From: Gemmatimonadaceae bacterium | GTDB taxonomy: Bacteria > Gemmatimonadota > Gemmatimonadetes > Gemmatimonadales > Gemmatimonadaceae | NCBI GenBank assembly: GCA_037721215.1 | Contig: JBBJNV010000001.1 | Coordinates: forward strand, 1-64,000 | Direction: 5' to 3' | Length of the DNA: 64,000 nt | Part shown: piece after piece, positions 1 through 64,000 of the stretch | Numbering within the stretch: the stretch's first letter is position 1 | Layout of the letters: each line of letters starts with the position of its first letter | Made by a program: the position numbers and the translations under genes | The notes under the pieces: generated by a model | What the model saw: only the letters and a program-made list of their open reading frames with translations | What the model was told of the DNA's origin: nothing | Databases searched by the model: none

Positions 1-28
1 AGAGTGGCGGATCGGTGGGGCATAACTA

Positions 29-85
29 ATCCTTCCGGCTGCGGGCCGTTTGGCTATCGGCGGCCGGCCGGGCCGGAAGAACGTG
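29..85 (+). repeat. Family 1 repeat, degenerate partial copy
   Basis: Begins ATCCTTCCGGCTGCGGGC and goes on with the GGCCG-rich core seen in the 140-bp family 1 elements further right, then loses similarity near 85. The right terminal arm is missing. It has the same orientation as the other nine copies. The stretch from 1 to about 229 otherwise shows no gene that I can support. Confidence 0.6.
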
Positions 86-229
86 CCGCGGGCACTACAG
101 CCGTCGGCTGGAGCGCCTGGTGGAAGATCTCGCGGCGGCAGTGCCGGAGTCAGGAGCCAACGTTGCGCTCGCCGCGCCTGCCTTACCGATCTGCCATCAG
201 AGCACACACGGCTTTCCCGGTCCTTGTCG

Positions 230-253
230 AATGTAGCCACATGAGACTACATT
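230..253. promoter_or_regulatory. Operator-like inverted repeat before vapB
   Basis: AATGTAG (230-236) and CTACATT (247-253) form a perfect 7-bp inverted repeat with a 10-nt spacer. It ends 7 nt before the antitoxin ATG. Its position and symmetry fit an autoregulatory TA operator. Confidence 0.6.
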
Positions 254-260
254 CTTGTAC

Positions 261-545
261 ATGACCTCCGTTGGCATTCGTGAGCTGAAAAACAACCTCA
301 GTCGCTACGTGCGCCTGGCCGGCGCGGGCAAACGGGTGATTGTCACCGACCGCGGCCGCGTCGTCGCTGAGCTGGTGCCGCCCGCCGCGGCGCGGCCAAC
401 AGTGTCGCGTTACGACGAGCTGATTGCGTCAGGGGTAATCCGCCCGGCGCTGGAGCAAGGCGATCCTCTTGCGGACTTCCCACGCTTGCGACTACCGCCA
501 GGAACAGCCGCCACAATGATCGAAGAAGATCGTGGCGATGGCTAA
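261..545 (+). CDS. Type II antitoxin, Phd/YefM-VapB class
   Basis: A 94-residue protein starting MTSVGIRELKNNLSRYV, the usual N-terminus of Phd/YefM-fold antitoxins, followed by the strand pattern VIVTDRGRVVAELVP. The family binds its operator through the N-terminal half and neutralises a PIN-domain RNase through the C-terminal tail. ATG 261 is preferred to the in-frame TTG at 255 because it lies just behind the 230-253 palindrome. The stop overlaps the start of the toxin gene, so the pair is translationally coupled. Confidence 0.85.
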   Translation: MTSVGIRELKNNLSRYVRLAGAGKRVIVTDRGRVVAELVPPAAARPTVSRYDELIASGVIRPALEQGDPLADFPRLRLPPGTAATMIEEDRGDG

Positions 546-1023
546 GACGTCGTCGGGTAAGGAGACCCCTGCTCGCAAGGCAGCACGTGTAGCAGAAAGG
601 CTGCGCGAGCCGACGGTGTACGTAGAATCGAGTGCTCTCCTGGCGGCGTTGCTGGAAGGTGACGCGTCGGCTATTCAAAGGATGCGTGCGGCGGACCGCC
701 TGGTCACTTCGGCGCTGACGTTCGCAGAAGCAAATCGCGCACTGGCTCGTGCACGAGTTTCGGGCAGGCTCAGTGAAGCGGAGGAGCGCGACGCAATTCG
801 TGGCTTGCTGACTTTTCGACGCCGATGCGAAATCGTCGATGTATCGGACGAAGTTCTGGTGCGGGCGGGTCGGCCATTTCCGATCGAGCCGATACGAACG
901 CTCGATGCGATCCATATCGCGACTGCCGAACTGCTCGGCGAACCGCCTCAGGTGGTGATGTTTGTCACGCGCGACAAGCGAGTCTCCGAGAATGCGCGTT
1001 CGCTCGGCTATCTAATCGGCTAG
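538..1023 (+). CDS. VapC-like PIN-domain toxin
   Basis: A PIN-domain RNase. The first acidic strand is VYVESSALLAALLEG, a central TFAEANRAL supplies the conserved Glu, and LDAIHIATAELL followed by FVTRDKRVSENA completes the usual acidic site. About 26 basic, low-complexity residues precede the PIN fold, which is unusual. Other starts are GTG 532 and GTG 616, the latter beginning right at the PIN strand. ATG 538 has a purine-rich GAAGAAG about 9 nt upstream. It overlaps the antitoxin by 8 nt. The family cleaves specific RNAs, often initiator tRNA. Confidence 0.85.
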   Translation: MAKTSSGKETPARKAARVAERLREPTVYVESSALLAALLEGDASAIQRMRAADRLVTSALTFAEANRALARARVSGRLSEAEERDAIRGLLTFRRRCEIVDVSDEVLVRAGRPFPIEPIRTLDAIHIATAELLGEPPQVVMFVTRDKRVSENARSLGYLIG

Positions 1024-1061
1024 AACTCTCCGAGGCGGATGCGCAGCTGCTGCCTCAATGT

Positions 1062-2000
1062 TCACCTTTTTCGCGGCGGAGCAGTCTGGAATGCCGCGAG
1101 GTGAATCACCCGACCGTTCTGGGTGAGCGCTCCACCGGTGATCTCCGGCGAATCTAGACGAAGGTCTTCGCCGAGTCCGATGGCGGGGAATGATTTCGCG
1201 TCGAGGGCGAGGATCGACTCGAGGAGCCGCGCCGCCTCCGCATCCTCCGCCTTTGCGGGCAACAAAGTCTGGCTCGCGAGCGCGTCGAGTGCGTAGCTGC
1301 GGAGAATCTTCGGAAGATATGTGCGCAGCGTATCTGTCGAATCGAACAGCTCCATTCCCGCAGCGGCGCCGTTGATCGCAAAGATTGCCCCGACCTGTCC
1401 ATCGGCGACGCTCACATCGTGAACATATTCCTCGATCGACGTGCGCCTGTTTTCATAGACGTCCTGCATCGCGGCGGTCGGTGATGCGTAGCCGAGCTTG
1501 GAGGAGAGCATGTCGATGTCTTCCCACACCGATCCCTGGTCACTGTCGCGCGAGTTGTGCATGGCGATGTTGCGCGACACGGCGCGTGCCTTCTTCGCCC
1601 GCCCCACGCTGAACATCATATCGGGCGACTCGGCGAACTCGCGTGACTTGTAGCTCCAGCGACCTCGCTCCACGCAGGAAACGGGGAGGGGGAGTGTCTG
1701 CTTGCCTGGCGCAAGAACGGTGAGGTTGGAGATGCGGTTCTGGCGGGCGCCGAGGAGCTCTTCGCCGTCGATGATGAGGACGGGGATGTCGGCGAGGTTC
1801 TCGAGGGCGAGCGTCGGAACGCTGCCGCCTTCGGAGATCTCGGTGATCCTGGCCGAGCCGGCGCGGAGAGCGCTGCCGACGGGGAGGTATTGTGCGGGAT
1901 TGACCGCGTCTTCGGCGAAGAGCGGGAAGATCGTGAGGTTATGGCGCTCGATTCCTGGTCCTACGCGAACACGGGGTGTGACGTCTTTAAGCGTGGTCAT
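1062..2000 (-). CDS. ARPP-1 (DUF6569) domain protein
   Basis: A 312-residue protein with the pattern of the ARPP-1 domain family. It has an N-terminal LTIFPLFAED, the block VPTLALENLADIPVLIIDGEELLGARQNRI, which matches the family hallmark of a D-G-E-E-L-x-G-A-x-Q-N turn, and a later IPLPVSCVERGRW-like strand. I take MTTLKDVTP as the start because GGAGGA lies 6 nt before it; an in-frame start 19 codons upstream lacks this. The molecular function of the family is not established. It is divergent from a TetR gene, with a palindrome between the two. Confidence 0.75.
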   Translation of the reverse strand: MTTLKDVTPRVRVGPGIERHNLTIFPLFAEDAVNPAQYLPVGSALRAGSARITEISEGGSVPTLALENLADIPVLIIDGEELLGARQNRISNLTVLAPGKQTLPLPVSCVERGRWSYKSREFAESPDMMFSVGRAKKARAVSRNIAMHNSRDSDQGSVWEDIDMLSSKLGYASPTAAMQDVYENRRTSIEEYVHDVSVADGQVGAIFAINGAAAGMELFDSTDTLRTYLPKILRSYALDALASQTLLPAKAEDAEAARLLESILALDAKSFPAIGLGEDLRLDSPEITGGALTQNGRVIHLAAFQTAPPRKR

Positions 2001-2062
2001 TCGTCCTCCGGGACGTTCTGTCGATACTCCAATGTGCAAAGGGGGTCTGACAGTCACTCTCT

Positions 2063-2081
2063 ATCTAGGCATTGACTAGAT
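2063..2081. promoter_or_regulatory. Candidate TetR operator
   Basis: ATCTAG and CTAGAT flank a 7-nt spacer, making a 19-bp palindrome in the 158-bp gap between the divergent ARPP-1 and tetR genes. A second, overlapping palindrome (TAGA-N4-TCTA) follows. The size and position suit a dimeric TetR regulator acting on both promoters. Confidence 0.5.
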
Positions 2082-2158
2082 GAGTCTAACGGCTAATCTT
2101 TCCGTTGTCAAGATGATCACGTCGTGCTACACTTCCATTATCCTCAAACCGGCAAGCG

Positions 2159-2806
2159 ATGGCACCGAAAGATTCTCAGAAGAAGCCGTACCACTGGGGC
2201 GAACAGCTTCGCGGTGACCTCGTCGCCGAGGCGCTGCGGCAGGTAGAACCACTTGGCATCGCCGGTCTGTCGGCGCGGGAGGTCGCGCGGGGGGTGGGGG
2301 TGAGTCATGCCGCGCCGGCTCACTATTTCCCCGACCGGCTGGCGTTAGCCGCTGCCGTCGCCGCGGCCGGGTTCGAGCAGATGTACGAGAGCATCGAGGC
2401 GGCTGTACGCGCCCGGCGAAAGCCCTCCGAGAAGTTGCTTGCAGCCTGTCTGGCAAACGTCGAGTTTGCGCTCGAGAGCCGCGGTCTTTACCGCACCATG
2501 TACGCTCCCGAGCTGGCCGAGCGGCTGAATAATCTTCCGCGATCCCGGAAGGGCGTGGACGACTTCACCACCCTGTCTCAACTCAAGGCGAAGGGGTTTG
2601 GCGTTTTCGTCGACATCGTCCGGGATGGCCAGGCCGAAGGTGTATTCCGCGCCGGGAAGGCTGACGATCTTGCAAGAGCCGCGACAGCGGCGGCGCACGG
2701 ACTCGCCAGGCAGTTCATCGACGAGGGACTCGGCGCGCGAATCGATCGGATGGCGCACGCGCGCCAGGTAATGGGGATTGTGCTGGACGGACTCGAGGCA
2801 CGTTGA
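2159..2806 (+). CDS. TetR family transcriptional regulator
   Basis: A 215-residue protein of typical TetR length. Residues 15-70 form the N-terminal helix-turn-helix domain, with the signature LSAREVARGVGVSHAAPAHYF and the following KD/D-x-L-A-L helix. The remaining all-helical region is the ligand and dimer domain. The gene ends 3 nt before the deacetylase-like gene, so the two are probably co-transcribed. Likely targets are its own operon and the divergent ARPP-1 gene through the palindrome at 2063-2081. The ligand cannot be read from the sequence. Confidence 0.9.
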   Translation: MAPKDSQKKPYHWGEQLRGDLVAEALRQVEPLGIAGLSAREVARGVGVSHAAPAHYFPDRLALAAAVAAAGFEQMYESIEAAVRARRKPSEKLLAACLANVEFALESRGLYRTMYAPELAERLNNLPRSRKGVDDFTTLSQLKAKGFGVFVDIVRDGQAEGVFRAGKADDLARAATAAAHGLARQFIDEGLGARIDRMAHARQVMGIVLDGLEAR

Positions 2807-2809
2807 GTA

Positions 2810-3697
2810 ATGAAACTCTTCTATTCGCCCGATTATGTGGCGGCTGCCGAATCCTTCGACACCATGCGGAAGTCAGGATGGATTGCCGAGTCGCTTCTCG
2901 CGGATCCGATCGAAGGGGTGGAGATCGTCGCGCCTCGATCGGTCACGTTCGATGAGGTTGCCGCGGTTCACGATCCTGCGTATGTGACCGCGGTGCAGAC
3001 CGGAGAGCCCCGCAGCCTGGCCGAGAGTCAGGGGTTCGCGTGGGATGCGGGGATGTGGCAGTCGGTGACGGCGTCAACCGGTGGTCTCGTTGCCGCAAGG
3101 CTTCAGGCGATGACGGATGGAGTTGCAGGGTCGCTGTCCGGCGGGCTTCATCATGCGCGATACGATCAAGGCAGCGGGTTCTGCACCTTCAACGGTTTGG
3201 CACTGGCGGCGAAGGCAGCTCTGGCAGCGGGCGCGGAGTCAGTTGTGATTCTCGATCTCGACGCGCACTGTGGCGGGGGCACTCACTCGCTGATCCGGGC
3301 CGATGCGCGGATCAGGCAGATCGACGTGTCGGTAAACCTGTTCGATCATTATCGGCCGGCAGGGTCGAGCACCCTCGACATGGTGGTTTCGGCCGGCGAA
3401 TATCTCGGCGCTATCGAGCGTCGGCTTTCGGACCTCGGCAGCAGTGGGTGGAAGCCGGGAATCTGCCTGTACAATTCCGGGATGGATCCGCATGAGCATT
3501 GCGGGATCGGTGGATTGTGGGGGATCGATGCGGCGATCTTGCGTGAGAGGGAGGAGCTGGTGTTCGGGTGGTTCACGTCGCGACGAATCCCCCTCGCATT
3601 TGCCATCGCAGGCGGTTACATCGGCGGGGCGATGAAGCAGGACGATCTCGTTGCGCTGCATCGTGTGAGCATCAGTGTGGCGTCGATGGCCGCGTAA
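2810..3697 (+). CDS. Histone-deacetylase-like amidohydrolase, paralogue 1
   Basis: A 295-residue member of the arginase/deacetylase superfamily. Visible features are GGLHHARYD (His114-His115, the charge-relay pair), ILDLDAHCGGGT (Asp151 and His153 as zinc ligands), NSGMDPHEH (Asp226, third ligand) and AGGYIGG (Tyr270, transition-state Tyr). Where HDACs have D-x-H-H-G-x-G-T, this protein has D-A-H-C-G-G-G-T, so one His is Cys. Family substrates are acetylated lysines, polyamines or small amides; which one applies is unknown. It is coupled to the TetR gene (3-nt gap). A paralogue lies at 5091-5993. Confidence 0.85.
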   Translation: MKLFYSPDYVAAAESFDTMRKSGWIAESLLADPIEGVEIVAPRSVTFDEVAAVHDPAYVTAVQTGEPRSLAESQGFAWDAGMWQSVTASTGGLVAARLQAMTDGVAGSLSGGLHHARYDQGSGFCTFNGLALAAKAALAAGAESVVILDLDAHCGGGTHSLIRADARIRQIDVSVNLFDHYRPAGSSTLDMVVSAGEYLGAIERRLSDLGSSGWKPGICLYNSGMDPHEHCGIGGLWGIDAAILREREELVFGWFTSRRIPLAFAIAGGYIGGAMKQDDLVALHRVSISVASMAA

Positions 3698-3715
3698 GGG
3701 CCGTTGACAAGATCG

Positions 3716-3742
3716 TTCACACTATTGTAGACCCAAGTGTAG
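3716..3742. promoter_or_regulatory. Operator-like repeats before the MazF-type TA pair
   Basis: ACACT and AGTGT form an inverted repeat across a 13-nt spacer, and TGTAG appears twice. The segment lies about 10 nt upstream of the antitoxin ATG at 3752, which is where TA operators sit. The symmetry is short, so confidence is limited. Confidence 0.4.
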
Positions 3743-3751
3743 CAACGGGAT

Positions 3752-3997
3752 ATGCAAATGCCAACGACACGAATTTCTGAAAGCGACCACCGGGTGCTTC
3801 AAGCGCTCTCGGCGCGAACGGGCAAGGGGCACCAGGAAATCATTCATGAAGCCCTCAGCACATATCAGCGCGAGGCCCTGCTCGACGGTATCAACGCAGG
3901 TTATGCGAAGCTGAAAGCTGACCAATCGGAATGGGCGATTGAAAAGAGGGAGCGTCAACTGTGGGAACACACCCTCGCGGATGGCATTGACGAGTGA
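3752..3997 (+). CDS. Antitoxin, ribbon-helix-helix-like
   Basis: An 81-residue protein starting MQMPTTRISESDHRVLQALSA, a short strand followed by two helices, as in RHH antitoxins. A charged C-terminal half (residues 45-81) is suited to toxin binding. Its last four bases overlap the toxin start as GTGA, which indicates coupling. It has no obvious match beyond fold class. The identification rests on pairing with a clear MazF/PemK toxin. Confidence 0.75.
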   Translation: MQMPTTRISESDHRVLQALSARTGKGHQEIIHEALSTYQREALLDGINAGYAKLKADQSEWAIEKRERQLWEHTLADGIDE

Positions 3998-4350
3998 GTG
4001 GCCGCCAACGCCAGCGTCCGTCACGGGGAGAAGTCTGGCAGGTTGGGCTCGACCCTTTAAAAGGCCGGGAGCAATCGGGGTCGCGGCCTGCGATGATCAT
4101 CTCGGTAGACAAGTTCAATCACGGTCCAGCCGAACTTGCCATCGTGATCCCCATCACTAAGCGTCATAAGAATATCACGTCGCATGTGTTTGTCCCCAAA
4201 GGCGAAGCAGGGCTCGATGTGGACAGCTACATCAAGGTCGAGGATATTCGTTCCGTTTCAATCGAAAGGCTTATCAAGTACAGGGGCGATCTGACCTACC
4301 CGAGGATTGACCAGGTACAGTACATCCTGCGAGTGCTTCTCGGCCTGTAG
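3994..4350 (+). CDS. MazF/PemK-type toxin
   Basis: A 118-residue protein with the MazF core: RGEVWQVGLDP near the N-terminus, then GSRPAMIISVDKFN, the conserved R-P-x-x-I/V-x-S/N segment, and a C-terminal VEDIRSVSIERL helix. The family consists of sequence-specific mRNA or tRNA endoribonucleases. The GTG start overlaps the antitoxin stop by 4 nt. The module sits between two deacetylase-like paralogues, which suggests it was inserted after the duplication. Confidence 0.88.
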   Translation: MSGRQRQRPSRGEVWQVGLDPLKGREQSGSRPAMIISVDKFNHGPAELAIVIPITKRHKNITSHVFVPKGEAGLDVDSYIKVEDIRSVSIERLIKYRGDLTYPRIDQVQYILRVLLGL

Positions 4351-4433
4351 GGTAGTGTGGCTTTGGGAAGCCCGTGCAATGGTTGGCTCGGCAACTGGAT
4401 ATGGGCATGGTACAAGTGGGGCGTCTTCCGGTA

Positions 4434-4877
4434 TTAGCGCATCTCCGACAGTCGCGCCGCATCGGCGAGATCCTGAGGCCGGCCTGCCGAGCGTTTGTTG
4501 GTAATCAGATGCTGTCGGCTGAGCGTTTGAACCTTCAGCCCATCGACCTCGACAGCGACACGGTTCCGCCACGCTGTGTAGAAGTCCACTCCATCATTGA
4601 CGTGAGCACATCGATTCGTCCGGGCTGACGTCGATCTGGATAACGACCACCGAAGATTGAGATCAGTCATGGAGAATTGATCGGTTGGTGCCCCAAACAG
4701 TGCCAGCGCGTCCCAGGCTCGTCTTGCGTTTTCGGGTGTGGCGCGAATCCACAGATCGATGTCGCCCGTCGCGCGGGGCAGACCGTGCGCGGCTACGGCG
4801 TAGGCGCCGACGAGGAGATAGTCAACGCCCTCGGCGTTGAACGCGGACAAGATGTCGCGAAAATTGGGATTCAGCAT
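4434..4877 (-). CDS. MNT-like nucleotidyltransferase, middle section out of frame
   Basis: Starts MLNPNFRDILSAFNAEGVDYLLVGAYAVAAHG and continues with TGDIDLWI, the G-x-D-x-D-x-W signature of small nucleotidyltransferases used as antitoxins or TA partners. The C-terminus (VEVDGLKVQTLSRQHLITNKRSAGRPQDL) also fits. Residues from about 78 to 100 do not. In two other frames the same DNA reads VVVIQIDVSP and then GRIDVLTSM, which are the expected family strands. Several small indels therefore appear to cancel out and leave an open frame over a scrambled centre. It may be inactive. Confidence 0.65.
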   Translation of the reverse strand: MLNPNFRDILSAFNAEGVDYLLVGAYAVAAHGLPRATGDIDLWIRATPENARRAWDALALFGAPTDQFSMTDLNLRWSLSRSTSARTNRCAHVNDGVDFYTAWRNRVAVEVDGLKVQTLSRQHLITNKRSAGRPQDLADAARLSEMR

Positions 4878-5022
4878 TCTCGAGCCCCTTGAAAGCCCAC
4901 GCATCGAGTGCGAGCTGCCACATCATTCCCAGACGCTCCGCGGGCGTCATGGCGCTGTAGTCCTCGTCGTCGCCTGAATCATGAAGGCGGCGGACACGAA
5001 CGGATGCCGCTGAATCAGCCAT
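4822..5022 (-). CDS. Small nucleotidyltransferase-associated protein
   Basis: A 66-residue protein whose pattern (RVRRLHD, then MTPAERLGMMWQLALDAWAFKG, then SRHLVRVQRRGR at the end) resembles the small conserved proteins often encoded just before DUF6036-like nucleotidyltransferases. It overlaps the next gene by 56 nt in another frame. That is a large overlap, but each frame carries its expected motif. Function unknown; it may be the partner of the nucleotidyltransferase. Confidence 0.5.
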   Translation of the reverse strand: MADSAASVRVRRLHDSGDDEDYSAMTPAERLGMMWQLALDAWAFKGLENAESQFSRHLVRVQRRGR

Positions 5023-5090
5023 CCCGCCATATACTCATTTCCCATGACGCATTCCGGAGGTTCCCGATTACCCCATTTACCGTCGAAGCA

Positions 5091-5993
5091 GTGATCTCTG
5101 TATACCACTCGCCGGCCTACACGCTTGCGGCGCACGAGTATTCGACTACTCGGAAGGCGGGATGGATTGCTGATTCGCTCAGGCGAAATCCGCTCAGTGG
5201 CGTCGCGCTAGTCGAGCCCGAGCCGCTGGCATTCGAGCAGGTGGCGGAAGTTCACGACCCAGCTTATGTGTGTGCGATTCAGACAGGTGAGCCACGAGAG
5301 GCTGCGGAATCTCAGGGGTTTGGCTGGGATCACGGCCTGTGGGACATGGTTCTCGCCTCGAATGGGGGAGTGGGTGCGGCGGTATTCGATGCATTGAAGA
5401 ACCGTGTGTCGGGATCGTTATCGAGTGGGCTGCATCACGCGCGTCGAAACGGCGGGGACGGGAATTGCACCTTCAATGGCCTGGTGATTGGGGCGAAGGC
5501 CGCAATCGCCGCGGGTGCGAAGTCGATTCTGATACTGGATCTCGACGCGCACTGTGGCGGAGGGACTCACTCGCTCATCGCCGGCGATTCGCGCACATGG
5601 CAGCTGGATGTGTCGGTCGCGTCGTTCGACAGCTATGAGCCAGGTGAGCGGACATCACTCGACATTGTCCAATCTGCGAGCAACTACCTCCCTACCATAG
5701 AAAGGCGGCTTGAGGAGCTCGAGGCGAACGGTCCGGTGTTCGATCTCTGTATCTACAATGCGGGGATGGACCCGCATGAGAATTGCCCGGTTGGTGGAAT
5801 GACGGGGATCGATGCAGAGATTCTCAGAGGGCGCGAACGCCTTGTATTCGGCTGGTGTGAGAGGCGGAGGATTCCTGTCGCCTTCGTGCTGGCCGGCGGA
5901 TATGTGGGCAGTTCACTGAGTGTCGAAGACCTCGTTGCGCTTCATCGGCTCACTATCGCGAGCGCAGCGAAGAGGCCGACTGCAGCAGATTAG
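5091..5993 (+). CDS. Histone-deacetylase-like amidohydrolase, paralogue 2
   Basis: A 300-residue paralogue of the 2810-3697 product. It has the same order of motifs: SGLHHARR, ILDLDAHCGGGT, YNAGMDPHEN and AGGYVGSS. The unusual Cys after the zinc-binding His is conserved in both copies, so it is probably functional. I place the start at GTG 5091 (VISVYHSPAYT), which aligns with MKLFYSPDYV in the first copy. GGAGG at 5056 is too far from it, and it sits 7 nt before an in-frame ATT, so a rare ATT start is possible. There is no regulator of its own directly upstream. Confidence 0.82.
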   Translation: MISVYHSPAYTLAAHEYSTTRKAGWIADSLRRNPLSGVALVEPEPLAFEQVAEVHDPAYVCAIQTGEPREAAESQGFGWDHGLWDMVLASNGGVGAAVFDALKNRVSGSLSSGLHHARRNGGDGNCTFNGLVIGAKAAIAAGAKSILILDLDAHCGGGTHSLIAGDSRTWQLDVSVASFDSYEPGERTSLDIVQSASNYLPTIERRLEELEANGPVFDLCIYNAGMDPHENCPVGGMTGIDAEILRGRERLVFGWCERRRIPVAFVLAGGYVGSSLSVEDLVALHRLTIASAAKRPTAAD

Positions 5994-6471
5994 AGCATGA
6001 CGCGGTCGGCGTGACGTCTTCGACGAGCGGATGCTCGCACAAGTTGGACGAACGCCACCATGTATCAGGCGGGAATGACCGTTACCCCGTGCTGGCCGCT
6101 GAAATCCTTATCGAATACCGAGAACGACAGGCAGCCGCGGGATCGTGAGGTGGATCGCAGGGTTGCGGCTGAGCCGCGCAAGCTTGCCATAGCCGCCCGT
6201 AACGGGCGTAGCGTGCTCGGCCCCGAGATGTAGAAATCACACGCGAGGATCCGTCCTTTGGTGGTTCTGTGACTCTTCAGCCAGGAAACGCTCGGATCCC
6301 AAAGAGGCTGGGGAAGAAAACCAGCGAGCGCCTCTCCGCCGATCAAAGCGATCTCGATCCGGCCGGGCCAGACGATACTAATACCGGCTTGTTGCCTTGC
6401 GCCATGCGTTCCCGGTGCGATGGCGAGTTCGCGTATCCAATGACGCTAGGCCAATCAATAGCCGACATTGT
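5994..6471. other. Stretch without a supported gene
   Basis: About 480 bases between the second deacetylase-like gene and the accessory block. A minus-strand frame (6065-6346) ends FSVFDKDFSGQHGVTVIPA, which loosely resembles the C-terminus of PIN toxins, but nothing else in it does. At best it is a remnant. I see no RNA gene or repeat here. Confidence 0.4.
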
Positions 6472-6501
6472 GCAAGGGCTCTCTCGAAAGAGAGCCCTTG
6501 C
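6472..6501. promoter_or_regulatory. Perfect 13-bp hairpin/palindrome
   Basis: GCAAGGGCTCTCT (6472-6484) and its exact reverse complement (6489-6501) enclose a CGAA loop. There is no T-tract after it, so a Rho-independent terminator is not indicated. The right arm overlaps the -35 box of the promoter below, which makes it a good operator candidate for the accessory operon. Confidence 0.75.
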
Positions 6502-6526
6502 CTGATTGCCTCAAAACACTTATACT
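6498..6526 (+). promoter_or_regulatory. Sigma-70-like promoter, probably leaderless transcript
   Basis: TTGCCT (6498-6503), a 17-nt spacer and TATACT (6521-6526) form a near-consensus promoter. Initiation about 7 nt downstream would fall on the ATG at 6533, giving a leaderless mRNA; no ribosome-binding site is visible. Confidence 0.6.
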
Positions 6527-6532
6527 TGGTAT

Positions 6533-7720
6533 ATGGTCGATTCGGCAATTCGAGATACAATCCCACGGGTTCAACACATTCGGTACTTCCATGCGATCCT
6601 TGAGGGAATTGTGGAAGGTCAGAGCTTCGACGAGCTTCGTGCAACGCTCCGCCGAGTGGGAAGAGAGATCGGGAGGAGGACGACGGCCTCACGCGTTGAC
6701 GATGCCTACACTCTGTGGTCGCCGACTGCGGATGCCTTGGGTGAACTCATGCGACTTGAGCTCATAGAGCATAGGTCCGTTCCTTCGAAGCGAACTGCGG
6801 TAGATGCGCACCGCGAAACCATCTACCGACTCACCAATGCCGGGAGGGCGATCATTGAGGAAGTCCAAGGGGACGAGTCGAAATTTCGAGGTGCGGTGAC
6901 TCCAGTCCTCGTTCGTCAACATCCGCATCTCTCGTCGCTGTGCGAACTCCTAGAAGAAGGTCCGCTTCTGATCCCTGAATACACCGAGGAAGATCTAAAG
7001 AATTTCAGACAGTCGGGCCCCTCATGGACCGCAGCATTGGGTGCTGATGCCGCCAAACGGATCCGGGAAGGAATGAGGACAGCTGTGGTTGCGGATGAAC
7101 GCGCCGTTTCGCATGTCCGCGACTGGATCGCGAGACGTTTTCCCGCTGAGTCCTCCCCGACCCCCAGGGACATCCTCGACACAGTACTGGATGCATTGGT
7201 AGTAGTCGCACTCGAATCCAGAGGGCTGAGGTTTGATGCGACAACATTCAATATTCTTGTGAGCTGGGGGCGTCAGCTATTCATCATGAATGAAAGTCGG
7301 TACGTCCACAACGCTGATGGGCGGTCGGTCTGGAGCACGGCAGATATTTGCGACGATGGCGGCACCCTGAACGTCGTACGCCACAAGTTAAAGGATGTTG
7401 AGGTTGAAGTTCCTAGGGTATTGAGCGAGGTGTATCGTGACATCGCCAGCAGCCGGGCAACGTCTCTTGGAGGAAATGGCGTTCAGTTTCCGTACTTGCA
7501 GATCTATGAAGTGAGAGCGACGGCTGCTTTTCGTCTTCGCGTGAATGATCCGATCGTAGAGCGGATCATAGCTGACCTGGCCGACGGTACTCGGTCAGCT
7601 GGACTCCGGGTCGAGCTGGCGTTGGGAACAGGAAGGCAAGCGTCATCGGAAACTCCGTTTCGATTGGGTTCACGACGATTCAGCGTAATTCTCATCAAAC
7701 CTGAAGGGAGCCAACCTTGA
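6533..7720 (+). CDS. Unknown protein, winged-helix-like N-terminus; first gene of accessory block
   Basis: A 395-residue protein that I do not recognise. Residues 10-110 (helices around FHAILEGIVEG and ADALGELMRLELIEHR, then ETIYRLTNAGRAIIEE) look like a winged-helix DNA-binding or substrate-recognition domain. The rest is mixed alpha/beta with no catalytic signature. ATG 6533 is chosen over TTG 6506 because the latter lies inside the promoter. The last bases overlap the ATPase start as TTGA, so the two are coupled. In context it could be the specificity or sensor subunit, or the repressor of the 6472 palindrome. Confidence 0.75.
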   Translation: MVDSAIRDTIPRVQHIRYFHAILEGIVEGQSFDELRATLRRVGREIGRRTTASRVDDAYTLWSPTADALGELMRLELIEHRSVPSKRTAVDAHRETIYRLTNAGRAIIEEVQGDESKFRGAVTPVLVRQHPHLSSLCELLEEGPLLIPEYTEEDLKNFRQSGPSWTAALGADAAKRIREGMRTAVVADERAVSHVRDWIARRFPAESSPTPRDILDTVLDALVVVALESRGLRFDATTFNILVSWGRQLFIMNESRYVHNADGRSVWSTADICDDGGTLNVVRHKLKDVEVEVPRVLSEVYRDIASSRATSLGGNGVQFPYLQIYEVRATAAFRLRVNDPIVERIIADLADGTRSAGLRVELALGTGRQASSETPFRLGSRRFSVILIKPEGSQP

Positions 7721-9003
7721 GTAAATATCGACATATGCAGGAAGCTTGGGGCATCGAGGGCAATCCATTTCCGTCCGAAGCGATCCATCAGGGAAACGAG
7801 CCGTACAGCCCAGGCGTATTTGCCGATGAGCAAGAGCTGTTTTTTTCCCGCCTCATTTACGGCGCGGCCATGGATCGCCGTGGGTTCGGCTACCTCTGGT
7901 CAAAAGGCCCCTCCGGCGAAGACACAGGATTCGGTAAGACAACGCTATTGAAAAATGCGGCAAAAATGATAAATGCTGATTTTGGATCGGCGGTCCTGAT
8001 TTCAGCCGGCATGCGCGAGGATCGATTGTCGAAACACCCCGCGCTGGCCGCATACGCCTCACTGACTACGACCGACGTAACAGGTATTTACCCAATCTTG
8101 TTCGCAGCGGTCGAGTATCTCGCAGATCCAAAATACTCTCCAAGTGGAATTGCAGTTCTAGACACACTTCGTGGAAAAATTCGCGATGCCAACGGGCTTG
8201 CGGCTGGCGATGCAGAGGGGCTGAGGACCGTCCTTCAGGCGACACGCAGGAATCTTGGGGCGACGCTTCCGCCACTCCGAGCCGACGCACTCGATGCGTT
8301 TTGTGACGGAAGCGATAGCGATTTTGCGGCTTTCCTCGGAGAGGTCTCTCCGGCAAGCCGTGTTCGTAACGGCCTCGCGTACTTTGATTTTGCTTTTTCC
8401 TTGGCGGCGGCTGCTGGTATCAAGCACTTCTTTGTCCTCGTGGATCAGCTCGAGGACCTTGCAACCAATCAGACTGTTACCAAAGCAAAACGTAGCCGAG
8501 AAGTAGGTCGGCTTCGTGATGTAATAGCTGAGATGGTGCCCTTCGTGGGACGCGTTCATTTCGTTTTCACCTTCCACATTCGTGCATCCGACGCACTCAT
8601 TGACTTCTGGGTCCAGAACAGGCTTCCAAGCTTCGATCCGGAGGATCACAGCAATGAGGGATCGGTAGTCGTGCTTCGGGGAATTCAGGAGACGAGCCAA
8701 GTCCGTGACCTCTTGATGACCTATCTCGACGAGCTTCGCGAAGATGGCCCCACAGGTACAATTGCGCCTTTCACCGAGAGCGTGCTGCCGCTGTTGCTCG
8801 AACGTTCCGGCGGGCGTCCAGGGCTCTTACTCTCGTTCGCGCACAAGCTCTTTGACCGGGCCGCTGACCAAGAGATACCGCAGATCGACCGGCTGTTTGT
8901 CCAAAGCCTGCTTGGACTAGACGCGGCGACAACATTCACGAATCGGCGACGCGAGTCGGTCGAACCTAGGGATGCTCGTGCTGTCGATGATCTCCTTACC
9001 TAA
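7717..9003 (+). CDS. P-loop ATPase of accessory block
   Basis: A 428-residue protein. Walker A is the GFGKTT segment at residues 71-76, preceded by an atypically spaced GPSGEDT. Walker B is FFVLVDQLEDL (Asp243). VHFVFTFHIRASDAL (around 280-294) resembles sensor 1. A helical C-terminal domain follows, with ERSGGRPGLLLSFAHKL as in ORC/STAND-like ATPases. It starts at TTG 7717, with GGGAG about 7 nt upstream, overlapping the previous gene. Within the block it is probably the motor or switch that controls the nuclease encoded 8 nt downstream. Confidence 0.85.
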   Translation: MSKYRHMQEAWGIEGNPFPSEAIHQGNEPYSPGVFADEQELFFSRLIYGAAMDRRGFGYLWSKGPSGEDTGFGKTTLLKNAAKMINADFGSAVLISAGMREDRLSKHPALAAYASLTTTDVTGIYPILFAAVEYLADPKYSPSGIAVLDTLRGKIRDANGLAAGDAEGLRTVLQATRRNLGATLPPLRADALDAFCDGSDSDFAAFLGEVSPASRVRNGLAYFDFAFSLAAAAGIKHFFVLVDQLEDLATNQTVTKAKRSREVGRLRDVIAEMVPFVGRVHFVFTFHIRASDALIDFWVQNRLPSFDPEDHSNEGSVVVLRGIQETSQVRDLLMTYLDELREDGPTGTIAPFTESVLPLLLERSGGRPGLLLSFAHKLFDRAADQEIPQIDRLFVQSLLGLDAATTFTNRRRESVEPRDARAVDDLLT

Positions 9004-9011
9004 ACCGTAAG

Positions 9012-9812
9012 GTGAAATGGCTGGAGAGTTTTGTCGAAGACACCTACTTGCTGGCACGCTTTCACGTTCCTCAACTAGAGGGATGGTTGAGAGGCAGGAT
9101 TTGGGAAAAGTGGGCGGCACGGTCGCTGGGGGACCATACTTGGATCCACCAAGCTGCCGGTCAACTGCGATTATTCGGACACGGGTCTGCGTCGGGACTT
9201 CGGCACGAGATCGATGGCGCAGGCGCGCGCGATGGCGGGGTGATCTTGGTTGAAACGAAATCGTACAGCAGTTCGAGTCCTAGCAAGTCGGACATTTGCG
9301 TCTTTGACCGGAAAACGTTCGATCTCTATGTTGACCGATGCAGAAGAAAAGAGAAGGGTCCGCACTGGCGCATACTCGTCTCGTCTACCGCATTGGATGA
9401 AAGCATCCGAGCCTACTGTTACCTGTATGGAATCATTGCGGTGTATCCAAGCCACATACCTTTGCCGATGCTCTTGGCCTTGGCCGCAAAACCCTGTGCA
9501 GGCGAATTCTTCTCCGACACTCTTCTAAGTGAAATTGTACGGCTCGGCGAGCCCGCAGTTGCCTCGATGGAGAAACGGTACGTTCCCGAATCACATTTCT
9601 TAAAATTCGATCTGCGCGGTTTTGATGGTCGCGCGCTCAAAGACTTGCTTTGGCTTCAATCAACCATGTCGGAAGAGTTTCTTGATCTCCTTGATCGAGA
9701 ACGGCCGGGCTATTACGAGGTACGCGCCGAACTCCTTGTAGAAAAATTGGGGCTTTCAGTTAGCGCTGCGACATCAACGACCGGCGAACCGATAGCAATT
9801 GTTCGCCCATAA
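9012..9812 (+). CDS. PD-(D/E)XK-type nuclease
   Basis: A 266-residue protein. SGLRHEIDGAGARDGGVILVETKSY-type spacing gives Asp68 and Glu81-x-Lys83, the restriction-endonuclease catalytic core, with the usual hydrophobic strand before ExK. The N-terminal helices (VPQLEGWLRGRIWEKWAA) and the C-terminal region have no motif I recognise. GTG 9012 is the start; the ribosome-binding site is weak. It lies 8 nt after the ATPase gene, with the same strand and AT-richer composition, so the two probably act as a nuclease-ATPase pair. Confidence 0.82.
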   Translation: MKWLESFVEDTYLLARFHVPQLEGWLRGRIWEKWAARSLGDHTWIHQAAGQLRLFGHGSASGLRHEIDGAGARDGGVILVETKSYSSSSPSKSDICVFDRKTFDLYVDRCRRKEKGPHWRILVSSTALDESIRAYCYLYGIIAVYPSHIPLPMLLALAAKPCAGEFFSDTLLSEIVRLGEPAVASMEKRYVPESHFLKFDLRGFDGRALKDLLWLQSTMSEEFLDLLDRERPGYYEVRAELLVEKLGLSVSAATSTTGEPIAIVRP

Positions 9813-9851
9813 CTTCTCACGCTGCCGTGCGTGTACTTCAGAGGTAACCTG

Positions 9852-10406
9852 ATGGGTAGCCGCAAACGATACAGAATCTCTAACTTACAGATCACTCTTG
9901 CAAACGCCGGCCGCGCTTCATGGCAGTTTGCCGGGAGGACTGTTCACGGTCACGACCATTTGTACGAGGTGCGCGATCTGAATTTTCCATCCCTGAATAA
10001 TTGGACCGTTGCTGTGCGAGTGCCTAAACGGGGAATCGGGTCCGTTGTGGTGCAGCCCAGGCAAGTCCCAGGAAAGAGAACTTGGGCGGGTCTAGATCGT
10101 CGTTCCCTGGTATTTGTGCGTGCAACTCGGTTGCCATACAGAGATCGACGTTACTGCAAGATCAGCCTCGCTGACCCGAGCGGCGTCCGCACGAAGCACA
10201 CTCTAAGCCGTGGTGCGCGTTCTCACTTCCCTCACTGGCTGAAGCAGTATCAATATCGGATTCGCTTGAAGCAGACCGTTGCCCTGACTAAGGGCAATGA
10301 TGGAAATGCCCTTGTAGCGGTGGTTTGGCCGGAAGACTACCCCACAATGATTCGCCTGTACTTCGCTCTTAAGGTATGGGTTCTGGAGGAGCGATTTCAG
10401 ATATGA
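9852..10406 (+). CDS. Unknown basic protein of accessory block
   Basis: A 184-residue, strongly basic protein (MGSRKRYRISNLQ, many Arg/Lys/Tyr) with predicted beta-rich content and no recognisable motif. ATG 9852 is chosen because GAGG lies 7 nt upstream; an upstream GTG at 9831 has no such site. It follows the nuclease by 39 nt on the same strand and is probably the last gene of that operon. The charge suggests nucleic-acid binding, which is inference only. Confidence 0.7.
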   Translation: MGSRKRYRISNLQITLANAGRASWQFAGRTVHGHDHLYEVRDLNFPSLNNWTVAVRVPKRGIGSVVVQPRQVPGKRTWAGLDRRSLVFVRATRLPYRDRRYCKISLADPSGVRTKHTLSRGARSHFPHWLKQYQYRIRLKQTVALTKGNDGNALVAVVWPEDYPTMIRLYFALKVWVLEERFQI

Positions 10407-10941
10407 GCCCTTGGATGGTCATGCCTGAGGAGGCACACGGTCGCGAAGCCAAGCGAGGTGACGATCGCAGCGCTTCGGCTAACGGAGTTTAGTGTCAGCA
10501 GTAACTCGGATATTCGAATGAGCAGGCCGATTCCTGATCAGGCGTTGGATCACACAAAGTAAGAATGCGAGAAGTTGTTGCCCTCCAACAGCAGCAGGCT
10601 GGACAAGACTTACTCGAGCTTTATTCGCCGCGCTCAGGCATTTGTGGATCAACCTTAGGCTATGTCCTTGACACCGCACTTTGAGCGAGACCGAGCTGCG
10701 GAGGGGCCGTTCCCTTCTATCTCTTCGGCAACATGGTGGTAGCGGCGGCATGATTGACCGGGCTCTCAGCGTCGTGGTATCGCTCGTGTGAAAGGCGTTG
10801 AGTGGACCCTAACGGCTGCGGCTTCAGGAAGTCCCACGGAGAGCGAGGCATCTCACAGGCGCTGCCTTGCCCCCGTCAGAGACTTCGGCAGCGAAATAGA
10901 TGATGTGCGCGTTGATTAACTATCGACATGACAACACAATT
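10407..10941. other. 535-bp stretch with no supported gene
   Basis: No frame here has coding character that I trust. The 90-codon minus frame at 10479-10751 lacks a ribosome-binding site and any motif. The region may carry the methyltransferase promoter (AT-rich near 10913-10941) and decayed material. Confidence 0.5.
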
Positions 10942-12144
10942 ATGCGATTTTGCCGGGTGAGAAAAACCGACCGACCTCTCGAATTGCCGCTGGATGAACC
11001 ATTGAGCCACCTGGCCACCATAAGGCTCGCCGCAAGGGACGAGCGTCGGGTCTCGGGCCTCACGCACTCATTTTACCGATATCCAGCTCGGTTTTCGCCT
11101 CAGTTTGCAAGTGCCGCGATAACAGCTTTCTCAAAACCAGGCGACATTGTCCTCGATCCGTTTATGGGCGGTGGTACCTCAATTGTTGAGGCTTGCCGCC
11201 TTGGACGGATTGCTGTCGGTAGCGATATCAACGCTCTCGCTGTGTTCATTTGCCGAGTAAAAACAACGCCCCTCAAGGCTTCGCAAATTTTTGCATTACA
11301 GTGTTGGGCCGACGAAGTAGTGCCACAGCTCCGATACGCCGATAGTCTCGCGGGTCAATCGACGAGCAAGGATCATGAGACACGCAACCTGCACCTGCCG
11401 AACGCCCGGCCAATAAGGAAGCTCACTGCGCTCGCATTGGACACGCTCCCTCAACTCCCTGATGGGCCCACCCGACGATTTGGGCGTTGCGCACTTTTAC
11501 GGGCAGGCCAATGGGCGCTTAACGGAAGGAAGCTGCCGGTTGCCAGCGAGGCATTCCGTCTCAAACTGCAATTCTTCGTTCATGAGATGCTACAAGGTCT
11601 TGTTGAATACCAGTCCTGCCTTCCCCCCGGATCCAGAAGACCGAGACTCTCAGTCTGTTCAGCCGATCGAATCGCGACCGAGTTCCCCTTCCAAGATGGT
11701 CGGAAAGCCGACATGGTAGTTACAAGTCCGCCATACCCCGGCATCCATATCCTTTACCATCGCTGGCAAGTGGATGGTCGCAAAGAAACCAACGCCCCAT
11801 ATTGGATTTCCGCGACGCGAGATGGGGAAGGCTCGTCGTACTACAACATGGGAGACCGGCGTAACAGAAACTCCGATGATTACTTCGAGAATCTCAGCAA
11901 GGGACTACTGTCGATTCGTGCTGCTGTTCGCGACGGCGGCGTCTTCGCTCAGATGGTTGCCTTCGCTCGGCCACGATATGCCTTGCCTCGTTACCTGGAA
12001 GCCATGCGGCACGCGGGTTTTATGGAATTCCCACGCTTGCGCCGCCGTATGTGGCGTTCCGTTCCCAGCCGCGCCTGGCACGCATCCGTCAAAGGGCAGA
12101 CGGCGTCCGCACGGGAGGTTGTCCTTTTACACACCGCTGTCTAA
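10942..12144 (+). CDS. DNA methyltransferase, probably N4-cytosine type
   Basis: A 400-residue SAM-dependent amino-methyltransferase. Motif I is VLDPFMGGGTS (residues 71-80) and motif IV is VVTSPPYPG (261-268). The Ser-Pro-Pro-Tyr form is typical of N4-cytosine enzymes, though some N6-adenine enzymes share it. About 180 residues between them could hold target recognition. HSFYRYPARFSPQF upstream of motif I resembles the H-x-Y-P-A-K/R-F-x-P block of a known methylase subgroup. ATG 10942 is chosen for its AT-rich, motif-proximal position. Its stop overlaps the convergent GHKL gene stop by 3 nt. Confidence 0.88.
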   Translation: MRFCRVRKTDRPLELPLDEPLSHLATIRLAARDERRVSGLTHSFYRYPARFSPQFASAAITAFSKPGDIVLDPFMGGGTSIVEACRLGRIAVGSDINALAVFICRVKTTPLKASQIFALQCWADEVVPQLRYADSLAGQSTSKDHETRNLHLPNARPIRKLTALALDTLPQLPDGPTRRFGRCALLRAGQWALNGRKLPVASEAFRLKLQFFVHEMLQGLVEYQSCLPPGSRRPRLSVCSADRIATEFPFQDGRKADMVVTSPPYPGIHILYHRWQVDGRKETNAPYWISATRDGEGSSYYNMGDRRNRNSDDYFENLSKGLLSIRAAVRDGGVFAQMVAFARPRYALPRYLEAMRHAGFMEFPRLRRRMWRSVPSRAWHASVKGQTASAREVVLLHTAV

Positions 12145-14714
12145 TCCTCATCTCCTTGCATCGCAAGGCCAGTTACCTGCTCGTCGGTAAGAGCGCCGAG
12201 GTTATCAATCATCGGCACGATGAACGGGCCTAGGGCCCTCGTGACGGATCGGACTTCATCAACGATTGAAGGTGCGTCGTCTGAACGTCCGTTGACGGTT
12301 GCTGGTGATTTTGCTTTTGTTCTGCTGTCATGTATTAGCGCAAGCCCAATCAAAACATTGCCGTACGTAAACTTCGCTTCTGCTAGACGCACCGTGTCAG
12401 GTTTTCCTTTCATGTCATTTCGAAGAAAGATGTTGTCGACGTTCACGTAGAAGGTGAATGCATGGTCTTTCCCGTCGGTCGTAGCCTCCTCAACTACGTG
12501 GCACCCATCTTTCTCGTCGAACTTATACCTTTTCCAGAATTCGTCATCCCTGTGGACGCGAATGATATTCGGCATTGCAATGCCGCCGCTTGAGAGCGGG
12601 CCCTTGGAGTCTTTCCCTGTGCCCGATTCCGAACCGGCGCCATTTCCCGAGCCCTTCCGGCTGGTACGAGTTCCGCTTCCGTTGCCTCCCTTGGTCGCGG
12701 CGGTTAGACGAAGCCGAGCGACGTTTACAAATGGTTCGATCAACGTGTCGTCCTCGACAGTGCATGCGAGCGTGACATTACCGCCAATGGAAAGCTGATC
12801 TGGAGGTAGGTTGATACTCCAATTAGCGACACCATTGTGCAACGTGATGTTGTGGTCGAGCTCAATTCCCTCGAGAGTTCCATCCAAAACCTCGACATAG
12901 TATTTGCCTCGTACGTCCTCGCGGGAGAAATAATCATTCTCCACATCGGTGTCGAAGCGGATACGGCAACGTCTCCCTATCTCAGCGTTTCGCGCGAGTT
13001 CGAACGCATTTGGTTTTTCATGGAATCTGAAGAATGTTGGATGTGGGCGCCCTTCAAACGTTCCACTGCCATTGTCCGCACCTCCACCGCCCGCGCCATT
13101 GCCCGTACCTGGCTGCTGCCTCTCTGGTCTGTTGAGGCGTTGGCCACTGAGAAACAGCGATGCCAGGCTGGGAGAGGTTTTCAGAATAGAACTAAGTACC
13201 TCTTCTAGCGGTTTTGACTCGGAAAGACGATCTGAGATCTCGCTAGAGCGCCTGCGCTCCTGAAGCTCACGCAGTCCTGGGTGGCGGCCAAGTGCATCTT
13301 CCAATTCCTCTTCGACTGCTTTGCGCAGCTCACCATTACTCAACCGATCGCGCGAATTCATGAAAAGGTCCTCTCTCGCACCGACAGAGAGCGCGGAGCA
13401 ATCCACAACGACGAGGAGGGACTCCGCGATCCGCTGCATTTTTACTCTGCGGCGTTGAAAAAACGTTCGTGGGAGCCACCCATGAGTCTGGCCATTCATC
13501 GTGAAAATGATTCCTTCACTCGCTGCATATGTCTTCGCCCTGTCATCTTTGAAAGCGAAGATTTGGGCGACCATTTCTTCCCCTCGTACTTTGATCTGAA
13601 CGGAAGTCGGGTAGCCCTCCTCTAGATTTCCCCCTCTACCCGTTTGGAGTCTCGACAGAAGTCCAACCATTGAGTTTTCGAAACTGCGCTCGACAACGCC
13701 GCGGTACGGCCGGCATTCGTGAACTCTGACCGGCAGTGCGATCCCCGGTAGCAAAAGTTCTAGCCGAAAGAGAAGTCCATCTTTCATCAGCGCCTGGCTC
13801 GCGAAACCCTTCATGTCGTATTCGTAAAGCTTTATTGCGGAACCGAAGCTCACATCGCGCTTGTAAGGTTCATTGTGCTCTGGAAACAATGGAAGGGCGT
13901 TCGCCGTGAAGGAGAGGATGTCACCATTGTTGGGCTTCGCGCCGCTTCCCACGGGAGCGAGAAATCGATACACGGAGCTGCGAACCTGTCCCACACCAAT
14001 TGGCGGGCGTTCCCGCCGTACCACTGTGACGCTCCACTGCTCAGCGCCTTTGTCGGTTTCTTTACCTTGTTTGACGATCTCCGGGTCACGCTTTGTAATG
14101 AGAAGCTGAATGTTGTCTGTTCCGCAAAACTTCAAGGCCCCGGTACCTCCCATATTGAATTTGCCTTGGACGAATGGGATCCGGAGCTTGTTCTTACGAT
14201 TGATTGACAGGAACGTGTCGGGCACGCGCAACGGTGTCTGTCCTTCTCCTTGGTCGGCGATGGTGATACTTGCTTTATTACCCCCGGCGCGGGTCTCTCC
14301 GGTCACCGCAATCGTGATGAACTTGGCTTGAGTTAGTTGACGCTCCTGCGGCCAGTCCTTCAGGTGCCCGCCCTGTCCGGCAGGTTTGTTTCCCGGTTCA
14401 AAAAAGGCGGCGACGGCGTCGGTTATGCTCTGAGGCGCATCTGCAGATTCTGGATCTATTCCGCGACGTCTGCACTCGGCTAAGAGGCGCGCATCTACGG
14501 AGTTGACTACTTTCTCAACAAGAGCAGCTTCTGGCCGGCTCTGTTGGTTTCCAATAGTCGAATAATTCCCATCCGTGTCTCCGTAGAGCCGCCACGACTT
14601 TTGGTCATTCCAGAAACCGGAGTCGGTGAGAATCTTTCTTACTTGAGCCTCGGTATCGGCTTCGAGAAGCGAGAGTGCGAATGTCTTGATCTCTTCGTTC
14701 TTCATCTTAGTCAT
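12141..14714 (-). CDS. Large GHKL (Hsp90/MutL/MORC-like) ATPase
   Basis: An 857-residue protein with a Bergerat-fold ATPase at the N-terminus. The N box is LVEKVVNSVDA (Glu67, Asn71), G1 is IADQGEGQTP (Asp154) and G2 is GKFNMGGTG (184-192). A middle transducer-like region follows. After a Gly-rich linker near 555-570 comes a beta-rich, Ig-like segment (to about 690), then a second Gly/Ser linker and a C-terminal domain of about 120 residues. The start overlaps the upstream gene as ATGA. GHKL ATPases linked to methyltransferases and nucleases are known in bacterial restriction loci (MutL/MORC-related); this architecture is not one I can name. Confidence 0.85.
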   Translation of the reverse strand: MTKMKNEEIKTFALSLLEADTEAQVRKILTDSGFWNDQKSWRLYGDTDGNYSTIGNQQSRPEAALVEKVVNSVDARLLAECRRRGIDPESADAPQSITDAVAAFFEPGNKPAGQGGHLKDWPQERQLTQAKFITIAVTGETRAGGNKASITIADQGEGQTPLRVPDTFLSINRKNKLRIPFVQGKFNMGGTGALKFCGTDNIQLLITKRDPEIVKQGKETDKGAEQWSVTVVRRERPPIGVGQVRSSVYRFLAPVGSGAKPNNGDILSFTANALPLFPEHNEPYKRDVSFGSAIKLYEYDMKGFASQALMKDGLLFRLELLLPGIALPVRVHECRPYRGVVERSFENSMVGLLSRLQTGRGGNLEEGYPTSVQIKVRGEEMVAQIFAFKDDRAKTYAASEGIIFTMNGQTHGWLPRTFFQRRRVKMQRIAESLLVVVDCSALSVGAREDLFMNSRDRLSNGELRKAVEEELEDALGRHPGLRELQERRRSSEISDRLSESKPLEEVLSSILKTSPSLASLFLSGQRLNRPERQQPGTGNGAGGGGADNGSGTFEGRPHPTFFRFHEKPNAFELARNAEIGRRCRIRFDTDVENDYFSREDVRGKYYVEVLDGTLEGIELDHNITLHNGVANWSINLPPDQLSIGGNVTLACTVEDDTLIEPFVNVARLRLTAATKGGNGSGTRTSRKGSGNGAGSESGTGKDSKGPLSSGGIAMPNIIRVHRDDEFWKRYKFDEKDGCHVVEEATTDGKDHAFTFYVNVDNIFLRNDMKGKPDTVRLAEAKFTYGNVLIGLALIHDSRTKAKSPATVNGRSDDAPSIVDEVRSVTRALGPFIVPMIDNLGALTDEQVTGLAMQGDED

Positions 14715-15361
14715 CTCAACTTCTCCGGGGTTGCAATCCACGTTTTTTCTATTGCTGAGTCGACTACATCGGTTTGCTTGACCGTGTAGCCATCGTTTCC
14801 GTTCCGTTCGACAACTCCCAGTTGGCGTAGCCATGCTATGACCACGTAAACCTGGTAGGAGGGTACATCGTTTCCATCACTGTCTGTTATCGGGAGCAGC
14901 GTTTCCATGGTGAAGCTGTTCACATGACTACGAAGAGCATAACAAACCGCCGTTATCACACTCCTCGGCGCCTTGTGCTCGTAAGCACGACTTTCCTTCT
15001 TGGACCATCCGATCTTGACCAGCCGATCACCCTCTCTCTCAAAACGTGGATACGTCGTTCCGTTTTGTCGGATGGGCGAGCCGCTCGAGTGATGAAGACT
15101 CAGTGGGGCTTTGTCACCGCGGTCAAAGGTCGGACGCTCGTCCGCGACCTCGGTGAACGTGCGGACGGGGCCTGAACGCTGTTCTTTAAGCATCTGGTCG
15201 TGCCGAAGCGTTGCCAAAGATTCGGCTAGTTTTGCAAGAGCTGCTACATCTGAATACGACTGCGCCCCAAGGCAGTCTTGAATCAGAGATCTCAGCTGAT
15301 CTTCGGCCTTCTGGAGCACCGCGGAAGCGTTGCTCGCGGCATCTGTAATTGGAGAGTACAT
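14711..15361 (-). CDS. Small winged-helix-like partner of the GHKL ATPase
   Basis: A 216-residue protein. The N-terminal 65 residues are helical and coiled-coil-like (LQKAEDQLRSLIQDCLGA). The C-terminal 80 residues (AVCYALRSHVNSFTMETLLPI, then YQVYVVIAWLRQLGVVERNG, then YTV) read like a winged helix. The middle is unusual, carrying YPRFEREGDRLVKIGWSKKESRAYEHKAP. ATGA coupling to the GHKL gene indicates a two-gene operon. It may be a DNA-binding adaptor; no family recognised. Confidence 0.75.
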   Translation of the reverse strand: MYSPITDAASNASAVLQKAEDQLRSLIQDCLGAQSYSDVAALAKLAESLATLRHDQMLKEQRSGPVRTFTEVADERPTFDRGDKAPLSLHHSSGSPIRQNGTTYPRFEREGDRLVKIGWSKKESRAYEHKAPRSVITAVCYALRSHVNSFTMETLLPITDSDGNDVPSYQVYVVIAWLRQLGVVERNGNDGYTVKQTDVVDSAIEKTWIATPEKLR

Positions 15362-15423
15362 ATAGTTCCCATATAGCGGTTGGGACGTATATTGGGGCGC
15401 AACTCGAACCCTGTCAAGTTACT

Positions 15424-15435
15424 TATAGATCTATA
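15424..15435. promoter_or_regulatory. 12-bp perfect palindrome in divergent promoter region
   Basis: TATAGATCTATA lies in the AT-rich gap (15362-15650) between the GHKL operon and recC. Several TATA-like hexamers surround it, so it may be an operator or two face-to-face -10 boxes. There is no gene in this gap. Confidence 0.45.
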
Positions 15436-15650
15436 TACTTACATATCACGATTCTGTCCGGCCCTGCCAGAGATAGGGATTGAACGAATAAGGGCCGCAT
15501 GGAGGGATCGCAGCGCTCTCTCATTCTAAGGCAGCAAACTCAACATAAGTCGCGGTGGATAACGAAGGCGGGGCAGGTCACAAAGAGATGGCCACTGTCA
15601 GACGTCACTTCCAAATTACGGAGGGAAACAGACGTATACTAAGGACTTAC

Positions 15651-18600
15651 ATGCTCGAACCAGCTTCGGATTTGATCCCTTCACATCCTGTCCCCGGCCT
15701 GACCCTCAGCGGCGTCCGGGATACCGATGCCGCGACGGAATGGCTTATCCGAGAGCTGGGAATTCTCCCGCTCGGAGCATTTGACCACCCTGTAGTCCTG
15801 GCCCATCACCCGGCACTCCGCCGCGCACTCACGCTCGGCATAGCACGCGCGACCGGCTGCGCTGCTTCGATTCGCTTCGTATCTCCTACCGGTTGGGTGG
15901 ACGAAATTGCCGAACTCGCAGGTGCCGACGGGGAATGGCGTCCGTCTGTAATGGCATGGAGGCTGACGGAGGGACTAACTGCGAGCTCGGAGAATCTCCC
16001 GCACTCGGTACGGCACATCGTCGATGGAGGAGACACGCTTGCGCTACTCGACTTCGCGAACGCCGTCGCGATGCGGTTTCGGGCGTACGTCCTGCATCGG
16101 CCGGATTTGTTGTTGCGATGGGAGGCGTCGGATATTCCGGCCGCTGACGCAAGCGAGGGCGAACGATGGCAGCATACACTCTGGCGCTCACTCGTCGCAG
16201 GCTCCTCATCGCAATCACCGGCTCAGATCATCGCCGAGGTGCGAGCTGGACGATTCCGCTGCCCGGAGAATGTTACTCCGGTAATTCTTGCCGTCGCGGA
16301 TCCAACTGTGCCGCCGACGGTGTTCGAGGTGTTGCGCGCGATCAGCAAAGAGCGCGCACTGCACTGGTGCGTCGTCGCGTTTGGTGGCACGTCGGAGCGC
16401 GCGATCATCTCGCCACGACTACGTTCGGCCACGTCGAGACTGGAACCACTCGGTCTCGCTCCAATGGCTGAACGCGACGGTGCGCAAACAACGCTGCTCG
16501 GCCGAATCCAACGCCTCCTCGACGAAGGCGACCGGAATCCCGAGCAAAAATTCACCCTGGACGACACGCTCACTCTCCACGCCTGCCACTCGCCGCTGCG
16601 GGAGATCGAAACGCTACGTGAGCGACTCATTTCCGCGATGGAATCGGATGGGCAGCTGCGGCCTCATGATGCCACGCTCTACGTCACTTCCCTCGAACGG
16701 TACCTGCCGGCCATCGATGCAGTCTTCGGCCTGGATGAACCGGGCATACCGCGACTGCCTTACGAAGTCGCGGGCCGTCCGTTCCGCGATCGCTCGCCCG
16801 TTGTATTCGCGGTCCTGAGGATTCTCGAAGCAAGTGAAGGCCGGGCAACGCTGGAGGAGATCAGCTCACTGCTCCGCCTCACACCGATTGCGGATGCAGC
16901 TGGCTTCAGCGAGCTCGAGACGGCAACGGTTCTTTCTCTCGCACAGCAGGCGGGGATCGTCTGGGGAATCGACGGTGCCGATCGCAAAGAGCGGTTCGAA
17001 TTGGCGCCGATAGAATCGGGCACATGGCGCCACGGCATCGACCGCCTCGTACTCGGCATTGCAATGGGTTGCACGGACTCTCCCGTCGGAGACGTCCTTC
17101 CCGTTTCCGGCGAATCGGCAGGGAATGCGGACATTATCGGGCGCATTGCGGGCTGGACGGAGGAACTCTTTCGGCTCTTTACCGATTTGCGTACGCCGCG
17201 ACCTGCCGGAGAATGGAATGAAGTTCTGGAACGCGCGATCACGACGTTCGTACAGGCCAGCGGGTCGGAGGACTACGAGGCGTTGCGCACACTTCGGAAA
17301 GCGATGGACGATCTGCTGGGCGGAATCGCGAACGTGTCGAAAGACACTCCGGTCGCCATGCCCGCCATCCGCACGCTGCTCGAACAGGCATTCGAGGACA
17401 TGGCCGGGGAAGTCGGCCATCTGCGCGGTGGAATTCGTGTCTGCCGGCTGGAGCCGGGTGCGATTATTCCGGCCAAGGTGGTCCTGATCGCCGGCGCCGA
17501 CGATGCACTGCACCCGGGCGGAGGAGGGAATCCTTCATGGGATCTTCTTTCCGCATCGCCTCAGGACGGCGATCCAGATCGCCGGGCAGACATGCTCGAC
17601 GCGTTCCGTCAGGCGATCGGCAGCGCGCGGTCGCGCGCGCACATTGCCTGGACGGGATTCACGACGCTCCGTCACGAGCCGCGCGCGGCATCGATCGCGG
17701 TTTCAGAGTTGCGTGACATCGCCCAGCGCATCCTCCCTGACGAAGCCCACAAATCCCTCGTGCGCAACGAGCCGGCACATCCGTTCTCGGCGAGCCATTT
17801 TCTGACATCGCCATCATCAGGGAGAATTCAAAGCGCTGCGCAAGGATGGGGAAACGCGGCACGCCTCATCCAGACTCGCGGCGCGGAACATCAGCCATTC
17901 GCCGACGAATCGCTCGACCCACCGGAATTACACTCACGAGTCATCTCCCTCGAGGCACTCTCCTCCTGCGTGAAAGACCCGTCCCTCTTCTTCTGCCGTC
18001 GCATCCTCAATCTCGAGATGCACGACAACGACGAGGTCGAGGAATGCGAGCCGCAGGCCGTCAATCCACCGACCACAGAAAAGGGCGTCAGCAACGATTT
18101 GCGCACCATATCGTGGCGACTCGAAGCGGCTCAGCGCCGGGGTGACATCCGAGATCGTGACCAGATTGCGGAGTGGCTTCAGCACCAGCCGGAGATGCCA
18201 TACGGTGAGGAAGGCCGCGTACTCGCAGGAGCCGTGGCAGAAGCCTGGTGGCCCCGGCTCGACGAGCTCCGGGGAATAACGTGGCTTCCGCCGCGGCCGC
18301 TTGAGCTCAAAGTAGGGGAGTTCACGATTGTGGGCCGGCTCGACCGCCTGACCGCCGACGCCCGCGTCATCGAATGTCTGTACAAAATCCGCGCACACTC
18401 GGCGCTGCCGAACTGGGTTCCTCATCTGGTGATGAACGTGATGGCGGATCGCGGAGAGGGATTGCCGCGCGAGACGTCGATGCTCGGTGAAACTCCATGG
18501 AAGATTGCGACTGTCGATGATGCAGAGGCGGAGCTTGTCAAACTTTGCACGTTCTACGAGCAGGCGTGCATCGCGCCGCAGCCGCTGTTTCGCAGGTCCG

Positions 18601-18875
18601 GATGCGCGTGGCTCGAGGCACTTGGCGGGCGCCCGGCGGCTGAGGTCGATTCTGGCACTTCGGAAAAGGCGTGGGCCAAAGCGCGCGAGGCCTGGGAGCC
18701 AAGGGCCGTTGTGCCCGGAATCAAGACTTATAAGATGGAAAGCGAGCAGCCGTCATCTGTGCTCTGCTGGCCGAACTGCGATCTCCTGGATCCCGACTTT
18801 GCGGTGTCGTTCGCACGTTCCACGGAGCAAGTGCTGCTCCCCTTCATGCGCGCCTGCATCGGAGATGACGCATGA
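15651..18875 (+). CDS. recC: Exodeoxyribonuclease V, RecC subunit
   Basis: A 1074-residue protein of RecC length. The clearest family block is LHACHSPLREIETLRERLISAM, followed by a phage-helicase-like fold with FGLDEPGIPRLPYEV and VVFAVLRILEASEGR. RecC lacks a working Walker A, and none is seen. The C-terminal third (residues about 800-1074) carries the nuclease-like pin domain. ATG 15651 is used because AAGGA lies about 6 nt upstream; a longer GTG frame from 15555 lacks family similarity. It overlaps recB by 4 nt. In the RecBCD complex it recognises Chi. Confidence 0.85.
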   Translation: MLEPASDLIPSHPVPGLTLSGVRDTDAATEWLIRELGILPLGAFDHPVVLAHHPALRRALTLGIARATGCAASIRFVSPTGWVDEIAELAGADGEWRPSVMAWRLTEGLTASSENLPHSVRHIVDGGDTLALLDFANAVAMRFRAYVLHRPDLLLRWEASDIPAADASEGERWQHTLWRSLVAGSSSQSPAQIIAEVRAGRFRCPENVTPVILAVADPTVPPTVFEVLRAISKERALHWCVVAFGGTSERAIISPRLRSATSRLEPLGLAPMAERDGAQTTLLGRIQRLLDEGDRNPEQKFTLDDTLTLHACHSPLREIETLRERLISAMESDGQLRPHDATLYVTSLERYLPAIDAVFGLDEPGIPRLPYEVAGRPFRDRSPVVFAVLRILEASEGRATLEEISSLLRLTPIADAAGFSELETATVLSLAQQAGIVWGIDGADRKERFELAPIESGTWRHGIDRLVLGIAMGCTDSPVGDVLPVSGESAGNADIIGRIAGWTEELFRLFTDLRTPRPAGEWNEVLERAITTFVQASGSEDYEALRTLRKAMDDLLGGIANVSKDTPVAMPAIRTLLEQAFEDMAGEVGHLRGGIRVCRLEPGAIIPAKVVLIAGADDALHPGGGGNPSWDLLSASPQDGDPDRRADMLDAFRQAIGSARSRAHIAWTGFTTLRHEPRAASIAVSELRDIAQRILPDEAHKSLVRNEPAHPFSASHFLTSPSSGRIQSAAQGWGNAARLIQTRGAEHQPFADESLDPPELHSRVISLEALSSCVKDPSLFFCRRILNLEMHDNDEVEECEPQAVNPPTTEKGVSNDLRTISWRLEAAQRRGDIRDRDQIAEWLQHQPEMPYGEEGRVLAGAVAEAWWPRLDELRGITWLPPRPLELKVGEFTIVGRLDRLTADARVIECLYKIRAHSALPNWVPHLVMNVMADRGEGLPRETSMLGETPWKIATVDDAEAELVKLCTFYEQACIAPQPLFRRSGCAWLEALGGRPAAEVDSGTSEKAWAKAREAWEPRAVVPGIKTYKMESEQPSSVLCWPNCDLLDPDFAVSFARSTEQVLLPFMRACIGDDA

Positions 18876-21800
18876 GCGTTCCAGAGACTTTCATTCCTGG
18901 AGACGGGCCGAATCTCGTCGAGGCATCCGCTGGTACCGGCAAGACGACATGGATGGTGCGCACCGCAGTGCGTCTCCTGTTGCAGGATCAGGGCATGCCC
19001 GCAGTGAACAAGGTCGAGCGACTCCTCGCGGTCACGTTCACGCGAGCCGCGACCGCCGAGCTGAAGGAGCGCATCCGCGCGGAGCTTCACAACGTGAAGC
19101 GGGTGAGAGATGGCGAGCCCGTAGGGGAACAATGTGACTGGATGAAGCCGATGCTCGACGCTGGCGGTACGGCGATGCTGGTTCGGCTCGAAAGCGCGCT
19201 CGCATCGCTGGATCGCCTCGCGGTCACAACGATTCACGGTTTCTGCAAGGGCGCGCTGGAGGAGTTCGCACTCGAGTGCGGCGTTCCGGTGGGCTTGAAG
19301 TTTATCGAGCACGATCGCTTATATCGTGACGAGGCACTGGCTGATGAATGGCGGGCGCTCACCTGGGAGATGGGTCCTGTGAGTCAGTTCGTCATGAGCG
19401 AACGGATGTGCGGGGAATCCTCCAGGCGCTCGCAATGGTCGCCCTTCGAACTCGAGAAAGCAGCGCGGGTTGTGCGCCAGGGAATCGGGGCGGCGCGGCC
19501 GGATCGTATCGTTCGTGAGGCCGAGCTTGCTTCCGTGCAGGAGACGCTGCACGGAGTCCTCGAGCATTGGGATGAGGGCCGGTTGCGCGATTTCCATGAT
19601 AAGGTCAAATGGAATAAGGCCGGTTTCACCCTCGAGCAAATGAATGCTCTATGTGTCGCGATGAGTGCCCTGGGCGCTGGCAAGAAAGCCCTCGTCAGCG
19701 ATATCGCGCGGTGGGCGAGATCGAGTGTCGATGCGGTTGCCAGCAAATCGAGCAAGGTCAACAAGGATCTGATTCCGAACGAGAAATTTCTCGACGCCTG
19801 CGAGGTGGTAAAGGCGGCGTATGACCGCGCAGCCTCACTGATCTGGCAGGATGCCGTGCTCTCTGTCGCCGAGCGAATGGAACGGGCGATGGAGCGCGAT
19901 CGTGTTGCGGGCTTCGACGAGATGATCGGCTACCTCCAGCGCGCTGTCACCGACGAGCAGAATGGCAAGCGTCTGCGCGAAGTCCTCGAGGGCCGCTACG
20001 ATGCAGTCCTCATCGACGAGTTTCAGGATACTGACTGGGCACAGTGGACGATCTTCTCGGGTACTTTCGGCATCAAGCCACTCGTGCTCGTCGGAGACCC
20101 GAAGCAGTCGATTTATGGATTCCGTGGCGCTGACATCACTGCATATCGCGCGGCGCATGCTGGGGCGATGGAGCGCGGAAAAGATCGCGTATTCTCGCTC
20201 GATACGAATTACCGGTCGGACCAGCAACTCGTCGCGGCAACCGAGATCCTGTTCTCACAGGCGAGCGAGCCGTTTGCGGTTGACCGGAGCGTCTTGAACT
20301 TCGAGCCCGTAAGAGCTGCGCGCGACGAGCCGTCACTGGTTGACGATGCGCGACGCCCGATGGTGCTCGTGGACCTCGGGAAGGATCGTGCGCCGGATCA
20401 GGAAAGGAAGGTGACGCGTTTCATTGCTCGGGAAGTCGCCCGGTTGTTGCGTGATCCTTCCGTCAAATACCGTGATCCGAAGACTCGCAAACTGCGCCGG
20501 CTCAAGCCGTCGGATATCGCGATCCTCGTTTCAGCGAATCGTCAAGCTGTTCCGCTTCTCGAGGAGCTTCATTCATATGGAGTGGCTGCTGTGTCGGGCG
20601 CCACGGGTGATATCGCCGAGTCGGCGATGTGGCAGGATGTATTGCTGGTTATCGGCGCGATAGAGGATCCGGCCAATCCGCGAGTGGTCCGTCGCGCGCT
20701 GTCGACGTCGATCGGGGGGTGGTCGGCGAGCCGGCTCCACGCGCTAGAGTCGGATGGCGATGAATGGAGACGACTGGTGGAGCGGCTCGCCGAGGCGCGT
20801 CGTGACTGGATGTCATTCGGGGTGCTTGCCGCGCTGATGCGTCTCACTAACGACTGGGATGCCCGCAAGACGCTCGCGGCGTATCCGGATGGTGAGAGGC
20901 GTCTCACTGATTTCCGGCACGTCGTTACGCTGCTTCAGGAGGCGGAGCGGGAGGGGCATCGGAATCCGACGATGCTGATTTCGTGGGCTAACAGGTTCGC
21001 TGCCGAGAGCGATCGCGACGCGGAATATCGCCAGCAGCACCTCGAGTCGGATGCGGACGCCGTGACCGTCAGCACTGTTCACGTTGCGAAAGGGCTCGAG
21101 TGGCCGGTGGTGTTCTGCGCCTACCTTTGGAAAGCGCCATTCAAGCGAGAGCTGACTCCTCACATAGCGCGGTTTCCTGACGGTACGCGCCGGATTGTGT
21201 TCGAAGACGCAGTTCCCGGAGAGATCGAGGGCGATACACCGATCGCTGAGCACCTGCGGTTGGCATATGTTGCGCTTACGCGGGCGCGGAGCCGTACCTA
21301 CGTCGTCTGGGCAGAGAGCCATCGCGAAGGCAGCGGTGCCATCCACCATCTTTTGCAGGGTGTCAGCAACGGTACTGGCTCACCTCCAGCTGTGCTCGCT
21401 GCCAGGCATCCTGAGCTGATTACGTGGATTGCAGAGGGCGAAGCGTCGAGTTTCACTGTCCCCAATGACAACGGAGATGCTGGCATCTCGAACGGAGATC
21501 TGGTTGCACGCAAAGTGACAGTCGGATCCGGGCAGACACGCAGCTGGACGGTGTCGTCGTACTCCCGGTTTACCAGAGGCCTCAAGCTTTCCGTCGATGC
21601 CACGGAAGTGGGGCCAGTGGATGAAGCGGAGGCAGCGGTTGCAGCGGAGGCTGCCGTGGCAGCGGAGGCAGCGGAGGCAGCGGTGGACGGCGCTGCTCCG
21701 CGTGCCGATCAACTGCCGGGTGGAGCGCACACGGGTAACGCGCTTCATGAGCTATTTGAGCGGTTCATCTTCCCCGATATCGCCAATCCAGTCGCCGTCA

Positions 21801-22465
21801 ACGACGCGATCGACGATGTACTCGATCGTTATGCACTGCCACGTTTGGGAGCCGATGCATCGCAGCGAGACGGTGCGATGGATCTGGTGCGACGAATGAT
21901 GACTGCCGCGCTTGCTACGCCGATACCCGGTGCCTCGAAGGCACTCGCAACCGTACCCAACGGGCAAACACTGCGCGAATGGCGGTTTCATCTCTCGATG
22001 GAGAACGTCTCCCCGGCGCAGTTCGCGAGCGTGTTCGCGAAGCATGGAGAAAAATGGCTCGCCGAGTTGTACGCGCCGACGCTCGCGCGCGCAACGCGTT
22101 CGGAGATCGACGGGTTCCTGACAGGTATAGTCGATCTCCTTGCTGTAGTTGACGGCCGATGGTGGATCGTCGACTGGAAGTCGAACACGCTTGGCACGAG
22201 TGCCAAGTCGTATGGTGCGGACGCGTGCAGGCAGGTGATGGTCAAGGAGCACTACGTCCTGCAGTACCACATCTATATAGTTGCACTTCACCGATTCCTG
22301 CGTTCGCGGATCGGGAGCGCCTATGACTACGATCGCGACTTCGGCGGTGTGGGGTACGCATTCCTGCGAGGTCTCGCTATGGGCGCGCCGTCGTGGTTTG
22401 TGGACCGGCCGTCGCTCGCGCTCGTCGAGGCGCTCGATGCGTGCATCGGAGGTTACCCGCGATGA
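18872..22465 (+). CDS. recB: Exodeoxyribonuclease V, RecB helicase-nuclease
   Basis: A 1197-residue UvrD-type helicase with a C-terminal nuclease. Walker A is ASAGTGKT (18-25), then AVTFTRAATAELKERIR (motif Ia), VLIDEFQDTD (Walker B), GDPKQSIYGFRGAD (motif III), VSTVHVAKGLEWPVVF (motif V) and YVALTRARSRTYVVW (motif VI). The RecB nuclease motifs GFLTGIVDLLAV and WWIVDWKSN sit near the C-terminus. An Ala/Glu-rich tract made by a short tandem repeat (about 21625-21690) links helicase and nuclease. The start and stop overlap the neighbours as ATGA, so recC-recB-recD is one coupled operon. Confidence 0.95.
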   Translation: MSVPETFIPGDGPNLVEASAGTGKTTWMVRTAVRLLLQDQGMPAVNKVERLLAVTFTRAATAELKERIRAELHNVKRVRDGEPVGEQCDWMKPMLDAGGTAMLVRLESALASLDRLAVTTIHGFCKGALEEFALECGVPVGLKFIEHDRLYRDEALADEWRALTWEMGPVSQFVMSERMCGESSRRSQWSPFELEKAARVVRQGIGAARPDRIVREAELASVQETLHGVLEHWDEGRLRDFHDKVKWNKAGFTLEQMNALCVAMSALGAGKKALVSDIARWARSSVDAVASKSSKVNKDLIPNEKFLDACEVVKAAYDRAASLIWQDAVLSVAERMERAMERDRVAGFDEMIGYLQRAVTDEQNGKRLREVLEGRYDAVLIDEFQDTDWAQWTIFSGTFGIKPLVLVGDPKQSIYGFRGADITAYRAAHAGAMERGKDRVFSLDTNYRSDQQLVAATEILFSQASEPFAVDRSVLNFEPVRAARDEPSLVDDARRPMVLVDLGKDRAPDQERKVTRFIAREVARLLRDPSVKYRDPKTRKLRRLKPSDIAILVSANRQAVPLLEELHSYGVAAVSGATGDIAESAMWQDVLLVIGAIEDPANPRVVRRALSTSIGGWSASRLHALESDGDEWRRLVERLAEARRDWMSFGVLAALMRLTNDWDARKTLAAYPDGERRLTDFRHVVTLLQEAEREGHRNPTMLISWANRFAAESDRDAEYRQQHLESDADAVTVSTVHVAKGLEWPVVFCAYLWKAPFKRELTPHIARFPDGTRRIVFEDAVPGEIEGDTPIAEHLRLAYVALTRARSRTYVVWAESHREGSGAIHHLLQGVSNGTGSPPAVLAARHPELITWIAEGEASSFTVPNDNGDAGISNGDLVARKVTVGSGQTRSWTVSSYSRFTRGLKLSVDATEVGPVDEAEAAVAAEAAVAAEAAEAAVDGAAPRADQLPGGAHTGNALHELFERFIFPDIANPVAVNDAIDDVLDRYALPRLGADASQRDGAMDLVRRMMTAALATPIPGASKALATVPNGQTLREWRFHLSMENVSPAQFASVFAKHGEKWLAELYAPTLARATRSEIDGFLTGIVDLLAVVDGRWWIVDWKSNTLGTSAKSYGADACRQVMVKEHYVLQYHIYIVALHRFLRSRIGSAYDYDRDFGGVGYAFLRGLAMGAPSWFVDRPSLALVEALDACIGGYPR

Positions 22466-24312
22466 CGGCATCCGCAATTTCCCCATCGGGCGAGGCCCGA
22501 AGGGTGACCGTTGACCCGATCGCCTTTCGTTCGGCCACCCTTCAGGAATCGCTCGGCCCGCTTGCCGCGGTGTTCCATCGGCAGATAGCCTCCGCTGGTG
22601 TCACCACTGATCAGGCCGGTGTCGTCGCCATCGCGGGCGCGCTGCTGATGCGGGCCACCGTTGAAGGACATATCTGCCTGACCCCCGAGGAGATTGCCGA
22701 GCATGCCGCGCTTGTAGGGGTTCAGTTGGACGCGGCGGCACTGCGCGCGGAACTGGGCAATCATCCGTGGGTTGGCAATGGCGACGGCGCGACACCATTG
22801 GTGTTCGAGCAGGATCGCCTCTACCTGCGCCGTTTCCGCGAAGCAGAGGTTCGACTGGCGTGCGCAATTCGTGAGCGTGTCGCGGCGGAGCCGTTACCGA
22901 TAGACCCCTCACTCGCGCCGCGATTCCGCGAAATATTCCCGTCGGGTGACACCATCGACTGGCAGGCCGTGGCAGCGACCGCTGGCCTGCGCTCCCGTTT
23001 CTCACTCATTACGGGCGGCCCGGGAACAGGAAAGACGACGACCGTTGCCCGGCTCCTCGCGTTATTGGTCGAGCAGAAGGCGGACGTTCGAGTCGCACTT
23101 GCCGCACCGACCGGGAAAGCCGCGACACGACTTGGCGAAGCAATTCGGCAGACGTGGAATTCGATGGGAGTCGACACCGGCATCCGCGACCGGCTCCCAT
23201 CCACGGGGCAAACCGTGCACCGCCTCCTGGGATACCGGCCCCAGGATGATTCGTTCAGGCACAACCCAAGCGATCCGCTCGAGCACGATGTCGTCATCAT
23301 CGACGAGGCGTCGATGGTGCCTCTGCTGTTGATGGATACCTTGTTCGCGGCGCTCAGACCCGACGCTCGCATAGTTCTGCTTGGAGATCACGACCAGCTC
23401 GCGTCGGTAGAGGCAGGATCGGTATTGGCGGATCTCGTCGCCGCGTCGGGGGCGATCGAGGGCGATCATGGTGCCTCCCTAGCGTCGGCATATGAGATGC
23501 TCAGCGGAGTCGTGCTCCCGGCAAGTACGGACGCCACGCCACTAAGAGATTCGGTAGTGCGTCTGGTTTACAGTCACCGGTTCGATGACTCGAAGGGGAT
23601 CGGCGCGCTGGCTCGTGCAATCCGCGACGGTGATGCGGACGGTGCGATTGCGGTTCTTTCGGAGCCCGATGATTCGCTTGTGCGCGGGCCTAGCTCGGTG
23701 CGCGACGAGAGCTGGCTCGACATTCTCGCTGAACCGGCGAATGCGGTGTTCGCATCTGAGACACCGGAGAGCGCTCTTCAGGCGCTCGGGCGTGTCCGCG
23801 TGCTCTCTCCGACAAACGTCGGACCGGGGGGAACCGAAGCCCTGACGCGGCGAATCGAGGAGAGATTGCGCAGGCTTGGTCACGATGTCACGGGCCAGTA
23901 CTATCGCGGGCGGCCCTTGCTGCTTACGCGCAACGATTATGCGCTAGGACTGTTCAACGGCGATATCGGTGTGGTGTGGGATGAGACCGACAAGGATGGA
24001 GCCGAAGTTCAGCGAGCCTTCATTGCGAATCCGGATCTCGGTGCAACGCCGAAGGGATTTCCTTTGCCGCAACTGCCGGAGGCGGTAACTGCCTGGGCGA
24101 TGAGTGTGCACAAGGCGCAGGGGAGCGAGTTTGACACGGTCATCGTGGTGCTGCCGGATACCGATGTGCGGGTGTTGAGCCGCGAGTTGTTGTACACAGC
24201 GGTGAGTCGGGCGAAATCGCGGGTTGTTGTTGTCGGGCCGGATGAGGCGTTGAGGCTGGCAGTGGGGAGGACGGCGCGGCGGGGGTCGGGGATGGCGGGG
24301 CGGCTTATTTGA
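22462..24312 (+). CDS. recD: Exodeoxyribonuclease V, RecD helicase
   Basis: A 616-residue superfamily 1B helicase. Walker A is TGGPGTGKTTT (184-194), Walker B is VVIIDEASMVP, followed by LLGDHDQLASVEAG, and the C-terminal UvrD_C2-like block is AWAMSVHKAQGSEFDTVIVVLP with LYTAVSRAKSRVVVVG. It is the 5'-to-3' motor of RecBCD. The start is ATG 22462 in an ATGA overlap with recB; an upstream ATG at 22393 inside recB gives a non-homologous extension. The gene ends 30-40 bp before a family 1 repeat. Confidence 0.94.
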   Translation: MTASAISPSGEARRVTVDPIAFRSATLQESLGPLAAVFHRQIASAGVTTDQAGVVAIAGALLMRATVEGHICLTPEEIAEHAALVGVQLDAAALRAELGNHPWVGNGDGATPLVFEQDRLYLRRFREAEVRLACAIRERVAAEPLPIDPSLAPRFREIFPSGDTIDWQAVAATAGLRSRFSLITGGPGTGKTTTVARLLALLVEQKADVRVALAAPTGKAATRLGEAIRQTWNSMGVDTGIRDRLPSTGQTVHRLLGYRPQDDSFRHNPSDPLEHDVVIIDEASMVPLLLMDTLFAALRPDARIVLLGDHDQLASVEAGSVLADLVAASGAIEGDHGASLASAYEMLSGVVLPASTDATPLRDSVVRLVYSHRFDDSKGIGALARAIRDGDADGAIAVLSEPDDSLVRGPSSVRDESWLDILAEPANAVFASETPESALQALGRVRVLSPTNVGPGGTEALTRRIEERLRRLGHDVTGQYYRGRPLLLTRNDYALGLFNGDIGVVWDETDKDGAEVQRAFIANPDLGATPKGFPLPQLPEAVTAWAMSVHKAQGSEFDTVIVVLPDTDVRVLSRELLYTAVSRAKSRVVVVGPDEALRLAVGRTARRGSGMAGRLI

Positions 24313-24348
24313 GGGGGGAGATTCGTGAAACCCAATAGGACGGAAAAA

Positions 24349-24413
24349 ATCCTTCCGGCTGCGGGCATTCCGGCCGTCGGCGGCCGGCTGAAGCGGAAAG
24401 GATGCTTCCAGCT
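24349..24413 (+). repeat. Family 1 half-repeat, left flank of four-helix cassette
   Basis: Matches roughly the first 65 bases of the 140-bp repeat, beginning ATCCTTCCGGCTGCGGGC, then diverges into a leader (TTTGATTCTTCAGGGC) that is shared with the second cassette at 38 kb. Together with 24487-24843 and 24883-25022 it forms one composite element of about 690 bp. Confidence 0.8.
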
Positions 24414-24486
24414 TGGCGGCCTTAGTTTGATTCTTCAGGGCGCGGGATGATGCTACCGGCGGAGGGGCGTACCGGTATGGTCGGGG

Positions 24487-24843
24487 ATGTCGGATTTCAA
24501 GAAACTAGATGTATGGAACAAGGCGCATCTACTCGCGCTTGATGCTCACAAGACAGCGATAGGGATTCGCGGCGCACACTACGTATCGCTTAGAAGCCAG
24601 CTTATTCGCGCGGCGATGTCCATCCCGGCGAACATTGTCGAAGGGCGGGAACAGGCAAGTGAAAAAGACTTCGCGAGATTCCTGCGATACTCAATCGGGT
24701 CTGCGTCCGAGCTTGAGTATCACTTGATCATCGGACGGAACATGGGATTGATCTCTCAGGAGTCGTTCGATTCGCTGCTCGAGAAGATCGAGCAGGTTCG
24801 GAAGATGCTCCACGGATTGGTTCGGCGGCTCGAGAGCGGCTGA
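24487..24843 (+). CDS. Four-helix-bundle protein (S23/IVS-like)
   Basis: A 118-residue protein starting MSDFKKLDVWNKAHLLALD. It has the family hallmarks LRSQLIRAAMSIPANIVEG, FLRYSIGSASELEYHLIIG and a closing leucine-rich helix. The family is known from open frames inside 23S rRNA intervening sequences and is related in fold to the Avd accessory protein of diversity-generating retroelements. Its activity is unclear; basic barrel-like pentamers that bind nucleic acid are described for Avd. Here it stands outside rRNA, flanked by a half and a full family 1 repeat. A broken copy lies at 38167. Confidence 0.88.
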   Translation: MSDFKKLDVWNKAHLLALDAHKTAIGIRGAHYVSLRSQLIRAAMSIPANIVEGREQASEKDFARFLRYSIGSASELEYHLIIGRNMGLISQESFDSLLEKIEQVRKMLHGLVRRLESG

Positions 24844-24882
24844 CTGGCCGGAAAAGTTGTCTGAGGCCAAAACGATCAAAAG

Positions 24883-25022
24883 ATCCTTCCGGCTGTTGGC
24901 ATTCCGGCCGTCGGCATCCGGCCGAAACGGAACGGATGCTTAACGCTCGCCGCCGGCTGCCCGCAGCATCAGTTCCGCAACGGCCGGGGGCCGACAGCCG
25001 GCGAGCCAAAAGCCGGAAGGAT
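24883..25022 (+). repeat. Family 1 repeat, full 140-bp copy
   Basis: Terminal arms ATCCTTCCGGCT and AGCCGGAAGGAT are exact inverted repeats. Short outer matches (GGAA/TTCC) are 3 nt outside them. It forms the right edge of the four-helix cassette and separates it from hipBA. Confidence 0.9.
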
Positions 25023-25099
25023 TCGTTCCGTCGTCAGTAATGGGGGCAAAAGCATGGAGTGTTGACGATTCGTCCACAATCCATGTAAGTTTACTATCA

Positions 25100-25120
25100 T
25101 CAACATTAATATGATGTTGA
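25100..25120. promoter_or_regulatory. HipB operator candidate
   Basis: TCAACAT-N7-ATGTTGA is a perfect 21-bp palindrome ending 16 nt before hipB. TGTTGACGAT occurs here and again near 25062, suggesting two operator sites as in known hip promoters. Confidence 0.6.
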
Positions 25121-25136
25121 CGATCACCCACATATC

Positions 25137-25466
25137 ATGCGATCACTCACTCCGAAGGACCTCGGCGCACTAGGCCGCAACGCCCGCACCAGTAACGGCT
25201 TAACCCAAGCCCAACTGGGCGAACGGATCGGCGCGAGCCGCTATTGGGTTGCAGAGTTTGAACGGGGAAAGAGCGGTGCCGAGCTTGGGTTGACACTCAA
25301 GGCACTGCGCGCCCTCAACCTGGTGATCACCGTTGAGCCAAAGGATGTCGTTCTTCGTCGCCAGCAAGCCGAAACCTCCGCGAGACAATCGACGAGTCAC
25401 ACCCCGAGCCAGCCAACGGTCGACCTCTCGGCAATCCTGAAACGATCGATAACGCGCGCTGGATAA
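25137..25466 (+). CDS. hipB: HipB-like antitoxin/repressor
   Basis: A 109-residue protein with an HTH_3 domain at residues 8-65 (LGALGRNARTSNGLTQAQLGERIGASRYWVAEFERGK, a textbook Xre helix-turn-helix), followed by LKALRALNLVITVEP. The extended tail (residues 75-109) probably contacts HipA. The stop overlaps the hipA start as TAATG. It binds and inhibits the HipA kinase and represses its own promoter, probably via the palindromes just upstream. Confidence 0.9.
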   Translation: MRSLTPKDLGALGRNARTSNGLTQAQLGERIGASRYWVAEFERGKSGAELGLTLKALRALNLVITVEPKDVVLRRQQAETSARQSTSHTPSQPTVDLSAILKRSITRAG

Positions 25467-26788
25467 TGGCTGCCAAATCACGACTGACGAAGTCTGCTCG
25501 GGTACGTCTTGTCGCTCTTCTCAATGGCAACGTGGTCGGGCATGTCTACCAGATGGGAAATGGCCGCCTGGCGTTCGTTTACGACGAAGAATGGCGGACA
25601 GGCGATTTCGCATACCCACTGTCGCTATCGATGCCTTTGCTGGCTCGAGAACACAGTGACCGTGCAATTCGTGCGTACCTATGGGGTCTGCTTCCGGACA
25701 ATCCCGACGTGCTGGCGTGGTGGGCCAAACGATACGGAGTCTCGAGGTACCGAATAGTCGACCTGCTCGCGCATGTCGGTGAGGACTGTGCCGGCGCGAT
25801 TCAATTCACCGTGCCGGAACGCACGCAAGAGCTGGTTGGCGCTACAACTCTTGTTGACGAATTGTCACTCGTTCAGTGGATGGATGAGACCGAGCTCGAA
25901 TCACGACTGCGCGACCTGCGTCTCAACCCCGCCGCCGGAAGATCCGCAAACGACACCGGACAATTCAGTCTTGCAGGCGCACAGCCTAAGACGGCGCTCT
26001 ACCAGAACCGGGCCGGAGATTGGGGTGTGCCAAGCGGGCGGATGCCGACGAACCGGATACTTAAACCGCCTACGCTCGGTCTCGATGACCTTGCTTACAA
26101 CGAACACTTCTGCGCGCTCCTTGCACGCGAACTCGGCATGCCCGCCGCGGTTACTCGAGTCCAAGACTTCGGGGACGAAGTCGCGATTGTTGTCGACCGG
26201 TATGATCGCGAAGAAATAGGCGACACACTGATTCGCGTTCATCAGGAGGATCTATGTCAGGCCCTTGGAGTGCTTCCGACGAGGAAATACGAAGTGGACG
26301 GCGGGCCGACCGTATCCGCGATTTATGAAGTCATCCGAGAATCGTCCACGAACCCTGATGAGGATTGCATGCGGTTCTTTGACGCGATCTCGCTTAACTG
26401 GCTGCTCGCTGCGACCGATGGTCACGCCAAGAACTACTCAATACTGCACGCGGCCGGACCACAACTCAGACTCGCACCGTTGTACGACATCATTACCATT
26501 CTTCCGTATCCTCAACTCAACTACGATACGAGCAGGTTAGCGATGTCGGTCGGCGGGGAGCGTCAGATAAGCGCGATCGCCGCAACCCACTGGCTCCGTC
26601 TTGCCCGGATTCTCGGCCTGAATCCAGAATACGCCGTGAATCGAGTCCGTGAACTCGCCATGCGCATCCCTGCTGCCGTCGACGCCCTCAATTCACAGGT
26701 TCATCCCAGCGCCTACATGAAAACGCTCGTGGCGCGACTTGGTGATTCTGTGGTCAGCCATGCCCGGCGTTGCCTTGAACGTCTGTGA
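25466..26788 (+). CDS. hipA: HipA-like serine/threonine kinase toxin
   Basis: A 440-residue, full-length HipA. The N-terminal Couple_hipA domain (LVALLNGNVVGHVYQM through FAYPLSLSMPL) precedes SLAGAQPKTAL (168-178, P-loop-like). The catalytic ATDGHAKNYS carries Asp318 and Asn323, and the metal-binding PLYDI carries Asp341. Known HipA toxins phosphorylate a glutamyl- or related tRNA synthetase; the target here is unknown. All key residues are present, so it is probably active. Repeats lie on both sides of the hipBA pair. Confidence 0.93.
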   Translation: MAAKSRLTKSARVRLVALLNGNVVGHVYQMGNGRLAFVYDEEWRTGDFAYPLSLSMPLLAREHSDRAIRAYLWGLLPDNPDVLAWWAKRYGVSRYRIVDLLAHVGEDCAGAIQFTVPERTQELVGATTLVDELSLVQWMDETELESRLRDLRLNPAAGRSANDTGQFSLAGAQPKTALYQNRAGDWGVPSGRMPTNRILKPPTLGLDDLAYNEHFCALLARELGMPAAVTRVQDFGDEVAIVVDRYDREEIGDTLIRVHQEDLCQALGVLPTRKYEVDGGPTVSAIYEVIRESSTNPDEDCMRFFDAISLNWLLAATDGHAKNYSILHAAGPQLRLAPLYDIITILPYPQLNYDTSRLAMSVGGERQISAIAATHWLRLARILGLNPEYAVNRVRELAMRIPAAVDALNSQVHPSAYMKTLVARLGDSVVSHARRCLERL

Positions 26789-26834
26789 GCATGTCAAGGG
26801 GGCGAGATTGCTCCAACCCAGCGGAACGGAAAAA

Positions 26835-26974
26835 ATCCTTCCGGCTGCTGGCATTCCGGCCGTCGGCAGCCGGCTGAAACGGAACGAATGCTTAACGCCC
26901 GCAGCCGGCAGCCGGCAGCATCAGTTCCGCAACGGCCGGGGGCCGACGGCCGGCGAGCCAAAAGCCGGAAGGAT
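26835..26974 (+). repeat. Family 1 repeat, full 140-bp copy
   Basis: Full element with both terminal arms. About 30 bases before the left arm (GCGAGATTGCT...AGCGGAACGGA) are also shared with the copy at 38030, so the repeated unit can extend further left. Confidence 0.9.
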
Positions 26975-27038
26975 TTGTTTCCTGAGCGCCAGCGCGGCGA
27001 AGGCGGCTCCGGGACTTTCCTCGGGTGTCAAGGAAGCG

Positions 27039-27458
27039 TCAACTCTTTACGGCAACGACTTCGAGGCCGCCGATCCCGCTGAAGTCAGCCGGGTTGCAGG
27101 TGAACAGTGGCAGCCCATTCGCAATCGCCGTTGCGGCAATCATTGCATCATACGACCGCGCGGCAGGCTTGCGACCTGAGCCCCGCAGCGATGCGGCCAC
27201 TCGGCCAAACGCTCGTGCTGCACTCGCGTCGAATGGCAACGGCTCGAAGTCTGACTCTGCCTGCTGAAGGTGGGCCTGTCGAGCGGCACGCTCGTCGTCG
27301 CTTGCCGCCACGAGCGGACCAACCGAAAGCTCGGCGAGCGTCACCGCGGTAATGAGCGGCTCCGCCGGAAGCACGCTGGCATCCTCGATTCGCGGCAGCA
27401 GAATGACAGTGTTCGTGTCGAGAATGCCACGGCTGTGTCGCGTAATTGGCTCGGTCAC
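27039..27458 (-). CDS. vapC: VapC-like PIN toxin
   Basis: A 139-residue PIN RNase. The first acidic residues are in GILDTNTVILLPRI, the conserved Glu in ITAVTLAELSVGPL, and the C-terminal acidic cluster in YDAMIAATAIANGLPLFTCNPADFSGI. The start overlaps the antitoxin stop as ATGA. Length and motifs are normal for an active toxin. It lies on the minus strand between two plus-oriented family 1 repeats. Confidence 0.92.
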   Translation of the reverse strand: MTEPITRHSRGILDTNTVILLPRIEDASVLPAEPLITAVTLAELSVGPLVAASDDERAARQAHLQQAESDFEPLPFDASAARAFGRVAASLRGSGRKPAARSYDAMIAATAIANGLPLFTCNPADFSGIGGLEVVAVKS

Positions 27459-27691
27459 AGCGCTGTGTCCAGGGCAGTATCGAGGTCGTGACGCAACCGA
27501 GCCGGGTCAACGTGGGGCAGGCGCCGCCACCGGCGAAGCAGAGTTGCCGCCGACAGAGCTTTAGCCGGAAGCGGCCGCAACTCGGCAATCGGGCGTCCAT
27601 CCAGAGTGACCGTCAGCGATTCGCCTTGCGCAACGCGCTGCAGGACGCGGCCCCCCTCATTCCGGAGATCACGGACAGTTACCTTGGCCAT
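27455..27691 (-). CDS. vapB: VapB-like antitoxin (Phd/YefM fold)
   Basis: A 78-residue protein starting MAKVTVRDLRNEGGRVLQRVAQGESLTVTLDGRPIAELRPL, the standard Phd/YefM beginning. The C-terminal LLRRWRRLPHVDPARLRHDLD would bind VapC. It precedes and overlaps the toxin gene by 4 nt and has a palindrome immediately upstream. Confidence 0.9.
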   Translation of the reverse strand: MAKVTVRDLRNEGGRVLQRVAQGESLTVTLDGRPIAELRPLPAKALSAATLLRRWRRLPHVDPARLRHDLDTALDTAL

Positions 27692-27699
27692 GCAGGTAA

Positions 27700-27717
27700 T
27701 GTATCACCCGTGAGACA
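27700..27717. promoter_or_regulatory. VapB operator candidate
   Basis: TGTATCAC-CC-GTGAGACA is an 18-bp inverted repeat with one mismatch, ending 9 nt upstream of the vapB start on the minus strand. Confidence 0.6.
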
Positions 27718-27772
27718 CGGTCGCAAGATGAAACTGGTCGAACTGTTCACGTAATGCCGACAGATCTCAAAG

Positions 27773-27912
27773 ATCCTTCCGGCTGTTGGCATTCCGGCCG
27801 TCGGCATCCCGGCCGAGACGGAAGGGATGCTAACGCCCGCCGCCGGCAGCCCGCGGCATCAGTTCCGCAACGGCCGGGGGCCGAGGGCCGGCGAGCCAAA
27901 AGCTGGAAGGAT
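27773..27912 (+). repeat. Family 1 repeat, full 140-bp copy
   Basis: Full-length element with ATCCTTCCGGCT and a one-base-changed right arm (AGCTGGAAGGAT). It lies between the vapBC promoter and the fic promoter. Confidence 0.9.
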
Positions 27913-27970
27913 TTCTTATCTGGGCTGAGATCATGCGGCGGCCCTATGAAGGCCGGCTAGGTCGGCCTGA

Positions 27971-28051
27971 CTTTAATAAGGGAGCGACTCTTCCGTATGT
28001 TAAAGCCAGCCTTTAATATACGGGGTGACTCCCGCTCATATTAAAGGCAGC
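27971..28051 (+). promoter_or_regulatory. Two tandem 40-bp palindromic units over the fic start
   Basis: Unit 1 (27971-28010) and unit 2 (28011-28051) both begin CTTTAATA, contain G(C/T)GACTC and end TTAAAG(C/G)CAGC. In unit 2, GCCTTTAATAT (28009-28019) and ATATTAAAGGC (28038-28048) form a perfect 11-bp inverted repeat. GGG/CCC pair inside it, leaving the GTG start of fic at 28025 in the loop. These may be operators for the winged helix of Fic and also an RNA hairpin on the start codon. Confidence 0.65.
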
Positions 28052-29197
28052 CGCACCAAAGAATATGGACGAGCAGGCCGCTATGTAAGACAACCATCGG
28101 GCTATGAGGCATTCATACCAGCCCCGCTTCCACCGCGGCCTCCGATCCGGATTTCCGGTGAGCTTCAGGTACTGCTTTCCGACGCGACCCTGGCACTTGG
28201 TCGGCTGGATGGGTCAATTCATACGCTTCCGAATCCAGACCTCTTCGTTCTGATGTACGTTCGCAAAGAGGCTGTTCTTTCCAGCCAGATCGAAGGAACG
28301 CAGAGCTCCCTGCAGGACGTCCTTGCCGCAGAGGCAAAAATTCTCGATGCCACGACCCCAGACGACGTGGACGAGGTGCTGAACTATATCTCCGCGATGA
28401 ACTACGGGTTGCGGAGAGTAAAGGAGCTGCCCGTTTCCGTCAGGCTCATCAAGGAACTGCACGAGAGGCTCATGAAGGGAGTACGTGGATCGCACCTCAC
28501 TCCCGGCGAGACCCGACGAAGCCAAAACTGGATCGGTCCAGGTGGAGCGAGTCTCAACGAGGCGCTCTTCGTTCCTCCCCCTCCGGAAGAGATTGCAACC
28601 GCACTTGGCAGTCTCGAGAATTTCATTCACACTGAGTCCAGCATGCCGCTTCTCCTGAAGATCGGCCTCGCGCACGCTCAGTTTGAAACCATTCACCCCT
28701 TTCTCGATGGCAACGGCCGGGTTGGACGTCTTCTCATAACATTCCTTCTGGCGGAGCGTGAGATTCTTCAGAAGCCGGTGCTATACCTGTCTCATTTCAT
28801 GAAACGCAATCGCCAGGAATATTATGAGCGCCTCCAGCGAATCCGCGACCAAGGTGATTGGGAAGGCTGGCTCGAGTTTTTTCTTCTCGGCGTTTCGGAG
28901 GTGAGCGGAGAGGCGACGGAGACCGCTCGAAAAATTCTCGCGCTTCGTGAGAATCATCGCACTGCTATCGCCGATAATCTTGGCCGAGCTGCCGGCAACG
29001 GACATCGCGTTCTCGAAATGCTCTACAAAACACCTATCATCAATGTGAAATCCGTAAGCGACATGACAAAAACTTCATTCGCAGCTGCAAACGAGCTCGT
29101 GAAGAAACTCGTCAGCATAGGTGTTCTCACGGAGATGACCGGTCAGCGGCGCAACCGGTCCTTCAGGTATGCTGAATACATCGAGTTGTTCACGTGA
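28025..29197 (+). CDS. Fic family AMP-transferase with C-terminal winged helix
   Basis: A 390-residue stand-alone Fic protein. SSQIEGT (86-92) is the inhibitory helix motif, placed N-terminal to the core as in class II Fic. The active site is HPFLDGNGRVGR (224-235), complete. Residues 325-390 (VKSVSDMTKTSFAAANELVKKLVSIGVLTE) are a winged helix, typical of self-regulating Fic proteins. GTG 28025 is the only standard in-frame start near the conserved GRYVRQPSGY. The family AMPylates protein hydroxyls and, in class II, controls itself without a separate antitoxin. Confidence 0.92.
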   Translation: MTPAHIKGSRTKEYGRAGRYVRQPSGYEAFIPAPLPPRPPIRISGELQVLLSDATLALGRLDGSIHTLPNPDLFVLMYVRKEAVLSSQIEGTQSSLQDVLAAEAKILDATTPDDVDEVLNYISAMNYGLRRVKELPVSVRLIKELHERLMKGVRGSHLTPGETRRSQNWIGPGGASLNEALFVPPPPEEIATALGSLENFIHTESSMPLLLKIGLAHAQFETIHPFLDGNGRVGRLLITFLLAEREILQKPVLYLSHFMKRNRQEYYERLQRIRDQGDWEGWLEFFLLGVSEVSGEATETARKILALRENHRTAIADNLGRAAGNGHRVLEMLYKTPIINVKSVSDMTKTSFAAANELVKKLVSIGVLTEMTGQRRNRSFRYAEYIELFT

Positions 29198-29221
29198 ATC
29201 ACGATGAAAAGGATATGAAAA

Positions 29222-29361
29222 ATCCTTCCAGCTGCCGGCATTCCCGCCACCGGCAGCCGGCGGAAACGGAAGGAATGCTTAACGCTCGCCGCCGGCAGCC
29301 CGTAGCATCAGTTCCGCAACGGCCGGGCGCCGACGGCCGGCGAGCCAACAGCCGGAAGGAT
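29222..29361 (+). repeat. Family 1 repeat, full 140-bp copy
   Basis: Full-length element between fic and the next vapBC. The right flank (TTCCACAGAGCGCAAGCG) closely matches that of the 35061 copy, so similarity extends past the terminal arm. Confidence 0.9.
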
Positions 29362-29400
29362 TAGTTCCACAGAGCGCAAGCGATGCCGCGACATTGGCAG

Positions 29401-29421
29401 GATAGTCATCTCATGACTATC
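29401..29421. promoter_or_regulatory. vapB operator, 21-bp perfect palindrome
   Basis: GATAGTCAT-CTC-ATGACTATC is perfectly symmetric and ends 2 nt before the vapB ATG at 29424. Bound repressor would cover the translation start region, so transcription must begin very close to the ATG or the site acts as a roadblock. Confidence 0.7.
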
Positions 29422-29423
29422 TT

Positions 29424-29690
29424 ATGACCATATCCAAAGTCGGCGTAGCAGACCTGAAGGCCAAGCTCAGCGAGTACCTGCGCACCGTGAAGCGCGGCGA
29501 AGAAATAACAGTCTCCGACCGCAATGAGCCAATCGCGCGGATCGTGCCTTTCACTTCGCGCGGTGCGCTCATTGTTCGCGAGCCGACACGTGAGTACAAG
29601 TCGTTCCGGGACATCAAACTTCCTCCCCCAGTAAAGCTCGACGTAGACCCAGTCGAGCTTCTTCTCCAGGACAGGAACAAGGAACGGTGA
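29424..29690 (+). CDS. vapB: VapB-like antitoxin (Phd/YefM fold)
   Basis: An 88-residue protein. MTISKVGVADLKAKLSEYLRTVKRGEEITVSDRNEPIARIVP is a canonical Phd/YefM N-terminal half. The C-terminal KLDVDPVELLLQDRNKER is the likely toxin-binding tail. It overlaps vapC as GTGA. No ribosome-binding site is visible because the operator palindrome abuts the start. Confidence 0.9.
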   Translation: MTISKVGVADLKAKLSEYLRTVKRGEEITVSDRNEPIARIVPFTSRGALIVREPTREYKSFRDIKLPPPVKLDVDPVELLLQDRNKER

Positions 29691-30103
29691 TAGCGTACAT
29701 CGACTCATCAGTTGTGCTGCGGGTAGTCCTCGGCCAATCCGGAAAGTTGGCGGAGTGGAAAACAATCACCACCGGCGTCGCAAGCGGGTTGATCGAAGTC
29801 GAGTGTCTTCGAACGCTCGACCGGCTGCACTTGAGCGGCAAGTTATCAGCCCAGGTGTCGGCCGTCCGACGTGAGGCAGTCTATCGGGTTATCGAGGCGC
29901 TCGAGCTGGTGGAACTCACGAGCGCAGTGTTGCACCGGGCTGCGCAACCGATGCCCGCTCCGCTGGGAACACTCGATGCAATTCACCTCGCCACCGCCGA
30001 CATGTGGCGCGAATCAAGAGGCAAGGAGCTCGTTCTGGCAACGCACGACCGCGCACTTGCACTCGCTGCGCGAGCCGTGGGACTTCAAACGATCGGGACC
30101 TGA
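29687..30103 (+). CDS. vapC: VapC-like PIN toxin
   Basis: A 138-residue PIN RNase: IAYIDSSVVLRVVLG supplies the first Asp, LIEVECLRTLDR the Glu, and TLDAIHLATADMW with ATHDRALALAAR the last acidic residues. The length is normal and all motifs are intact. The GTG start lies in the 4-nt overlap with vapB. Confidence 0.92.
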   Translation: MIAYIDSSVVLRVVLGQSGKLAEWKTITTGVASGLIEVECLRTLDRLHLSGKLSAQVSAVRREAVYRVIEALELVELTSAVLHRAAQPMPAPLGTLDAIHLATADMWRESRGKELVLATHDRALALAARAVGLQTIGT

Positions 30104-30125
30104 GCGTCATGACACGCCTGGATAC

Positions 30126-30524
30126 CTACGCCTTCCTCAGCGGCGTGATGCGCAGGCGTAACCATTTCGCTGCCGCCGACTGATCCACCTCATTCCGCGC
30201 GACACCGAGTACGAATGCCAGCAGCTCGTCCTTGGAGATGTTGAGCTCATGACCGTTCAGACGCAGAAAGACGAGCGTTGCCGCCAAAGCAGTTCGCTTG
30301 TTGCCATCCGCAAATACCTGCTTCTGCGCGAACCCGACTAGATAAGCTGACGCCAGCGCAGCGATGTCAGAGTCAGGCTCATAAACGTTCAGATTCCGGG
30401 CCTTGTGAAGCGCTGACTCCATCGCATTCTGGTCGAGTATTCCGTGCCTTCCACCAAAAAGCTCCAGTTGACGCACATGCATCAGCTGGAGCGCTTCTGT
30501 TGTAATCCAGCGCGGATCCTTCAC
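30126..30524 (-). CDS. Doc-like toxin with Gln in place of the catalytic His
   Basis: A 132-residue death-on-curing-type Fic fold (ALQLMHVRQLELFGGRHGILDQNAMESAL and FAQKQVFADGNKRTALAATLVF). The Fic/Doc motif normally reads H-x-F-x-(D/E)-x-N-K-R; here the first residue is Gln (codon CAG). Doc from phage P1 uses the His to phosphorylate EF-Tu. Relatives with Gln at this site exist in sequence collections as far as I recall, so this may be a subfamily rather than decay. It is coupled to the AbrB-type antitoxin by an ATGA overlap. Confidence 0.85.
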   Translation of the reverse strand: MKDPRWITTEALQLMHVRQLELFGGRHGILDQNAMESALHKARNLNVYEPDSDIAALASAYLVGFAQKQVFADGNKRTALAATLVFLRLNGHELNISKDELLAFVLGVARNEVDQSAAAKWLRLRITPLRKA

Positions 30525-30751
30525 TCAGCCAGAGCCTGAAAGACCTCACGGTATTGGGCGACTATTTCGTCGTGATGATTCAGTGCTTCCAATGTTTCGG
30601 GGTCGATAGTGGTCACCACGAATCGACCGGCACCATCCTCGATCCAGTAAAGTGGATCGCCGGGGGCCGCACCCAGGCGGCGTGCAACTTCATTGGGAAT
30701 GGAGGTAACCATCGACCCGCCCTGAACGCGGGTGTTACTCGTAATAACCAT
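30521..30751 (-). CDS. AbrB/MazE-type antitoxin
   Basis: A 76-residue SpoVT/AbrB swapped-hairpin protein: TRVQGGSMVTSIPNEVARRLGAAPGDPLYWIEDGAGRFVVT, then an acidic tail for toxin binding. I start at MVITSN (30751). The longer frame from 30802 would translate straight through the direct-repeat operator and lacks family similarity. The pair replaces the more usual Phd partner of Doc with an AbrB-fold one. Confidence 0.85.
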   Translation of the reverse strand: MVITSNTRVQGGSMVTSIPNEVARRLGAAPGDPLYWIEDGAGRFVVTTIDPETLEALNHHDEIVAQYREVFQALAE

Positions 30752-30783
30752 CTGGACCCTCGGCGGGGATGAAAAGTCTCGTA

Positions 30784-30801
30784 TAACACAAAAGTAACAC
30801 A
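30784..30801. promoter_or_regulatory. Direct-repeat operator candidate for AbrB-Doc
   Basis: TAACACA occurs at 30784-30790 and 30795-30801, one helical turn apart, upstream of the antitoxin start on the minus strand. Confidence 0.45.
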
Positions 30802-30845
30802 TCGGTTCTACATCGTCAAATCAACGGGTGTTTTGTTTGACTATT

Positions 30846-30863
30846 GTATATATCCGTATATAC
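30846..30863. promoter_or_regulatory. BrnA operator candidate
   Basis: GTATATA-TCCG-TATATAC is an 18-bp perfect palindrome ending 6 nt before the brnT ATG, where BrnA-type repressors are known to bind. Confidence 0.65.
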
Positions 30864-30869
30864 TGACCC

Positions 30870-31202
30870 ATGGGCAATGAAAGTCTGGAACTCCTTGCTC
30901 AGGCGGCGGGATTCGACTGGGACGCTGGAAATGTCGTGAAAGTGGAGACCCGTCACAGTGTCCAGCCAGCCGAATGCGAGCAGGCGTTCCTGGCGGAGCC
31001 GTTTCTGGTCAGTTTCGATAAAACACATTCGAAATACGAGCCACGATGGCAAGCGTTGGGCAGCACATCCGCCGGCAGGTGGCTGTTCATCGTTTTTACA
31101 GTGCGGAGCAACTTGATTCGCGTGGTTGGAGCGCGAGACATGAACAAGAAGGAGAGGTTACGATATGCCGAAGTCAAAGCGCGTCTTGCGAACGATTCCT
31201 GA
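30870..31202 (+). CDS. brnT: BrnT family toxin
   Basis: A 110-residue RelE-fold RNase. FDWDAGNVVKVETRHSV is the BrnT start pattern (F-x-W-D-x-x-K-x-x-x-N-x-x-K-H), here somewhat divergent. RWLFIVFTVRSNLIRVVGARDMNKKERLRY is the C-terminal signature with the catalytic Arg and the ARxMxxKE segment. As usual for this module, the toxin comes first. It overlaps brnA by 38 nt. Confidence 0.9.
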   Translation: MGNESLELLAQAAGFDWDAGNVVKVETRHSVQPAECEQAFLAEPFLVSFDKTHSKYEPRWQALGSTSAGRWLFIVFTVRSNLIRVVGARDMNKKERLRYAEVKARLANDS

Positions 31203-31470
31203 ATTCAAGTCAGAAGCAGATGAGCAGGAGTTCTGGGCCACTGCGGATTCGACTCAGTACATCGACTGGTCGAAGGCCAGGGTTATCCGATTTCCGAATC
31301 TCCGTCCGTCGACCACGGCGATCTCTATCCGGTTGCCCGACACGTTACTCACAGAGTTGAAGCTTCTCGCCAACGAGCGTGACGTTCCCTACCAGAGTTT
31401 ACTGAAAGTGTACCTGGCGGATCGTGTGTCTGCGGAGCGCAGGGTCAAACGTCGGCGGGCGGCGGGCTGA
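31165..31470 (+). CDS. brnA: BrnA family antitoxin
   Basis: A 101-residue protein. EFKSEADEQEFWATADSTQYIDWSKA is the BrnA-like toxin-binding half. TTAISIRLPDTLLTELKLLANERDVPYQSLLKVYLADRV is a ribbon-helix-helix DNA-binding domain. GGAGAGG lies about 6 nt before ATG 31165. It neutralises BrnT and represses the operon through the palindrome at 30846. Confidence 0.9.
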   Translation: MPKSKRVLRTIPEFKSEADEQEFWATADSTQYIDWSKARVIRFPNLRPSTTAISIRLPDTLLTELKLLANERDVPYQSLLKVYLADRVSAERRVKRRRAAG

Positions 31471-31596
31471 GGTGACTGCGTAAAGGTCGACGAGAGCTAG
31501 CGGCACGGGCCCGCCTGCTTGCCCCCATGCTTCCTGTCCTCTGCCAGGTACACCGTGGCCATGCCCCCACGAGGCGTTCACGCTCGAACGGAAAAA

Positions 31597-31700
31597 ATCC
31601 TTCCGGCTGCCGGCTTTCCGGCCACCGGAGGCCGGCTGAAACGGAAGGGGATGCTTCACGCCCGCCGCCGCCCGCCGCCGGCAGCCCCGCGGCATCAGTC
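31597..31700 (+). repeat. Family 1 repeat, right-truncated
   Basis: Left arm ATCCTTCCGGCT and core are present, with an extra CCCGCCGCCG duplication. Similarity stops at GCATCAGT near 31700 and the right arm is gone. Truncation lies just upstream of the TumE operators. Confidence 0.8.
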
Positions 31701-31713
31701 CCCGGCTCTCAAG

Positions 31714-31761
31714 CGTTGGAGTGATTGACAACGCGCCGTGGTGTTGGTACATTCTCCAACA
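31714..31761. promoter_or_regulatory. Two inverted repeats before the TumE-type pair
   Basis: CGTTG-N10-CAACG (31714-31733) and TGTTGG-N8-CCAACA (31742-31761). The second ends on the first base of the ATG, so repressor binding would mask the start. Confidence 0.55.
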
Positions 31762-32057
31762 TGGGCGCCACGCTCCTTCTTCGCACACGGATCGTGTTCG
31801 CTGACAATGCGTTCGCCGAGATGGTCCTGTGGCGCGTCACGAAGACGCTGCCGGGCTCGAGGCATTCGTTCAAGTACCGGCTGGCGTATGTGGTGGATCA
31901 GCAGTGCGTACTCCGTTACGACAATGAAGCGGGGAAGGGCGATCATCGGCATCTCGGTAACACCGAGCGGGCGTATCGGTTCACGACGCCGGAGAAATTG
32001 ATCGCCGACTTTCAGGCCGATATCGAGAGGTGGCAGCATGAAAACCGTAACGCTTGA
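31761..32057 (+). CDS. TumE-family (DUF6516) toxin
   Basis: A 98-residue protein: MGATLLLRTRIVFADNAFAEMVLWRV, then SFKYRLAYVVDQQCVLRYDNEAGKGDHRHLGN and YRFTTPEKLIADFQADI. The R-Y-D-N-E-x-x-x-G-x-H-x-H block is typical of the DUF6516/TumE toxin family. ATG 31761 is chosen because it abuts the operator and starts the conserved region. Overlap with the next gene is 20 nt. Mechanism of the family is not settled. Confidence 0.82.
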   Translation: MGATLLLRTRIVFADNAFAEMVLWRVTKTLPGSRHSFKYRLAYVVDQQCVLRYDNEAGKGDHRHLGNTERAYRFTTPEKLIADFQADIERWQHENRNA

Positions 32058-32385
32058 AGTGCGCACCGCGCGCGACGCGATGGCCGGATTCGCGCAGACA
32101 TGGAAGCGCGGCAAGGCCGACACGTCGGCACGTATCATCTTCGATACGCCGGAACTGCTCTGGCGAGTACTCACCGCGAAGCGTTGGGAGCTGCTCAAGA
32201 CACTCTGTGGCGCGGGCCCGGTTTCCATTCGCGAGGCGGCGCGGCGCGTGGGTCGTGATGTGAAGGCCGTGCACGGCGACGTCACGGCGCTGCTCAATGC
32301 CGGCATTCTCTATCGGCATGAGGACGGCGGTATCGTGTTCCCATTTGAGGCGATTCAAGTGGACTTCACGTTGCGCGCCGCGTAG
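32038..32385 (+). CDS. HVO_A0114-type DNA-binding antitoxin
   Basis: A 115-residue protein with a MarR-like winged helix in its second half (LLWRVLTAKRWELLKTLCGAGPVSIREAARRVGRDVKAVHGDVTALLNAGILYR). It belongs to the HVO_A0114-like family of putative antitoxins that accompany TumE toxins. The N-terminal TLEVRTARDAMAGFAQTW may contact the toxin. It is translated from inside the toxin reading frame, which implies coupling. Confidence 0.82.
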   Translation: MKTVTLEVRTARDAMAGFAQTWKRGKADTSARIIFDTPELLWRVLTAKRWELLKTLCGAGPVSIREAARRVGRDVKAVHGDVTALLNAGILYRHEDGGIVFPFEAIQVDFTLRAA

Positions 32386-32453
32386 CGACCCCGTGACCCT
32401 AGCCTTGCGCCGTTCAAACAAAAAACTCGCCATATTCTCGCGCAAATGACGGG

Positions 32454-34955
32454 TCAGCCCTTCGGCCAGAGCAGCTCACGAATCGGAGCGTAATCCTCCA
32501 TCGCCTTGATGTCGAATTCCCGGTGAAGGAGCGGCTGATACGGCATTCCTTCAGCGAACGCCTGCTGAAGCAGGGTGTAAGTCAGATCGCGGTCGCCAAG
32601 CGCAGCGGCAATCAGCGCGCGGGCATACGCGGTCGGCTCCTTCATCATCCTCAGCTTTTCAATAAAGCCTCTTGCAGCCGCCGTGTCGCCGAGATGCGCA
32701 GCAAGCTGGCCTGGTAACGAGTATCCCCCGTCGGCAGGCAAAAACTTGGGGAGCCTGTCGCGCGCTTCGGCATACCGGCCGGCGTGGAACAATGTATTTA
32801 TCACGTTCTCCTGCCGAGCTTCGGTAAGCTCGGCGTCCGGCCGGCTGTCGTACCATGCCAGCGCCCGGTTGGCGAGCTGATTCGACGCAGCGAGGAAGCC
32901 GTGAGCCCTGTACTCGCGCGCCGCAAACAACATCAACGCAGCTGGCGTATCCTCGTTACGCGACGGGCGGCGCATCCGCTCGTTGATAAGAGCATTCACC
33001 TCGTCGACACGCCCTAATGCTGGAAGGATCTGAGCTGCCTCGAAATCGGTAGCCAATCCGAGCTGACGCTCCCGCTCGACTGCGGCCAGCTCGGCCTGAA
33101 GATCGCCGGTGAGATGCAGGCCATCGGTTCTGATTCCCCAGCCAAATTTGAGATTGCCTTCGGGGTCGGCTTTCTTCAGCGCGGCAAGCGCTTCACGCGG
33201 TCGGCTGGCAAAGATCGTAAAGCCTGCCATCTGAATCAGCAGCAGCGGATCAGGGGCAAGCTCCGCCGCCCGCCGTCCCGCCTTGTATGCCGCCTCCCAG
33301 TCATAATTGAGCTCAGCCTGACGGCGCTCGACGAGAGCGCGATCGACGGGTGTGAGGCGATCCCGGGTTTCATAACGCAGCTTCAGGACCGGCGACAGAA
33401 TCTCGAGCATGGGAAGAACAAACGTAGAATCGAGCTCTATCGCTTTCTGGAATTCGCGGTCTGCATCGGCGGAGCTGGTTCCCACGGTGGCACCCATGCG
33501 CGGAAGATCGGCCTCGATTCCCGCGCGATACGCGCGATACGCCTCGTAGATTGGCGGCTCCGTCGCCTTGCGCGCCCAGTTGCGAATCAATGGATCGTTC
33601 AGCGATGCAAGCGCGCCGAGAACTCGCGGGCGCAGTCGCTCGAGCCCAGCACTCGGATTCGACGCCGGAGCAGTGACAGGACTGAAAGCGCGCACCACCC
33701 TCGACGTGCGCGCATCGAGCACCTCGGCCTGAATGCGCACGCTGTCACCTTCTCTATAGTATCTGCCGCGTACTATGAGTCCGGGCCTGGTGGAATCTCC
33801 TTTGGCTTGAGCGGCCTCGACAACTTCGCCCACTCCACTCTGGGCGATCGCCTGACGAAGGAGATCGGATGCAAGCTTGCCGATGGGATCGAGCGATGCA
33901 TCACGTGTCTGATTCTCGAAATCGGAGACGATTACGTGATGGTCATCAAACACGGGACTTCGATCGCGTCCGGCAAACCAGGCGACACCGGCAAATGCAG
34001 CAAGTCCGAGGACGAACGCAGCCGCAATCGCGGGCCGGCGCGAGCGGGGGGGATCAGTTGTCGCTCTCGGCGTTACGGCAATATGAGGAGCCGTCGCATG
34101 AGGTGTCGACGCACCTGGCGTGGCGATCACTGCAAGCTGCTGGATGAGCTCTTCCGCCGTCTGCCACCGGTCTGCAGGCTTTTTTTCCAGACACCGCATG
34201 ATGACGTTCGCGAGAGCGGGCGGAACGGAAGCTCGATGTGTCGTGACGTGATCCGGAGTTCGGGTCACATGCGCAGCGAGAATCATCTGCGGTGACGTTC
34301 CGGTGAATGGAGGAGTACCGGCCAGCAGCTCGTATCCAACTACACCGAGCGCATAAATATCAGCGCGATGATCGGTATTGGGATCCGCAGCGGCCTGTTC
34401 GGGCGCCATGTAAGTGGGTGTGCCGAGCGCGACTCCAACCGAGGTGACGTTGGCATCGCTCGTCGCTTCGCTCACTGCCTTGGCGACACCGAAATCAGTG
34501 ACCACCGCAAAATTGCCGGTGAGCATGATGTTGTCCGGCTTGATGTCGCGGTGAACTACACCATGGTTATGCGCGTACGCGAGCGCGGATGCGGTATCGC
34601 GGAGAATGGATGCAACATCGCTCACCGGGAGCTCGCCACTGCGAACGAGCCGCGCCCGCAACGATTCCCCCTCGATCAGCGGCATCACATAATAGAGGAG
34701 ATTGCCGCGTGATCCCGCGGTGAGGAGCGGAACGATGTGCGGATGCTGAAGCGATGCGGCGAGCTGGATCTCGCGCCGGAACCGGGCGACGTTCACCGAT
34801 GCAACGGTCTCCGGCGGAAGCACCTTGATCACCACTTTCCGCCCCAGCGCTGTCTCCTCGGCCACGAACACCCGCGACATGCCGCCTGTGAGCTCGCGCT
34901 CCAGTTGGTACGTATCGCCAAGTAACTGTTGGAGCTGGTTGTGGAGTTCGTTCAT
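32454..34955 (-). CDS. Membrane Ser/Thr protein kinase with TolB-like and TPR region
   Basis: An 833-residue PknB-type kinase. The kinase domain spans about residues 16-280: catalytic Lys44 in VVIKVLPPE, HRDIKPDN (135-142), DFGVAK (154-159) and GTPTYMAPEQ. The Gly-rich loop is short (ELTGGMSRVF). A transmembrane segment near 305-327 (AIAAAFVLGLAAFAGVAWFAG) follows, then a TolB-like domain (VIVSDFENQTRD...) and TPR-like helical repeats to the C-terminus, presumably periplasmic. It is divergent from a paralogue at 35303, with a family 1 repeat in the shared promoter region. Confidence 0.93.
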   Translation of the reverse strand: MNELHNQLQQLLGDTYQLERELTGGMSRVFVAEETALGRKVVIKVLPPETVASVNVARFRREIQLAASLQHPHIVPLLTAGSRGNLLYYVMPLIEGESLRARLVRSGELPVSDVASILRDTASALAYAHNHGVVHRDIKPDNIMLTGNFAVVTDFGVAKAVSEATSDANVTSVGVALGTPTYMAPEQAAADPNTDHRADIYALGVVGYELLAGTPPFTGTSPQMILAAHVTRTPDHVTTHRASVPPALANVIMRCLEKKPADRWQTAEELIQQLAVIATPGASTPHATAPHIAVTPRATTDPPRSRRPAIAAAFVLGLAAFAGVAWFAGRDRSPVFDDHHVIVSDFENQTRDASLDPIGKLASDLLRQAIAQSGVGEVVEAAQAKGDSTRPGLIVRGRYYREGDSVRIQAEVLDARTSRVVRAFSPVTAPASNPSAGLERLRPRVLGALASLNDPLIRNWARKATEPPIYEAYRAYRAGIEADLPRMGATVGTSSADADREFQKAIELDSTFVLPMLEILSPVLKLRYETRDRLTPVDRALVERRQAELNYDWEAAYKAGRRAAELAPDPLLLIQMAGFTIFASRPREALAALKKADPEGNLKFGWGIRTDGLHLTGDLQAELAAVERERQLGLATDFEAAQILPALGRVDEVNALINERMRRPSRNEDTPAALMLFAAREYRAHGFLAASNQLANRALAWYDSRPDAELTEARQENVINTLFHAGRYAEARDRLPKFLPADGGYSLPGQLAAHLGDTAAARGFIEKLRMMKEPTAYARALIAAALGDRDLTYTLLQQAFAEGMPYQPLLHREFDIKAMEDYAPIRELLWPKG

Positions 34956-35060
34956 GCGGGGCGGTGGGGGACGTGGCTAATGTAGTAAAACAGTGGCTGC
35001 GAGGAGAGGTCCGGCGGCGGTACGAGCGGAACCTGCCGAAGCCGGGATAACGATCAAGAG

Positions 35061-35200
35061 ATCCTTCCGGCTGCGGGCATTCCGGCCGTCGGCAGCCGGC
35101 CGAAACGGAAGGGATGCTTAACGCCCGCCGCCGGCAGCCCGCAGCATCAGTTCCGCACCGGCTGGGGGCCGAGGGCCGGCGAGCCAAAAGCCGGAAGGGT
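35061..35200 (+). repeat. Family 1 repeat, full 140-bp copy
   Basis: Sits in the 347-bp gap between the divergent kinase genes. The right arm reads AGCCGGAAGGGT, one change from consensus. The gap holds no other gene; both kinase promoters must lie on its edges. Confidence 0.9.
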
Positions 35201-35302
35201 CCGTTCCACAGCGCGCAAGCGACGCCGCCCATCGTCATAGAAGCGTAGCTCGAGGCTCTGGACGCGCCTACATTAGCCTCACACTTCTGGAGCACACCCG
35301 CA

Positions 35303-37972
35303 ATGGCTGAGTTGCGCGACCAACTGCAGGCAACACTAGGCGACGGATACACGCTCGAGCAGGAGCTCGGCGGTGGCGGCATGTCGCGGGTGTTCGTCGC
35401 GCAGGAGTCAGCGCTCGGACGGAAGGTCGTCGTCAAGGTTCTGCCACCGGAGATGGCGGCAGCGGTAAGCCTCGACCGATTTCGTCGTGAGATCCAACTG
35501 GCCGCGCAGCTCCAGCATCCTCACATCGTGCCGCTTCTCACAGCGGGTGATACCAACGGCTTGCCCTATTTCACCATGCCATTCGTGCGCGGAGAGTCGC
35601 TGCGCTCGCGACTGCTCAAGGGCGGTGAGCTACCGGTATCGGAGACCGTAAGGATCCTCCGCGAAGTCGCGTCAGCCATCGCATACGCACACGAGAACAA
35701 CATCGTGCATCGCGATATCAAACCCGAGAACGTGCTGATTTCCGGCGGCTCGGCGGTGGTGACGGACTTTGGCGTGGCGAAGGCCCTGAGCGCATCGAGC
35801 GAAGCCGCGCCTGATACTCTCACCTCGATGGGCGTTGCGCTCGGCACACCCGCCTACATGTCACCGGAGCAGGCCACCGCCGACCCGAACACGGATCATC
35901 GCGCGGATATCTATGCGCTTGGGGTGATGGCGTACGAGATGCTCACCGGGTCGACTCCATTCACAGGTCGCTCACCGCAGGCGACACTCGCGGCACACGT
36001 GACCGAAGTGCCAGACGCCATCACGCGTCGAAGGTCGACGATACCTCCCGTGCTGGCTTCGCTCGTGATGTCGTGCCTCGAGAAGCGTCCGGCTGATAGA
36101 CCTCAGACTGCACACGAGGTGATGCACCGGCTGGACGCGCTCAGTACGCCGAGTGGTGGGTTGGCTCGCACGGTTCAGGCGACAGCGGTGAAGCCGGCGA
36201 AGGAGGGCAAGCGAACCCGGAGGATTGCGGTATTCACGGCGGTTGCCGTGGCCGCTGCGATCGCTGCTTTCGGGCTGACCGAATATCGAAAGCGCGATTC
36301 CGTGTCCACCGCGAAAGCTGAAACACCGGTGATCGCGGTACTTCCATTCGAGAACCTGGGCAGGCCCGAAGGCCGCGAGTTTACCGACGGAATGACTGAG
36401 GAGATCACGAGCCGCCTGTCATCATTGCGCGGTCTCAAGGTGATCGGCCGGCAAACGTCGAAGAGCTATGCCGGGACGACCAAGACCCCGCAGCAGATCG
36501 CCAGTGAGCTCGGTGTGAATTATGTACTGACTGGAACCGTCAGATGGGACCGTACCGGTGATGGAAAGGACATTGTGCGCGTGAGTCCGGCGCTGGTGAG
36601 AACCGCGGATGCGACGCAGGTATGGGCAAAGCCGTTCGAGACGATTCTTTCGGGCATCTTCGAGGTTCAGTCAAAGGTGGCTACCGAAGTCGCGAACGCG
36701 CTCGACGTCGCGCTGCTTCAGCCGGAAAAAGACGCCCTCGCTGCGCGCCCCACCGAAAGTGTCGAAGCTTACAGCCATTATCTTCGCGGGACCGAGCTGC
36801 TGAGGACCAGCCTTCAGGTCCCGGACATCCGGACGGCCATAGCGGCACTGGAGAAGGCGGTCGCACTCGATCCTCAATTCGCACTGGCGCATTCACAGCT
36901 CTCCATCGGCCACACGGGGCTCTTCTGGTTTGAGAGCGACCGCACTGCCGAGCGCCTGAGGAAAGCCCGTGCCTCAGCCGACAGGGCGCTCTCGCTGCAG
37001 CCGTCGCTGGCAACTGCCCACCTCGCTCTCGCGATCTACTACTATCAGGGGCTGCTCGATTTCGAGAGTGCATTGAAGGAGCTGTCGATCGCCCAACAGG
37101 CGCGCCCCAACGACTTTGAGATTCTCTTCTACAAGGCGGCGATCGAGAGACGGCAGGGAAAGTGGCGAGAATCGATCGCCAACATGAACCGCGCGATCGA
37201 GATCGAGCCTCGAATAGGAAGCTACATATCGGACTTCGCCGATACTCATTACACGCTCCGTGAATACGATCAGGCCGAACGGCTGGCGGACCGTGCGTTG
37301 ATCGTCACTCCCAGAGAGCCTGACGCCCTCGGTCTCAAGTCAGAGATCGCGATAGCAAGGGACGGCGATGTGCCGCGGGCCCTGCAGTTCGTTCGACAAC
37401 GATTCGCTGCAGAGGCCGGCGCGAGAGGTGGCCTGGGCAGCGCGGCGGCGGACCCCTTCAATGCGGGCTGGCCCGCCCTGGCAGATCAGAAAATCCGCGA
37501 TGCGTTGTTGTCGGCGCAATGGAGACCGGAGCTGGATGAGCGGTCTTCGTTCCTCGTTAACCGGATGATGCTGTTCTATGTCATTCAGGACATGCCGCGT
37601 GCCCGTGCCTACGCCGATTCGGCTCTGGGGCCGCTTGCCTCCAAGGTGCGCGAGCGCTCCGATGATGCCAGATACTATTCTCGCCTCGGCCGGGTTCAGG
37701 CAATTCTTGGCCGGAGGCAGGAAGCACTGGCGGCCGCCGACAAAGCCATTTCGCTGCGCCCTGTGTCGAAAGATGCCTACGGAGGCCCGGATTTCGTGGC
37801 GAACCGTGCGGTCATCCTGATGATGCTCGGAGATACCGACCGGGCCATCAGCGAGATGCAGAGTCTGCTCGAGATTCCGTCGCCTGTTTCGAGGAACGCG
37901 ATCAGGCTGAATCCGCTTTTCGCGGCGCTTCGAAGTCATCCCCGATTTAACGATCTGGTCCGGGGCCCGTGA
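35303..37972 (+). CDS. Membrane Ser/Thr protein kinase with TolB-like and TPR region, paralogue
   Basis: An 889-residue kinase. Gly loop ELGGGGMSRVFVA (21-33), Lys45, HRDIKPEN (136-143), DFGVAK (155-160), GTPAYMSPEQ. A transmembrane helix lies near 308-330 (IAVFTAVAVAAAIAAFGLT). A FlgO/TolB-like domain follows: VIAVLPFENLGRPEGREFTDGMTEEITSRL and VNYVLTGTVRW. TPR repeats continue to the end. The kinase halves of the two neighbours are much more alike than their sensor halves. A copy of this gene's 3' end occurs as a remnant at 38624. Confidence 0.94.
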   Translation: MAELRDQLQATLGDGYTLEQELGGGGMSRVFVAQESALGRKVVVKVLPPEMAAAVSLDRFRREIQLAAQLQHPHIVPLLTAGDTNGLPYFTMPFVRGESLRSRLLKGGELPVSETVRILREVASAIAYAHENNIVHRDIKPENVLISGGSAVVTDFGVAKALSASSEAAPDTLTSMGVALGTPAYMSPEQATADPNTDHRADIYALGVMAYEMLTGSTPFTGRSPQATLAAHVTEVPDAITRRRSTIPPVLASLVMSCLEKRPADRPQTAHEVMHRLDALSTPSGGLARTVQATAVKPAKEGKRTRRIAVFTAVAVAAAIAAFGLTEYRKRDSVSTAKAETPVIAVLPFENLGRPEGREFTDGMTEEITSRLSSLRGLKVIGRQTSKSYAGTTKTPQQIASELGVNYVLTGTVRWDRTGDGKDIVRVSPALVRTADATQVWAKPFETILSGIFEVQSKVATEVANALDVALLQPEKDALAARPTESVEAYSHYLRGTELLRTSLQVPDIRTAIAALEKAVALDPQFALAHSQLSIGHTGLFWFESDRTAERLRKARASADRALSLQPSLATAHLALAIYYYQGLLDFESALKELSIAQQARPNDFEILFYKAAIERRQGKWRESIANMNRAIEIEPRIGSYISDFADTHYTLREYDQAERLADRALIVTPREPDALGLKSEIAIARDGDVPRALQFVRQRFAAEAGARGGLGSAAADPFNAGWPALADQKIRDALLSAQWRPELDERSSFLVNRMMLFYVIQDMPRARAYADSALGPLASKVRERSDDARYYSRLGRVQAILGRRQEALAAADKAISLRPVSKDAYGGPDFVANRAVILMMLGDTDRAISEMQSLLEIPSPVSRNAIRLNPLFAALRSHPRFNDLVRGP

Positions 37973-38029
37973 AACAACGATTGGGGGATAGAGGCTGCGA
38001 GATTGCTGCAAACCAGCGGAACGGAGAAA

Positions 38030-38092
38030 ATCCTTCCGGCTTTCGGCATTCCGGCCACTGGCAGCCGGCTCAGGCGGAACGCATGCTTCCAG
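38030..38092 (+). repeat. Family 1 half-repeat, left flank of second four-helix cassette
   Basis: First 63 bases of the repeat, then the same leader (TTTGATTCTTCAGGGC, GATGATGCTACCGGCG) as before the intact four-helix gene at 24487. Cassette structure is therefore duplicated, not just the gene. Confidence 0.8.
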
Positions 38093-38166
38093 CGTGACGG
38101 CTTCAGTTTGATTCTTCAGGGCACGGGATGATGCTACCGGCGGCGCGGCGTCTTGGTATCGTCGGA

Positions 38167-38432
38167 ATGTCGGACTTCAAGAAACTCAATTATTCGCGCG
38201 GCCATGTCCATCCCAGCGAACAGTGTCGAAGGGCGGGAACAGGCGAGTGAAAAAGACTTCGCGAGATTCCTGCGATACTCAATCGGGTCTGCGTCCGAGC
38301 TCGAGTATCACTTGATCATCGGTCGGGACATGGAATTGATTTCTCAGGAGGTCGTGCAATTCGCTATTCGAGAAGATCGAGCAGGTTCGGAAGATGCTCC
38401 ATGGATTGATTGGGCGGCTCGACAGGGACTGA
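38167..38432 (+). pseudogene. Broken four-helix-bundle gene, second cassette
   Basis: Starts MSDFKKL as in the 24487 copy, then lacks 95 bases (equivalent to 24507-24601) replaced by CAA, which shifts the frame. Downstream the sequence again encodes AAMSIPANSVEGREQASEKDFARFLRYSIGSASELEYHL with few changes. A one-base insertion after SQE shifts it a second time. The nucleotide identity outside the gaps is very high, so the copy is recent. The product is certainly not functional as a four-helix bundle. Confidence 0.88.
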
Positions 38433-38470
38433 CGGGCCGGAAAGTTCTTTGAGGGCCAAACGATCAAAGA

Positions 38471-38610
38471 ATCCTTCCAGCTGCCGGCATTCCGGCCGTT
38501 GGCAGCCGGCCGAAACGGAAGGGATGCTTCACGCCCGCCGCCGGCAGCCCGCAGCATCATTTCCGCAACGGCCGGGGGCGGAGGGCCGGCGAGCCAAAAG
38601 CCGGAAGGAT
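38471..38610 (+). repeat. Family 1 repeat, full 140-bp copy
   Basis: Right edge of the second cassette, preceded by GGGCCAAACGATCAAAGA as in the first cassette (24883 copy). The right arm AGCCGGAAGGAT is followed by TTCCACAC and then the kinase remnant. Confidence 0.9.
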
Positions 38611-38623
38611 TCGTTCCACACAT

Positions 38624-38732
38624 GACGAACCATGCGATCATCCTGATGATGCTCGGAGATACCGACGAGACTATCAGCGAAATGCAGCGTCCGCTCGAAA
38701 TTCCGTCGCCTGTATCGTACCTCGCACTCTAA
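38624..38732 (+). pseudogene. Fragment of a kinase gene 3' end
   Basis: The frame encodes NHAIILMMLGDTDETISEM then PLEIPSPVS, closely matching residues near the C-terminus of the 35303 kinase (NRAVILMMLGDTDRAISEM). It ends with a new stop after YLAL. It begins within 15 bases of the right end of the 38471 repeat. Most likely this is the remains of a third kinase gene lost when the cassette arrived, or a duplicated end. Confidence 0.8.
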
Positions 38733-38770
38733 GCTTGACCATGCCAACGGCCTTGCCCATATTGGGTACA

Positions 38771-38782
38771 TGGGTATTCCCA
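38771..38782. promoter_or_regulatory. Short palindrome before RelE-like pair
   Basis: TGGGTATTCCCA is a 12-bp inverted repeat 23 nt upstream of the antitoxin start, next to TTGGGTACATGGGTA direct-repeat-like sequence. Candidate operator only. Confidence 0.35.
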
Positions 38783-38805
38783 CTAATAGGAGAGCCGGAG
38801 GGATT

Positions 38806-39078
38806 ATGAGCTCAGTCGTCTCGGAGTACGACGTAAAAAAGGATGAGCGAAATCGCGTAACCCTCAAGAATCTCGCGTTCGATTACTACCACGCGAAAGT
38901 TTTCGATGACGGCCACATTGAGTTCTATCCACAGGTTCTGGCGGATGCCTCAATCTCAGCCCGCACCCTCGCGATGATGGACTCGGCGATGGCGAATCCC
39001 GGTCGCAAAAAGGCAGGGCAGGCGCTGAATCCGAGGGACATTCTCGACATCACCGGCACCGAAGACGACCAGGCATGA
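38806..39078 (+). CDS. Putative antitoxin, AbrB-like
   Basis: A 90-residue protein with the stretch ERNRVTLKNLAFDYYHAKVFDDGHIEFYPQVL, resembling an AbrB-type swapped-hairpin segment, followed by an Ala/Met-rich helix. GGAGGG lies about 4 nt before ATG 38806, which decides this start over an earlier ATG at 38770. It ends 3 nt before the RelE-like toxin. The family is inferred from pattern and context. Confidence 0.7.
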   Translation: MSSVVSEYDVKKDERNRVTLKNLAFDYYHAKVFDDGHIEFYPQVLADASISARTLAMMDSAMANPGRKKAGQALNPRDILDITGTEDDQA

Positions 39079-39081
39079 TCG

Positions 39082-39471
39082 GTGGCGAAATTCACCGTCG
39101 TCGCCGGAGTGCCCGCGATGGAGGCGGAATGGAACCGCCTCGTCGGCGGCCTGAAGGACGGAACTCTAACGAAGGCTGAACGCGCTCTCGCCAGGAAACT
39201 TGCCAAGGCGGTTGCCCATCTCCAGGAGAATCCATTCCATCCGGGCCTTCGGAGCCATGAGATTGTTGCGCTGTCAGCTCGCTACGGTCAAAAAGTATTC
39301 GCGTCGTACCTCGAGAACAACACTCCCGGTGCCGGCCGAATCTTCTGGGTATATGGCCCTCGCCGACGGTACATCACTCTCATTGGACTCGAGCCGCACC
39401 CGGAAGACTCGAAGCGGGGTTATGCGCGAATCCTGTTGTCGGATCTTCCGCCGCTCCCTGACAAACATTAG
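39082..39471 (+). CDS. RelE/ParE-like toxin
   Basis: A 129-residue protein. LAKAVAHLQENPFHPGLRSHEIVALSARYGQKVFASYLENNTPGAGRIFWVYGPRRRYITLIGLEPHPED matches the RelE/ParE fold: an N-terminal helical pair, then G-L-x-x-H/K, then R-I-x-W-x-Y and I-x-x-x-G-x-x-P-H. The GTG start at 39082 is 3 nt after the antitoxin stop. Family members are mRNA interferases on the ribosome or gyrase inhibitors; which applies is not clear here. Confidence 0.8.
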   Translation: MAKFTVVAGVPAMEAEWNRLVGGLKDGTLTKAERALARKLAKAVAHLQENPFHPGLRSHEIVALSARYGQKVFASYLENNTPGAGRIFWVYGPRRRYITLIGLEPHPEDSKRGYARILLSDLPPLPDKH

Positions 39472-39483
39472 TCCACCGAACTC

Positions 39484-40746
39484 CTAAATGATTCCCAGCC
39501 AGCTCTTCTGCTGTCCGTTGAATCCCGGGAAAATCCGGTCCACCTGAGCCGCGCCAAGGTGACGACTGGTCACCTCCGAAAACACCGCTCTGAAGTCAGT
39601 CGTGAGCGCAAGGTCGCGGCCTTCGTACAACTGCTCCTGCTCGAGTCCCGGCCACTTTCCGTAGACCTTCCCGCCCTTCACATCGCCGCCGATGACGAAC
39701 AGTGCTCCCGCGTGACCGTGGTCAGTGCCGCGGTTTCCGTTCTCCCGCGCAGTACGCCCAAACTCGGACATCGTCAGGATCACCACGTCACCCATCCTGT
39801 CGCCAAGGTCAGTAACAAGCGCGCTCACTGATTGCGAGAAATCGTTGAGCCTTGCCGAGAGCTGACCAGTTGCCGCGCCCTGGTTCACGTGCGTGTCCCA
39901 GCCGCCGACATCAGCGAACGCGATCTCCATCCCGACATCGGCCTTGATGAGCTGCGCGATCTGCAGCAGCCGCTGGCCGAACTGCGACCGCGGATACTGC
40001 GCCCCGCTGCGCGGAAGATACTTCTGCGGATTTGCCGCCTTCAGCATCTTCACCGCATCGAACATCTCGGCGCCGGCGCCGTGCACGAGATCCGCAGACC
40101 CGGTGCGATACAGCGCTTCGAGACGGTCGGCCTGTGACCCCGTAGTGCGCACGGTGAATTCGTTGAGACTGTTCATCGCCACAGTTTCGGCGCGCCCTTC
40201 CATGATGCGGGGAGTCTGCTGCGTAAGCGATACCGCGCGAAACGGATTGACCTTGCACTCGTCGCATGTGCCTTTCACCGCCAGATATCGATTGAGCCAT
40301 CCGTCGGTGGTACCCTTCACGTCGGGCGTGCCGCTCTCCATGTAGTCCTGCGCATCGAAGTGCGATCGCGTCGCGCTCGGACTTCCCACTGCGTGAACCG
40401 GTGCGAGAATGCCGCGGTCGTAGAGCTGCTTCAGCGGCGCCAGCGACGGATGGAGTCCGTAGAATCCGTCGAGATCTATCGCACTCCCTGCGGCGGCCGA
40501 GCGGCCGAGTCCTGCCGGGCGCGGGATGGCGATAGAGGGGCGCATGGTGTAATAAGCTTTCTCGCCGTGCGGCACTACCATGTTCAACGCGTCAGCGGCA
40601 CCGCGCTGAAAGAGACAGATCAGCGTCTTGCCATTGGGCGCCTTGATAAGCTCCGCGCCAAACGCGGTCCGGCGAAGAAAGCTCGGGCTCAACCCCATCG
40701 TGACGAGGGCGAGAGCTCCTGATTTTACAAATGCTCTGCGTTCCAT
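39484..40746 (-). CDS. DUF1501 protein, Tat-exported
   Basis: A 420-residue protein. MERRAFVKSGALALVTMGL is a twin-arginine signal. The mature part has LICLFQRGAADALNMVVPHGEKAYYTMRPSIAI near the N-terminus and MSEFGRTARENGNRGTDHGHAGALFVIGG near the C-terminus, the latter being the metal-binding alkaline-phosphatase-superfamily-like block of DUF1501. It follows the DUF1800 gene with an 18-nt gap. Pairs of this kind are common in Planctomycetes and Gemmatimonadota; their role at the cell surface is undefined. Confidence 0.92.
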   Translation of the reverse strand: MERRAFVKSGALALVTMGLSPSFLRRTAFGAELIKAPNGKTLICLFQRGAADALNMVVPHGEKAYYTMRPSIAIPRPAGLGRSAAAGSAIDLDGFYGLHPSLAPLKQLYDRGILAPVHAVGSPSATRSHFDAQDYMESGTPDVKGTTDGWLNRYLAVKGTCDECKVNPFRAVSLTQQTPRIMEGRAETVAMNSLNEFTVRTTGSQADRLEALYRTGSADLVHGAGAEMFDAVKMLKAANPQKYLPRSGAQYPRSQFGQRLLQIAQLIKADVGMEIAFADVGGWDTHVNQGAATGQLSARLNDFSQSVSALVTDLGDRMGDVVILTMSEFGRTARENGNRGTDHGHAGALFVIGGDVKGGKVYGKWPGLEQEQLYEGRDLALTTDFRAVFSEVTSRHLGAAQVDRIFPGFNGQQKSWLGII

Positions 40747-40764
40747 GAGTCTGTTCCTTATCCG

Positions 40765-42720
40765 TTAGCGGCGCTGGAACTCGGCCGAGCCGAGTGCGAG
40801 GCCGATTATCTGGGCGATACCGGTGAGTTGAGGGACGCCGCCCCCGCGTGCCATCGGATTGACGCGCGCGCCACGCGGCACCTCATTCCTGAGCTTGCCG
40901 TTCTTTGCGCGGCGCGTCTTAGCGTCCATGGCGCTTCCGTTCATTTCATCGACGCCCGCTGGCTGGTCGTTTCCCATTGCGCTGGAGCCGCTTGACGTTG
41001 CCACGCCTTTTGCCAGCAACGGATTCTCGCCCGAGAGAAGAACCGCCCGCGTATCTGGAGATGCCGAACCATTGAGCAGCATCGCGACTACGGCATCGAC
41101 CTGCCGGGTTCGGGGCGCATCCCTCAGTGAATCCAGACCGGGAATTGCGTTCACACTTGCACCGGGAATGCGGTTGGCCGCTACTGTCATGCCGAAGTTG
41201 ATTCTATTTAGGATTGCACCGGTGTTCATCCACGACTCCCCGGTTTCCGGATAACCGTTTGGTGCCTGGTGTCCGTAGATCGGCTGTCCGAGGTAAGCCA
41301 CCGCCTGCGCGGTGCGCGGGGTTGCGTCGGGCTGCGCGTTCAACGCGCGCATTGCGCTCACCACTACTTCGAACGGCGATTTCACCTTGCTGCGGAATGC
41401 CTGCTGCGCAAAGAACTCGTTCGAGGTGATGATGGTGCGAACTACTTCGCGAATGTCGCCATCCGTGCGGAGGAACACTGCTGCTGCCTGGTCGACGATT
41501 GCCTTTGGCGGATTGTCGGAGATGAACCGGCGCGCGAGCTTCGTCGCGATGTGACGCGCGGTAGCGGGGTGGCGTGCGACGATGTCGAGCACGTCCTCGC
41601 CGTCCTGAATTCCGCGTCCGCTCGCAAGCTTGCGGCCGAGCACGATCTTTTCTCCAGCGTCGTGCATTTCCGGGCGGAACACAAACCCGCCGCCAGTTTG
41701 CGGCGGCTTTATCGTCCAGCCGGTGAGTGCGCGAGCGACGTTGATCACATCCTGCTGCGTGTACCCGCCATCGACGCCGAGCGTGTGCAGCTCCATCAGT
41801 TCACGACCGTAGTTCTCGTTGAGTCCGCCGTTGCGGCGCTGTTTGATGCGCTGCTGCAGTTCGGTCTGCCCGCGCGCTGCGTTACGTTTCGCCTGTCCAC
41901 GGCGCTTCGCTGTCGCATCGGCACCATTCAACTTTCCGCCGCGGGCCATGCTTGCGAGACGCGGACGACTGCTGTCCGCCATGCTGCGGGCGTTGTCAAG
42001 ATAGAACAGCATTGCCGGACTCTTCGCCACCGCTCCAAGCAGGTCACGGAATTTACCCAGTGAGTTGGGGCGAATCACTTCGCTTTCATACGTTGCAGCG
42101 TAGAACGGACCAGCTGGGCCCTTCATGGCGAAGATGTTGAAATGATTGAGCCAGAAGTCGGTCATCACTTCTTCGAGCTGGCGGTTGCTGGATACCGCTC
42201 TGGCGACACGAGCCGACTGGAGCTGACCGGCCACCGCACGCCGGCTGGTGCCCATGCTGCGCATTGCGATACTGTCGTCGCGGGAGATCCCCGCTGTGTT
42301 ATCTCCCGCCTCCCGCTTGAACACGCGACGCTCACGCTGCGCGGATGCGTATTGCACGAGCAACCCGCTCTGGTCCTGATTCAGGATGCTGTAACTCGCT
42401 ATGAACCGGTCGAGCGAGGCGTTATCGATCCGCTCCGGGTGGAGCTGCTGGTCGATCCACGTGTCCAGGCCGATGGCGCGCACTTTCGTGACATCGCCTG
42501 GCCGGGCACCGAACGTCAGCCGGTTGAGGGCGTGAATGACCTGTTGGTCGGCAGCGAGCTCGCGATGGTCGAGGCGTGCTGAACTCGCGTTGACCCTTGG
42601 CACAGACGCTCTTGTTTGGGCATCCGCCGTCACTGCCACAATCGAGGCGCAGCCCAGAAAGAGCGCGCCATTGATGAACGTATCGATCATTCGCATCGTA
42701 ATCCCAGTCGTGTGTTTCAT
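40765..42720 (-). CDS. DUF1800 protein, secreted
   Basis: A 651-residue protein with an N-terminal hydrophobic signal (FINGALFLGCASIVAVTADA). The family pattern is clear: AADQQVIHALNRLTFGARPGDV, EVMTDFWLNHFNIFA, NYGRELMELHTLGVDGGYTQQDVINVARALTGW and the C-terminal QPIYGHQAPNGYPETGESWMN. It is encoded directly upstream of DUF1501 on the same strand, forming the usual pair. Ala/Gly/Arg-rich inserts near 260-290 and 580-620 lengthen it. Function unknown. Confidence 0.92.
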   Translation of the reverse strand: MKHTTGITMRMIDTFINGALFLGCASIVAVTADAQTRASVPRVNASSARLDHRELAADQQVIHALNRLTFGARPGDVTKVRAIGLDTWIDQQLHPERIDNASLDRFIASYSILNQDQSGLLVQYASAQRERRVFKREAGDNTAGISRDDSIAMRSMGTSRRAVAGQLQSARVARAVSSNRQLEEVMTDFWLNHFNIFAMKGPAGPFYAATYESEVIRPNSLGKFRDLLGAVAKSPAMLFYLDNARSMADSSRPRLASMARGGKLNGADATAKRRGQAKRNAARGQTELQQRIKQRRNGGLNENYGRELMELHTLGVDGGYTQQDVINVARALTGWTIKPPQTGGGFVFRPEMHDAGEKIVLGRKLASGRGIQDGEDVLDIVARHPATARHIATKLARRFISDNPPKAIVDQAAAVFLRTDGDIREVVRTIITSNEFFAQQAFRSKVKSPFEVVVSAMRALNAQPDATPRTAQAVAYLGQPIYGHQAPNGYPETGESWMNTGAILNRINFGMTVAANRIPGASVNAIPGLDSLRDAPRTRQVDAVVAMLLNGSASPDTRAVLLSGENPLLAKGVATSSGSSAMGNDQPAGVDEMNGSAMDAKTRRAKNGKLRNEVPRGARVNPMARGGGVPQLTGIAQIIGLALGSAEFQRR

Positions 42721-42758
42721 GACTGGGAGACGCGCCGCCGCACTCCCTCGTTAATGCG

Positions 42759-43565
42759 TTACTCCAGTTCCTCCAGATATTTGCGCAGATCGGTTTTCGG
42801 TTTCGGGTATGCGAGATCCAGCCCCTCGAGCGTCTCCACCAGCCGCTTCGCGATGAGATAATTGCGCGCCTTGTTCTTGTCGCCGGGCACCACGTACCAT
42901 GGCGCCCACTCGGTGCTGCACTTTGTCAGGGCATCAGCGTACGCATCCGTGTAGTTGTCCCACAGCTTCCGTTCTTCAAGATCGTTGGCGTTGAACTTCC
43001 AATTCTTGGTTTCGTCTTCGACACGGTCGATCAACCGCTCCTTCTGCTCATCACTGGAGACGTGCAGAAAAAACTTGAGGATTACGACCCCGTTCTCGGA
43101 CAGCATTCGCTCGAAGTTGTTGATCTGATCGAATCGCTTCGACCAGACATCTTCCGGCACGAATTCCCGTACGCGAACTACGAGCACATCCTCGTAATGC
43201 GAGCGATTGAAAATCCCCATCATGCCTTTTTCCGGCACGGCATTGTGGATGCGCCACAGGTAATCGTGCGCAAGCTCGATGGGGCTCGGCGCCTTGAAGC
43301 TCGTGACCCGCACACCGGCGGGATTGCAGGCGCCGATGACAGTGCGGACAACTCCATCCTTGCCGGATGCGTCGCGGCCTTGGAGCACAATCAGCAGTGA
43401 CCGCCGGCCGTCAGCGTAGAAGATCTGCTGCAGCTCGCCCAGACGCTCCAGCGTTTTATCGAGCTCGGCTTCAATCTCGTCGCCTTTTGGGAGCTTCTTC
43501 GGAGGCGAGGCGTCCTTATCAGAGAGCGCGAGCTTGTCGGAGGATTTTACGGGCTGGAGGAGCAT
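42759..43565 (-). CDS. ppk2: Polyphosphate kinase 2 family
   Basis: A 268-residue PPK2. Walker A is LQGRDASGKDG (61-71), with the conserved IFNRSHYEDVLVVRV lid and Walker B region (118-132), then INNFERML and FFLHVSSDEQKERLIDR. It transfers phosphate between polyphosphate and AMP, ADP or NDPs in the cytoplasm. The single-domain length fits classes I or III. MLLQPVKSSDK (43565) is preferred over the TTG 12 codons upstream. A family 2 repeat begins 38 bases upstream of this start. Confidence 0.92.
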   Translation of the reverse strand: MLLQPVKSSDKLALSDKDASPPKKLPKGDEIEAELDKTLERLGELQQIFYADGRRSLLIVLQGRDASGKDGVVRTVIGACNPAGVRVTSFKAPSPIELAHDYLWRIHNAVPEKGMMGIFNRSHYEDVLVVRVREFVPEDVWSKRFDQINNFERMLSENGVVILKFFLHVSSDEQKERLIDRVEDETKNWKFNANDLEERKLWDNYTDAYADALTKCSTEWAPWYVVPGDKNKARNYLIAKRLVETLEGLDLAYPKPKTDLRKYLEELE

Positions 43566-43603
43566 AGCGGCATTGATGGAGGTGGAAGGACTAAACAACA
43601 ATA

Positions 43604-43696
43604 GTTTTCAGGTGGCCTGGTAGCCTGGTGGCAGCTGTCTGTCTCAGTTGCGCCGTTTGCGGGAAGCTGAACCCTGGCCTCAGGCCGCCTGAAAAC
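43604..43696. repeat. Family 2 inverted-repeat element, short copy
   Basis: Begins GTTTTCAGGTGGCCTGG and ends CAGGCCGCCTGAAAAC, matching the ends of the 383-bp element at 58728. The internal part is only about 50 bases and has no gene. It lies between the ppk2 promoter and the end of an acetyltransferase gene. Confidence 0.85.
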
Positions 43697-43724
43697 CCAT
43701 CGTAGTTCCTGTGTTCCTGATGTT

Positions 43725-44273
43725 TCAAAACGTCAGGTTCCGCCGCGACATAATGAGATCGACGCCGTCCCTGTAGTAGTCCTCGATCCTCGCCTCCTCG
43801 AAAAACAGGTTGGAATTAAGAAACGCGCGGTACCTCGAGAGATATGCATCTTTCGGGATCTCAGCGATGATCATCCGCGTCGACACCGTCCTGAAATCCT
43901 GGATCGCACCCCGCAGTATCGCGGTTCCTGCTCCGGCCCGCCGCGATCGGCTGCCGACGAGGACGCCGTGCAGCATTCCAGTGCCGACCGTGCCGGCCAC
44001 ATCTCCGTACACCGCAAACCCGATTATCTCACTGTCCCGCTCACCGACTACTGCGCGGTACTCGAACCCGTTGTCGGTGCGAACCGCGCTACCGAGCAAT
44101 TCCGGGATGCGGCCCACCCATTCATTCTTCTTCGACTCGTCGTCCACCAGGGCGAGCGCGGCGCCGAGATCGCTCACCAGCGCCGCGCGGACAATCAGAC
44201 GCGACGTAGTCTCAAGACGCGACGTGCTCTCACTCACGTGCACGGACTCCGGGGATGCGGCGCGAGAATTCAT
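43725..44273 (-). CDS. GNAT-type acetyltransferase
   Basis: A 182-residue protein. After about 30 Ser/Thr-rich residues, LIVRAALVSDLGAALALVDDESKKNEW starts the GNAT fold. EIIGFAVYGDVAG and MLHGVLVGSRSRRAGAGTAILRGAI supply strand 4 and the acetyl-CoA-binding R/S-x-x-G-x-G turn, and FLNSNLFFEEARIEDYYRDGVDLIMSRR ends it. It follows lpd by 4 nt on the same strand, so it is co-transcribed with the 2-oxo-acid dehydrogenase genes. Substrate unknown; protein or amine acetylation linked to CoA metabolism would fit. Confidence 0.82.
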   Translation of the reverse strand: MNSRAASPESVHVSESTSRLETTSRLIVRAALVSDLGAALALVDDESKKNEWVGRIPELLGSAVRTDNGFEYRAVVGERDSEIIGFAVYGDVAGTVGTGMLHGVLVGSRSRRAGAGTAILRGAIQDFRTVSTRMIIAEIPKDAYLSRYRAFLNSNLFFEEARIEDYYRDGVDLIMSRRNLTF

Positions 44274-44277
44274 GCAC

Positions 44278-45684
44278 CTACATATGTATTGCGCGCCCGA
44301 GCACTGCAAGCGCCGCTTCCTTCACGACCTCGGAAAGTGTCGGGTGAGAGTGAACCGTGATCCCGATATCCTCGGACGAGCCACGGTACTCGAACGCGAG
44401 CACCACTTCCTGAAGCAGGTCCGATGCATTCGCCCCGATGATGTGACAGCCGAGCAGCTCGTCGGTCTTCGCGTCGGCAATGAACTTCACGAAGCCGTTC
44501 GTCTCTGCCATTGTGCGTGCGCGGCCGTTTGCCGAGAACGGAAACTTTCCCGTCTTGTACTCACGCCCGGACTCTTTCACCTCATACTCGGCCAGCCCGA
44601 CAGTTGCGATCTCGGGCCAGGTGTAAACCACCGACGGCATCGACCGATAATCCATGTGCACCTTGTGACCCGCTATCACCTCGGCAGCAATGACTCCTTC
44701 CTCTTCAGCCTTGTGCGCCAGGAGCTTGCCGCCAACCGCATCTCCAATCGCAAACACGTTTGGAAGATTGGTTCGCATCTCCGCGTCGGCTGTGATCTCG
44801 CCACGCTTGCCGAGAGCGAGGCCAAGACCGGCCGCATCGATGCCGTTAAGCGATGGCTTCCGGCCAACTGAAACGAGCACGTAGTCCGCCTCGAGAGTTT
44901 CCGCGTTGCCATCCTTCTCGATGTCGACGAGTACCCGGTCGCCATCGCGCCGCCCGCTGGTGACCTTTGTGCCCACACGAATATCGAGTCCCTGCTTGCG
45001 GAAAAGTTTGTCAGCTTCGGTAATGATTTCTGCATCGTTGCCGGGCAGAATAGTCGGCGCAAGCTCGACGACAGTGACCTTGGCACCAAGCCGCCGCCAT
45101 ACCGATCCAAGCTCGAGACCGATGACGCCGCCGCCGATGACAATGAGGTGACGCGGAACTTCATGAATCGCTATTGCGCCGGTGTTCGAAAGAACGCGGT
45201 CTTCGTCGAAGTTCAAAAAAGGCAATTCGATGGGCACCGAACCGGTGGCGATGATGATGTGCTTAGCCTGGTAACTACTCGTCGAGCCGTCGGCGGCCGA
45301 GACGTCGACGATATTCCCCACCTTGAGCGTACCGCGCCCTTTCGCCCACTCAATCTTGTTCTTTCTGAAGAGAAACTCGATGCCTTTCGTGTTCTGGGCG
45401 ACGACTGAGTCTTTTCTCTTCAGCATCATGCCGAGATCCACCGACACACCCTCGAGCCGGACTCCGTGCTCGCCTGCGTGCAGCCTCGCGAACTCGTAGT
45501 GCTCGGATGAAGTAAGCAGCGCCTTCGATGGAATGCACCCAACGTTCACGCATGTGCCGCCGAGCGTCTTGTCCATCTCGACGCAGACGGTGTTGAGGCC
45601 GAGCTGGGCGGCGCGAATGGCTGCGACGTAGCCGCCTGGTCCGCCGCCGATGATGACGACGTCCGCGGTTTTGATTTCGCTCAT
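44278..45684 (-). CDS. lpdA: Dihydrolipoyl dehydrogenase (E3)
   Basis: A 468-residue flavoprotein disulfide reductase. The FAD site is VVIIGGGPGGYVAAIRAA and the redox pair is Cys45/Cys50 in GGTCVNVGCIPSKALL. The NAD site is HLIVIGGGVIGLELGSVW. NVFAIGDAVGG and the catalytic HSHPTLSEVVKEAA close it. It reoxidises lipoyl groups of 2-oxo-acid dehydrogenase and glycine cleavage complexes. The gene starts 7 nt after odhB. No E1 gene is in the operon. Confidence 0.97.
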   Translation of the reverse strand: MSEIKTADVVIIGGGPGGYVAAIRAAQLGLNTVCVEMDKTLGGTCVNVGCIPSKALLTSSEHYEFARLHAGEHGVRLEGVSVDLGMMLKRKDSVVAQNTKGIEFLFRKNKIEWAKGRGTLKVGNIVDVSAADGSTSSYQAKHIIIATGSVPIELPFLNFDEDRVLSNTGAIAIHEVPRHLIVIGGGVIGLELGSVWRRLGAKVTVVELAPTILPGNDAEIITEADKLFRKQGLDIRVGTKVTSGRRDGDRVLVDIEKDGNAETLEADYVLVSVGRKPSLNGIDAAGLGLALGKRGEITADAEMRTNLPNVFAIGDAVGGKLLAHKAEEEGVIAAEVIAGHKVHMDYRSMPSVVYTWPEIATVGLAEYEVKESGREYKTGKFPFSANGRARTMAETNGFVKFIADAKTDELLGCHIIGANASDLLQEVVLAFEYRGSSEDIGITVHSHPTLSEVVKEAALAVLGRAIHM

Positions 45685-45691
45685 CGGTCCG

Positions 45692-47068
45692 TCAGGCGAT
45701 CAGCATCATCGCAGGATCTTCGAGCAGCTCCTTGACCCTGACGAGGAACAGCACCGCGTGTTGTCCCTCGACGATGCGGTGATCGTATGACAGTGCGATG
45801 TACATCATCGGGCGGATCTCGACTTTTCCGTCGATGGCAACCGGACGGTCTTGCGTTTTATGAAGCCCGAGAATTGCGACCTGAGGATAGTTGATGATCG
45901 GCGTAGAAACGAGCGAGCCGAACACTCCGCCGTTGGTGATCGTGAACGTTCCGCCAGTGAGGTCGTCCATGCCGAGTTTGCCGTCGCGTGCGCGCTTTGC
46001 GACGGATGCGATGTCGCGGCTGATCTCGATCATTCCTTTTCGGTGCGCGTCCTTGACGTTCGGGACGACAAGGCCGGCATCGGAAGCGACGGCGATCCCC
46101 ATGTTCACATAGTGCTTGTAGATGATCGAATCGCCGTCGACCTGTGAGTTGATCACCGGGTAGGTCTCGAGCGCCATGCACGCCGCTTTCACGAAGAAGG
46201 GCATCAGGGTGAGTTTCACTCCCTGCTCTTTCTCGACTCGTTCCTTCATCCGTTCGCGGAGCGTGTTCACCAACGACATGTCGACTTCGTTGAACGTCGT
46301 GAGATGCGCGGTGTTGTGCTGTGATTGAAGCAGGTTTTCCGCGATCCGCTTGCGGCGGGTGGTCATTATCTCGCGGGTTTCGCGCTCTTCAGTCGGTGCG
46401 GGCGTCGCTGGTCGAATTGGTGAAGAAGCTGGGGCAGAAGCTGGGGCAGAAGCTGGGGCAGGGTTCGCCGGGGCTGATCCTGTTGCGAGGTGCTCCACGA
46501 CATCGGGCTTGCTGACCACTCCACCTCGTCCAGTACCCGCAACCCCTGCGACGTCGAGGCCAGCTTCGGCGGCGATCTTTCGTGCTGCCGGCGACGACTT
46601 TACGTCTGCAGCCGGTGCCGAGGGTGCAGCTTGTGCGGAGGAAACCGAGGGTGCAGCCGGTGCCGCTGTGGGACCCGCGCCCGCGGTCGCATCGCCCGTC
46701 GCACCGACGCTGGTCGGACTATCGGTCTTCGGACTATCGGTCTTCGGACTGTCGGTGGTCGGAGTGTCGGTAGTCGGACCGTCGGTCGCCTGAGCCCCGG
46801 TCGCCTGAGCCCCGGACGCCGCCGCCGCTGCTCCCGTCTCGTCGATCTCACCGAGCGCGTCGTCGACCTTCACGACTTCACCCTGGGCAACGGCCTGAGA
46901 GACGAGAACACCGCCCCGCGGAGCAGGAACTTCTACGGTGATCTTGTCCGTCTCGAGCTCGACGATGGTGTCGCCGGCCGCCACCGTTTCGCCGGGCTTG
47001 CGAACCCACCGCGACACCGTGGCTTCGACGATTGATTCACCAAGAGGCGGGACCTTTATGGATAGCAT
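45692..47068 (-). CDS. odhB: 2-oxoglutarate dehydrogenase E2 (dihydrolipoyl succinyltransferase)
   Basis: A 458-residue E2. The lipoyl domain (residues 1-77) has ELETDKITVEVPAP with the lipoyl-lysine. A Thr/Asp/Pro-rich linker of tandem repeats follows, then the peripheral-subunit-binding domain SSPAARKIAAEAGLDVAGVAGTGRGG, a second Ala/Pro linker, and the catalytic core ending in LSYDHRIVEGQHAVLFL. The active-site H-x-x-x-D-G reads H-R-I-V-E-G, with Glu for Asp. MLSIKVPPLGES starts the lipoyl domain, so an upstream frame to 47179 is excluded. Substrate is inferred from similarity to succinyltransferases. Confidence 0.92.
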   Translation of the reverse strand: MLSIKVPPLGESIVEATVSRWVRKPGETVAAGDTIVELETDKITVEVPAPRGGVLVSQAVAQGEVVKVDDALGEIDETGAAAAASGAQATGAQATDGPTTDTPTTDSPKTDSPKTDSPTSVGATGDATAGAGPTAAPAAPSVSSAQAAPSAPAADVKSSPAARKIAAEAGLDVAGVAGTGRGGVVSKPDVVEHLATGSAPANPAPASAPASAPASSPIRPATPAPTEERETREIMTTRRKRIAENLLQSQHNTAHLTTFNEVDMSLVNTLRERMKERVEKEQGVKLTLMPFFVKAACMALETYPVINSQVDGDSIIYKHYVNMGIAVASDAGLVVPNVKDAHRKGMIEISRDIASVAKRARDGKLGMDDLTGGTFTITNGGVFGSLVSTPIINYPQVAILGLHKTQDRPVAIDGKVEIRPMMYIALSYDHRIVEGQHAVLFLVRVKELLEDPAMMLIA

Positions 47069-47169
47069 TACTTTCAGGGCGGAGTTTTCTTCGGGCTGGC
47101 CCGATATCTTCCTGCTCGCACGGGGCTTTGCGTCCGCTGCGACCCTCAATATAACGCTCGAGGTTTTCG

Positions 47170-48222
47170 TTGCGAGCACTCACCATCTCCGCGCACGGCG
47201 GAGTCGAAAAGCTCGAGTACCGCACCGATCTTCCGGTGCCGGAACCGCCACCGGGGCACGTCCGCGTCCGCATCGCGGCGGCGGCTCTCAACCACCTCGA
47301 CTTATTTGCACTCGGCGGACTGCCGGGCGTGACGACCAAACCACCGTGGATCATGGGAGCGGACGGGACCGGGATCGTCGATGCGATTGGTGCCAGCGAT
47401 GCGATATTCCGCGACGCCCCACCCGCGCTCGGCGCACGCGTCGTAATCAATCCCGGAATCAGCGACCGGACGTGCAACTACTGCCTCGCCGGCGAGCAGT
47501 CACTTTGCGTCAGGTTCGGCCTCCTCGGTGAACATCATCCGGGAACGCTGGCCGATTACATAGTGGTGCCGAGCGATAACGTGAGACAAATCCCGGACGA
47601 TGTGCCGTTTACGCAGGCGGCTGGCTTTACGCTTGCGACACTTACCGCGTGGCGAATGATCGTCACCCGCGCGAATGTAATCGCCGGCGACAACGTACTG
47701 ATCTGGGGAATCGGCGGAGGCGTGGCGCAGGCGGCAATGCAGATCGCAAAGAATCGCGGCGCGACGGTGTGGGTGACCTCCGGCAACGATGCAAAACTCG
47801 ACCGCGCGCGCGAACTCGGCGCCGACGAAACGCTCAACCACCGCACCACCGACATTGCGAAAGAGATTCGCGCCCGTACCGGTAAACGCGGTGTGAACGT
47901 CGTCATCGACAGCGTTGGCCAGGCGACATGGAGCCAGTCCCTCGGCGCGCTCGGAAAAGCGGGACGGCTGGTGACGTGCGGCGGCACGTCGGGGGCGATT
48001 GTCGAGACCGATGTCCGGCGATTGTTCTGGAATCAGTGGTCGATAATGGGCTCGACGATGGGCAACGACTCGGAGTTTGACGCGATCGTAAGCGAACTTC
48101 GCGAGGGCCGGCTGCTGCCCATAATCGATTCGGTTTTCGATCTCGAACACGGGCGGGATGCGTTCCAGAGAATGCAATCGGGCGAGCAGTTCGGCAAAAT
48201 CGTCGTGCGTGTTTCGCCATGA
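47170..48222 (+). CDS. Zinc-type alcohol dehydrogenase/quinone oxidoreductase-like
   Basis: A 350-residue medium-chain dehydrogenase. MRALTISAHGGVEKLEYRTDLPVPEPPPGHVRVRIAAAALNHLDL is the GroES-like start. GADGTGIVDAIG and a structural-zinc-like CNYCLAGEQSLC segment follow. The Rossmann site is VLIWGIGGGVAQAAMQIAK. TTG 47170 is the start, 101 nt from the divergent odhB. It reduces or oxidises alcohols, aldehydes or quinones with NAD(P)H; the substrate is not readable. It overlaps the next gene as ATGA. Confidence 0.9.
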   Translation: MRALTISAHGGVEKLEYRTDLPVPEPPPGHVRVRIAAAALNHLDLFALGGLPGVTTKPPWIMGADGTGIVDAIGASDAIFRDAPPALGARVVINPGISDRTCNYCLAGEQSLCVRFGLLGEHHPGTLADYIVVPSDNVRQIPDDVPFTQAAGFTLATLTAWRMIVTRANVIAGDNVLIWGIGGGVAQAAMQIAKNRGATVWVTSGNDAKLDRARELGADETLNHRTTDIAKEIRARTGKRGVNVVIDSVGQATWSQSLGALGKAGRLVTCGGTSGAIVETDVRRLFWNQWSIMGSTMGNDSEFDAIVSELREGRLLPIIDSVFDLEHGRDAFQRMQSGEQFGKIVVRVSP

Positions 48223-48443
48223 CAGAGAACGCGCAATTCACGCCCGAAGAGCTCAAGGCAATTCGCGAAATGTTTCTGACTGGCCTGATGCCGGATTGCC
48301 CCCGCTGTCACGTGCACCTGACGCAGCGGCCGATCGGCGGCGGTTCCTTCGGGCTCGGCTATGCACGGAAAAGGGATTGGCTGATCTGTCCCGGTTGTCA
48401 CCGCAGCGCCATCTACGATATCCGGCGCGGCACCCGTAACTGA
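48219..48443 (+). CDS. Small zinc-ribbon protein
   Basis: A 74-residue protein with CPRC (residues 27-30) and CPGC (57-60), a probable four-Cys zinc ribbon. The N-terminal helix is FTPEELKAIREMFLTGLM. ATGA coupling to the dehydrogenase gene suggests a shared transcript, but there is no evident functional link. No family recognised. Confidence 0.75.
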   Translation: MTENAQFTPEELKAIREMFLTGLMPDCPRCHVHLTQRPIGGGSFGLGYARKRDWLICPGCHRSAIYDIRRGTRN

Positions 48444-48445
48444 GA

Positions 48446-48562
48446 CGAGCCAACCACGCGAACCGAACGAGCGGGCACCCCAACCAGACGAATGAGCACC
48501 CGCATCAGCCCAGCGAGCACGCGAACAAGACGAGCAAGCACCCGAACCAGATGAGCGAAGAA
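48446..48562. repeat. Degenerate tandem repeat, non-coding
   Basis: Variants of GACGAGCAAGCACCCGAACCA recur about four to five times with an irregular period of roughly 25-30 nt. The tract fills the gap between the zinc-ribbon and membrane-protein genes. It has no conserved frame. Confidence 0.5.
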
Positions 48563-48621
48563 CGCGTCGCCGTGCTAATGTTGGAGCAGTTTTTACCCGC
48601 AATTCACTCAAGAGTCCACAA

Positions 48622-49395
48622 GTGGGCGACAACACCAATCTGAGCTTCTCCGAACGTCTTCAGGAGAGCTTCTCGCAGCTTTACCAGTACGTGCCGGCCC
48701 TGTTCGGCGCGCTCGTCATTCTTTTCGCCGGCTATCTCCTTGCGCGGCTGTTCGAGAAGGGCACTGAAAAAGTCCTGAGGCGCATCCGCTTCAATCAGCT
48801 CCTTGAACGCGGCGGAGTGATGGACGCCGTCGAGCGGGCGGGCTCGCATGTGAATCCCACGCGAATCGGTTCGAACCTCGTGTTCTGGTTCATCATGTTC
48901 ACCGTGATGCTGCTCGCCGCCAACGCGCTCGGCCTGCAGTCGCTCGCGAATGTATTCAGCGAGCTGGTGAGCTACATCCCGAGCGTCATCGCCGCCATCG
49001 TCATCATCATCGTCGGCATCGTGCTCGGCGGCTTTGTCGGCGGGCTGATCATGGCGAGCGCCGGTGGCCTGCATGGCGGGCCGACACTGTCCCGCGTCGG
49101 CAAAGGCGGTGTGATTGTGCTCGCGGTCTTCATGGCGCTCCAGGAGCTGGGCGTCGCAAGCGAGATCGTCACGACGGCGTTCGCAATACTCTTCGGAGCA
49201 GTCGCGCTGGCCCTGGCTCTGTCGTTCGGGCTTGGGAACCGTGACCTCGCCGGCGAGGTCACGCGCGAGTGGTACAAGCGTTACCGTGCGGAGAGCGACG
49301 CAATCGACAAGGATAACGCGCAGCTGGAACTGGATGATGAGGTCGAAGCGGCCGGGTATCGAAGCGCGACACCGGATCGTGATAAAGCGACATGA
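48622..49395 (+). CDS. Mechanosensitive-channel-like membrane protein
   Basis: A 257-residue protein with a first helix at 22-42 (YVPALFGALVILFAGYLLARLF), further helices at 90-110, 115-140 (YIPSVIAAIVIIIVGIVLGGFVGG) and 160-200. ALALALSFGLGNRDLAGEV resembles the end of the pore helix in MscS and in the conserved TM-helix (CmpX-like) family. The beta domain of true MscS is absent, and an acidic tail (DKDNAQLELDDEVEA) follows. GTG 48622 is the start. It probably forms a small channel or a stress-linked membrane protein. Confidence 0.78.
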   Translation: MGDNTNLSFSERLQESFSQLYQYVPALFGALVILFAGYLLARLFEKGTEKVLRRIRFNQLLERGGVMDAVERAGSHVNPTRIGSNLVFWFIMFTVMLLAANALGLQSLANVFSELVSYIPSVIAAIVIIIVGIVLGGFVGGLIMASAGGLHGGPTLSRVGKGGVIVLAVFMALQELGVASEIVTTAFAILFGAVALALALSFGLGNRDLAGEVTREWYKRYRAESDAIDKDNAQLELDDEVEAAGYRSATPDRDKAT

Positions 49396-49446
49396 TGACG
49401 GTGCGGTGAACGCCTGAAAAGAACACGATATGATTTTGTGCCGGGA

Positions 49447-49881
49447 TCAGACCCACGGCGCTGCGTACTCAAAGGTTACGAACTTTCGCACGATCCTGAA
49501 GTCGTCGATGTTCCAGGTGAGGAGAGTGTGCCCTGCCTCTCGACATGAAACGGCCAGCAGTACGTCATTGAAGAACCCTTTCTGCGCGACTTTGTCGCCG
49601 TAACCGCCACTGCGCAGGATTGCTCCGCAGATTTCGCCCGCCTGCATCCACGCCATGAAAGACGGGACAGAGATCCGCTTCCGCGCCTCAAACGGCGCGA
49701 TGATTCGCTTCCTGAGCTCTGCCGACTTTCGCCGCGTCGAGGCTCCAACGGCGACCTCGTGGGCCACGACCGCGCTCAACATGGTTCGCGGCAAATGCTT
49801 CGCGTAAAACATCGCGAGCGCTTCGGAATCGACAGCATTCCGAAACGCCCGGATGTAAATGTTGGTATCGAGGAGGTACAC
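49447..49881 (-). CDS. vapC: VapC-like PIN toxin
   Basis: A 144-residue PIN protein: MYLLDTNIYIRAFRN gives the first Asp, LSAVVAHEVAVGA the Glu, and FFNDVLLAVSCREAGHTLLTWNIDDFRIV the C-terminal acidic residues. It follows the antitoxin by 5 nt. Typical size. Target RNA is unknown. Confidence 0.9.
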   Translation of the reverse strand: MYLLDTNIYIRAFRNAVDSEALAMFYAKHLPRTMLSAVVAHEVAVGASTRRKSAELRKRIIAPFEARKRISVPSFMAWMQAGEICGAILRSGGYGDKVAQKGFFNDVLLAVSCREAGHTLLTWNIDDFRIVRKFVTFEYAAPWV

Positions 49882-49886
49882 GCAGA

Positions 49887-50195
49887 TTACGTCCGGTCGT
49901 CGTCGTCTTCGAAATAATTGACGAACCCGCCGCAGCCACCCATCGATGCGAGGCCGTCGAGGACCTCGTGCTGAAACGCCACAAGATCGAGCGCAACATC
50001 GATCGCCTCGGTTTCAGTTCTCACGCCGAGGTGCTTCTTCGCCGCGTCGAGCTTCGTCTGGCTGATCCAGAGATTCTTGCGGCGCGCTGCGCGCGGATCT
50101 CCCAACGGCGCAGCAAACCCGCTCGCGCCCTGCAACGTTTCTCGCACGCGCCCAACCGGCTGAACGGGAGCATCGGCTTTCTTTCTGGATGACAT
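49887..50195 (-). CDS. vapB: VapB-like antitoxin with ribbon-helix-helix
   Basis: A 102-residue protein: LWISQTKLDAAKKHLGVRTETEAIDVALDLVAFQHEVLDGLASMGG is the RHH VapB pattern, placed unusually far from the N-terminus behind a basic Ala/Pro-rich stretch. GAGGGG lies about 6 nt before ATG 50195, which sets the start. TACAGATA occurs twice upstream (near 50210 and 50236) as possible operator half-sites. Confidence 0.85.
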   Translation of the reverse strand: MSSRKKADAPVQPVGRVRETLQGASGFAAPLGDPRAARRKNLWISQTKLDAAKKHLGVRTETEAIDVALDLVAFQHEVLDGLASMGGCGGFVNYFEDDDDRT

Positions 50196-50420
50196 TTTAT
50201 TCCCCTCTATCTGTACAATAATCAAATTATATCTGTATCAGCAGGGAGTCAAGTCGAGCACCCACGAGAGCTTCTTCAATGCGATCCTGCGAGTTTTTCT
50301 CTGTGGTCTCTCATTCTCACTTTTCCTCGGTGTCGACCGTTGTTGCAGTTACCGTTTGTCAGGCCCGGCAAGCGTCATGTAAGTGTCGATGCGGCAAGCA
50401 CTTAGCCAGTGATAAATCCG

Positions 50421-50449
50421 TTGCATTAATCACCAAATGGCAGTATATT
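50421..50449 (+). promoter_or_regulatory. gyrA promoter
   Basis: TTGCAT (50421-50426), 17-nt spacer, TATATT (50444-50449). Transcription would begin near 50456, giving a leader of roughly 40 nt before the gyrA ATG. The rest of 50226-50420 shows no feature. Confidence 0.6.
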
Positions 50450-50493
50450 GAGAAGCTGTACTCCCCGCCTCCCAAAGCCCGCCTCAAAAGCAC

Positions 50494-53022
50494 ATGACCG
50501 CTCCCAACAACCGCGAGCGCATTCTCCCCAGAATGCTGCACGACGAAGTCAAGGAATCGTTCCTCAACTACTCGATGAGCGTGATCGTTTCGCGCGCTCT
50601 TCCAGACGTGCGGGACGGTCTCAAACCGGTCCACCGGCGGGTGCTGTACGCGATGAACGAACTCGGCCTTGTCCCCGGCCGCCCCTACAAAAAGTCTGCA
50701 ACGGTCGTCGGCGACGTGCTCGGCAAGTACCATCCGCACGGCGATTCGTCGGTCTACGACGCACTCGTGCGAATGGTCCAGGAATTCTCGCTGCGATATC
50801 CGCTCGTGGACGGCCAGGGCAACTTCGGCAGCGTCGACGGAGACCGTGCGGCGGCCTACCGGTACACCGAGGCGCGCCTCACCCGCATCGCCATGGAGAT
50901 GCTCGCCGACATCGACAAGAACACCGTCGACTACGCGCCCAACTTCGACGACCGCCTTCAGGAACCTAAAGTCCTGCCATCGGCGGTCCCGAATCTTCTT
51001 ATCAACGGATCGTCCGGCATCGCGGTCGGAATGGCGACCAACATTCCGCCACACAACCTGGGCGAAGTGGTCAACGCGGTGATCGCGCTGATCGACAATC
51101 CGGAAATGTCCATCGACGATCTCCGGAAGATCATCAAGGGCCCTGATTTTCCCACCGGCGGATACATCTACGGCCGGGCTGGAATCAGGGATTACCAGGA
51201 AACCGGCCGCGGTCGTATCGTCATGCGCGCGCGTGCGGTGATCGAGGAAAAGGAATCGTCCAACAAATCGCAGATCGTCATCAACGAGCTGCCGTACCAG
51301 GTCAACAAGGCCAACCTCGTTCGCGACATTGCCGCACTCGTGCGCGACAAGAAGCTCGAGGGAATCTCCGACCTGCGGGACGAGTCGGACAAGGACGGCA
51401 TGCGCGTGGTGATCGAGCTCAAGCGCGATGCGATCCCGCGCGTGGTGCTCAACGGCCTGTTCAAGCACACGACGATGCAGTCCACCTTCGGCGTGATCAT
51501 GCTGGCACTGGTGCCCGATTCAAACACCGGGCAGCTCGTTCCGAAGATCATGCCGATCAAGGAAGTGCTCGAGCATTACATCGCTCACCGGCACCAGGTG
51601 GTTGTCCGCCGTACCCAGTTCGAGCTCGACAAGGCGCTCGAGCGCGAGCACATCCTCGAAGGGCTCAAGATTGCCGTCGACAACATCGACGCGGTGATCA
51701 AGCTCATCCGCGCCGCCGCCGATACACCGACGGCGAGCTCGCAGCTTCAGCAGCGGTTCAAGCTGAGCGAGCGTCAGGCGGAAGCGATCCTCAACATGCG
51801 CCTCGCCAAGCTCACCGGTCTTGAAATCGAGAAGCTCGAAGCCGAGTTGAGGGAGGTGCGCGCGTTCGTGAAGGAGCTTCGGTCGATTCTCGATTCACGT
51901 CCGCGCCGGATGTCGATCATTCGCGACGAACTGCTCGAATCCCTGAAGAAATTCGGAGACGAGCGGCGCTCGGAGATCACCAGCGACGAAGGAGAGTTTT
52001 CCATCGAGGATCTGATCGCCGAGGAGGACATGGTGATCACGATTTCTCATGCCGGCTATATCAAGCGGACGTCGGTGTCCACCTATCGCAAGCAGCGCCG
52101 CGGCGGGCGTGGACTGAGTGGGCAGTCGCTGAAGGACGAAGACTTCATCGAGCGGCTGTTTATTGGTTCGACGCACGACTACATCCTTTGCTTCACCGAC
52201 GACGGGCGCTGTTTCTGGCTCAAGGTGCACGAGATTCCGCAGGCGGGGCGCGCTACCAAGGGCAAGCCGATCGTCAACCTGATCAACGTTCAGCCCGACA
52301 CCCAGATCAAGTCGATGGTGCCGGTGCGTGAGTTCAGTGACACGCAGTTCCTGCTCTTCTGTACGAAGAAGGGAACGGTGAAGAAAAGCGCGCTGTCGCA
52401 GTACTCCAACGTTCGCCAGAACGGCATCAAGGCAATCAAGATCGAAGCCGGCGACGAGCTCATCGATGTGCAGGTGACGAGTGGCACCAATGACATCGTG
52501 CTCGCCACAAAGCATGGTCTGTCGTGCCGGTTCAACGAGCAGGATGTCCGGCAGATGGGTCGCGATACCACCGGCGTCAGGGGAATCGACCTGAAGCCCG
52601 ACGATGCTGTTATCGGAATGGTGGTGGTCAAGCGCGAGGCGACGATCCTTGTCGTCACCGAACGCGGGCTCGGCAAATGCTCGCACATCGATGACTACCG
52701 TGTTCAGCGGCGTGGCGGGAAGGGAATCATCACCGTCCACCGCACTGAGCGAACCGGAAACGTTGTCGGTGTGATGGAAGTTCTGCCTGAAGACGAGATC
52801 GTGCTCATCACGCGAAACGGAGTGATCATCCGTTCTTCAGTCGCGCAGATCAGGGTTACCGGACGTATCGCGCAGGGGGTGAAGCTCGTCAATCTCGATG
52901 ATGGCGACATATTGACCGCCGTTGCTCGAGTGGTCCCCGAGGAAGATGACGGGGATTCAGCCGACGACGATTCGGTCGCGATTACCGACGGCGATACCGG
53001 TATCGAGTCGGAGACTGAATAG
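50494..53022 (+). CDS. gyrA: DNA gyrase subunit A
   Basis: An 842-residue type IIA topoisomerase A subunit. Residues equivalent to the quinolone region read [18 protein letters not shown], with Ser85 and Asp89 at the E. coli 83/87 positions, that is, the sensitive-type residues. The catalytic Tyr is Tyr124 in RYTEARLT. The GyrA box QRRGGRG in the C-terminal pinwheel marks it as gyrase rather than topoisomerase IV. The tail is acidic ([19 protein letters not shown]). With GyrB it introduces negative supercoils. gyrB is not in the window. Confidence 0.97.
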
Positions 53023-53045
53023 GGTCATTCAACGAGGTATGTAGT

Positions 53046-53391
53046 TTGGAGTCAAGGGATTCAACGGAAGTGCAGGCGCTGAGGCAGGCTCTCCGCATTG
53101 CGGAAGCCGAGCTTTTACGTGAATGCGCCACTCGCGATGCTGCTGCTCGACCTCGACCATTTCAAGCTTGTGAACGACACAGGGCGCGATTGCATTCGCC
53201 GAGCGTATCCGGGAGAAGGTGGCGGGGAATCGGTTTCTTGTTTCGGGCGTCTCCGAAATCCGCATCACCGCCAGCATCGGCGTTGCCACTTATCCATCGA
53301 CGCAGCCCGAGTCTGTGGAAGACCTGTTTCGCGCAGCGGACGCCGCGCTCTATCGCGCAAAGGGAAGCGGGCGTAATCTAGTACGCACCTG
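53046..53391 (+). pseudogene. Broken diguanylate cyclase (GGDEF) gene
   Basis: Three frames carry pieces of one domain. First comes an N-terminal coiled coil (EVQALRQALRIAEAELL). LAMLLLDLDHFKLVNDT follows in the next frame, the metal-binding start of GGDEF. Finally AERIREKV, ITASIGVATYPST and ADAALYRAKGSGRN come from the end of the domain. The GGDEF active-site loop itself is deleted after NDTGRD. It cannot make cyclic di-GMP. Confidence 0.85.
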
Positions 53392-53443
53392 AATTCACTC
53401 CCGGCGCGCGGGACAGTGCGCGCCAGGACCTGCCCGCACCTGG

Positions 53444-54517
53444 ATGAAAAACCTGCCCATTTCCAAGCTTGCCGCTGCCGGCGCGCGACTTTTTTCCGGA
53501 TTCGTCGCCGCCATTACGTATTCCGCATGCGTCGAGTCCAGCTCCAAACCGAATCCGGCTGACAGCACCGCGGCGTCTCGAGCGGCACCAGTAGTGACCG
53601 CGACCCGCGTGAACCAGGGCACTTACGGAATGGCATCGCGCGTGAAGTGGCTGTTCTCGCCGGACAGCGCATCGGTGCTGGTGATGGTTGATCCGGTAGG
53701 TGTAGAGAATGAAGCAGTCGCCAACGGTTTTTTCTTCGGCAGTGAGAGCCGGAATTTTCAGACACGGATGGACGAGGTGTGGGATGTGGCGCCATCCCCG
53801 GACTGGCAAACCCTCGCGTTCTCGCGCGCATATATTCTCCTCGGCCGCGAGGCAGACACTATTCCCGCCGCGATGTGGCTCGATCTCTCCCGCAAGACGG
53901 GGATCGACACTGCGACGCTGATCAATGGTTCATTCGCGTCGAGCGGAATGTCGATGGCGCGCGCGATCGCGCAGCCGGGCACTATCAGCATACCTGCGGA
54001 TTCGAGGGCAGCGGGCGCAAACGATGTGGCGGCTCCGCGGCTATACAAGATCGCACGCGGCTGGCGCGTCCGATGGACCCCCGACGGCGCAACCATCGCA
54101 CTCGGCGGCAATCCAGCAAAGGTACAAGACGATGAGGAGTCGCAATCGTGGGCGGCACTCGATCCGAAAACCGGAGCGTTTCATGGAACTCTCGCCGCCG
54201 GTGCGCAAATGGTCGTTCCGCGGTGGACCACCGGCCCGGTGCTCGACATCTCGATCCCGGTGAACATGCAGGCGGCGCCGGCTATCAGCGTGGTGCATGG
54301 AGCAAGGAAGTTTGCGATTCGGAGCGAGCGGGGCGTGATCACAGCGCGTGAGACTACGGCGGGTGCGGATTCCACCGCGGCTCCGTTTACCATCGGGTCG
54401 GGCAAAGCGCTCGCGGCTACCAAGGGCGGGCGGTACATCGTCGCGCTCGCACCACGCGGGACTGCGGTGGCGAATGAGGTGCCGGTAGAGGCTGTCGTCT
54501 ACACTGTGGGATGGTGA
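53444..54517 (+). CDS. Secreted protein with propeller-like repeats, probable lipoprotein
   Basis: A 357-residue protein. The N-terminus has a basic start, a hydrophobic stretch (LFSGFVAAITYSA) and Cys29, giving an imperfect lipobox. The mature part has PD40/WD-like blades: VKWLFSPDSASVLVMVD, VAPSPDWQTLAFSRA, VRWTPDGATIALGGNP and FAIRSERGVITARE. Such proteins bind ligands or proteins at the cell surface. No catalytic residues stand out. Confidence 0.72.
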   Translation: MKNLPISKLAAAGARLFSGFVAAITYSACVESSSKPNPADSTAASRAAPVVTATRVNQGTYGMASRVKWLFSPDSASVLVMVDPVGVENEAVANGFFFGSESRNFQTRMDEVWDVAPSPDWQTLAFSRAYILLGREADTIPAAMWLDLSRKTGIDTATLINGSFASSGMSMARAIAQPGTISIPADSRAAGANDVAAPRLYKIARGWRVRWTPDGATIALGGNPAKVQDDEESQSWAALDPKTGAFHGTLAAGAQMVVPRWTTGPVLDISIPVNMQAAPAISVVHGARKFAIRSERGVITARETTAGADSTAAPFTIGSGKALAATKGGRYIVALAPRGTAVANEVPVEAVVYTVGW

Positions 54518-54549
54518 AACTCACGCTTTTCTCAGTTCCGTTCCCGTTG

Positions 54550-55017
54550 TTATCTGCCGATGCGGCCCAGCTCCACCATGAGGCACCGGTCCTGAACCAC
54601 ATCGATTCCTTCCCGCGCCAATCGCTCGGCCGCACTGTCGTTGACAATTCCTGACTGAAACCACACCGACTTTGGTCGTTTGGCGATGATGTCGTCGAGG
54701 TGTGGCGGAATATCCTGCGGCCGGCGAAAGACGTTGACCATGTCGACGTCACCGGGGATCGCGGACACCGTACGGTAAACCGGAACGCCGAGCATTTCCG
54801 TTGCGTCGAGATAGTAAACAGGGACCGGCACGACCTCGTATCCCGCGCGCTGCGCATAGTCGGGTACGAAGAACGCGGGTTTCCCAACACCATCCTTGAT
54901 GCCCAGCACCGCGATCCTGCGAGTATTCTCGAGAATCTGCCGGATGCCGGCCGATGAATCAATCAGGTGATTTCGCCAATCAGTGCTGTCGCCTGGTGTT
55001 GCCTTCGAAATTGTCAT
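54550..55017 (-). CDS. CoA-binding domain protein (YccU-like)
   Basis: A 155-residue single-domain Rossmann-like CoA-binding protein: RRIAVLGIKDGVGKPAFFVPDYAQRAGYEVVPVPVYYLD, then VDMVNVFRRPQDIPPHLDDIIAKRPKSVWFQSGIVNDSAAERLAREGIDVVQDRCLMVEL. The C-terminal DRCLxxE block is the family signature. MTISKATPG (55017) is the start; the upstream extension is not conserved in style. Function is not defined beyond CoA binding. The divergent gene starts at 55175. Confidence 0.88.
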   Translation of the reverse strand: MTISKATPGDSTDWRNHLIDSSAGIRQILENTRRIAVLGIKDGVGKPAFFVPDYAQRAGYEVVPVPVYYLDATEMLGVPVYRTVSAIPGDVDMVNVFRRPQDIPPHLDDIIAKRPKSVWFQSGIVNDSAAERLAREGIDVVQDRCLMVELGRIGR

Positions 55018-55174
55018 GATGCGAGGATATTGCAACGAACGCGCCGACCGCTCCGCACTCCAATTCGAGGCGCGACACAAGAATGTACCGCCACTGGTGG
55101 CGGGGTAACCGCTCGTAAGCTTCATCGCTAAGTTTCCGGTCGGTTTTCATGGTGCAAAAACGGAGATTTACCTG

Positions 55175-56323
55175 ATGCGCATGCTGGTTCTCGGGGCTGG
55201 CCTTCAAGGCTCTGCCTGCACGTACGACTTGCTGCAGAACGAGGAAGTGTCAAATGTGCGGCTCGCCGATCTGGACACCGGCCACATCGCAGATTTTCTC
55301 GGGCCCTACTCCGGAAAGCGGCTCACCCCAACTCCGCTCGACGTTCGCGACAAGGAAGCTGTCGGTGCCCTGATGCGTGAGTCCGACGCCGTAATGAGCG
55401 CGATCCCCTACTATTTCAACCTCGATCTCGCGACGCGCGCGGCTGAGGCTGGCGTGCACTTCTGCGACCTCGGCGGCAATACCGATATCGTGTTCAGGCA
55501 AAAGGAGCTCGACGCGGTGGCCCGCGAGAAGAACATCACCATCATCCCCGACTGCGGGCTGGCGCCAGGGATGGTGAACATCCTGTCCGAACATGGCATC
55601 AGGCAGATGGATACTGTCGACGAAGTAAAGATCTACGTCGGCGGGTTACCACAAAACCCGGAGCCGCCCCTCAACTATCAAATCGTGTATTCGCTCGAGG
55701 GCGTGCTGGATTATTACACTACACTTTCGTGGATCATCCGCGCCGGCAAGCGGGAGCAGGTGACTGCCCTGTCGGAGCGTGAGCCGGTGATGTTCGCTGC
55801 ACCTGTCGGCGAGCTCGAGGCATTTCATACCGCCGGCGGGTTGTCGACGATGGCGTTCCGCTACGAGGGGCAGATCCCGAGCATGGAGTACAAAACACTT
55901 CGCTACCCCGGACACGCGGCAATCATGGAAGCGATTCGCGAACTCGGACTCCTCGAGCTGGAACCGATCGACGTGAAGGGCATGAAGGTTTCGCCGCGCG
56001 ATGTGGCAGTCGCGGCGATGGGCCCGCGACTCACCAAACCGGAGGGTCGTGATCTCGTGGCGCTGCGAGTGACGGTCAAGGGCAAAAAAGACGGGGAGCC
56101 GAAGACCGCTGCGTGGGAGCTCGTGGATCGTTACGACGAGGAGCGCGGAATCAGCGCAATGATGCGGACGACGGGCTATTCGCTGTCAATCACCGGACAA
56201 ATGCAGGCGCGCGGTGAGATCGCGGCACCGGGGGTGCACACGCCGGACGAGTGCATTCCGGCGGAACGTTACATCGCGGAACTGGCGAAGCGGGGAGTGC
56301 ATATCAAGGAGATCGCGGCCTAG
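55175..56323 (+). CDS. Saccharopine-dehydrogenase-like oxidoreductase
   Basis: A 382-residue protein. The N-terminal Rossmann site is MLVLGAGLQGSACTYDLL. LDVRDKEAVGALMRESDAVMSAIPYYFNLDLATRAAEAGVHFCDLGG is the typical second block, and TIIPDCGLAPGMVNIL the catalytic-domain entry. The family catalyses NAD(P)-linked steps in lysine metabolism or carboxynorspermidine formation; I cannot tell which here. It has an independent promoter region shared with the divergent CoA-binding gene. Confidence 0.88.
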   Translation: MRMLVLGAGLQGSACTYDLLQNEEVSNVRLADLDTGHIADFLGPYSGKRLTPTPLDVRDKEAVGALMRESDAVMSAIPYYFNLDLATRAAEAGVHFCDLGGNTDIVFRQKELDAVAREKNITIIPDCGLAPGMVNILSEHGIRQMDTVDEVKIYVGGLPQNPEPPLNYQIVYSLEGVLDYYTTLSWIIRAGKREQVTALSEREPVMFAAPVGELEAFHTAGGLSTMAFRYEGQIPSMEYKTLRYPGHAAIMEAIRELGLLELEPIDVKGMKVSPRDVAVAAMGPRLTKPEGRDLVALRVTVKGKKDGEPKTAAWELVDRYDEERGISAMMRTTGYSLSITGQMQARGEIAAPGVHTPDECIPAERYIAELAKRGVHIKEIAA

Positions 56324-56353
56324 GCAAATGCGTCGACGAGCGGCCACCAAGGA

Positions 56354-58012
56354 TCAGCGAACGAAATTCGCAAGCGTCTGACCCATCGCGTCCATCGACA
56401 ACCTGGCACTCCCGCGATCGCGGCCGTTATAGATGAACGAAAACGCCATCACCTCGCCATTCATCGCCGTGACATAGCCGCCGAGCGCGATGACATCGTT
56501 GGTCGTCCCGGTTTTCGCGTGCAGATTCCCCTGCGCCTGGCCTCCGCGCATCCGCCGGCGCATGAGCTCCGACTCGCCAGCCACCGGCAGGGATGAGTGA
56601 AACCACGGACCCCACGGTGCACGGTGGGCGAAGCCGAGCATCTGCGTCATCGCCCGCGGGGTGACGCGGTCGAGTGTGGACAGACCGCTTCCGTCGGCAA
56701 CCCGAAGATTCATGGTATCGGCGCCGATTTTGGTGGCGAAGATATTTCGCAGCAGCGCCTGACTTGTCGCCGCATTTCCGACGATGTCGCGCTTCGGCCC
56801 GCGCGCCGCGTTTCTCAGCAGCAGCTCGGCGTAATGATTGATGCTTTCGCGGTTCATCGCGGCGACGATCCGGTCGAGCGTGGGCGACTGAACGCTGGCC
56901 AGCTTCGTCGCACCCTGCGGTGTCTTGCCAAGCTGAATTGCGCCATCGACGGCGACGCCTTTGGCCACGAGGGCGCTACGTAATGCGCCGGTGGTGAAGG
57001 GAGCTGGATTCTCGACTACATACACGTATCGGCGGGGGATCGAACCAGACCCGATGGTGCCGGATACAGTAATCTCGCCCGCTCTGTCCCGCCGGATCGA
57101 CAGGCGCGCGCCACCGCCCTTTACCGTGCGCACGTTGTTCACCAACGGAATGGCGCTCGTCGCGGGCTCGAGTTTCGCGCCCTGGCCCGGAACGACGGTG
57201 ACCCAGATCAGATTCTCGTTCAGCGAGAGACCCGACACGCGGGCAGCGTAGCCCGATTGCAGATAGCGGCTCAGCCAGCCCTGCGGAATCAGCTCGTTGT
57301 CGAACGCCGTTGCATCCCCGATCACGGTGCCGGTCACCCGCTTAATGCCGCGCGCGGCCACCTGATCCGCGAGCAGCTGCATCGGCGCACCCGGGCCGCC
57401 GCGGAGATATCTGCCGGACAATGTTGGATCGCCATCGCCCCGCAGATAGAGATTGCCGGTGAGCGTGCCGTCGGTGCCGATGGTTCCGTCGTAAAGCACG
57501 TCGGTGCTGAACCGGTACGAAGGCCCCAAACGCTCGAATGCCGCGACGCTGGTGAGCATCTTCATCGTCGATGCGGGGAGAAGCGGGGTGCCGGCGTTAT
57601 ACGCGAGCAGGGTATCACCCCGCGTCAGCGAGACAATCATCACGCCGAACTGGCCGGCGCGTACACGGCTCGCCATAGCGCCCAGGTCGGCGGTGAGTGA
57701 CGCAGCCGACCGGGGCGCCGTGTAGTTCACCACCGGTACGACTGGTGCACGCCTTCCGCGGCCGGCGGCGCGCTTACTGCGACTGGATGCACGCCTGCTG
57801 CGACTGGATGCGCTTCTCGTGCGGGCGGATGCGGTCCTTGCGCGGGTGGTTGGCCGCTTGACCGCCTTCTTCTTCGCCGCCTGCCGCCTCGCGGCCGCGG
57901 AAGTCGTCGTTTTCTTTTTGGTCGTTTGTCGGCGCGTCTGTGCATCCATCGGCATTGCCGCGATCGTAGCAAGAAGGATGACGGCGATGATCCTGAGTTT
58001 TCTAAGAAACAT
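56354..58012 (-). CDS. dacB: D-alanyl-D-alanine carboxypeptidase/endopeptidase, PBP4 type, with basic linker
   Basis: A 552-residue PBP4-family enzyme. The signal peptide is MFLRKLRIIAVILLATIAAMPMDAQ. Residues 27-88 are a Lys/Arg/Ser/Ala-only tract. The catalytic domain has S148-T-M-K151 (SxxK), RESINHYAELLLRN (SxN) and HAKTGTTND (KTG), with the usual PBP4 insert between. It trims peptidoglycan peptides in the periplasm. The basic tract is not part of known PBP4 enzymes and might bind DNA, teichoic-like polymers or the wall. A start 19 codons upstream is possible but precedes the signal peptide. Confidence 0.92.
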   Translation of the reverse strand: MFLRKLRIIAVILLATIAAMPMDAQTRRQTTKKKTTTSAAARRQAAKKKAVKRPTTRARTASARTRSASSRSRRASSRSKRAAGRGRRAPVVPVVNYTAPRSAASLTADLGAMASRVRAGQFGVMIVSLTRGDTLLAYNAGTPLLPASTMKMLTSVAAFERLGPSYRFSTDVLYDGTIGTDGTLTGNLYLRGDGDPTLSGRYLRGGPGAPMQLLADQVAARGIKRVTGTVIGDATAFDNELIPQGWLSRYLQSGYAARVSGLSLNENLIWVTVVPGQGAKLEPATSAIPLVNNVRTVKGGGARLSIRRDRAGEITVSGTIGSGSIPRRYVYVVENPAPFTTGALRSALVAKGVAVDGAIQLGKTPQGATKLASVQSPTLDRIVAAMNRESINHYAELLLRNAARGPKRDIVGNAATSQALLRNIFATKIGADTMNLRVADGSGLSTLDRVTPRAMTQMLGFAHRAPWGPWFHSSLPVAGESELMRRRMRGGQAQGNLHAKTGTTNDVIALGGYVTAMNGEVMAFSFIYNGRDRGSARLSMDAMGQTLANFVR

Positions 58013-58192
58013 TAGGCGTGATTCGAGATTCGTTGCGGGAAAGGCGGGCTGTTCTTTTTTACACCGCAAACGCGAGATTCACACCATAGTGCGGGGACGC
58101 GTTCCGGGCCACTGGTGCCGCGGACGCGTCTATGCAAGTCTACCTGAAATCAGTAGCTTCCGGTCAACAAAAACGAGGTGGGAGAAAGATCG

Positions 58193-58711
58193 ATGGCTGA
58201 GCGGCACAATACATTTCGCGAGGGCGTGTTCGCAGGCGTCATTGGAGCCACTGCGGTGGCGATATGGTTTCTGATCATCGATGTAGTCGCTGGCCGCGGA
58301 TTCATGACTCCCAATCTCCTGGGGCGTGGCCTGGTCAGCGTGCTGGGAGCCGGTGCTTCGATGATGCCCGACACGATGATGGCGCACGTCATTGTATACA
58401 CGATATTCCACTACATCGCGTTTTCGCTGGTCGGAATCATGATGGCGACTGTCGTTCATCAGGCCGAGCGCACGCCTGCCGTGCTTGCCGGGTTCCTGCT
58501 CGGGTTTGTAGCGTTCGAGTTGGGGGCGGTAGGACTGACCGCGCTGCTGATGGAGTCGGATTACGGCGGGCTGGCATGGTACCAGATTTTCATTGCCAAT
58601 CTGCTGGCGGCGTCGCTGATGTTCTGGTTCATGTGGAAGAGGCACCCAAGGCTTGGGCATGATATCAGCGTTGGGCTGGGGGGAGAGGACGATACGACAG
58701 GGGCGGTTTGA
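58193..58711 (+). CDS. Four-helix integral membrane protein
   Basis: A 172-residue protein with four probable membrane helices (about residues 15-36, 62-84, 95-120 and 132-152) and a short charged tail. ATG 58193 is preceded by GGGAGAAAG at about 7 nt. No family signature is recognised; the pattern resembles small DUF-type membrane proteins of Gemmatimonadota and Acidobacteria. It is followed directly by the family 2 element. Confidence 0.72.
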   Translation: MAERHNTFREGVFAGVIGATAVAIWFLIIDVVAGRGFMTPNLLGRGLVSVLGAGASMMPDTMMAHVIVYTIFHYIAFSLVGIMMATVVHQAERTPAVLAGFLLGFVAFELGAVGLTALLMESDYGGLAWYQIFIANLLAASLMFWFMWKRHPRLGHDISVGLGGEDDTTGAV

Positions 58712-58727
58712 ACCGCGTGACGGACGA

Positions 58728-59110
58728 GTTTTCAGGTGGCCTGATGCCTGGTGGCTGTTGTCTGTAACTGCCAAAACTGAGAAAAACCTAAGACGGACAG
58801 GTGTCAGCGAGGCAGAGGCGGGGTGCGAGGTTCAGGTGTCAGGTGTCAGGTGTCAGGTGCCGAGCGCATGAGACTTCTGCCAGACAAGCAGCTTCTTGAA
58901 ATCGGACACATGGAAAAGATTGCGACTTAATCGCGTCCCCGATCGCCGTTCCTTTCTTGAAGCAATCATAACCGTGCGCCAACGACCCCTGCCCCCTGAC
59001 CCCTGACCCTCGCACCTGCCCTCTGCCTCCCTGATACCTGTCCGTCTTGGGCTGTTCTCAGTTTTGGCAGTTACAGACAGCTGTCCTCAGGCATCAGGCC
59101 GCCTGAAAAC
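58728..59110. repeat. Family 2 inverted-repeat element, 383 bp
   Basis: The left arm (58728 to about 58852) and right arm (about 58987 to 59110) are near-complementary over some 120 bases. They run from GTTTTCAGG(T/C)GGCCTGA through CTGTAACTGCCAAAACTGAG to GACGGACAGGT and a GTGTCAGGT tandem. The unpaired centre of about 134 bases contains a four-helix gene stub. Overall this is the layout of a MITE or an intervening sequence. The 418-bp gap holds nothing else. Confidence 0.9.
58853..58909 (-). pseudogene. N-terminal stub of a four-helix-bundle gene inside family 2 element
   Basis: GTG 58909 opens VSDFKKLLVWQKSHAL, which matches the N-terminus MSDFKKLDVWNKAHLLAL of the gene at 24487. Two residues later a stop falls where the left arm begins. 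The rest of the gene, about 100 codons, is deleted. It is too short for routine gene calling. Confidence 0.8.
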
Positions 59111-59129
59111 TCGCAGTTCCGCCGTCCGT

Positions 59130-59966
59130 TCACGCCGCTTCAGGCTTCCAGTCCACCTGCGCCCCCGCGGCATGGTCCTCCCCGCTCGCCGCCCACTTGA
59201 AAAACACAACCGACATGATCCCCACAAAGATCAACCCGCCCGGCACCCACATCACCAGTCCTCCGAGCAGCTGATCATCCATTGGTGACAACCCCCAAAC
59301 CCGGGGCGCCGTGGAGTACGCGGGGTAAAGCACCTGCTCCGCCATCGAGATGTAAACCGCGGGAATCGACATCGCGACGCTCATCAGGAAGCAGTAGAGC
59401 ATCTGCGCTGGGTACGGGAGCCGCGGCAGCTCCGGCAGCTGGCTCAAGAGCGGCCACCACATGAGCACGGCGGCAGCCATGAACATAAGGTGTTCGACGA
59501 TGTGAATTCCGTGATCTGCCAGCGCAGCGTTGTAGAAAATCGGGAGATGCCAGAACACGATGACGACATTGAAAATCGCGAAGCACGCGATCGGTCGCGT
59601 AACGGTGCGCGCAATCACACCCGTCACCTTGTGCCTGACCAGAGGCCGAAGCATCCACCCCGGCACTCCGTAAATCATCAGCGGTGGCATCGCGAGCGTC
59701 AGCATGAGATGCTGCACCATGTGAGCGCTGAAGAGGTACACGTCGCTCAGATCGTGAATCGGCCCGTTGAGCGACGCGAAGATGATGAACAGGGCGAAAA
59801 AGAAACTGGCCTTTCGCGCGCCGGTGACATGCTCGTCATCGCCACCATGCCGAGCGCGCCAGAGGTAGATCGCACCAAGTGCCGCCAGACCGATTACAGT
59901 GCTCGGATGAATCGACCATGTCATCCAGTCGAGGTTCGCGACCGGGTGCAGCAGCGCGATAATCAC
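59130..59966 (-). CDS. ctaG: Cytochrome oxidase assembly protein CtaG (caa3 type)
   Basis: A 278-residue membrane protein with about seven helices and the Caa3_CtaG signatures SAHMVQHLMLTLAMPPLMIYGVP, FWHLPIFYNAALADHGIHIVEHLMFM and SVAMSIPAVYISMAEQVLYP. Conserved His residues in the helices are thought to handle copper for the CuA/CuB centres. It is the last gene of the oxidase operon and starts 73 nt after the subunit IV gene. Confidence 0.9.
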   Translation of the reverse strand: MIIALLHPVANLDWMTWSIHPSTVIGLAALGAIYLWRARHGGDDEHVTGARKASFFFALFIIFASLNGPIHDLSDVYLFSAHMVQHLMLTLAMPPLMIYGVPGWMLRPLVRHKVTGVIARTVTRPIACFAIFNVVIVFWHLPIFYNAALADHGIHIVEHLMFMAAAVLMWWPLLSQLPELPRLPYPAQMLYCFLMSVAMSIPAVYISMAEQVLYPAYSTAPRVWGLSPMDDQLLGGLVMWVPGGLIFVGIMSVVFFKWAASGEDHAAGAQVDWKPEAA

Positions 59967-60039
59967 GAGGCAAGCCAGTGGGCTGACGTTGACGCCGCTA
60001 TCGAGAGGCCCGGCCGTGACATCGCAACTCCGTCGTCGC

Positions 60040-60399
60040 TTAAGTGCCGAACTTCGCCGTGAGCTGCCCGAAGAGGAACAACAGCGAGATGAGCGTAATC
60101 GCGGCGATAAGCATCGGCCCGGTGAACAACACCCGGAACAACTTGTGGTCGTACTTGAGATGCATGTAGAACATCACGACGGTGACGAACTTGACGGCCG
60201 ACATGATGAGCAGCATCGGCACGAACACCCGCGACGCAACCAGCGACGGTATGTAGTACGCCCACACCTCGGCCACGGTTATCGCTGTCAGGATCGCGCC
60301 GATCTTTACGTAGGTCTGCCAGGTGGGGTGATGATGCTCGTGCGCCGCGGCGTGGGGTGTCGTCGCCGCTGGATCGGAATGAACCGGCTCGTTTGCCAT
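60040..60399 (-). CDS. ctaF: Cytochrome c oxidase subunit IV
   Basis: A 119-residue protein with a His-rich N-terminus and three membrane helices (from about residue 30: YVKIGAILTAITVAEVWAYYI, VFVPMLLIMSAVKFVTVVMFYMHLKYD, LFRVLFTGPMLIAAITLISLLFLFG). The F-Y-M-H-L-K-Y-D segment is the subunit IV hallmark. It begins 3 nt after subunit III. Confidence 0.9.
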   Translation of the reverse strand: MANEPVHSDPAATTPHAAAHEHHHPTWQTYVKIGAILTAITVAEVWAYYIPSLVASRVFVPMLLIMSAVKFVTVVMFYMHLKYDHKLFRVLFTGPMLIAAITLISLLFLFGQLTAKFGT

Positions 60400-60402
60400 G
60401 GT

Positions 60403-61053
60403 CTATTTGATGAGGTAGACGAGCGTGAAGATCACGATCCACACGACGTCGACGAAGTGCCAGTACAGCGCGGCAAGGTCGACATTGAGAGCATCGTTCG
60501 GGCCGAGCCCGCGGCGGTAGTCGATCGCCAGCAATGATACCAGCCAGATGACGCCGGCGGTAACGTGCGCGCCGTGAAATCCGGTGAGCGTGAAGAACGA
60601 CGAGCCGAACAGGTTCGTGCGGATAGTCAGCCCCTCGTTCACGAAGGCGGTAAACTCATAGGCCTGAAAGCAGAGAAAAGTGGCGCCGAGCAGCGCCGTC
60701 ATCCACAGCCAGAGCTTGGACGATCCGATTATGCGTTCGCCTCTTGTGTGTTTCGGCACATCCTTGTTCTGGACGGCGGCCAGCGCGAGCACCATCGCCA
60801 GCGACGACATGAGCAGGACGAAAGTCGACCCCGACGTGACGGGAATGTCGAGAATGGGCGGGAATGTCTGGCCGGTGGCGCTGGTGTACGGGTCGTGAGG
60901 GAATGGACCGACGAGGCTCTTTCCCTTGTAGATGAGATAGGTCGAGATGAGCGACACGAAGAGCATGCATTCCGAGCCGATGAAGGCCCAGATGGCAATC
61001 TTCCGGCTGTCGAGTCCGGTTGACGTGTAGTGGTGTGCGGCTGGCGCTGACAT
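60403..61053 (-). CDS. ctaE: Cytochrome c oxidase subunit III
   Basis: A 216-residue protein of the short, five-helix subunit III form. WAFIGSECMLFVSLISTYLIYKG and FFTLTGFHGAHVTAGVIWLVSLL carry the conserved Glu and His residues, and LYWHFVDVVWIVIFTLVYLIK ends it. It is spaced 3 nt from both neighbours in the operon. Confidence 0.95.
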   Translation of the reverse strand: MSAPAAHHYTSTGLDSRKIAIWAFIGSECMLFVSLISTYLIYKGKSLVGPFPHDPYTSATGQTFPPILDIPVTSGSTFVLLMSSLAMVLALAAVQNKDVPKHTRGERIIGSSKLWLWMTALLGATFLCFQAYEFTAFVNEGLTIRTNLFGSSFFTLTGFHGAHVTAGVIWLVSLLAIDYRRGLGPNDALNVDLAALYWHFVDVVWIVIFTLVYLIK

Positions 61054-61056
61054 GAT

Positions 61057-62907
61057 TTAGTGGTGCTCCGGCTCGAGTGGGCTGAGCAGCCAGGCGTAGA
61101 GTGCGACGACCATGATCGCGGCGAAGAGGAAGGTCACGGCCATCGTCGTGATGAGGCCGCAGAACATGAGCACCAGTGCGGCCGCGACGATAAACGGCTT
61201 GATCGTGCTGTAAGGAAGCACGATGCCGAGTTCCTCGGAGGTTTTGCCTTCCTGCGCGTTCATGTTCGCGCTTGCGAGGTCTTTCTCGTTGCCTTCCCAC
61301 AGCGGGTAACGCGACGTCACATTCGGGAGGACCGCGAAATTGTACTCGGGAACGGGGGAGGGAATCGACCACTCGAGCGTTCCGGCTTCCCACGGATTGG
61401 CACCCGCGATTTCGCCTTTCTTTTTGCTTCTGAAGAAATTGTAGACGAAGATTGACGTCGAGATCACGAGCATGTATGCGCCGAGGCTCGAGATCAGGTT
61501 GAAGGTGTCCCATCCCTGTCCGCCGTCGTACGTGTAGATACGCCGCGGCATGCCGAGCATTCCCGAGAAGTGCATCGGGAAGAATGTCAGGTTCATGGCG
61601 ATGAAATTGAGCCAGAAATGCACCTTGCCGAGGGGCTCGCTCATCATCCGGCCGAACATTTTGGGGAAGTAGTGGTAGATGCCGGCGAAGATTCCCATGA
61701 TCGAGCCGCCGAACAGCACGTAGTGAAAGTGCGCGACGACGAAGTACGTATCCGTCTGCTGGAGGTCGGCTGGCGGTGACGCGTGCATCACGCCGGAGAT
61801 GCCGCCGATGGTGAACATTGCGACGAGTCCGATGGCAAACAGCATGGCACTCGTGAATCGAATGGAGCCCTGCGCCATCGTCGCGATCCAGTTGAAGATC
61901 TTGACGCCTGTCGGAATACCGATGAGCAAGGTGGACAGCGCGAAGAAGCTGTCGGCAATCGGGCCCATTCCCACCGCGAACATGTGGTGTGCCCAGACTC
62001 CGAAGCCGAGCACGCCGATGAGAATTCCGGAATAGACCATCACCGGGTATCCGAACAGCGGCTTCTTCGAGAATGTCGGCAGCACTTCGGAGACCAGTCC
62101 GAATGCCGGCAGGATGAGGATGTAGACCTCGGGGTGACCGAAAATCCAGAACAGGTGCTGCCATAGCAGCGGGTCGGCGCCTTGGGCAACAGTGTAGAAA
62201 TTCGTTCCGAAGAAACGGTCGAACAGCAGGAACACCAGCGCGATCGTTATCACCGGAAACGCCAGGATCACGAGGAACTGAACGACGAACGACATCCACG
62301 TGAACATCGGCATCCGCATCAGCGTCATTCCCGGCGCGCGCAGATTGATGATCGTAGTGATGAAGTTGAACGCCGCCGCGAGAGATGAAATGCCCAGTAT
62401 CTGGAGGCCGATCACCCAGAAGTCGATGTTGATGCCGGGTGAGTACGCCTTCGTGGTAAGCGGCGTGTAGCCGAACCAGCCGCCGTTCGGCGCGAGTTGA
62501 AAGAGAATCGGCACCGTGATGAAGATTCCGCCAAACAGGTACACCCAGTAGCTGAACGCGTTGAGACGTGGGAAGGCCACGTCGCGTGCGCCTATCTGAA
62601 GTGGAATCAGGAAGTTGAAGAACGACGCCGAGAGCGGCATGATGGCGAGAAACACCATCGTCGTCCCATGCATCGTAAAGAGCTGATTGTACATCTCGGC
62701 CGAAACGAGCTGGCCGTTGGGGCCCTGGAGCTGGGCGCGGAGGATGACCGCTTCCATGCCTCCCCAGATGAAGAAGAAGAGCGACGTGTAGAGATAGAGG
62801 ATGCCGATGCGTTTGTGGTCCACCGTGGTGAGCCAGCTCCAGACGCCGCTGTTCTCATATGCTTTCGGCGCGGTGGACGTGCCCACCGGCATTGCTGTCG
62901 TTGCCAT
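61057..62907 (-). CDS. ctaD: Cytochrome c oxidase subunit I
   Basis: A 616-residue heme-copper oxidase subunit I. LFTMHGTTMVFLAIMP has the low-spin heme His. LLWQHLFWIFGHPEVYILILPAFGLVSEVLPTF has the CuB His and the cross-linked Tyr, with the A-type K-channel Glu-Val-Tyr. HFHYVLFGGSIMG has the heme a3 and heme a His pair. The extended C-terminus (beyond about 500) includes a subunit-III-like pair of helices. It oxidises cytochrome c and pumps protons in the inner membrane. Confidence 0.97.
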   Translation of the reverse strand: MATTAMPVGTSTAPKAYENSGVWSWLTTVDHKRIGILYLYTSLFFFIWGGMEAVILRAQLQGPNGQLVSAEMYNQLFTMHGTTMVFLAIMPLSASFFNFLIPLQIGARDVAFPRLNAFSYWVYLFGGIFITVPILFQLAPNGGWFGYTPLTTKAYSPGINIDFWVIGLQILGISSLAAAFNFITTIINLRAPGMTLMRMPMFTWMSFVVQFLVILAFPVITIALVFLLFDRFFGTNFYTVAQGADPLLWQHLFWIFGHPEVYILILPAFGLVSEVLPTFSKKPLFGYPVMVYSGILIGVLGFGVWAHHMFAVGMGPIADSFFALSTLLIGIPTGVKIFNWIATMAQGSIRFTSAMLFAIGLVAMFTIGGISGVMHASPPADLQQTDTYFVVAHFHYVLFGGSIMGIFAGIYHYFPKMFGRMMSEPLGKVHFWLNFIAMNLTFFPMHFSGMLGMPRRIYTYDGGQGWDTFNLISSLGAYMLVISTSIFVYNFFRSKKKGEIAGANPWEAGTLEWSIPSPVPEYNFAVLPNVTSRYPLWEGNEKDLASANMNAQEGKTSEELGIVLPYSTIKPFIVAAALVLMFCGLITTMAVTFLFAAIMVVALYAWLLSPLEPEHH

Positions 62908-62915
62908 TCGAATGC

Positions 62916-64000
62916 TTACCTCAGGGCCGTCAGGTACGCGACGATGTCAGCGATCTGCTGGTCGTCGAGCCCGCCGGTGGTAACTGGTTTGCCCGTCTGC
63001 GGGCTGATCTGATTTTTTCCAAGTGTCGGCATCAGAACACCGGGCTTCATGCGCGGGGTGTTCTTGATCCAGAGCGCGAGATATGCGGGTGTGTTCGGGA
63101 AAGTGCCGGCGCCCAGTGTGCTGCGTGTTCCAATGTGCGTCAGGTTGGGACCGACGTTGCCGACCGACATCGGGTTGCCCTTGATTGCGTGGCATCCGAT
63201 GCATGCAGCCGAGGAGTAGACCTGCTGTCCGCGGGCGGCGTTGCCGGTGAGGCCTTTCGTGAAGGTCAGGCCGGATGGAATCGGCGTGCGCGGCTTCGCG
63301 TAATCGAATGCTGGCTGGTTTGCCGGGAAGGTGTAGCCTGGCGCGACGTTGGAGACCGGGATTGCAGTGGTCTGCGGTGGGGCGGCGACCGTGTCGGGGC
63401 CTTCGATGCTGGCGCCCGGCGCGCGTCTCAGCGCGGGATCGTTGCCGCCTTGAGTGCCGGTGCCCGCGATGCGTGGCTGTGCCGGGTTCTGCGTGACCGC
63501 GGATTGCACCGCCTGGCCGGTAGTCGCGGTAGCGGTCTGATTCGGCGTATTGGACGTGCGAACGTTCTGCCCTGCGATTCCAGCGGCTTGACTGATTGCT
63601 GTTGGCGCAGCGACCGCTCCATACGCGGCGGGCAGCTGCTGGGTGGCGACCCAGCTTGCGAATTGAGGGGGCTTCACCGTGAAGACGCGGAACCGCATCT
63701 TCGCGTGCGAGTCGCCGCAGTATTCGGTACAGAAGCCATTCCATACTGCAGGCTGCATCGCCGAATCCGGCGTCAGCCAGATGTAGTTGACGCGGTTGGT
63801 AATCGCGTCGCGTTTGCCGCCGAGCTGCGGGATCCAGAACGAGTGGATGACATCGACGGAGGTGAGCTTGAAGTTCACCGTGCGGCCCGTTGGCAGGTAG
63901 ATCTCGTTGGCGGTGGTGATGTTGTATTCCGGGTATCGGAATTCCCACCACCACTGGTGTCCGATGACTTCGATTTCGAGTGCACCGGCGGCGACTTTAG
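62916..64000 (-). CDS. ctaC: Cytochrome c oxidase subunit II with fused cytochrome c, 5' end outside window
   Basis: Partial at the right edge (upstream part of the gene lies beyond 64000). The visible frame holds VIGHQWWWEFRYPEYN, SVDVIHSFWIPQLGGKRDAI and the CuA site FCTEYCGDSHAKMRF. After a Gln/Thr/Asn/Ala/Pro-rich linker of about 110 residues comes a class I cytochrome c domain: AACIGCHAIKG (CxxCH) and a distal Met in the KPGVLMPTLG segment. This is the caa3 layout. It is the first visible gene of ctaCDEFG. Confidence 0.95.
   Translation of the reverse strand, partial: KVAAGALEIEVIGHQWWWEFRYPEYNITTANEIYLPTGRTVNFKLTSVDVIHSFWIPQLGGKRDAITNRVNYIWLTPDSAMQPAVWNGFCTEYCGDSHAKMRFRVFTVKPPQFASWVATQQLPAAYGAVAAPTAISQAAGIAGQNVRTSNTPNQTATATTGQAVQSAVTQNPAQPRIAGTGTQGGNDPALRRAPGASIEGPDTVAAPPQTTAIPVSNVAPGYTFPANQPAFDYAKPRTPIPSGLTFTKGLTGNAARGQQVYSSAACIGCHAIKGNPMSVGNVGPNLTHIGTRSTLGAGTFPNTPAYLALWIKNTPRMKPGVLMPTLGKNQISPQTGKPVTTGGLDDQQIADIVAYLTALR

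What the first reader, a model, noticed from the sequence alone, without database searches (positions are those of the whole stretch)
6472..15361. Uncatalogued defence-like locus: ATPase-nuclease operon, N4-type methyltransferase and GHKL ATPase
Seen: seven genes in an AT-richer block. Four are plus-strand (unknown winged-helix-like protein, P-loop ATPase, PD-(D/E)XK nuclease, basic protein), followed by a SPPY methyltransferase, and a convergent coupled pair (216-residue protein and 857-residue GHKL ATPase). Known: bacterial restriction loci can combine methylases, nucleases and MutL/MORC-like GHKL ATPases, while DISARM, BREX, Dnd, Zorya and Wadjet each have hallmark genes absent here. Inference: one modification-dependent anti-phage system in which methylation marks self and two ATPases license the nuclease. 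recBCD next door fits a DNA-defence setting.
Basis: partly seen in the sequence, partly recalled or inferred. Interest (0 to 1): 0.85.

Follow-up and report, generated by a model that had tools for sequence, protein, structure and literature searches.

The report
Two separate DNA-defence-like gene modules
An AT-richer island in a bacterial chromosome holds two rare, uncatalogued gene sets that look like anti-invader DNA defences, one a helper-ATPase with a DNA-cutting enzyme and the other a DNA methyltransferase with a MutL/MORC-like clamp ATPase, and elsewhere in nature they are found apart rather than as one seven-gene system.

Summary
Seven ORFs lie at the stated places (TTG/ATG 6506/6533 to 15361), all at GC 53-56% against 60-64% in the flanking genes. 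The only profile hits are the methyltransferase (Pfam PF01555, PADLOC MTase_II) and one marginal P-loop hit in the ATPase. The inference of one seven-gene system is not supported by homologues. The block splits into two modules.

(A) wHTH-like protein + P-loop ATPase + PD-(D/E)XK-type nuclease. This trio recurs complete in Azospirillum brasilense (plasmid p1) and inside a conjugative element of Mesorhizobium, and as a fragment in a Rokubacteria MAG. There is no methyltransferase or GHKL gene within about 10 kb. It was found in no other genome of about 1,100 sampled.

(B) methyltransferase + 857-aa GHKL ATPase, usually tail-to-tail, with a small wHTH partner in two loci. The pair recurs in seven other loci, none with the trio. 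The GHKL family also sits in a DISARM locus and beside Vsr/Dcm, so it behaves like the paraMORC GHKL ATPases of restriction-modification loci.

One Mesorhizobium genome carries both modules on different contigs, so joint action is not excluded. Likely mechanisms are ATPase-licensed cleavage (A) and modification plus clamp surveillance (B). Both are inferred; nothing biochemical is shown.

The parts
6472..6501 (.). Perfect 13-bp inverted repeat with a 4-nt loop just upstream of the first gene; possible operator or transcription boundary
   Evidence: Read directly; folds at -25 kcal/mol, z=-4.2, none of 200 shuffles as stable; unique in the window; no T-run on either side, so not a canonical terminator
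6506..7720 (+). Module A, gene 1: winged-helix-like protein (TTG start 6506, or ATG 6533)
   Evidence: Translation; co-linear homologues in Azospirillum and Mesorhizobium, hhalign probability 95%, E=3.7e-8 over 357 columns; low-confidence model with a helix-helix-helix-wing N-terminus at pLDDT about 60-70; only weak PadR/MarR/RTP fold hits
7717..9003 (+). Module A, gene 2: P-loop ATPase, probably ORC/CDC6-STAND-like AAA+
   Evidence: Translation; 27% identity over about 400 aa to Azospirillum (1e-23) and Mesorhizobium; invariant GFGK and VDQhE; Pfam ORC-CDC6-like only at E=0.0057 in the Mesorhizobium homologue, below cut-off
9012..9812 (+). Module A, gene 3: predicted PD-(D/E)XK nuclease
   Evidence: Translation; homologues in the same operon in Azospirillum (6e-15) and Mesorhizobium (6e-14); E32, D68, E81-x-K83 invariant
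9831..10406 (+). Orphan basic protein after module A (possible start ATG 9852); no homologue found
   Evidence: Translation; codon-position GC like its neighbours; no family hit and not present at the relatives' loci
10900..12144 (+). Module B, gene 1: N4mC/N6mA-type DNA methyltransferase
   Evidence: Pfam PF01555 E=2.4e-13; family with invariant DPxxGGxT and TSPPYPGxHxLYHRW; 34-53% identical copies next to GHKL genes in six loci and 45% next to a split GHKL gene in L049
12141..14714 (-). Module B, gene 2: 857-aa GHKL ATPase, paraMORC-like
   Evidence: Translation; GHKL motifs; homologue P0015 passes the Pfam HATPase_c_3 cut-off; 32-57% identity to GHKL proteins paired with the methyltransferase
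14711..15361 (-). Module B, gene 3: 216-aa protein with a C-terminal winged-helix-like domain, coupled to the GHKL gene
   Evidence: Translation; 4-nt overlap with the GHKL gene; one homologue (36%) in the same position in L020

Best explanation
The block is a small acquired defence island made of two functionally separate modules. Module A (genes 1-3) is a nuclease system: the wHTH protein and the ORC/CDC6-like ATPase assemble on invading or conjugating DNA, and ATP-driven assembly licenses the PD-(D/E)XK nuclease to cut it. Module B (genes 5-7) is a restriction-modification-like system: the methyltransferase marks host DNA, and the GHKL ATPase, an ATP-gated dimer clamp as in MutL/MORC, with the wHTH protein in some loci, surveys DNA for missing marks and then blocks it or recruits a nuclease that the module does not itself encode. 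Shown: gene content, motifs, separate recurrence of the two modules, mobile and defence contexts. Inferred: anti-invader function, order of events, methylation type, clamp behaviour. The gene-4 product has no assigned role.
For: A: complete trio in Azospirillum (L003) and inside a Mesorhizobium conjugative region between relaxase and TraG genes (L011), a fragment in a Rokubacteria MAG (L012); invariant catalytic-type residues; wHTH homology. B: methyltransferase-GHKL pair, tail-to-tail in L027, L020, L022, L050, L042 and L049 (split GHKL gene), co-directional in L023; no trio near any of them nor in the two genomes, two virus records and four plasmids searched whole. The GHKL family also lies in a DISARM locus (DrmA, DrmB, DrmC, DrmMII), next to Vsr and Dcm (L026), and next to HEF_HK-type kinases in L005/L006, matching the published paraMORC context (PMC2292703, PMC8011034). 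Predicted ORC/CDC6 + REase + wHTH conflict systems are described in PMC10853773. All seven genes share one atypical composition.
Against: Trio loci are few (two complete), so the separation claim rests on small numbers. Both modules occur in one Mesorhizobium genome although each is rare (GHKL profile in 2 of 345 other phylum genomes; trio ATPase in none of 394). The ORC/CDC6 assignment is weak: structure models were poor (mean pLDDT 40) and gave no significant fold match. No nuclease was found consistently with module B, so its restriction step is a guess. No phage or plasmid challenge data exist.
Confidence: 0.6

Rival explanations
1. One seven-gene modification-dependent system: the methyltransferase marks self, and the GHKL and P-loop ATPases together license the trio's nuclease.
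For: Contiguity and shared composition; module B lacks a nuclease of its own and the trio supplies one; both modules coexist in one Mesorhizobium genome on different contigs although each is rare.
Against: Seven methyltransferase-GHKL loci without the trio and two complete trio loci without methyltransferase or GHKL nearby; trio ATPase absent from the two genomes, two virus records and four plasmids that carry the GHKL gene and were searched whole; the halves are separated by 490 nt and by gene 4.
Confidence: 0.15
2. Module B is not restriction but epigenetic or regulatory: an orphan-type methyltransferase plus a MORC-like compactor that silences foreign DNA without cutting it.
For: No endonuclease recurs with the pair; no HKD, PD-(D/E)XK or HNH extension was recognised in the GHKL C-terminus (and alignments); eukaryotic MORCs compact and silence DNA (literature).
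Against: Family members sit in a DISARM locus and beside Vsr and Dcm, where cutting is the established or expected outcome.
Confidence: 0.2
3. Module A is a mobile-element maintenance or replication function (ORC/CDC6-like ATPase, wHTH, nuclease on plasmids and conjugative elements) rather than a defence.
For: Found on an Azospirillum replicon and inside a conjugative region in Mesorhizobium; ORC/CDC6-like ATPases also serve replication and transposition (PMC10853773).
Against: In the window it lies in a chromosomal block next to a methyltransferase-GHKL pair with no transfer, replication or transposase gene; in Mesorhizobium it looks like cargo between tra genes.
Confidence: 0.2
4. The block is a decayed or neutral remnant with no present function.
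For: Not found in any of about 100 relatives.
Against: All seven frames are intact with conserved catalytic residues and tight gene overlaps.
Confidence: 0.05

Closest known systems
paraMORC GHKL ATPases in restriction-modification loci (Iyer, Abhiman and Aravind 2008, PMC2292703)
   Same: N-terminal GHKL motifs, long conserved C-terminal extension, sporadic distribution, association with DNA methyltransferases and, in relatives, with Vsr, Dcm and DISARM helicase loci.
   Different: The MORC-specific S5 motif is absent; the usual SF2 helicase and nuclease are missing from the pair; the partner is an SPPY-type methyltransferase in a mostly tail-to-tail layout that I did not find described.
Predicted ORC/CDC6 ATPase + REase + wHTH conflict systems (PMC10853773; related to SspBC and to BrxD in PMC12839542)
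   Same: AAA+/P-loop ATPase of apparent ORC/CDC6-STAND type, an active-looking PD-(D/E)XK nuclease and a wHTH protein in one operon on mobile DNA.
   Different: No HerA/FtsK, ASCH or inactive REase; sequence families match no Pfam, NCBIfam or PADLOC model above cut-off; gene order varies between loci.
DISARM
   Same: A member of the same GHKL family lies between DrmMII and DrmA genes in Halarchaeum.
   Different: DrmA, DrmB and DrmC are absent from the window.
Type II restriction-modification
   Same: A DNA methyltransferase paired with a DNA-acting partner.
   Different: No cognate endonuclease recurs with the pair.

Membership tests
paraMORC-type GHKL ATPase | Intact GHKL ATP-binding motifs | tested here: met
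   ExxxNxxDA, DxGEGQ, FVQGxFNMGG in the window protein; Pfam HATPase_c_3 above cut-off in homologue P0015
paraMORC-type GHKL ATPase | C-terminal S5-fold domain | not testable with these tools
paraMORC-type GHKL ATPase | Genomic association with methyltransferases or restriction genes | tested here: met
   Methyltransferase pair in seven other loci; DISARM and Vsr/Dcm contexts
MORC proper | GhXhhpXXRhl motif in the S5 domain | tested here: not met
   Pattern absent from all 11 family members scanned
Type II restriction-modification | DNA methyltransferase with SAM and catalytic motifs | tested here: met
   DPFMGGGT and TSPPY
Type II restriction-modification | Cognate endonuclease encoded with it | tested here: not met
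   No nuclease recurs with the pair in the other loci
DISARM, BREX, Dnd, Zorya, Wadjet and other PADLOC systems | Hallmark genes | tested here: not met
   Apart from methyltransferase models the only hit is VakA at E=0.024 over 31 residues of the ATPase
ORC/CDC6 + REase + wHTH systems | ORC/CDC6-clade AAA+ ATPase | tested here: inconclusive
   GFGK[ST] and VDQhE; Pfam ORC-CDC6-like E=0.0057 in one homologue, below cut-off; AlphaFold model too poor
ORC/CDC6 + REase + wHTH systems | Active PD-(D/E)XK nuclease | tested here: met
   E32, D68, E81-x-K83 invariant in three homologues; motif level only
ORC/CDC6 + REase + wHTH systems | wHTH DNA-recognition protein | tested here: inconclusive
   wHTH-like N-terminus at pLDDT about 60-70; weak wHTH fold hits, E at least 0.15

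The most novel reading that the evidence does not exclude
The two modules are partners that can be encoded apart: the methyltransferase and GHKL clamp provide self/non-self discrimination, and the unlinked or adjacent ATPase-wHTH-nuclease trio is its effector, a split two-locus modification-dependent defence. The joint presence of two rare modules in one Mesorhizobium genome is the only hint.
Probability: 0.1. Interest if true: 0.8.

Novelty: new variant of a known kind. Interest (0 to 1): 0.5.

Why it matters
It defines two compact, testable candidate defence modules that are absent from the PADLOC copy searched. One links a methyltransferase directly to a MORC/MutL-like clamp ATPase, which would let the long-standing question of what prokaryotic MORC relatives do be tested in a two-gene bacterial system. 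It also shows why contiguity alone should not be read as one system.

Tried and rejected
AlphaFold models of the ATPase and the wHTH protein from two-sequence alignments were poor (pLDDT about 40), and Foldseek gave nothing significant. PDB sequence searches with four profiles gave only chance-level hits, plus a weak topoisomerase VI-B match for the GHKL motif region. Searches for the trio in virus contigs gave only a fragment (L013). tblastn of genes 1 and 3 in plasmids found nothing. Flanking direct repeats were sought and none convincing was found. I considered calling gene 7 the nuclease of module B and rejected it because it has no nuclease motif.

Full report
Observation. The block at 6472-15361 holds the seven genes described. 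Every gene has GC 0.53-0.56, against 0.60-0.64 in the flanking HDAC-like and recCBD genes. The genes are tightly arranged: 4-nt overlaps between genes 1 and 2, between 6 and 7, and between the ends of 5 and 6. A gap of about 490 nt separates gene 4 from the methyltransferase. Immediately upstream of gene 1 lies a perfect 13-bp inverted repeat, 6472-6501, which is stable and unique in the window. PADLOC, Pfam, NCBIfam and PHROGs recognise the methyltransferase; the only other hit is a marginal PADLOC VakA match to a short P-loop stretch of the ATPase.

Rarity. No relative of the ATPase or of the GHKL protein was found in 98 genus, family and order relatives. The ATPase was absent from 393 other class genomes, 394 other phylum genomes (overlapping samples) and 345 members of the Mesorhizobium family. 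A scan of 84,980 species genomes with narrow back-translated patterns gave two loci. The GHKL profile matched 2 of 345 other phylum genomes.

Module A. In Azospirillum brasilense plasmid p1 the ATPase homologue (27% identity over 92% of the query) is followed by a wHTH-type gene and a nuclease homologue, then a UvrD-like helicase. In Mesorhizobium sp. LNHC252B00 the same three genes lie between relaxase and TraG genes, without a helicase. A Rokubacteria contig end and a short virus contig hold fragments. The window's gene 1 aligns with the wHTH-type proteins from end to end (hhalign probability 95%, E=3.7e-8, 357 columns), so three components are conserved while gene order is not. The ATPase has an invariant GFGK[ST] loop and VDQhE. 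The nuclease has invariant E32, D68 and E81-x-K83. An ORC/CDC6-like assignment is suggested by motif shape and a sub-threshold Pfam match (E=0.0057) and was not settled by structure prediction.

Module B. The GHKL protein belongs to a family with members on plasmids of Bacteroidota, Alphaproteobacteria, Bacilli and haloarchaea. In Halarchaeum it lies inside a DISARM locus with DrmA, DrmB, DrmC and DrmMII; in L026 it follows Vsr and Dcm genes. In Ensifer and Devosia it neighbours sensor-kinase/regulator pairs of the kind described as HEF_HK systems related to paraMORCs (PMC8011034). A sub-family pairs with the window-type methyltransferase: tail-to-tail in L027 (GHKL 57%, methyltransferase 53%), L020, L022, L050, L042 and L049 (where the GHKL gene is split), and co-directional in L023. 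The small wHTH gene 7 recurs upstream of the GHKL gene in L020 only. No endonuclease recurs with the pair. The MORC-specific motif is absent from all 11 members scanned, so the protein is paraMORC-like and not a MORC.

One system or two? No methyltransferase-GHKL locus contains the trio, and no complete trio locus contains the methyltransferase or GHKL gene within about 10 kb. Whole-record searches of two genomes, two virus contigs and four plasmids with the GHKL gene found no trio ATPase. One observation cuts the other way: the Mesorhizobium genome with the trio on contig C13 also has a methyltransferase-GHKL pair on contig C36. Given how rare both are, this is worth following up, but it is a single case, the genes are unlinked, and I could not measure the base rate in rhizobia.

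Mechanism. For module A the best reading is recognition of invading DNA by the wHTH protein and the ATPase, with ATP-dependent licensing of the nuclease. For module B it is methylation of self DNA plus surveillance by an ATP-gated GHKL clamp that blocks or hands over unmodified DNA. Motifs and gene associations are shown; every functional step is inferred from named families (PMC2292703, PMC10853773, PMC12839542).

Verdict. The gene content and its defence-like, uncatalogued nature are confirmed. The single-system interpretation is not supported by gene neighbourhoods. The most defensible label is a chromosomal defence island with two new variants of known kinds: an ATPase-wHTH-nuclease trio and a methyltransferase-paraMORC pair.

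Noticed in passing
L042 (G447:C36:2517-6027) and L011 (G447:C13): One Mesorhizobium genome carries both the trio (C13, conjugative region) and a tail-to-tail methyltransferase-GHKL pair (C36, near an integrase gene), on different contigs.
   Followed up: partly
L010 9076-11808: A distant member of the window's GHKL family lies between DrmMII and DrmA genes in a haloarchaeal DISARM locus, an extra gene of that locus that no PADLOC model recognises.
   Followed up: partly
window 6472-6501: Perfect 13-bp palindrome with a CGAA loop directly upstream of the first gene, unique in the window, without a T-run; possible operator.
   Followed up: partly
window 15555-24312: recCBD next to the block: no recC relative was found in 18 other genomes of the genus, so recBCD may itself be acquired or lost elsewhere; its GC is normal for the window.
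   Followed up: partly
window 2801-3685 and 4908-5990: Two histone-deacetylase-like genes, 58% identical, lie close together upstream of the block; a third relative is about 130 kb along the contig.
   Followed up: no
L049 11196-14117: The GHKL gene paired with the methyltransferase is split into two adjacent frames (360 and 609 aa); a sequencing error or a real two-subunit form.
   Followed up: partly
L003 13420-16158: A UvrD-like helicase gene (weak GajB-type matches) directly follows the Azospirillum trio; not present at the other trio loci.
   Followed up: partly

Follow-up and report, generated by a model that had tools for sequence, protein, structure and literature searches.

The inverted repeat at 58728-59110 of the window (the whole stretch of 64,000 nucleotides that was analysed, from a bacterium of the family Gemmatimonadaceae) is a degenerate copy of a small mobile element that carries a four-helix gene between inverted heptamer arrays. 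An inverted-arm layout of this kind surrounds four-helix genes in most of the loci sampled, in many bacterial phyla. Mobility of the element is well supported; its chemistry is inferred. The reading that we prefer, with somewhat better than even confidence, is that the element is related to the intervening sequences (IVSs) of 23S rRNA but stands on its own, and that its protein works on its own hairpin together with enzymes of the host.

The window element and its insertion site

An earlier note on this DNA had described an inverted repeat with arms of about 120 bp in an element of 383 bp. The repeat is real, and only its sizes were slightly underestimated. The left arm (58725..58854, + strand, 130 nt) and the right arm (58984..59113, + strand, 130 nt) are 85% complementary to each other and 129 nt apart, and RNA of 58728-59110 has a folding energy of -248 kcal/mol, versus -127 +/- 6 kcal/mol for 100 shuffles (z -19.3). 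The repeat can be traced outward, with an indel, close to the stop codons of both neighbouring genes, and the whole insert, to which no strand is assigned, spans all of the DNA between the stop codons of its left and right neighbours (58712..59129, 418 bp). Identity at a lag of 7 nt is 0.41 in the element, versus 0.22-0.29 at lags 2-6, and reaches 0.49 in 58712-58865. Tandem Repeats Finder reported an array of period 7, (AGGTGTC) x4.7, in the left arm (58828..58859, + strand) and a GACCCCT / CCCCTGC array (3.7 and 6.9 copies) in the right arm (58984..59033, + strand).

The centre of the element contains a 57-nt 5' stub of a four-helix gene on the minus strand (58853..58909), delimited by alignment with a gene on contig C14 of the same genome. 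It begins with a GTG start at 58909 and its translation is VSDFKKLLVWQKSHAL; all of the gene beyond it, up to the left arm, is deleted. The stub (58909-58853) aligns with the start of the C14 four-helix ORF, which itself lies between the same arms, and its DNA matches the starts of four-helix genes in other genomes of the genus (e.g., G011, E 2e-11, 88%). The 16-residue match on which the stub had originally been recognised is thus due to homology. A chance palindrome with a coincidental match of 16 residues, which has nothing in its favour except the shortness of the stub, is refuted by this DNA homology, by the same arms around the 126-codon ORF of C14, and by the fold z of -19, and its probability is negligible.

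The left neighbour of the element codes for a 177-aa protein without a Pfam match (58178..58711, + strand; its TGA ends at 58711), and the right neighbour codes for CtaG, a caa3 oxidase assembly factor (PF09678; 59130..59966, - strand; stop at 59130-59132). The two genes are convergent, and the insert fills the entire 418 bp between them. In 15 of the 18 other genomes of the genus, both neighbours were found in one locus, with 14-223 nt between the matched parts, versus 451-653 nt in the genome of the window, and in most of 13 printed intergenic stretches of the relatives the two stop codons nearly touch. Since the neighbours lie close together in relatives, all 418 bp between the stops are extra. 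Inspection by eye of the sequence around 58712 and 59129, and of the relatives' empty sites, showed no clear target-site duplication, a point against the preferred reading. There was no Rfam match in 58000-59800, and rRNA is absent at the site.

Copies of the element in the same genome

A search of the whole genome, a 3.5 Mb assembly of 45 contigs that is 96.6% complete, revealed the arm family of the window element at five further places, namely on contigs C14, C26, C11 and C2, and in the window itself at 43603-43709. Among the 149 genomes searched, the arm sequence is confined to this one. The C14 arms are 118 nt long, 79% complementary and 473 nt apart; the 126-codon ORF between them (L011 1726-2106) matches PF05635 and TIGR02436. 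The earlier note had named the lack of any full-length relative with an intact gene as the result that would refute its account; that condition is not fulfilled, as the C14 copy is a full-length relative with the ORF between the same arms. The middle helix of the C14 product reads ERRCRSRRTSLKGS, and relatives have RAAMSIPANIVEG, a change that two compensating frameshifts would give, as judged from sequence alone; the C14 gene, the only full-length gene of this family (family 2) in the genome, may already be inactive. The C26 and C11 copies have two arms each without a gene, the C2 copy has one recognisable arm, and the copy in the window is a gene-less miniature of 107 bp (43603..43709, + strand).

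The C14 site, too, is empty in 12 relatives. Both of its flanks were found in 13 genomes, of which 12 have 19-127 nt and one (G012) has 418 nt between them, versus 927-996 nt in the genome of the window. Approximately 30 nt of the outer left flank of the C14 copy match the end of the CtaG gene that stands beside the window element (score 41, versus 15-22 for eight other flanks), and the trimmed stretch scored better than 2000/2000 shuffles. CtaG belongs natively to the window site, so the match is most simply explained by a copy that moved from there to C14, taking along a scrap of the neighbouring gene, before the window copy lost its own gene. It is from the empty sites, the several copies and gene-less derivatives, and the transported scrap that we infer mobility.

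The window contains two members of another family (family 1), which resemble each other (arm scores 36-56). The first (24339..25032, + strand) has arms at 24339-24406 and 24965-25032 around an intact four-helix gene (24487-24843); the second (38029..38611, + strand) has a truncated gene (38153-38452). Six of the seven four-helix loci of the genome lie between matching arms, with scores of 36 to 121. The seventh (L150 4991-5128; C4:136390) is decayed, with an in-frame TAG and no arms left. Between element families, arm scores were 15-29, versus 47-121 for an element's own arm pair, in agreement with the previous claim that the window arms are unrelated to family 1. Family 1 also forms palindromes of ca. 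140-150 bp (arms ca. 60 nt, 24 nt between them) at 24883-25022, 26830-26979, 35060-35201 and 38466-38615, and further single arms occur within 24339-38615. These hairpins cluster among accessory genes, such as those for a HipB-like antitoxin (25137-25466) and a Phd antitoxin (29424-29690).

Inverted arms around four-helix genes of other bacteria

An arm test was used in which the left flank of a locus is aligned with the reverse complement of its right flank. With the first scoring (match 5, mismatch -4), alignments ran through unrelated DNA, and only 4 of 67 loci exceeded the control maximum; after this result, the scoring was changed to 2/-3 with stiffer gaps, and was then kept for all later sets. 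A version with 150-nt flanks was brought in at the cross-phylum stage and applied as it stood to Gammaproteobacteria.

The four-helix family (TIGR02436) is present in 52 of 61 genomes searched. The 67 order loci comprised the seven of the window's genome and 60 chosen for well-assembled contigs, with their flanks still unseen. Fifty-four of them exceeded the maximum (44) of 1377 random control positions, whose median was 21, and 61 exceeded the 99th percentile; the 13 loci that did not exceed the maximum count against the preferred reading. Of 30 control loci with a Phd antitoxin gene from the same order (41 genomes searched), none exceeded the 99th percentile. The earlier inference that the association of unrelated inverted-repeat families with one gene is not due to chance therefore holds and has become very strong, both in the genome of the window (6/7 loci with matching arms) and in the order (54/67). 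In these 54 elements, the arms align over 30-148 nt with a median identity of 0.88, and the complete unit measures 408-847 nt (median 598).

The median score of own arm pairs was 67, versus 18 for 4422 cross-element pairs; each element has arms of its own, and these match one another. This bears on the possibility that we are dealing with a non-autonomous unit, similar to a MITE, that is moved by an unrelated transposase and in which the four-helix gene is a passenger or a regulator. Terminal inverted repeats and short gene-less copies are common to MITEs and the present elements. The arms of different elements in one genome are, however, totally different, while one transposase would need common ends; moreover, a target duplication was not seen, and the gene, itself subject to purifying selection, is all that stays constant across phyla. 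We consider this explanation improbable.

A scan of named genomes yielded 80 four-helix loci from many phyla. Four were dropped as too near contig ends, and eight Gemmatimonadota loci (one of them also among these four) were excluded from the cross-phylum counts; L160, L162, L163 and L164, among the eight, appear to be genomes of the genus that had already been sampled. With 150-nt flanks, 40 of the 69 loci outside Gemmatimonadota exceeded the maximum and 47 exceeded the 99th percentile of 365 controls. With 500-nt flanks the yield was lower (21/69 above the 99th percentile), which is a further point against the preferred reading. Among 30 gammaproteobacterial loci, returned by protein score alone, 19 exceeded the maximum of 113 controls and 26 exceeded the 99th percentile. 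In the cyanobacterial set, one control position scored 87, above all eight four-helix loci, and the maximum of controls fails as a criterion there. When 17 loci without arms were scanned for a location in 23S genes, rRNA was not found.

Heptamer arrays as arms

The flanks of four-helix genes have an excess of identity at lag 7 in the order (z +8.0), across phyla (+12.3), on cyanobacterial plasmids (+3.7) and in Gammaproteobacteria (+9.1); most sets also have harmonics at 14 and 21. In the same four sets, flanks are inverted and not direct at 61/67, 61/74, 7/8 and 26/30 loci, versus 169/402, 163/438, 9/48 and 47/113 in the matching controls. Had the gene jumped into a tandem array, its two sides would carry direct copies; we therefore conclude that the arms belong to the element.

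The units differ from element to element. Geothrix (L168) has TCAGCTA before the gene and TAGCTGA after it, Niabella (L198) has TAACTGA units after the gene, and another locus (L328) has (GGCAGTC)n / (GACTGCC)n. On a plasmid of Nostoc edaphicum (L158), where GTAGGGA units are found, the gene is flanked by nrdB and nrdA and is on the strand opposite to theirs. Outside Gemmatimonadota, CTGAT, GCTAA and ACTGA are enriched in 3' flanks, and their complements in 5' flanks. A universal heptamer core was considered and rejected; the order set differs in being GC-rich, and there is no common motif.

Three loci of the cyanobacterial-plasmid set have four-helix genes inside cas operons (L155 2995-3363, L153 3001-3360 and L156 2986-3342). 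In two of the three (L153 and L155), the operon is of type I-D, and the gene, with heptamer arms, lies between cas6 and cas4; the carriers are Anabaena sp. 90 and Pseudanabaena galeata. In L156, of type III-B, the gene lies between cas10 and a Cmr3 family gene, with a short inverted pair of 17 nt. The cas6/cas4 gap is 23 nt in Nostoc sp. UHCC 0302 and 36 nt in Pseudanabaena sp. ABRG5-3. Dolichospermum sp. UHCC 0315A was rejected as an example of an empty site, as the place of the four-helix element of Anabaena sp. 90 is taken there by a different insert (L290 2320-2564) with a GTTGGGTTT...GGAAACCCAAC palindrome. In the part of the source available to us, 18 genes of this family are described from cas loci (PMC3936711). 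This matters for annotation: where such genes appear as candidate cas genes, they may instead have been inserted into the operons.

Such cas-locus genes could also be taken to mean that the four-helix gene is not mobile, i.e. that it belongs to the host and codes for a protein that binds heptamer arrays close by, which would be regulatory sites. Support for this comes from the accessible text of a study of TAACTGA heptamer arrays in Beggiatoaceae, where regulation was proposed (PMC4679880). Empty sites, several copies, a transported flank and non-syntenic relatives speak against it, and, being disfavoured by insertion polymorphism, it is in our opinion very improbable.

Matching of the arms and selection on the protein

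The window copy has the same two 2-nt insertions in both arms and in no other copy of the family, and its arms are 77% alike, versus at most 69% to any other arm. The C11 copy, with arms that are 56% alike, showed no such homogenisation. At one orthologous locus in two genomes (L139/L143; flanks 75-79% identical), arms scored 38 and 45 with their own partner, versus 35 and 23 across species; at another (L140/L144) the difference was slight (49 and 40, versus 37 and 38). Clear homogenisation is thus limited to a single copy of family 2 and a single orthologous pair, and this also counts against the preferred reading.

Stem mismatches of the G.U kind outnumbered those of the A.C kind (169 to 131, p 0.03); in the window element, the ratio was 1 to 7 in the sense of the stub. 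The excess is faint and is no firm sign of selection for a sense RNA hairpin, another point against the preferred reading; since it is only faint, copying between the arms explains their match at least as well as selection on an RNA stem. These data are relevant to an alternative in which everything happens at the RNA level: the arms would fold in a host transcript, RNase III would cut the stem, as it does in 23S IVSs, spread would proceed via an RNA intermediate, and the four-helix protein would be an RNA chaperone similar to Avd. The stem of -248 kcal/mol, the slight G.U excess, a weak match of one locus (L092) to the bAvd profile, below the cut-off, and the protein family and layout (an ORF between complementary ends) of 23S IVSs, as far as the accessible part of PMC4990558 describes them, are consistent with it. 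Yet the G.U signal is weak, and in the window element it points the other way; reverse transcriptase is unmatched in the genome of the window, and the elements frequently adjoin the stop codons of convergent genes and do not lie within structured RNA. We regard this alternative as rather unlikely.

The four-helix protein is under purifying selection (dS 0.27, dN 0.04 in the orthologous pair L140/L144); in other gene pairs, synonymous sites are near saturation and other sites are at 0.17-0.26. Of the ten closest protein pairs examined, eight occupy loci that are unrelated, and in some of them the arms have nothing in common either (L114/L115, in the same genome). The net charge is positive in 61 of 64 four-helix proteins. 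Solved relatives of the PF05635/TIGR02436 protein are 2GSC and 2RLD; solved-structure matches to designed TIM barrels were rejected as spurious. One solved relative is described as a pentameric ring in the portion of PMC4990558 that could be consulted.

Discussion

The closest known system is the 23S IVS. According to the available part of one source, IVSs contain the same ORF family, have complementary ends and are cut by RNase III (PMC4990558); according to that of another, insertions in rRNA genes of CPR bacteria have the same ORF in 16S and 23S genes (PMC11270868). IVSs (S23p / 23S_rRNA_IVP ORF; Leptospira, Coxiella) and our elements share a PF05635 ORF within complementary ends, a sporadic distribution, and decay of the ORF in some copies; an ORF inside is found in full in the C14 copy and only as a 57-nt stub in the window copy. 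In contrast to IVSs, the element lies between protein genes and not in rRNA, its arms are longer, consist of heptamers and are private to each element, and one genome has multiple copies, including gene-less derivatives. Of the link to 23S IVSs that the earlier note had suggested, the layout and the protein family thus stand, while the location, without rRNA at the site, does not. The assembly had no 23S rRNA match at all; its rRNA was probably lost in binning. Cargo and layout are the same in the element and the IVS, while location, heptamer arms and evident mobility set the element apart; it is the mechanism that will decide if it forms a separate class.

Heptamer arrays of cyanobacteria are known as STRRs. 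In the accessible parts of the literature, arrays of GGGAATC / GGGGATT are reported for Xanthomonas and Nostoc, with 70 and 75 inverted array pairs in two xanthomonads (PMC4692102). Known arrays and the arms described here are alike in being intergenic 7-nt repeats with inverted pairs (in Xanthomonas), indels in 7-nt steps and a patchy distribution. Unlike here, where the arrays are the arms of an element, no four-helix gene or element is named in the available portions of PMC4679880 and PMC4692102. In the open PMC literature, no paper that joins heptamer arrays with a four-helix gene was found; an earlier report elsewhere is possible.

REP/BIME sequences with RAYT, and other Y1-transposase systems, involve short palindromic intergenic units next to gene ends. 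The elements resemble REP/BIME in that such units adjoin gene ends, but differ from REP/RAYT in the protein family and in that the arms are not common between elements; no match to Y1 transposase (Y1_Tnp, PF01797) was found in the assembly (45 contigs, 96.6% complete). The four-helix protein Avd (bAvd) of diversity-generating retroelements is related to PF05635, as stated in the part of PMC10053308 at our disposal. Unlike such retroelements, the elements occur in a genome without a reverse transcriptase match (PF00078, RVT_1; 45 contigs, 96.6% complete). The missing matches argue against known kinds of retrotransposition and against RAYT; as the assembly is incomplete, absence is not proof.

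A free-standing relative of IVSs, the reading that we prefer, could work as follows. An intact element consists of one gene for a basic four-helix protein between two long complementary arms of degenerate 7-nt repeats; gene and arms insert together between genes, in many cases directly at stop codons. We infer that the protein binds the hairpin, of single-stranded DNA or of RNA, that its own arms form, and that the cutting and joining of the hairpin which it presents would fall to the replication and repair enzymes of the host. One arm may be copied from the other, by fold-back or template switching, so that the arms stay matched and new heptamers reach both. Two turns of B-form DNA are 21 bp. 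Three heptamers have this length, and we speculate that the protein could touch the same face at every third unit. To our knowledge, no catalytic residue is known in the four-helix family, and no movement step was observed; both are points against this mechanism.

A bolder extension is possible, though we put it forward tentatively and at less than even confidence. The elements may be an undescribed class of autonomous element, present in many phyla and without a recognisable nuclease, transposase or reverse transcriptase, in which a pentameric four-helix protein moves its own heptamer-arm hairpin and fold-back copying matches the arms, with 23S IVSs and the STRR, TAACTGA and GGGAATC arrays as members or debris.

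Two of the results go beyond the earlier note, namely that the arms are built of 7-nt repeats and that the pattern spans phyla. The finding ties together three puzzles: the spread of 23S intervening sequences, the role of S23p and other four-helix proteins, and the origin of heptamer arrays. As the protein gene and the inverted heptamer arms travel as one unit, these come down to one testable question, whether the protein binds and moves its own hairpin. The layout offers an explanation for the long-puzzling 7-base repeats and makes the spread of the element testable.
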